Shown here one piece after another: positions 1-18,681 of a stretch of 18,681 nucleotides of DNA. Each line of letters starts with the position of its first letter. The stretch's first letter is position 1. The notes under the pieces are model-generated. The model was given only the letters and a program-made list of their open reading frames with translations. It was not told the origin of the DNA and did not search any database. The stretch is from Terramyces sp. JEL0728 (Eukaryota > Chytridiomycota > Chytridiomycetes > Rhizophydiales > Terramycetaceae): positions 1 to 18,681 of the forward strand of contig JADIIU010000191.1 of assembly GCA_027603945.1 (NCBI GenBank). The letters run 5' to 3'. Both the position numbers and the translations under genes were made by a program.

Positions 1-293
1 AAAAGATTATCATCTTCATAACCAAATGCCTTGTTAGTTGGATGATTATATCCACAATGAGTTTGAGCAAATCGATAGAGAGTCTTTCGAATTCCTTTGA
101 CAGCCTTTGACCCAACAACTTTTCCTCTGAATTCGTAGTATTTCTCTTCTTTCAATACAGTTGCTTTTTTTGTCGCACTTTTGATAATATCTAACCATTC
201 TTTTCGGACTGTCTTCAAGTCTTCTTTGTCTTTCTTCAAGTCTGCTATTTTTTCTATTAACCTTTTTAACAACACTTTCTCAGCAATCCACTT
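1..293 (-). CDS. Unrecognised partial reading frame, truncated by the window edge
   Basis: Reading the minus strand from 293 down to 1 gives one uninterrupted frame of 97 codons that leaves the window still open. It begins just after an in-frame TAG (296..294) and has no ATG near its start, so it is either an internal exon or part of a broken gene. The product is strongly charged and helical at first (Lys/Glu/Asp-rich, for example KKDKEDLKTVRKEWLD), then becomes more compact and aromatic (RFAQTHCGYNHP). A short frame upstream, with an ATG at 340..338, reads about 20 codons and overlaps it one frame out; a 17-nt GTGGAT...AAAG deletion would join the two. I recognise no family. It could be the 3' part of a pseudogene whose earlier parts lie at 337-1022. 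Confidence 0.4.
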
Positions 294-336
294 CTATCAG
301 AGGACAGTTCTTCCCTTAATATTTGCAAGCGGTATC

Positions 337-1022
337 TCATGGTGATGATCCTGCTTCTGTCTTCAACGGCATGCATAATAATCGATCGTTGCCCAAATAT
401 TGTTTTTGAATTATTGAAACCTTTTTAACTCCTAGAATATCACGTGAATTCTGAGACAAATTATGTGGCAAGTAGGGCAATGTAATATGCCCTTTTAAAA
501 AGTAATAGTTAATTTTGTATAAAGAGCATTCATACAAATTTATACAATTTTTCAAAGGGGACACTTTAAACTTGCCTCCAATTCATTGGATAAATTTGTT
601 TCAGCATTTGTGAACAAGCTACCCCTAACCCTATGACACGCAATTTCACCCTGAGTGGATAGGGCATTTGTGTGTGACTGGTAGATGATCAAAAACTTTC
701 TCTATAAATCAGGGGTGAATTGTTGTCATTTGGTCAGTTGACAAAGATTGCTGTCATTCCAGACTTTCTCGCTCGATCAACAGTAGTTTCATAAAATTCA
801 ACATTAACAGAGATTCTCTCTATCCCAAGTCGACTATAATGGGATTACCTTGGAACAATAACACCTTCTGCACTAATATCTACTCTGATATTCTGATTCC
901 AATAAGGAAAAAAGTTGGGCCAATAGCTAAAACTAGAGTAATATAGCGTACAAATATTTCGAGAGTAAAGTAAAAGTAACAAAGTTTTATTAACAAGTCC
1001 CAAGTCACTGGAGTTTTCTCAA
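337..1022 (-). pseudogene. Decayed coding sequence of unknown origin
   Basis: On the minus strand one frame reads 1022..569 with only three stops (847..845, 736..734, 691..689) separating open blocks of about 58, 36, 14 and 40 codons. The second block reads like protein (IERISVNVEFYETTVDRARK). A further 75-codon block in another frame (564..337) has no ATG at its start. Together with the broken frames at 1-340, this looks like one minus-strand gene that has taken on stops and frameshifts, perhaps a mobile-element gene, though I cannot name a family. The first stop sits inside a 15-nt GTAATCCCATTATAG that could in principle be an extremely short intron, so a functional spliced gene is not excluded. 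No other gene is visible in this stretch. Confidence 0.35.
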
Positions 1023-1126
1023 ATCTGCTTCATTACCTCATTCAAAATTCTCAAAATCCATTTGGTTGTGTATTGCAAATCCTTTGCACAAACTCTCTCT
1101 GTTATCATCAATTTGTAATAAAAACA

Positions 1127-1906
1127 TTAGGGTTTTATTAAATTCTCTTTCAACCACTTTATGTTTTCTAAATTCCCATTATATTCTGCATTGGCAAATG
1201 TTTCTTCATCCCAAGGACAATTGTTCTCTTTTAACCATTTCATGTTTTCTAAATTTCCATTATATGCTGCAAATCTAAATGTCAGTCCATCCCAAGAACA
1301 ATTATTCTCCAATAACCACTTCATGTTTTCTAAATTTCCACTGCCTGCTGCCCGTGCAAATGTATATTTATCCCAGGGACAGTTATTCTCTTTCATCCAT
1401 TTCATGTTTTCTAAACTTCCATTGACTGCGGCTTCCCTGAATGAACGATTGTCCCAAGGACAGTTATTCTCCAATAACCATTTCATGTTTTCTAAATTTC
1501 CATTTCTTGCTGCCTTCTCGAATGCACCCTTATTCCAAGGGCAGTTATTCTCCAATAACCATTTCATGTTTTCTGAATTTCCATTTTCAGCTGCCCAGGC
1601 AAATGTATATTCATCCCAGGGACAATTCTTCTCTTTCAACCATTTCATATTTGCTAAATTACCATTTCTTGCTGCTTCATCAAATGTATCTGCACCCCAA
1701 GGTCTATTATTCGCTTTTAGCCATATCAAATTTTCTAAATTTCCATTCAATGCTGCTTCATTAAAAGTAAAATGTTCTGTTGCTCTCTTTACATATCCAC
1801 TTTGCAATTTTCTTGTGTTTTCCAAAGTTGCTTTGTCACATAGTAACCATATTCTATCCCAAATTTCAGTTGGTAAGCTCTTTTTCTCTTGAACTTGATT
1901 GAACAT
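1127..1906 (-). CDS. F-box-like protein with eight short ankyrin-type repeats
   Basis: 259 residues, intronless, ATG at 1906..1904. Residues 10-20 (SLPTEIWDRIW) resemble the start of an F-box, which would recruit Skp1/SCF ubiquitin ligase. From residue 48 to the end run eight tandem repeats of exactly 27 residues, the last cut short, with consensus F-x-x-A-A-x-N-G-N-L-E-N-M-K-W-L, then a K/L-E-N-N-C-P-W-D tail. They are shorter than the canonical 33-residue ankyrin repeat. Repeats of this flavour are known from amoebae, their giant viruses and some early-diverging fungi, usually as lineage-specific expansions. The likely role is substrate recognition, but the target is unknown. AATAAA (1139..1134) lies inside the last codons. 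The F-box assignment is weaker than the repeat assignment. Confidence 0.8.
   Translation of the reverse strand: MFNQVQEKKSLPTEIWDRIWLLCDKATLENTRKLQSGYVKRATEHFTFNEAALNGNLENLIWLKANNRPWGADTFDEAARNGNLANMKWLKEKNCPWDEYTFAWAAENGNSENMKWLLENNCPWNKGAFEKAARNGNLENMKWLLENNCPWDNRSFREAAVNGSLENMKWMKENNCPWDKYTFARAAGSGNLENMKWLLENNCSWDGLTFRFAAYNGNLENMKWLKENNCPWDEETFANAEYNGNLENIKWLKENLIKP
1130..1765 (-). repeat. 81-bp tandem repeat array encoding the 27-residue units
   Basis: Eight head-to-tail 81-bp units, visible on the plus strand as recurring tttcatgttttctaaatttc preceded by an ...aaggacagttattctc-like segment. The units agree well at the DNA level in their central part and vary in the codons before and after NCPWD, as expected of an array that changes copy number by unequal exchange. 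Confidence 0.8.
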
Positions 1907-2269
1907 TTAGATCAAAATTTCGACAAATGATAGTTGCTGAATTGCTTCTTCCCAGATTAAAAATATTCTTTCGAGTATCGCTCTTGTCTGTATCTGTTAT
2001 TAAACATCTGCTAATATATGTTTTACTGTAATTATCCATCAAAGTTTATATAACTTTATTATACTTTTATTTTAGTATTTGTTTATTAATATCATACAAA
2101 ATTTTATGTTGAATTCAGATTGCCAGACAAAGAGATTGAATGGCCATGTTTACTGCGATAACTCCAAAGACCATGTCTCTATCCTGAACAGCGACATTTT
2201 ATTTGAATTGATTTCTAAACAGTGCCAATAAACTGACCTCATATTTTCAAATCTGAATTTTACTTTTCA
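1907..2269. other. Divergent intergenic region with one possible small gene
   Basis: This 363-bp AT-rich stretch separates the minus-strand repeat protein (start 1906) from the plus-strand hydrolase (start 2270) and must hold both promoters. The part 2030-2100 is almost pure A+T. The only gene-like element I can support is the short frame 2106-2231, listed separately. A hydrophobic 35-codon ATG frame beginning near 1926 lacks other support. Confidence 0.5.
2106..2231 (+). CDS. Possible 41-residue protein
   Basis: A short ATG frame (41 codons plus TAA) ending 38 nt before the alpha/beta hydrolase. The product has three Cys (positions 5, 17 and 40) and a leucine/isoleucine-rich C-terminal helix (SILNSDILFELISKQCQ). 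The main support is that its stop codon lies inside AATAAA (2227-2232), the same arrangement seen at confidently identified genes here. It could instead be a relic exon or an upstream ORF controlling the hydrolase. No family recognised. Confidence 0.28.
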   Translation: MLNSDCQTKRLNGHVYCDNSKDHVSILNSDILFELISKQCQ

Positions 2270-3227
2270 ATGAAACTCTGCACAAAAATACTGATAGGTG
2301 TAACCGCATACATAGCAGTTCATCATATCCGAGCATATTTCCATCGTCAACCCAAAAAGACAATTCTCATCAATGGCAAGTTGGTCAATTACGAAATTGA
2401 ACAGCAAGGCGATCCAATTGTAATACTAGTCGCAGGTGCAAACATGTCCGGCACTTACATGCTTCCATTACAAAGGAAATTATCGAAACATGGAATTAGT
2501 ACCTTGATTTACGATCGATTGGGAACTGGAAAGTCTGAGAAACCAACTGAAATGAATTTCAAGGTTTTTGCTCAGCATATACACGAATTTGTAAAATTTG
2601 TGGATAACAAGGCGATCGTGCTAGTTTGTCATTCTTTCGGAGGTGTTGCAGGTACGCATTCTTTAATTAGCGCAATTTTATACCCAGCTGTACAGCATTG
2701 ACCCAAGGATAAAGTCAATCATTCTGGTCGAACCTACTCCGGCGGATTATATTGTAAGATTGCCAAATATTCAAGAGAAATTTGACGTAATGATGCAGCC
2801 AAGATTGATTACAATCGGTTCTATCCTCGGAGACTTGGGGATTTTGCGGTTCATGTCAGATGTATTTTATCAGCCGTTTTACTTTACTACTGTATTCAAC
2901 TTTTACGAGTCTGCCAGGTTTTACAGTGATTTTGTTGATGGATTCAACATTCGCAAGCTCTCTGTTGAATTCAATAGTGTGCGCGTTATGTTTGCTGAAG
3001 GTGCGGAATTGCTTGGGAAATGGAAGCCTGTGCCGGTCAAAATAGCTATGGTAGTGGGCAGCGGGGAAAATCCAGTTTGTTCAAAGGAAAAAGTGACGGC
3101 TTTCTGGGAAAAAACAAGCACCAGAATCAACAGTGAAATATTGACTGATCCAACAAAGTCACATTTTTCAATTCTCTACAGTGATTTGTTGGTTGACGTT
3201 GTTTTGCGCAATTGTCAAGCAAAATAA
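2270..3227 (+). CDS. Membrane-anchored alpha/beta hydrolase
   Basis: Two exons (2270-2651 and 2671-3227) give 312 residues. The first 25 residues form a likely N-terminal membrane anchor (KILIGVTAYIAVHHI), followed by the alpha/beta-hydrolase core: strand plus oxyanion region VILVAGANMSG, the YDRLGTGKS turn, the nucleophile elbow VCHSFGGVA with Ser122 (Cys replaces the usual first Gly), and a late SHFSIL segment supplying the probable catalytic His. Without splicing the frame is lost just after the elbow; removing a 19-nt intron restores VAAQFYTQLYS and runs on to the TAA. The stop (3225-3227) lies inside AATAAA (3223-3228). The substrate is unknown; lipase, esterase or acyltransferase-type roles are all possible. 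The convergent neighbour's stop is only 17 nt away. Confidence 0.8.
2652..2670 (+). other. 19-nt spliceosomal intron
   Basis: GTACGCATTCTTTAATTAG. Removal restores the hydrolase frame after Val-Ala of the nucleophile elbow. TTAAT lies directly before the acceptor. Confidence 0.85.
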
Positions 3228-3244
3228 AGTCTATCGTATTTATT

Positions 3245-4424
3245 TTACACTCCGACTCTATACAGGTACAGCAGCATAAACGAGCAAGTAACCCACACCA
3301 TCGAATCACTAGTCCCTTTCAAAATTGCAGCGGCGAGTGTATTCTGCAAGAAATACTCTGATTCAAAACCAACAAATATCAGGACGTGGTTACTAAGCAC
3401 ATTCACATACAAGAGCCAAATTACAGTATTAATTGCCATTCTAAAGTTGTTGATCTTTCTGTCTTTGGAAGATACCTTGGTTTTTATAGTCGCTATTTTT
3501 TTGAAATTTCCAACAGAATGGCTTTGGGTAATCTGAGATCTTTTCAAGTTGCTTGGCGTTTTAGAATCTCTTGACGCACCGTTTTCAATCAAGTCGTTTT
3601 TAGATTTGCTTGCTGTATTATTTACTTTGGATTTTCGGTTTTCAGAGTGTACATGTGTCTGACTGGTAGCTTCTGACGGCTCTCTTGAGGACTTTGCTTC
3701 GCCCAGTATACGCAAAACATTGTTTCCAAAGAATAAGATTACTGGCAAGGCGATAAATAGGATAGCCATCATATTCAAGCCATAGACTGCTCGACGATAC
3801 TTTGCATAGGCTTCCGGCCCTCCAGTTGCACCAATAGTGCCCCAACTTACTGTAAAAGAAATACTTAGAATCAAAGTAACAAGTCGCCACAACTTTAGTA
3901 TCTTTTCAGGCGAAATAACGCGTTCTCCAACCTTGATGTCAGAGTAGATATTTAGACCTGTAGCTGCTCCGGCTACTCCAACCTATCGTAAGGACATTTC
4001 ATACCATAAAGACACTGGATGCGAGGGCTCCCATGGTGTAATAAAAGAAATCCAACAGCACATTGATTTGGAGGTATTGCTGCACAGCAAAGTCTGACAT
4101 TTGATTTTTGTCTCTATAAGCAACCGAACGAATGTTTGCCAACTCTGCAATTCGTAACGTGTTTGACAAGACGCACAGGACACACAAATCGTCCGCTGAA
4201 TTCCACCTTTTCTTGTTTTCATTAACCGATCTGGCGATAAAATTCCTGATAATAATCCCTAAATAGGCGATAATTGATCCTATCGCCATAATTATCATTA
4301 CCAAATCAATGGTTGCGAAAATTAGAGTCCTTTGCGGGTCACAGCCAAGATAATTCGCACGATAGTCGCATATATCCAATAAATAAGACGAGCTCATAGG
4401 TATAGTTGCATTCGTGCCTGTCAT
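3245..4424 (-). CDS. Seven-helix membrane protein, receptor-like
   Basis: Two exons (4424..4005 and 3982..3245) encode 385 residues from the ATG at 4424. Hydrophobic segments in order: about residues 34-60 (IDLVMIIMAIGSIIAYLGII), a weaker one around the Cys-rich CVLCVLSN, one spanning the exon junction (YYTMGALASSVFMVGVAGAA), then LVTLILSISFTVSWG, MMAILFIALPVILFFG, TVIWLLYVNVLSNHVLIFVG and VWVTCSFMLLYLY. A Ser/Lys-rich hydrophilic loop of about 80 residues lies between the fifth and sixth, where G-protein-coupled receptors carry their third cytoplasmic loop. N-glycosylation sequons near the N-terminus fit an extracellular start. The topology suggests a GPCR-like sensor, but I see no family signature. 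AATAAA follows the stop directly (3244..3239). Confidence 0.7.
3983..4004 (-). other. 22-nt spliceosomal intron
   Basis: Starts GTATGAAATG and ends CTTACGATAG. It lies between codons (after Met of SSVFM); the next exon continues VGVAGAA in frame. CTTAC is the probable branch site. Confidence 0.75.
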
Positions 4425-4446
4425 TTAGCCAGAAAAAACGCAAACT

Positions 4447-4642
4447 TCATCGTCCAATGTTTGACGTCATCAATTGCGATTCATTATTCAAATCAGATTT
4501 AAGGGAGTCGACGACAACCCTGATATTTTTTGCAAGGAGAATGTGGTTTGAGATGATTTGGCGTTTCTTTACGAATGCCGTGGGTGATTGTTGAAGCCTT
4601 TCTTGTGCAAACGTTTTACTGCCTGGCAAATGTCAATTCCAT
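4447..4642 (-). CDS. Possible small spliced gene, about 57 residues
   Basis: Candidate only. ATG at 4642..4640, exon 1 of 23 nt (MELTFARQ, then stop if unspliced), a 22-nt GTAAAA...AAG intron at 4619..4598, and exon 2 4597..4447. The product would be a basic, helical protein (KKRQIISNHILLAKNIR, VVVDSLKSDLNNE) of a size typical of small complex subunits. It would leave 101 bp to the divergent gene at 4744 and 22 bp to the seven-helix gene downstream, both in keeping with local packing. Against it, no AATAAA is found at its stop, unlike all confident genes here, and no family is recognised. Confidence 0.25.
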
Positions 4643-4743
4643 GTTATTTGTGTTGAGCACTTGCTTTCATTTTGGATGGTAAACTCTAATGTATCCAATC
4701 AACTGTACTCAATTGCGTAATATTTCCTAGATATTTTTTTGCA

Positions 4744-6249
4744 ATGGAATTTCAAGATCTGGACTTGAAGATAGTCTTGGCCAAAAATGAATTGGAAACG
4801 CTAAAGTCCAGGCTAAAAGAACTACAAGCGCAAGCAATCCAAACTGAACAAGATATACAATCAAAGAGAGCAGAAATTTCGAGTTTGCGGAAAGTGAAAA
4901 GACGACAAATGGAATCTTTAGCGAATATTAAACGAAAAAACATTGACGGCCATGAGTCAAAAGAGTCTCTGTTCATAAAATTAAAAGAATTTCGAATGGG
5001 AATGAAAAAAGTAAAGATGAACAGTTTTGGAATAGAGTTGGAGTATGGCCCAGAGATAATATGGAGAAACAACAAAGAAGTTTGTAATATACCAGCAGAA
5101 AGAACTGACAGCCAATCAAATGACAGGCATATACAAGCTAGTTGTACAATCAACGACAGTGAAAATGCCAAGAATCCCGAGGACCAGCAATCGGCAAATG
5201 GAAGCAAGCTATGTTTGAAAAGCTACAAAAACAATATCCTCAATTATGAGCTGGAAGAACCAAGCGACAATGACTGGAAGAGCAAAGAGAATATGAGCAT
5301 TGTAAATGGCTATAGTGAACGGAATTTTAGTGGTGCTGAATCAGATTTAGAAGAGTTTATTCAATTGGATGAGCTTCAGGATAGAGTGGATTTTGATGCA
5401 AAAGCTAGTGATAGCAATCTATTTTTTATCGACACAGATAGAGGCGAATGTATTAAAGAAAATGGAAATGTACAAATTGATTTTCACTCAAGCCCTGCAC
5501 ACGACGCTGAATCAGATGATTGGGAATTGAAACTGCAGAAATACCAATGTGATGGAATAAACATTGTTTCTGATGATGTTGAAATACATTCGTCCGATTC
5601 AAGTCGTGTGGATTCGCCTGAAAATATAGCGACACCAGAAAACAATTCTGCAACGTTAAAAGAGACAATACTAGAAAAATTACAAGGATATAAGAGTCCA
5701 AAGAGACAAATGCTTTTAAAACACAAACTGGCTGATAATGATTTCCTGGAACCTGGACTTGCATCGCATTCCCAACAAGAACCTCCGGAAAGTCTTTCTA
5801 CAGATGCGGCTTTATCCGATAAGGAAAATCTGTTAAAGAAACTGCTAATGAAAAAGAAACTAGAAAAGAATACCGTTCCTGAACCAGAAATATGTTTTCG
5901 GAGCCTTATATCCAAAATACCTACTTTTACCAACAATAATTTAAACTACTGTACTATATGCGGACAGTATTCGTTAATTAGTTCCTATCAGATAGCTGCG
6001 CATAGGAAATTATCAATTCCAACCTGCAAACTGTGTTCAACCATTATCAATTCGCGACCAATTATCTCTGTTATACCGGGATTCAACACCTATCAGAAAA
6101 AACGTATAGTGTCCCTGTTGCTAGACCCGTTGAATGGCTTCTTGCTTGATGAATGTGTGGTAAACTATTACGGAGAAGGATCCAGCGCAGAGCGGAAAGC
6201 ACAATTTAATCAAGAAATCCTTCCCGAGTGGAAACGATATTTAAATTAA
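4744..6249 (+). CDS. Unrecognised coiled-coil protein with C-terminal zinc-knuckle-like motif
   Basis: 501 residues, no intron. Residues 1-70 are a heptad-rich coiled coil (LDLKIVLAKNELETLKSRLK), the middle (about 110-330) is acidic, Ser/Asp/Asn-rich and probably disordered, then comes a Lys/Leu-rich helical stretch (KENLLKKLLMKKKLEKN). The C-terminal 100 residues are compact: Cys403-x2-Cys406, His420, Cys428-x2-Cys431, consistent with one zinc site, followed by a conserved-looking tail (VNYYGEGSSAERK). The layout suggests a nuclear scaffold or regulatory-complex subunit, which is only an inference. The TAA stop (6247-6249) overlaps AATAAA (6248-6253), and the next gene starts 40 bp downstream on the same strand. 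Confidence 0.75.
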   Translation: MEFQDLDLKIVLAKNELETLKSRLKELQAQAIQTEQDIQSKRAEISSLRKVKRRQMESLANIKRKNIDGHESKESLFIKLKEFRMGMKKVKMNSFGIELEYGPEIIWRNNKEVCNIPAERTDSQSNDRHIQASCTINDSENAKNPEDQQSANGSKLCLKSYKNNILNYELEEPSDNDWKSKENMSIVNGYSERNFSGAESDLEEFIQLDELQDRVDFDAKASDSNLFFIDTDRGECIKENGNVQIDFHSSPAHDAESDDWELKLQKYQCDGINIVSDDVEIHSSDSSRVDSPENIATPENNSATLKETILEKLQGYKSPKRQMLLKHKLADNDFLEPGLASHSQQEPPESLSTDAALSDKENLLKKLLMKKKLEKNTVPEPEICFRSLISKIPTFTNNNLNYCTICGQYSLISSYQIAAHRKLSIPTCKLCSTIINSRPIISVIPGFNTYQKKRIVSLLLDPLNGFLLDECVVNYYGEGSSAERKAQFNQEILPEWKRYLN

Positions 6250-6289
6250 TAAACACACGCTCATTAATTTCAACCGTCAGTTTTCTCAC

Positions 6290-7052
6290 ATGATTTTTCA
6301 AACCAGAGAAGGTGCAGAGTTGAACTACGAATTCCAGAAAAAGAGCCAGCCAGCAATAGTAATTGTTCCGGGGATCTTGCAAAGCGCTCAGGATTATAGA
6401 TTTTTCCAGCAATTGCCCAACTCATTGCTGCTGGTTGATCCTAGAGGACAAGGAAAATCAACTTACACTCAGCCAATACCACCATTAAGAGTGCCGATGG
6501 ACTTGACTCTGCTACAACTAGCAACCGATGTATTTGATATTATTTTGGAATGTGGATTAAAAGAATTTATTTTGGTTGGATTTGATTTATCAGGAATTGC
6601 TTGTCTACAGCTGAGTCTGTTGCTAAGAGGCAGGGATGATGTGGTGTTGAAAGGAATGGCACTGGTTAATACTACGCCAATGACACCGTCAAGAGGAATG
6701 CTGCGAGTGTCAATGGAAAGCCCGCAACAGTACATTACAAACAGCAGAGGAAAAGGAAATCCTACAGAGCTGGACCACTTTGTATTAAGGGAGCAATTAA
6801 ACTGCATCAATGGAATCAACCTCACCGACCAATTGCACCTGATTAAAACCCCAACGCTGGTTGTCCATGGTGCCGATAATAAGATGATTGATGTTTCGTA
6901 TGGGCTAATGATAGCAGAGAATATATTTGGTTCGGATATCGCCGTTTCCCAAGGTGTAGGGCATTGGTAATTTTCGCTAATTTAGGTATCACCAAGACGA
7001 TTCAAATGGATTAATTGCGCTTGTAAAATCATTTGTGAATAAACAGCAGTGA
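6290..7052 (+). CDS. Alpha/beta hydrolase with Asp at the nucleophile position
   Basis: Two exons (6290-6966, 6986-7052), 247 residues. The fold is clear: VIVPGILQSAQDY (oxyanion region), LLLVDPRGQGKS, the elbow ILVGFDLSG, TLVVHGADNKM (acid residue) and QGVGHW (catalytic His225). At the elbow, where most family members have Ser, this protein has Asp99 in the pattern small-x-Asp-x-small, as in epoxide hydrolases and haloalkane dehalogenases. It may use a covalent Asp intermediate, or be inactive. It lacks an obvious signal peptide or anchor, so is probably cytosolic. The single intron splits the Trp226 codon. AATAAA (7038-7043) is within the last codons. The convergent oxidoreductase ends 30 bp away. 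Confidence 0.8.
6967..6985 (+). other. 19-nt spliceosomal intron
   Basis: GTAATTTTCGCTAATTTAG. Splits the Trp codon after the catalytic GH; removal extends the protein by 22 residues to a TGA at 7050-7052. CTAAT is the branch-like motif. Confidence 0.85.
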
Positions 7053-7082
7053 TTGATTTTGAAAGGGATTTTTTATTAGAAC

Positions 7083-8501
7083 TCATAGATTGCTTACAGC
7101 ATCTCTAACTGCATTCCGGACGACTTCTGCCAGAGCTGGATGAATGTAAATGGTGTCTTTTAGAATTTCCAAATTCGCTTTACATCTCATGTACGCAATC
7201 AGGATGTGGATTAATGTCGAGGCTTCCTTTCCAACAATGTGAGCACCAACAAGTTCATTGTCATCGCCGGCAAAAACCAGTTTAACCATACCGTGATCTA
7301 CCTGCAGTGCAGCACCCATTGCACAGTCAGGATAATCTGCAGTTCCAATCAGCACTTTTCCATATTTTGCCTCTGCTTCATCTTGCGTCAATCCTACTGT
7401 TCCTATTTGTGGATTTGAAAAAACTGCAGCAGGGATAGGCGGGTAAGCCATTCCAACCTTTTGAAGAAAAGTATCCTTGAATACACTCTTGAATACCCAC
7501 TCACCTTGGTAATTTGCGGTATGTCTAAACATTGGATGCCCAGTTATATCACCAAAAGCCCATACATTGGGAATATTTGTCCTGAATGAAGAGTCCACTT
7601 TGATGGAGCCATCTTGCTTGAGTTCGTATCCGTGCTGAGCCAGATTCAACTGGTCGGTAACTGGAACAACCCCAACGGCTGATAGCAAATGGGTAGTAAC
7701 AAACTCTCTAACTTGACCGTCCTTTAATTGTATTTTAGTGTGGAATTTGTTATCGCGATACGAAACCGACACTGGCTTGACTTTTAAGTGAACAGGAAAT
7801 CGTTTTGAAAATTCCGTTTGGAATGCATTACGGATGTCTTTATCTACAGCGGATAGCATTTGACTTCGAACTGCAAATTCAACTTTGGTGCCAGTCTATA
7901 TGAAATTAGCATTACCATTCCAAAGTAGTATCCAAGCTCAACTGCAATGTATCCTCCGCCAAGCACCAGCATCGACTCTGGCTGTTCTTCCAAGCGAAGT
8001 GCTTCTGCATAAGTTAGATACGGAGTTCCCTCCATACCAGGAATATCTGCTTTGTTTGCTCTACATCCGGCAGTAATGAAACTTGTGAATCAACAATTAC
8101 ATTTTATCCGCAGACACCTTAATTCCATTTACTTCAACTGTGTGCGTAGCAATAAACTTGCACTCTCCTCTATACACAGTCAAGTTTGGTATTTTCGCGT
8201 ACATTGGTCCAATAGAATTCGAATCCTTGTCGATAGATTCACAAACACGTCGTACTAGCCTTTGTTTATCAATAGTTGGCTTGGATACAGTAATGTTAAA
8301 CCTGTTTGCTTCTTCAATTTCAGCCATCACGTCTGCTGGGTGGATGAGCATTTTAGATGGAATACATCCTCTGTTTAAACAAGTTCCACCAAAAGGTCCT
8401 TTTTCTATTAACGCTACGTTGTAACCTAGCGAAGCTGCTGGTCTTGTAATTTTAGATCCAGATCCAGACCCAATGATTAGAACATCAAAATGAGTAGCCA
8501 T
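7083..8501 (-). CDS. FAD/NAD(P) disulfide oxidoreductase, dihydrolipoyl dehydrogenase/mycothione reductase-like
   Basis: Three exons (8501..8101, 8081..7916, 7895..7083) give 459 residues, a full-length class I pyridine nucleotide-disulfide oxidoreductase. Visible: FAD motif GSGSGS (11-16), redox pair Cys41/Cys46 in [16 protein letters not shown] motif [12 protein letters not shown], second FAD motif VWAFGDITG, and a C-terminal dimerisation domain with the His-Glu pair in HPALAE. Such enzymes pass electrons from NAD(P)H through FAD to a disulfide. The [10 protein letters not shown] and HPALAEVV signatures recall bacterial Lpd-like and mycothione-reductase-like branches more than the mitochondrial E3 enzyme, so the substrate is uncertain. 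The only in-frame ATG before the FAD motif is at 8501, and no convincing mitochondrial presequence can be added. AATAAA lies 5 nt past the stop. Confidence 0.85.
7896..7915 (-). other. 20-nt spliceosomal intron
   Basis: GTAATGCTAATTTCATATAG. Joins the NAD-binding segment (GYYFGM) to [12 protein letters not shown], as expected in the family. Confidence 0.85.
8082..8100 (-). other. 19-nt spliceosomal intron
   Basis: GTAATTGTTGATTCACAAG. Removal changes ADKM-stop into [12 protein letters not shown], the expected strand following the FAD domain. TTCAC replaces the usual CTAAY. Confidence 0.85.
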
Positions 8502-8829
8502 CAGAGATTTTTCGCGAATAGACACATTTATGCAGAATTTGGAAATTCGCCGTTTCCATTTGGACAGCTGCTGTGCAGAAACCTCCTTCACAACAGAATT
8601 TGCAAGGGCCGTGCATCTGGCATCCACTGGTTGGAACAAATACCTCAGGTTTGATTTCAATGTGAGTAGGTGTTGCTGGTAGGATACCGTGGGGCTCGAG
8701 AAGAATTAAACATGACATAAGACTCAGGTTGAAACTTTTACTTTGATGGCCACATGCTGATTTCTCCACTGTTTCGTAACTTGACACAACGCCTCTGACA
8801 TTTAAGCACACCAAACTTGACAAGCATTT
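8502..8829. other. Divergent promoter region; no confident gene
   Basis: 328 bp between the start codons of the oxidoreductase (minus) and the leucine-rich-repeat protein (+). The minus strand carries a 75-codon ATG frame (8712..8485) with a Cys-rich centre (GPCKFCCEGGFC) that overlaps the first codons of the oxidoreductase in another frame. It has no AATAAA near its stop, so I treat it as unproven. No clear TATA box was found. Confidence 0.4.
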
Positions 8830-9723
8830 ATGCTCAAAGAAAGTGATTTGATTGAAGCGCAAAACAAAACCATTTGGTGGACGTATAGAAACCTAGATCA
8901 ACAGGACGCAATCGAACTAGCATCGGCCCTGAAAACAAACAAATCGCTCAAAATATTGAATTTGAATGGAAATCGCATTGGCGATGCCGGTGTAGAAGCA
9001 ATTATTGATTCGCTAAACGAAAACAAGACGATCAAGCAGTTGAATTTCGGCAGCAACGGCTTGACAGACAAGAGTATCGTAAAAATATCTGAATTTCTAT
9101 CTACAAACACATCAGTGATTTCAATATGTTTGTTTCAAAACGAAATTGGTAATGAAGGTGCATTAGCCCTAGCTAACATGCTTACAAAAAACAAAACAGT
9201 GGTTTCGCTGTACTTGTACTTGAACAAAATCCAAACCCATGGGATGTTGATGTTGGCAAAGAGTATCAGCACTCATCCAGCACTGCAAACAGTTTGGTTG
9301 GACCATAACCCAATAACAGAGACCTGTATGGCCTGTGTGGTGCAACTACTAAAACGAAACAAAACACTAACTGCCCTAGAAATCACATATGATGATAACG
9401 GCACTAGTACCTTCTACACTGCAACTACTAATTTCCAGACTGTTATTCAAGACTACGTAAAAGAGAATATGGAGTTGCAAAGTTTAAAGAGCGAGTCGGT
9501 TAGAAGCGTTTATTTGCTCAGCCGGATCCTGATTGCAATTGAGATTCCGATGCCTGTAGAGTTGAAGATTCACATGGTGTCTTTGTTTTGTAAGGGGTTT
9601 GACCAAAAGGATGTTTTGGTGTTGTACAATGTGTTGTTGGATAGAGAGTCAATCGGTAAATTTGACTTGGAAAATGTGTTTAACGGGGACGAGTTTATCC
9701 GCCAATGTAAATTAATTCAATAA
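8830..9723 (+). CDS. Leucine-rich-repeat protein, ribonuclease-inhibitor type
   Basis: 297 residues, intronless. After a short N-terminal segment come about five tandem repeats of roughly 28 residues with the RI-type pattern L-x-x-L-x-L-x-x-N-x-I/L-x-x-x-G, for example SLKILNLNGNRIGDAG, TIKQLNFGSNGLTD, VVSLYLYLNKIQTHG and ALQTVWLDHNPITE. The last 110 residues are a helical, non-repeat tail. Such domains form curved protein-binding surfaces. No kinase, NACHT or GAP domain is attached, so this is a stand-alone adaptor of unknown partner, probably intracellular since there is no signal peptide. The TAA stop lies within AATAAA (9719-9724), and the convergent receptor gene ends 38 bp downstream. 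Confidence 0.8.
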   Translation: MLKESDLIEAQNKTIWWTYRNLDQQDAIELASALKTNKSLKILNLNGNRIGDAGVEAIIDSLNENKTIKQLNFGSNGLTDKSIVKISEFLSTNTSVISICLFQNEIGNEGALALANMLTKNKTVVSLYLYLNKIQTHGMLMLAKSISTHPALQTVWLDHNPITETCMACVVQLLKRNKTLTALEITYDDNGTSTFYTATTNFQTVIQDYVKENMELQSLKSESVRSVYLLSRILIAIEIPMPVELKIHMVSLFCKGFDQKDVLVLYNVLLDRESIGKFDLENVFNGDEFIRQCKLIQ

Positions 9724-9761
9724 AACCATGGTATTTAAATTCACAGGTAGTGGTGACAAGT

Positions 9762-10968
9762 TTATTGGGGTAGTTGCAAGAAATTTGTCTCTATAGGATC
9801 GCCAAATTCATCGTCACTATCTGAATCAGAAGGACTCAAATATTTAGATTGAATTCGGGATGGTTTTGATGATAATCTAAGAATGCGGTGAATGTTAGGT
9901 GGTGGTGATATTTCATTAGAGGGTATAATATTCTCTTCAATCTGTATGCTTTGTATGATATCTTTGTCCATGATCTCGACCTTTTCTTTTGGTTTGTATC
10001 CAATTCCATAGAATTGTTCAATGTCGTTATAAACCGACCTTTTGGGGTTTGCTTGCTTTGGCTTTGGCTTTGGCTGCAGTTTGGATTTGGATTTCACAGA
10101 GTCTAGTTGAGTTGTCATAAAGTCTATTGGTATTTGAACTCGCTCTCCTTTTCTTCGTAATCCAAAGTGAATTGCCAGTGCGTGGAATATTCCTATCGAA
10201 GGGATTAGTATCTGCTGTAAAGTATACAGTATCTGGAATGACCAGTGGTTTAAATTAATGCTTGGTAAGATGGTGTGTGAAAATACAACAGCAAGTCCAT
10301 ACATTACATATGGCGTCCACACAACCACAGTTACCGCCATAAATAATAGTATAAAGTGATACATGATATTGCTCGCCTGGTGCACTGATTCTTCTCCTTC
10401 TTTGAAAAAGTTGTTTGAAACCATTTTTTGCCTCTTTTCCTTCTGCTGCTTCAATTCCAACAAAATCAAAATACTACACACCGCCATCAAGATTAATGCA
10501 TGGGCCAGCAATACATTAACTATATCAAGTATGTTGATATTGGTATTTTCACAATCAAAGTATTCGAAATAAATAAATAGTGAACTGGTGATGATTGCAG
10601 GAATCACACAGATGATTGAAACTGTCGGGTAAGATATTTTGGAGTTCGAGCCGCCGTAATTCACAATGTAGTGCGCAATAAACGCAATGGCGAATACATA
10701 GTAAAATGAGACTGTCTGAAAAAAGAAAAACATTTGTCTAAAGACTATGCTGAACTTCCAGTCTGGTGCTGCTACGTCCACAATCAAATCTCCAATTTTA
10801 GATACACTCAGCAGCAATTCTATAATCGCCAAAATATTAATCAAATAAAAGAATCCGTTCCTGGGTAACTTTTTCTACATTAGCGATAGTTACCAATATA
10901 ATCCACAAAGACCCGCTAATTCCTATGAACGAACATAGTGATAGTATCAGCATTGCAGTGAATTTCAT
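9762..10968 (-). CDS. Seven-transmembrane G-protein-coupled-receptor-like protein
   Basis: Two exons (10968..10894, 10874..9762), 395 residues. Seven hydrophobic helices can be laid out: TM1 in exon 1 (MLILSLCSFIGISGSLWIIL), TM2 (FFYLINILAIIELLLS), TM3 (FFFFQTVSFYYVFAIAFIAH), TM4 (IICVIPAIITSSLFIYF), TM5 (NVLLAHALILMAVCSILILL), TM6 (ILLFMAVTVVVWTPYVMYG, with a WTPY bend) and TM7 (LQQILIPSIGIFHALAIHFG). A basic loop separates TM5 and TM6, and a long Pro/Lys/Ser-rich cytoplasmic tail ends the protein, with phosphorylatable Ser/Asp clusters. This is the layout of a GPCR, perhaps of the cAMP-receptor-like type, but the ligand and class are not determinable. An in-frame stop a few codons upstream supports the ATG at 10968. 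The stop codon lies inside AATAAA (9766..9761). Confidence 0.8.
10875..10893 (-). other. 19-nt spliceosomal intron
   Basis: GTAACTATCGCTAATGTAG. Falls exactly between codons at the cytoplasmic end of TM1; adds the missing first helix and an ATG to the receptor. Confidence 0.8.
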
Positions 10969-11319
10969 TAAATTTAGAAAGAAAATTTACTGGTTTCAAA
11001 AGGTCCTGAATTAATGCCCCGAGTTGAAAACAAATTTCCTCGATTTGTGCCAATCTGGACGATTGAGAAGGAAATGAAAAGGCAATTGCGGCGAAATGGG
11101 CAAAGGGAAGATGTTTCCTCATATTCTCTTTGGTGCTTCTTTTTTTGTTTCTTTGATTTTCCAATTGTTGGTGTTTCAAGGGACAACCTACGCCCACTTT
11201 GGAAATGTTTCAGCTACACATTGTACTCGCAACCTCACTGTGCAGTTTGTACGAAAGTCAGCAATCCTGCGATTCAATAGAGTAGTATTTTTATTTTAAA
11301 CAAACTATATTCCAGTATT
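10969..11319. other. Unresolved stretch with competing short frames
   Basis: No confident gene. On the plus strand a frame with an ATG at 11111 begins like a secreted protein (MFPHILFGASFFVSLIFQLL, then two N-glycosylation sequons and one Cys) but stops at 11299 without AATAAA. On the minus strand a frame (11197..10916) includes a helical segment (LAQIEEICFQLGALIQDLLK) but overlaps the start of the receptor gene. Either could be an exon of a gene with very short introns; I could not assemble a consistent model for either strand. Confidence 0.3.
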
Positions 11320-11615
11320 TCAAGTTGAATCTGGTAATCCTTGCGGGAATTGGTGCAAATGAAGAACGTGATCAAATTTTAGCGTGTTTTTCCATATGGG
11401 TGAGTGGGCTTTTCTTACACAGGAATCCAACAGCAATTACATTTCTGAAATCCCAAAGTATCGGCCGATATTTCTATAAAGACTGCGAATTTGAACACTG
11501 CCATCTGGTTATTTGACTGATGCGGATCGACCGCGCTTTGATCCAGTGATGTGTTTCCTTCATGTGCCAACTACCATTCAAATATCTGGGGAATGGTTGC
11601 CGAAACGACTTGCAT
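11320..11615 (-). CDS. Possible small four-exon gene
   Basis: Candidate only. ATG at 11615..11613; exons 11615..11575, 11557..11532, 11504..11441 and 11413..11320, with putative introns of 17, 27 and 27 nt, give 74 residues ending TGA. The central part reads DGSVQIRSLYRNIGRYFG and the end KFDHVLHLHQFPQGLPDST. In favour: one frame is continuous across the second intron except for a TAA within an AATAACCAG-like branch/acceptor, and a minus-strand AATAAA occurs at 11295..11290. Against: the intron lengths fall outside the 18-22 nt cluster, and the plus strand carries an equally long open frame here. No family recognised. Confidence 0.25.
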
Positions 11616-11682
11616 CAGCGATAAATATATGTTTATGAGAGTGAGGATAAAGCAAAGTGATTAGTTTATTCCTGTTATCCAA

Positions 11683-12098
11683 TTACAGTTTCTTTAGGAC
11701 AGATGTAACTTCCAACAACTCTCGTTCAATTACAGACTGGATATTCTGCAAATCACCGAATTCTTTAATTTTATCATTCAAATCTTGCTTTAATTTCAAA
11801 TATTTTCTCGTATTCTCCTTGTATTCCTGAAGCTGATCAAACAGCGCCATTGATTCCTTTTCAATCTGTTTCTCTAGATCAAACAAGATTTTAATTCTGG
11901 TTAACGAAAAGATACTCTTTTGTGTGCTGTTGATTCAAGTCCTTTGTAAATTTCAATGTGTTCTTTTCTAGATTCTTTTGGAGGTAGTCTGCTTAGTTTC
12001 GCATTACCTTTGCGTTAAAGATTATCAACCTAGTTTAGCTGGTTCGTACCTAATTTTTGCTGTTCTTTTTCTTGGTGCTTTTGCTGAAAGAGATTCAT
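11683..12098 (-). CDS. Small coiled-coil protein
   Basis: Three exons (12098..12050, 11988..11916, 11896..11683) give 111 residues that are almost wholly helical and Lys/Glu/Gln/Leu-rich with heptad spacing (QQKHQEKEQQKLDYLQKNLE, EKQIEKESMALFDQLQEYKE). No signal peptide or other domain. The size and all-helical make-up suggest a subunit of a multi-protein assembly, but I do not recognise which. The gene model needs removal of a 19-nt intron and of a 61-nt intron made of three intron-like units. The two downstream exons fit together in frame with no alternative. AATAAA lies 12 nt after the stop (11670..11665). It diverges from PRMT1 with 223 bp between the start codons. Confidence 0.6.
11897..11915 (-). 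other. 19-nt spliceosomal intron
   Basis: GTATCTTTTCGTTAACCAG. Joins QQHTKE to IKILFDLEKQ in one coiled-coil frame. TTAAC lies two bases before the acceptor CAG. Confidence 0.7.
11989..12049 (-). other. 61-nt intron composed of three consecutive intron-like units
   Basis: The segment splits without remainder into unit 1 at 12049..12030 (GTACGAACCAGCTAAACTAG, 20 nt), unit 2 at 12029..12008 (GTTGATAATC through TTTAACGCAAAG, 22 nt) and unit 3 at 12007..11989 (GTAATGCGAAACTAAGCAG, 19 nt). Each begins GT, ends AG and has CTAA or TTAAC before the AG. Retaining unit 1 or unit 2 brings in stops and retaining unit 3 shifts the frame, so all 61 nt must go for the reading frame to continue (QQKL to DYLQKN). 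Confidence 0.6.
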
Positions 12099-12228
12099 TG
12101 CAGGAAAATAAAATGCGATAGAAAGCTTAGCACGTTAATCTTTCGCAGACGGCAGTGACAGCTCAGCTACCAGTAGAAATGAGGTTATAGAGTCAGTTCA
12201 ACCGCGCTGCAAACAAAAGAGGTATTGA

Positions 12229-13324
<1,096 letters not shown>

Positions 13325-13447
13325 ATAAAATACTTTTTAGAATTTTAATACAAGTATTTCCATCAGCTACAAAAGTTAATTTTGAGGTTCTCCATATTCC
13401 TTTACAGCGTGCCCAATAAGATATAGTGATAGTTTTTATTCTGAAAA

Positions 13448-14278
13448 TTACAAATGCAAGGCAAGGAGAATCGAATAAAAGTAAGGTGTCTGGGCAGCAC
13501 CATTTGGCTGAACCGCTGGGAAAACTCCCATTGTTACAGTGCTTGATGTCAAACCTAGATTAATTCCAATTTTACTGGCAGAAGTTGATGTTTGCTCAGA
13601 AGTGTCACTCGCAGGAATCGCTACGTTAATGATATTCGTACCACTAGCATAGGAAGGATGTCCAAAAAAATCATACCAAGGAGGGTTATAGATTGGTTGG
13701 GCTGGCACCGCACTTTCAATTGGTGGTAGTGTGCCATTGAAAAACAAAGTGATTGGATTAGAACTGTGTAAGTTGGCATTGGAGGTCTTACTGCTTGCCA
13801 CCAAAGTTGTTGGGATGAAGACGGTGTCAAATATTCCAGTTTTGCTTCCATCAACGCAGCTACTATCAGCGATATAAGTAGCATTCATTACAACATTTTG
13901 GCATACCGTATCATTGTACATTGATGCTGTCACGTTAACTTTGCCGATTTGCATTAGCATGGATCGACTTGGAAACAAAAGACACTTGTTTGCCAGAATG
14001 CAGCTGAATTGGCTCATCGCGTCTGAGCAATTGGCAGTTTGGTATTTTACAAAGCAGACTACTTGGCCATTCGGTGGAAAAAGGCTTTTCAAAGCGTTGG
14101 CCGAAATGATACTGCTAAAATTTGTTTGTCCAACTCGACCAAGGCAATTTTCAATATCGCATTGGCGATTAGCAATTTCTACGGCAATTATATCCCCACT
14201 GCAATTATCTCCAGCGTAATTCTTCAAGACGCACCAACCGAGTGCGAAGTTGAGCAGACATAGAATTGCAGGATTCAT
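13448..14278 (-). CDS. Secreted Cys-rich, probably GPI-anchored surface protein
   Basis: 276 residues, intronless. An N-terminal signal peptide (ILCLLNFALGWCV) leads into a Cys-rich ectodomain of about 130 residues with at least ten Cys, suggesting several disulfides, and N-glycosylation sequons (NFSS, NCSD, NVTA, NATY). The second half is Ser/Thr/Pro/Ala-rich with few Cys, and the last residues are hydrophobic (FYSILLALHL), the layout of a GPI-anchored wall or plasma-membrane protein. I recognise no family. It shares only this general architecture with the deacetylases downstream. AATAAA lies 7 nt past the stop (13440..13435). It is convergent with PRMT1, 123 bp between stops. Confidence 0.7.
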   Translation of the reverse strand: MNPAILCLLNFALGWCVLKNYAGDNCSGDIIAVEIANRQCDIENCLGRVGQTNFSSIISANALKSLFPPNGQVVCFVKYQTANCSDAMSQFSCILANKCLLFPSRSMLMQIGKVNVTASMYNDTVCQNVVMNATYIADSSCVDGSKTGIFDTVFIPTTLVASSKTSNANLHSSNPITLFFNGTLPPIESAVPAQPIYNPPWYDFFGHPSYASGTNIINVAIPASDTSEQTSTSASKIGINLGLTSSTVTMGVFPAVQPNGAAQTPYFYSILLALHL

Positions 14279-14357
14279 TATGGTTTGGTAAAAACGCGAC
14301 TGGATTTTCTGGTTGGGTAATGTCTAAAACAATTCATCGCATATCTGCTTTATTTAA

Positions 14358-15005
14358 TCATTTATTCTTGTGGTAGTAGAATACGACATCCCTGTCGATC
14401 GTTGCCCAGTTCCCGTCAAGGAGTACCTGGCTATTGCTGTTGGAATATTTCACTCCGCCATTCATAAGTGTTGGGCAGATGGTAATAATGAGTGAATCAT
14501 ACAAGTCATGCTTCAAAAACTCTTCAATTACAGTCGCACCTCCTTCTACCATGAGCTTCTTTATTCCAAGTCTGTAAAGCTCATCTAAAGCAACTTTTAA
14601 ATCCAGTTTCCCATCAATAATAGGAACATGTACTATCCTGACGTGCTCTAGATTGGCTTTCCTCTCCAGTTTCTCCTTGTCGTAAACATCACTGGTGATA
14701 ATAATTGGAGAACGGTCTTGAAATAAGTTTGGGAATTTCAGCTTTGAATCCAGGATAATTGGAGTTGCATTTCTAGGATTATCAACATATCGAGTTGTAA
14801 GCGAGGGGTTGTCTACCAAGACGGTATTTATACCAACCATAATGCCGTCTGATTCGTTTCTGATTGTATGTGTGAAACGCATTGATTCTGGACATGAGAG
14901 AATTATCTGGGTATTTGGTTTTGAGATGTATCCGTCAATGGACTGCGCAAAGGTTAAAGTTACTTGCGTCCTGCCTTCTATCGAGTTTCTTTGTAAAATT
15001 TCCAT
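14358..15005 (-). CDS. RIB7: 2,5-diamino-6-ribosylamino-pyrimidinone 5'-phosphate reductase
   Basis: 215 residues, intronless, one RibD C-terminal-type reductase domain, close in size to yeast Rib7. It performs the NADPH-dependent reduction of the ribosyl side chain in the second step of fungal riboflavin synthesis, in the cytosol. Signatures: TLTFAQSIDGYIS (first strand and substrate loop), SDGIMVGINTVLVDNPSLTT, PIILDSKLKFP, and the nucleotide-binding MVEGGATVIEEF, then SLIITICPTLMNGG. The conserved core starts only about 13 residues from the ATG at 15005 and the next Met is inside the domain, so this start is forced. It is 5 bp from the start codon of divergent cyclophilin H. AATAAA copies flank the stop (14366..14361 and 14354..14349). 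Confidence 0.92.
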   Translation of the reverse strand: MEILQRNSIEGRTQVTLTFAQSIDGYISKPNTQIILSCPESMRFTHTIRNESDGIMVGINTVLVDNPSLTTRYVDNPRNATPIILDSKLKFPNLFQDRSPIIITSDVYDKEKLERKANLEHVRIVHVPIIDGKLDLKVALDELYRLGIKKLMVEGGATVIEEFLKHDLYDSLIITICPTLMNGGVKYSNSNSQVLLDGNWATIDRDVVFYYHKNK

Positions 15006-15010
15006 AAAAA

Positions 15011-15547
15011 ATGGCAGATCTTCCAATAGTATTTTTTGATATTACAATTGGCGGACAACCGGCAGGGCGAATCAAGATGGAGTTATTCAGCAATATAGTT
15101 CCAAAGACAGCAGAAAACTTTCGCCAGCTATGTACAGGAGAATATAGAGTAAAAGGACTGCCTCAGGGATATAAAGGATGCCATTTCCACAGAGTGATCA
15201 AGGATTTCATGATTCAAGGTATTTACTACTAACAAGGCGGTGATTACCTTAATAATGATGGGACTGGATCCAAATCTATTTATGGAGAAAGCTTTGAAGA
15301 CGAAAATTTTGATTTAAAACATTCCAGTGCTGGCTTATTATCTATGGCCAACACTGGCCCTAATACCAACGGATGCCAATTTTTTATCACTTGCCAAAAG
15401 AGTGAATTCTTGGATGGCAAGCATGTTGTATTTGGAAGAGTAGTAGATGGACTGTTGACATTACGCAAAATCGAAAATGTACCCACTGTGGGTGCAAATA
15501 ATCAACCAAAAATGCCAATTATCATTTCAGAATGTGGGGAAATGTGA
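15011..15547 (+). CDS. PPIH: Cyclophilin H-type peptidyl-prolyl isomerase
   Basis: Two exons (15011-15218, 15237-15547) encode 172 residues, one cyclophilin domain. It matches the cyclophilin H (USA-CYP) group best: [20 protein letters not shown] at the start, [14 protein letters not shown], the FENFD-type loop, [33 protein letters not shown] and the C-terminal SECGEM. Cyclophilin H isomerises X-Pro bonds and is a component of the U4/U6 and tri-snRNP in the nucleus, via Prp3/Prp4. The Trp that usually precedes LDGKHVVFG and contacts cyclosporin is Phe here. The frame has an in-frame TAA that disappears with an 18-nt intron. AATAAA (15565-15570) lies inside the convergent deacetylase gene. Confidence 0.92.
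15219..15236 (+). other. 18-nt spliceosomal intron in cyclophilin H
   Basis: GTATTTACTACTAACAAG. Length is a multiple of three, with an in-frame TAA; removal restores the invariant MIQGGD. CTAAC, the canonical branch core, sits three bases before the end. Confidence 0.9.
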
Positions 15548-15554
15548 GCATTTA

Positions 15555-16586
15555 TTATAACAACAATAAAAGGATCAGGTACGATATATCCAGTTTTTGC
15601 GCGCTTGACTGGGTTCTTTCCTTGTTCACTGTGCTTTGAGTGCGAACGGTTACTGGAGATGAAAAGTAATTGTTGACAGAGTTTGATGGTGGCCCTGTTG
15701 GGATTGGAGTAGCTGTCGGCATTCCATTAAAAGTTACTTTGGGAATATTGGTGGATGGCTGAGTGGGAGATGGGCCGGTAGATATCTTTGGCTGGGTACT
15801 CTGTGCAGGAGGATTACCTTGGATATTGCGGTATGGTTTTTCACCGGTGCATTCACTGATAGTTCTTTCTGTGTATGGACTCTTGGACAATTTATCCATT
15901 CCGTAGTATGCCAATTCAGCAGTTTCCGCATGCAAATCGTGCTCCAAAGATATGGTGCCTATTACTGGTTGTTTCATGAACGCATCGAACTGCGGTTTCA
16001 ATGATCTTCCATTAGTAGTTGCGTCGCCAGTATCTCTATTCCACCTAATCATTACAAAGCCCAACGCTTGTGCAATGCCACGTAACCTGGTATCTGTAGT
16101 CCCATAAGGAGCCCTAAAGTACCGACATTCAACTCCAATGACATCTTTGATTATGTGATACGTGTACATAATCTCTGCGATTATTTGTTCGTTAGACAAG
16201 CTCGTCATGACGGGATGCGACCAAGTATGGATACCAATTTCCATCCCAGCTTTGTAAGCTTGAACCAGCAATTCCGGGTATTTCTTTACTTGTGCTCCAA
16301 CCACAAAGAAAGTGCCTCTAAAGTTGTGTTTGGTGAGCTGCGAAACAACCTCAGGAGTGTGTTGAGATGGCCCATCGTCAAAAGTCAGTGCCCAATCTGT
16401 CTTTGCGACACAAGTAGATTTTTCCCAATCCACACCAGGCCCAGTCTTTATGTTTGCAGCGGCTTGGTACTGGCTATTGAAGGTCGGATTACCAGACACT
16501 GGTGTACCAACTTCATTCGCTGGGTAGTTCATCGAGAACTTGAATTGGCACAACACTAGAGAAATTAATAAGGCAAGTCTAATCAT
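15555..16586 (-). CDS. Chitin deacetylase-like polysaccharide deacetylase, copy 1
   Basis: 343 residues, intronless: signal peptide (LALLISLVLCQFKFS), carbohydrate esterase family 4 (NodB) domain at about 60-235, a Pro/Thr/Ser-rich stalk, and a hydrophobic tail (LDISYLILLLLL) typical of GPI anchoring. CE4 enzymes remove acetyl groups from chitin, giving chitosan in walls or spore coats. Catalytic motifs: TFDDGP (68-73; Asp70 general base, Asp71 metal), HTWSHP with His120/His124 as metal ligands, RAPYG (158-162), RDTGDA and LEHDLH (214-219). The stop overlaps AATAAA (15556..15551), and cyclophilin H ends 7 bp away. First of three tandem paralogues on this strand. Confidence 0.92.
   Translation of the reverse strand: MIRLALLISLVLCQFKFSMNYPANEVGTPVSGNPTFNSQYQAAANIKTGPGVDWEKSTCVAKTDWALTFDDGPSQHTPEVVSQLTKHNFRGTFFVVGAQVKKYPELLVQAYKAGMEIGIHTWSHPVMTSLSNEQIIAEIMYTYHIIKDVIGVECRYFRAPYGTTDTRLRGIAQALGFVMIRWNRDTGDATTNGRSLKPQFDAFMKQPVIGTISLEHDLHAETAELAYYGMDKLSKSPYTERTISECTGEKPYRNIQGNPPAQSTQPKISTGPSPTQPSTNIPKVTFNGMPTATPIPTGPPSNSVNNYFSSPVTVRTQSTVNKERTQSSAQKLDISYLILLLLL
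15838..16141 (-). repeat. 304-bp tract identical in deacetylase copies 1 and 2 (copy 1)
   Basis: Identical base for base, by eye, to 17232-17535 (constant offset 1394). It encodes about 100 residues including RAPYG, RDTGDA and LEHDLH. Flanking parts of the two genes are clearly diverged. Confidence 0.9.
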
Positions 16587-16942
16587 TCTATGGTCTATTA
16601 AATATATCGTTGCTATTTAAATGACTGCGTACACTGCCATTGTAACATTGCCGCACAACTTAACCAAAATTTCCTTTTGCAATCGCCAAAGGTGCCATGT
16701 GGTTCTTCAAGGGTTTTTCAAATCCAGCCGTTTCAGGTTTCTAGCTGGGACTGATAGGGAACTGCTTAAAATTAACGGGCTAATATTCGACATGGCAGCG
16801 AAACTCACTCGCCTGTTACTGGATCCATACACTTGTGAATAACACCTGATATAAGTAACTCTGCGCTAGCCATCCATATTGGGAATTGCTGTGCAAGCCC
16901 AAGTGTCTTATTTTGTGCGCTCTTTAGAATTGAAACTTTTGT
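16587..16942. other. Promoter of deacetylase 1 and 3' flank of deacetylase 2
   Basis: 356 bp without a convincing gene. A 73-codon ATG frame on the plus strand (16621-16842) runs antisense through the promoter, has no AATAAA at its end and no recognisable domain. The minus strand carries a TATA-like element close to the deacetylase start. Confidence 0.5.
16614..16622 (-). promoter_or_regulatory. TATA-like element of deacetylase 1
   Basis: ATTTAAATA on the minus strand, 28-36 nt before the ATG at 16586. Its position resembles that of the clearer TATA box of copy 2, suggesting a very short leader. Confidence 0.4.
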
Positions 16943-17980
16943 TTATTGTAGCAATAGTACAAGGAACAGCAAGCTGGCCTTTAAACCAGCTGCACTGTTT
17001 TGTTTAGGAGTATTAGTTGAAAGAGTTGCGGCAGCAGATTGAGTCGGAACTGCTGAAGGAGTTTGCCCAGCAGTTGCACTTGATGTCGTTTGAGCGACAG
17101 TAATTGGAATGGTAGTGACTAACTTTAAACCAACTGAAGTTTGCGTGACTGGATTTTGTGTGACCACAGGAACTGGTTTGGAAGGGTTAGATGGATTAGG
17201 GTGGTCTGCAAATGGTTGGTTACCATATGGCTTTTCACCGGTGCATTCACTGATAGTTCTTTCTGTGTATGGACTCTTGGACAATTTATCCATTCCGTAG
17301 TATGCCAATTCAGCAGTTTCCGCATGCAAATCGTGCTCCAAAGATATGGTGCCTATTACTGGTTGTTTCATGAACGCATCGAACTGCGGTTTCAATGATC
17401 TTCCATTAGTAGTTGCGTCGCCAGTATCTCTATTCCACCTAATCATTACAAAGCCCAACGCTTGTGCAATGCCACGTAACCTGGTATCTGTAGTCCCATA
17501 AGGAGCCCTAAAGTACCGACATTCAACTCCAATGATATCCTTAATGATATTGAAAGTGTACATAATCTCAGCAACGATTTGTTCGTTAGACAAGCTCGTC
17601 ATGACTGGATGCGACCAAGTATGAACACCAATTTCCATACCTGCTTTGTAAGCTTGAATCAGTATTTGAGGATATTTTTTAGCTTGTGCTCCAACCACAA
17701 AGAAAGTGCCTCTAAAGTTGTGTTTTGTAAGTTGTTCAACTACTCCTGGTGTATATTGTGAAGGTCCATCATCATAAGTCAATGCCCAATCGGTTTTTCC
17801 TCTACAAGTTGATTTTTCCCAATCAACACTTGGCCCTGTCCTGATGTTCATCACAGACTTGTACTGGGCATTGAAAATTGGAGAAGGTGGCAGAGGTGTT
17901 CCCATGTCAGTGGTTGGATAGTCCATTGAAAAGGTGACCTGGCCCACAACTAGCTGGAGCAAAATGTATATTCTATTCAT
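16943..17980 (-). CDS. Chitin deacetylase-like polysaccharide deacetylase, copy 2
   Basis: 345 residues with the same plan as copy 1: signal peptide (IYILLQLVVGQVTFS), CE4 domain with TYDDGP (Tyr instead of Phe, both Asp kept), HTWSHP, RAPYG, RDTGDA and LEHDLH, then a longer Thr/Pro/Ala-rich stalk without resemblance to that of copy 1 and a hydrophobic GPI-type tail (LKASLLFLVLLLQ). The N-terminal third is diverged from copy 1, while the middle is identical in DNA, so domain parts have evolved at different rates. It probably acts at the cell surface on chitin; differing stalks may place the domains at different heights above the membrane. The stop lies inside AATAAA (16947..16942). Confidence 0.92.
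   Translation of the reverse strand: MNRIYILLQLVVGQVTFSMDYPTTDMGTPLPPSPIFNAQYKSVMNIRTGPSVDWEKSTCRGKTDWALTYDDGPSQYTPGVVEQLTKHNFRGTFFVVGAQAKKYPQILIQAYKAGMEIGVHTWSHPVMTSLSNEQIVAEIMYTFNIIKDIIGVECRYFRAPYGTTDTRLRGIAQALGFVMIRWNRDTGDATTNGRSLKPQFDAFMKQPVIGTISLEHDLHAETAELAYYGMDKLSKSPYTERTISECTGEKPYGNQPFADHPNPSNPSKPVPVVTQNPVTQTSVGLKLVTTIPITVAQTTSSATAGQTPSAVPTQSAAATLSTNTPKQNSAAGLKASLLFLVLLLQ
17232..17535 (-). repeat. 304-bp tract identical in deacetylase copies 1 and 2 (copy 2)
   Basis: Partner of 15838-16141. Identity ends at a C/T difference at 16142/17536 on one side and a T/C difference at 15837/17231 on the other. Confidence 0.9.
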
Positions 17981-18011
17981 TCTATTTGGTGATTTCTTCT
18001 ATTGTGTTTTG

Positions 18012-18019
18012 CTTTTATA
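18012..18019 (-). promoter_or_regulatory. TATA box of deacetylase 2
   Basis: TATAAAAG on the minus strand, 32-39 nt before the ATG at 17980. A perfect TATA consensus at this distance implies transcription starting almost at the start codon. Confidence 0.55.
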
Positions 18020-18145
18020 CCATTTGCGGCCATGTTACACAACGGATCGTGCAGAAACGTTGTGACGGTTCTTTTGTGATTCTGTAGTCACACAAATGAA
18101 AACAATTCAAACTGTCATTTAAACGGGAGTAAAATTTGAGGTTTC

Positions 18146-18681
18146 TTAAAGAATGTTTATTAAAAGAACCAAAATCAATGGCAGAGCAGTGCCAAGTTTG
18201 AAAGAACCACTTGTCTTTGCTCGTTGAGGATTGGATACAACTGTAACCTGGGCAGTAAAGTAGTTGTTTACCGGATTGCTTGGCGGGCCTGGAGTAATTG
18301 GAGAAGCAGATGGTATAGGAGAGGAAACGGTGGAAGGTCCGACATTTGGCTGCGAGCTACTGGGAAACGGCTCTATTCTACCATACGCTTGTTGTCCAGT
18401 ACATTGACTAATAGTTCTTTCTACATATGCACTTTTTGACAACTTGTTCATTCCATAAGGCGCCTTACTGGCAGTTTCAATGTGCAAGTCGTGTTCTAAT
18501 GAAATGGTACCAAACACGGCTTCAGCCATGAATTGATCGAATTTAGGAATAACTGATACACCATTAGTAACCGCATCGTTAGTATCCCTATTCCAGCTGA
18601 CCAGTACAAATCCTAACGCCTTGATAACACCTCTAACTCTATCGTTCGTGTCTCCATAAGGAGCTCTAACATAGCGGCAGT
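18146..18681 (-). CDS. Chitin deacetylase-like protein, copy 3, partial (5' end outside window)
   Basis: The frame is open from the window edge to the TAA at 18148..18146, giving the last 178 or so residues. Present: CRYVRAPYGDTNDRVRG (motif 3), SWNRDTNDAVTNG (motif 4, Asn where copies 1 and 2 have Gly) and ISLEHDLH (motif 5), then a Pro/Ser stalk with NPVNNYF, also seen in copy 1 (NSVNNYF), and a hydrophobic tail (ALPLILVLLINIL) suggesting a GPI anchor. The metal-binding motifs 1 and 2 would lie beyond the edge. It is more diverged than copies 1 and 2 are from each other and shows no long identical tract. AATAAA (18161..18156) is within the last codons. Confidence 0.88.
   Translation of the reverse strand, partial: CRYVRAPYGDTNDRVRGVIKALGFVLVSWNRDTNDAVTNGVSVIPKFDQFMAEAVFGTISLEHDLHIETASKAPYGMNKLSKSAYVERTISQCTGQQAYGRIEPFPSSSQPNVGPSTVSSPIPSASPITPGPPSNPVNNYFTAQVTVVSNPQRAKTSGSFKLGTALPLILVLLINIL

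Follow-up and report, generated by a model that had tools for sequence, protein, structure and literature searches.

Ultra-short putative spliceosomal introns of about 20 nt and tandem units thereof in the chytrid Terramyces sp. JEL0728

Short introns and a tandem array in eight chytrid genes

The window, i.e., the whole stretch of 18,681 nt that was analysed, originates from the free-living chytrid Terramyces sp. JEL0728 (Chytridiomycota, Rhizophydiales) and carries genes for two alpha/beta-hydrolases (A and B), two putative multi-pass membrane proteins, an oxidoreductase, a BLOS1/GCN5L1-like protein, PRMT1 and cyclophilin H (Table 1). A preliminary description of this DNA had placed nine introns with lengths of 18, 19 (six times), 20 and 22 nt in seven genes. 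All nine segments are present, distributed over eight genes in our gene models, and they have the GT-AG ends, the GTA start and the branch-like motif ascribed to them, the A of the YTNAY-like branch site lying 13–15 nt past the first G in each case.

Removal of the segment results in an open reading frame in all nine cases and in six of these, i.e., in hydrolase A, the oxidoreductase (twice), PRMT1, cyclophilin H and the BLOS1-like protein, the junction is located within a matched domain. The spliced oxidoreductase covers the full Pyr_redox_2 profile (residues 5–320 on profile positions 1–291), and the spliced PRMT1 protein is identical to protein P0001 of Terramyces sp. JEL0728, its junction between THWKQ and TVFY aligning without a gap to PDB 8z2z. 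For the remaining three junctions the support is the open frame, because they lie beyond the matched stretch (hydrolase B, which ends in ...GVGHWYHQDDSNGLIALVKSFVNKQQ followed by the stop codon and has its Pfam match at residues 21–139) or in proteins with no Pfam match (both membrane proteins). The claim that removal restores family-conserved sequence is borne out for PRMT1, cyclophilin H, the oxidoreductase and hydrolase A, the support for hydrolase B being the open frame. Judged by their sequence, the nine segments are real introns.

The BLOS1-like gene additionally contains three directly adjoining intron-like units (20 + 22 + 19 nt), which had been overlooked before. Of the eight combinations of keeping or removing these units only the removal of all three yields the protein of 111 aa, the others running into a stop after 17–48 aa. 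The spliced protein matches PF06320 with 45.7 bits (residues 6–110 on positions 6–110 of the 114 of the profile).

Table 1. Positions of the introns, the BLOS1-like gene and its tandem units within the window
Feature	Positions	Strand	Length (nt)	Remarks
Intron, alpha/beta-hydrolase gene A	2652..2670	+	19	CDS 2270-3227; GTACGCATTCTTTAATTAG; junction within Abhydrolase_1 stretch 49-163
Intron, putative multi-pass membrane protein gene	3983..4004	-	22	branch CTTAC, A 15 nt past first G and 6 nt ahead of last; open frame once removed; no Pfam match
Intron, alpha/beta-hydrolase gene B	6967..6985	+	19	CDS from 6290; near 3' end
Oxidoreductase intron 2	7896..7915	-	20	branch TTCAT, A at 14; inside Pyr_redox_2
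Oxidoreductase intron 1	8082..8100	-	19	branch TTCAC, A at 14; inside Pyr_redox_2
Intron, second putative multi-pass membrane protein gene	10875..10893	-	19	open frame once removed; no Pfam match
BLOS1/GCN5L1-like gene	11683..12098	-		start codon 12098, stop ends 11683; 111 aa without array and 19-nt intron
BLOS1-like gene, intron	11897..11915	-	19	inside PF06320
BLOS1-like gene, three-unit array	11989..12049	-	61	
Array unit 1	12030..12049	-	20	GTACGAACCAGCTAAACTAG
Array unit 2	12008..12029	-	22	GTTGATAATCTTTAACGCAAAG; adjoins unit 1; GTT start, not GTA; low score
Array unit 3	11989..12007	-	19	GTAATGCGAAACTAAGCAG; adjoins unit 2
PRMT1 intron	13132..13150	+	19	CDS 12322-13324
Cyclophilin H intron	15219..15236	+	18	CDS 15011-15547; inside Pro_isomerase 8-170

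A narrow length class and two nearly fixed distances

Intron lengths were analysed in samples of 228 kb and 292 kb from a single draft assembly (231 contigs, 15-Mb genome). A motif-free gene finder, which was told only GT-AG and no preferred length and was controlled with decoy dinucleotide pairs, found 49 introns of 19–22 nt in the 228-kb sample compared to 1–5 for nine decoy pairs, and 58 in the 292-kb sample (penalty 7) compared to 3–6 for six decoys. GT-AG pairs of 31–60 and 61–200 nt in the 292-kb sample were within or below the decoy range. As the finder recovers just two to three of the nine window introns, depending on the penalty (a motif-trained version finds seven), its length histogram reflects a minority of the introns. 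A motif scan independent of coding potential resulted in 71, 90, 34 and 14 candidates at 19, 20, 21 and 22 nt, respectively, against a background that averages 5.5 candidates per length between 27 and 400 nt, and gave no excess at 23–400 nt (101–400 nt as binned means). Upon replacement of the donor by ATG, TGA or GAT the 209 real candidates at 19–22 nt were opposed by 19, 22 and 13, and by 33 in reversed sequence; swaps to AGT (86) and TAG (35) were left out of this control because of a one-base overlap with real donors. Across the whole genome, 2,491 occurrences of one 20-nt pattern stand against 111 of its reversed control. A shuffled-interior control (162 compared to 320) was not relied on, since true introns stay in place under shuffled scores.

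Overall, the 292-kb sample contains a single narrow class below about 25 nt and no longer class was detected at lengths up to 400 nt. Among 251 motif-defined candidates in this sample 106 have a length of 20 nt and 82 of 19 nt. The genome-wide length histogram that had been proposed as a check, sequence-based here and restricted to the 292-kb sample, thereby reproduces the narrow class of 19–22 nt, with the mode at 20 nt and not at 19 nt; the wording that the introns are mostly exactly 19 nt long applies locally, i.e., to six of the nine window introns (p = 0.04 under the rate of the 292-kb sample). The distance from the first G to the branch A is 13–15 nt and that from the branch A to the last G is mostly 5–6 nt. 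The former shows a steep lower wall, a distance of 12 nt being found in four candidates (background level) and one of 13 nt in 117. A chi-square test of the two distances gave p = 0.03, suggesting that they are not fully independent, and some of the 18-nt and 21-nt combinations are rare; this dependence is too weak to claim that lengths divisible by three are selected against or that total length is selected for.

Splicing factors encoded in the genome

The genome encodes U1C, SF1, U2AF65, Slu7, Prp18 and the U2 RNA. The U2 RNA gene (140 bits) contains the GTAGTA box and the branch site is complementary to U2. For the U2AF large subunit the score increases from 252 bits unspliced to 334 bits spliced, exceeding the cut-off of 310; matches to this profile below the cut-off also occurred in two prokaryote controls, which we attribute to RNA-binding repeats. 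SF1 shows the helix-hairpin and KH domains (SF1-HH, 115 bits over 1–114), spliced Slu7 scores 289 bits over 1–253, and U1C scores 69 bits with zf-U1 over 1–38 once introns of 21 and 22 nt flanking a 10-nt exon are removed. Prp18 is represented by two pieces above the cut-off, a complete spliced protein not being obtained. Comparison of three spliced products with public Terramyces proteins revealed identity for PRMT1 and Slu7, the BLOS1-like protein not being among the matches listed.

The N-terminal profile of U1-70K gave no match in the genome, and no control genome was expected to have U1-70K. No U1 RNA gene was found by Rfam, and a search with its 5' end, which we take to be ATACTTACCTG, yielded four matches compared to twelve for the backward control. 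None of the four (L038 to L041) resembles a U1 gene: L039 runs antisense to an intron donor, L041 lies in a phospholipase C gene and L040 looks coding. The G at donor position +5 is weak, which a U1 with an altered base opposite it would explain. For U6, Rfam gave only two matches below the family cut-off, which seem to be two almost identical copies of a single coding-like sequence, and what we take to be the U6 core gave six poor matches at up to three mismatches compared to three for the control. Regarding the altered splicing components for which a search had been suggested, a loss of U2AF or SF1 is not seen in Terramyces sp. JEL0728 and U2 RNA is present, a U1 RNA gene not being found.

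Interpretation, related systems and stepwise removal

We consider it highly probable that these segments are U2-type spliceosomal introns of a chytrid nuclear genome that have shrunk to 19–22 nt. This is supported by the enrichment of GT-AG over decoys, the GTA donor, the YTNAY branch site, the AG following soon after and the two nearly fixed distances, together with the lack of a longer class up to 400 nt in the sample and the presence of the splicing proteins sought other than U1-70K. Weighing against it are the U1 and U6 RNA genes and U1-70K that were not found, the three window introns supported by their frame and the incomplete Prp18. Each intron would be recognised as one unit by intron definition, with the 5' splice site (nt 1–6; bound first by U1 and later by U6) and the branch site (about nt 9–15; bound first by SF1 and later by U2) almost abutting, an arrangement that may account for the wall at 13 nt. 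The first AG, 5–6 nt beyond the branch A, would serve as the 3' splice site, leaving no space for a downstream pyrimidine tract, and the sole possible tract for U2AF65 would be the T-rich stretch from donor to branch. The upper length limit probably reflects deletion bias together with poor splicing of longer segments.

With one draft assembly of 231 contigs at hand, assembly or sequencing errors breaking the frames have to be considered; however, errors are not expected to create thousands of combinations of GTA, YTAAY and AG with constant distances between them, and the decoy dinucleotides have no peak, making this explanation exceedingly improbable. There is just as little reason to believe that the segments are retained in the mRNA and skipped during translation as bypassing elements, given that donor, branch and acceptor consensus with the fixed branch A distance fit splicing and that splicing factors are encoded. 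Only slightly less improbable is a normal range of intron lengths from which the scans catch the short part: they covered up to 400 nt, with binned means from 101 nt onwards, and the motif-free finder is insensitive, but GT-AG pairs of 31–60 and 61–200 nt do not exceed the decoys and the motif scan likewise finds nothing above background between 23 and 400 nt.

For shrunken U2-type introns, the sharp wall agrees with a nearly gapless arrangement of a hexamer at the 5' splice site and a heptamer at the branch. The preliminary description had called the introns ultra-short, uniform and spliceosomal, which extends to the genome, and had suggested a physical minimum set by touching sites; the wall agrees with this, but it is not a universal minimum because introns of Stentor and Mikrocytos are shorter (PMC9505925, PMC10245619). 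The wall might also be non-steric, i.e., a remnant of strong deletion bias meeting a lineage-particular branch-site or donor requirement. This is a serious competitor to which we give a little under an even chance: the branch A at position 10 in Stentor indicates that another spliceosome handles shorter spacing (PMC9505925), whereas the number of candidates rises very abruptly, from 4 with a spacing of 12 nt to 117 with one of 13 nt.

The articles consulted place uniform ultra-short introns in the relic nuclei of endosymbionts, in ciliates of the heterotrich group and in a reduced parasite (PMC4035089, PMC9505925, PMC10245619). The GT-AG introns of chlorarachniophyte nucleomorphs (Bigelowiella, Lotharella) are mostly 18–23 nt long and amount to 951 and 1,011 in nuclei with 0.37 Mb and about 0.61 Mb of DNA (PMC4035089). 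They resemble those of Terramyces in their ends, their abundance and their narrow length range, but reside in relic endosymbiont nuclei, whereas Terramyces has thousands of them in a 15-Mb fungal genome. In Stentor coeruleus the introns measure 15–16 nt, the branch A occupies position 10–11 and the branch consensus is weak; its listed splicing factors include U2AF and SF1, whereas Slu7 and Prp18 are given as not found (PMC9505925). It shares with Terramyces one or two lengths, a fixed branch position, 5 nt from the branch A to the end and the presence of U2AF and SF1; in contrast, Terramyces has the branch A at positions 14–16, a clear YTAAY and both Slu7 and Prp18, the absence of which is a trait of Stentor and does not define the group. 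The parasite Mikrocytos mackini has uniform ultra-short introns as well, but these number 224 and measure 16–17 nt, and no more than 17–19 of its splicing proteins were identified (PMC10245619). A literature search listed nothing on introns of JEL0728 or Terramyces, two papers that came up dealing with other subjects to judge by their titles; passages of PMC13391722 and PMC7466969 contained nothing relevant either. Thousands of introns of about 20 nt alongside most of the splicing factors sought would separate the small-intron state from spliceosome loss, because Slu7 and Prp18 are present despite the Stentor-like distance from branch to 3' site. Moreover, the two distances make the closest placement of U1/U6 relative to SF1/U2 directly testable in a fungus. 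With introns about as short as those in algal relic nuclei and with the main splicing proteins sought present, Terramyces lends itself to studying the lower size limit of spliced introns.

A second array was found outside of the window, in the gene for Integrator subunit 4, comprising 20 + 20 = 40 nt (L002). Both this and the window array require removal as a whole and contain an AG/GT junction that forms a zero-length exon; in two more candidates (L012, L014) the frame is also open with one unit removed. At threshold 5, a tandem scan gave five adjacent unit pairs, two of them being the window array that had prompted the scan, compared to 20 in the other 50 offsets combined; this enrichment rests on weak-scoring units, because there are no pairs at thresholds 6 and 7, and we estimate chance adjacency, raised by exons ending in AG, at about one pair. 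Back-to-back units without an exon in between are new here and hint at stepwise splicing. An AG/GT junction inside a stepwise-removable stretch is shared with recursive splicing at ratchet points and with fungal stwintrons; known examples of these are typically far longer, whereas the steps in Terramyces would be about 20 nt each. It is conceivable, albeit rather unlikely, that the spliceosome removes only segments of about 19–22 nt and that longer introns consist of units with their own donor, branch and acceptor, removed successively at zero-length exons, the 61-nt and 40-nt arrays acting as micro-ratchets. The arrays provide a test of whether longer introns are still spliced in one step.

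Introns of the window and support for their removal

All nine introns named in the preliminary description were found with the claimed lengths (18 nt, 19 nt in six cases, 20 nt and 22 nt), although the gene models place them in eight host genes and not in seven. Terramyces sp. JEL0728 has a genome of 15.0 Mb in 231 contigs, in which the window is positions 1-18,681 of contig C191. Over 327 residues, PRMT1 translated from the joined exons shows 100% identity with an annotated protein of this isolate, the 19-nt PRMT1 intron being removed already in the public annotation. Since NCBI taxonomy moreover places the source in the Chytridiomycota (Rhizophydiales, Terramycetaceae), this is a fungal nuclear genome.

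Removal of the introns leaves open frames, and six of the nine junctions lie within matched Pfam domains (Table). The claimed restoration of conserved protein sequence thus holds inside the domain for hydrolase A, the oxidoreductase, PRMT1 and cyclophilin H; the hydrolase B junction lies outside the matched stretch. No Pfam match was obtained for the two membrane proteins of the window, so that for their introns and that of hydrolase B, which have no junction-spanning match, support comes from the reading frame. The PRMT1 junction is aligned without gap against a solved PRMT1 structure. Among nine PRMT1 proteins, compared as amino-acid sequences, three that are all about 80% identical to Terramyces PRMT1 carry short tails beginning at the same junction (HWKQ-VRIYLT, HWKQ-VLLN and HWKQ-VEQPH). 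The first two would fit read-through of a similar intron, with the branch A at 15 nt in the one and 14 nt in the other, assuming that a stop codon follows directly and that codons are suitably chosen; the third is ambiguous.

Apart from the introns, the window contains a repeat-built open frame and three similar genes in a row, presumably secreted polysaccharide deacetylases, which share long stretches of near identity such as a recent duplication or conversion would leave.

Features of the window and of other loci of the genome
Feature	Location	Strand	Description
Hydrolase A	window 2270-3227	+	junction within Abhydrolase_1
Hydrolase B	window, from 6290	+	junction beyond the Pfam-matched stretch
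Oxidoreductase	window		both introns within Pyr_redox_2, profile covered in full (1-291)
Cyclophilin H	window		junction within Pro_isomerase
PRMT1	window		junction within PRMT_C
BLOS1-like gene	window		junction within GCN5L1
Array in BLOS1-like gene	window 12049-11989	-	units of 20, 22 and 19 nt, no exon between
Array in Integrator subunit 4 gene	locus L002, index 7575 (minus strand)	-	40 nt, two units of 20 nt
U1C gene	locus L048, contig C76	-	21-nt intron, 10-nt exon, 22-nt intron
Repeat-built frame	window 1127-1906	-	259 residues, NLENMKWLxENNCPWD-like units
Three similar genes	window 15555-18681	-	near-identical stretches

A narrow length class

Intron lengths were determined by two approaches in sampled DNA, made up of the window, the starts of contigs (200 kb) and loci that searches had returned. 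A coding-free scan of both strands of 292 kb for GTA, YTAAY and YAG gave 71, 90, 34 and 14 candidates at 19, 20, 21 and 22 nt, compared to 9, 8, 6 and 10 in the reversed sequence. Outside 19-22 nt no excess was found, with lengths of 12-45 nt taken singly and bins up to 100 nt (292 kb), and counts per length averaged 5.5-5.6 in the three bins covering 27-400 nt. The second approach, a motif-free gene finder without length preference, relied on GT, AG and a coding composition learned from long ORFs in this DNA. In 228 kb it called 9, 24, 11 and 5 introns at 19, 20, 21 and 22 nt, while each of nine decoy dinucleotide pairs yielded 1 to 5 calls in this range; in 292 kb at penalty 7, calls numbered 58 for GT-AG and 3 to 6 for each of six decoys. 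Longer GT-AG pairs (31-60 and 61-200 nt; 292 kb) did not exceed the decoy range at any of the three penalties. The sensitivity of the finder is low, as it called two or three of the nine introns in the window.

The length histogram, proposed genome-wide and obtained here from 292 kb of sampled sequence, has a narrow class at 19-22 nt and no longer class detected up to 400 nt. Among 251 candidates with 4-7 nt from branch A to last G, about 27 of them expected from background, the lengths were 20 nt (106), 19 nt (82), 21 nt (41), 22 nt (14), 18 nt (7) and 23 nt (1). 'Mostly exactly 19 nt' thus describes six of the nine window introns but not this sample. Genome-wide, one 20-nt configuration was counted 2,491 times and its backward pattern 111 times; the 292-kb sample, with 58 versus 1, is therefore somewhat richer than the genome (195 versus 158 per Mb). 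Scaling suggests about 8,000 YTAAY introns genome-wide and, with other branch motifs included, probably on the order of ten thousand introns in all.

Intron anatomy, splicing machinery and the lower limit

The distance from first G to branch A was 13, 14 and 15 nt in 117, 67 and 21 candidates, and at background level at 12 nt or less (292 kb). The last G of the first AG follows branch A by 5 nt in 122 and by 6 nt in 96 of 284 candidates having the donor at 13-15 nt from branch A and an AG within 14 nt. T-rich sequence fills the donor-branch interval. Among 53 introns of 18-23 nt called by the motif-free gene finder, the bases in majority or plurality spell the donor GTAATT; at position +5, T accounts for 51% and the usual G for 17%, and so weak a G would weaken standard U1 pairing.

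Slu7, SF1 and, in two pieces, Prp18 are encoded with profile matches above cut-off. The Slu7 gene has three introns (20, 20 and 21 nt) that must be removed, and its spliced product matches the profile in full length (289 bits) and the annotated Terramyces protein with 100% identity over 477 residues. The U2AF large subunit rises from 252 bits unspliced (cut-off 310) to 334 bits once four introns (19-20 nt) are taken out. Splicing of U1C restores MPKYYCDYCD, and the zf-U1 match, which covers positions 7-38 with 52 bits before splicing, then covers 1-38 with 69 bits; unexpectedly, Escherichia coli, a control genome, also gave a match to this profile above cut-off. A U2 RNA gene scores 140 bits. 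Profiles and core patterns recovered neither a U1 nor a U6 RNA gene from the whole genome, nor was the N-terminal U1-70K profile matched in it, which is no evidence of loss; the U6 gene may be interrupted or may lie outside the assembled sequence. Weak, coding-like U6 profile matches lie in near-identical stretches on two contigs (L021 on C199, L022 on C111).

The sites, their spacing, the named splicing proteins and the lack of a detected longer class up to 400 nt are shown by the sequence. Each intron may be recognised as a unit (intron definition), with the complexes on donor and branch site adjacent to each other; the first AG would serve as 3' splice site, and deletion bias might press the introns against a lower wall. 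At 13-nt spacing, two bases would separate the donor hexamer (nt 1-6) from the branch heptamer (about nt 9-15). The suggested minimum set by touching sites is in line with this near abutment and with the background level at the shortest spacings, but it is not universal: Stentor has the branch A at position 10 (PMC9505925), so that the wall would be a property of the machinery of the Terramyces lineage. The literature compared comprised excerpts of this source, PMC10245619, PMC4035089 and PMC8476143; those of PMC13391722 and PMC7466969 held nothing bearing on such introns. Titles and abstract starts of the open-licence literature yielded no report of ultra-short introns in Terramyces/JEL0728, Rhizophydiales or chytrids, a report elsewhere being possible.

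Tandem arrays

In the window array every unit has a donor, an AG and a branch A at 13-14 nt, the middle unit starting with GTT and scoring low. Keeping or removing the units in all eight combinations gave a 111-residue protein only with all three out; in the other seven the frame closes after 17-48 residues. Residues 6-110 of the product align to positions 6-110 of the GCN5L1/BLOS1 family profile. A protein search listed two matches, both from Boothiomyces (likewise Terramycetaceae), and none from Terramyces, among candidates limited to 0.55-1.75 times the length of the product. Exon 1 is found in P0242 and the second exon in P0241, joined in neither, as if gene callers had failed at the array site. 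In L002 the whole 40 nt must go (four options tried), and the product matches Integrator subunit 4, aligned without gap across the junction. Adjacent unit pairs at two other loci (L012, L014) are ambiguous.

The arrays may be either ordinary introns of 40 and 61 nt holding chance internal sites or introns removed stepwise. Judged from the DNA, the window and L002 arrays both show one trait expected of recursive splicing, an AG|GT junction without exon inside a stretch that is removable only as a whole.
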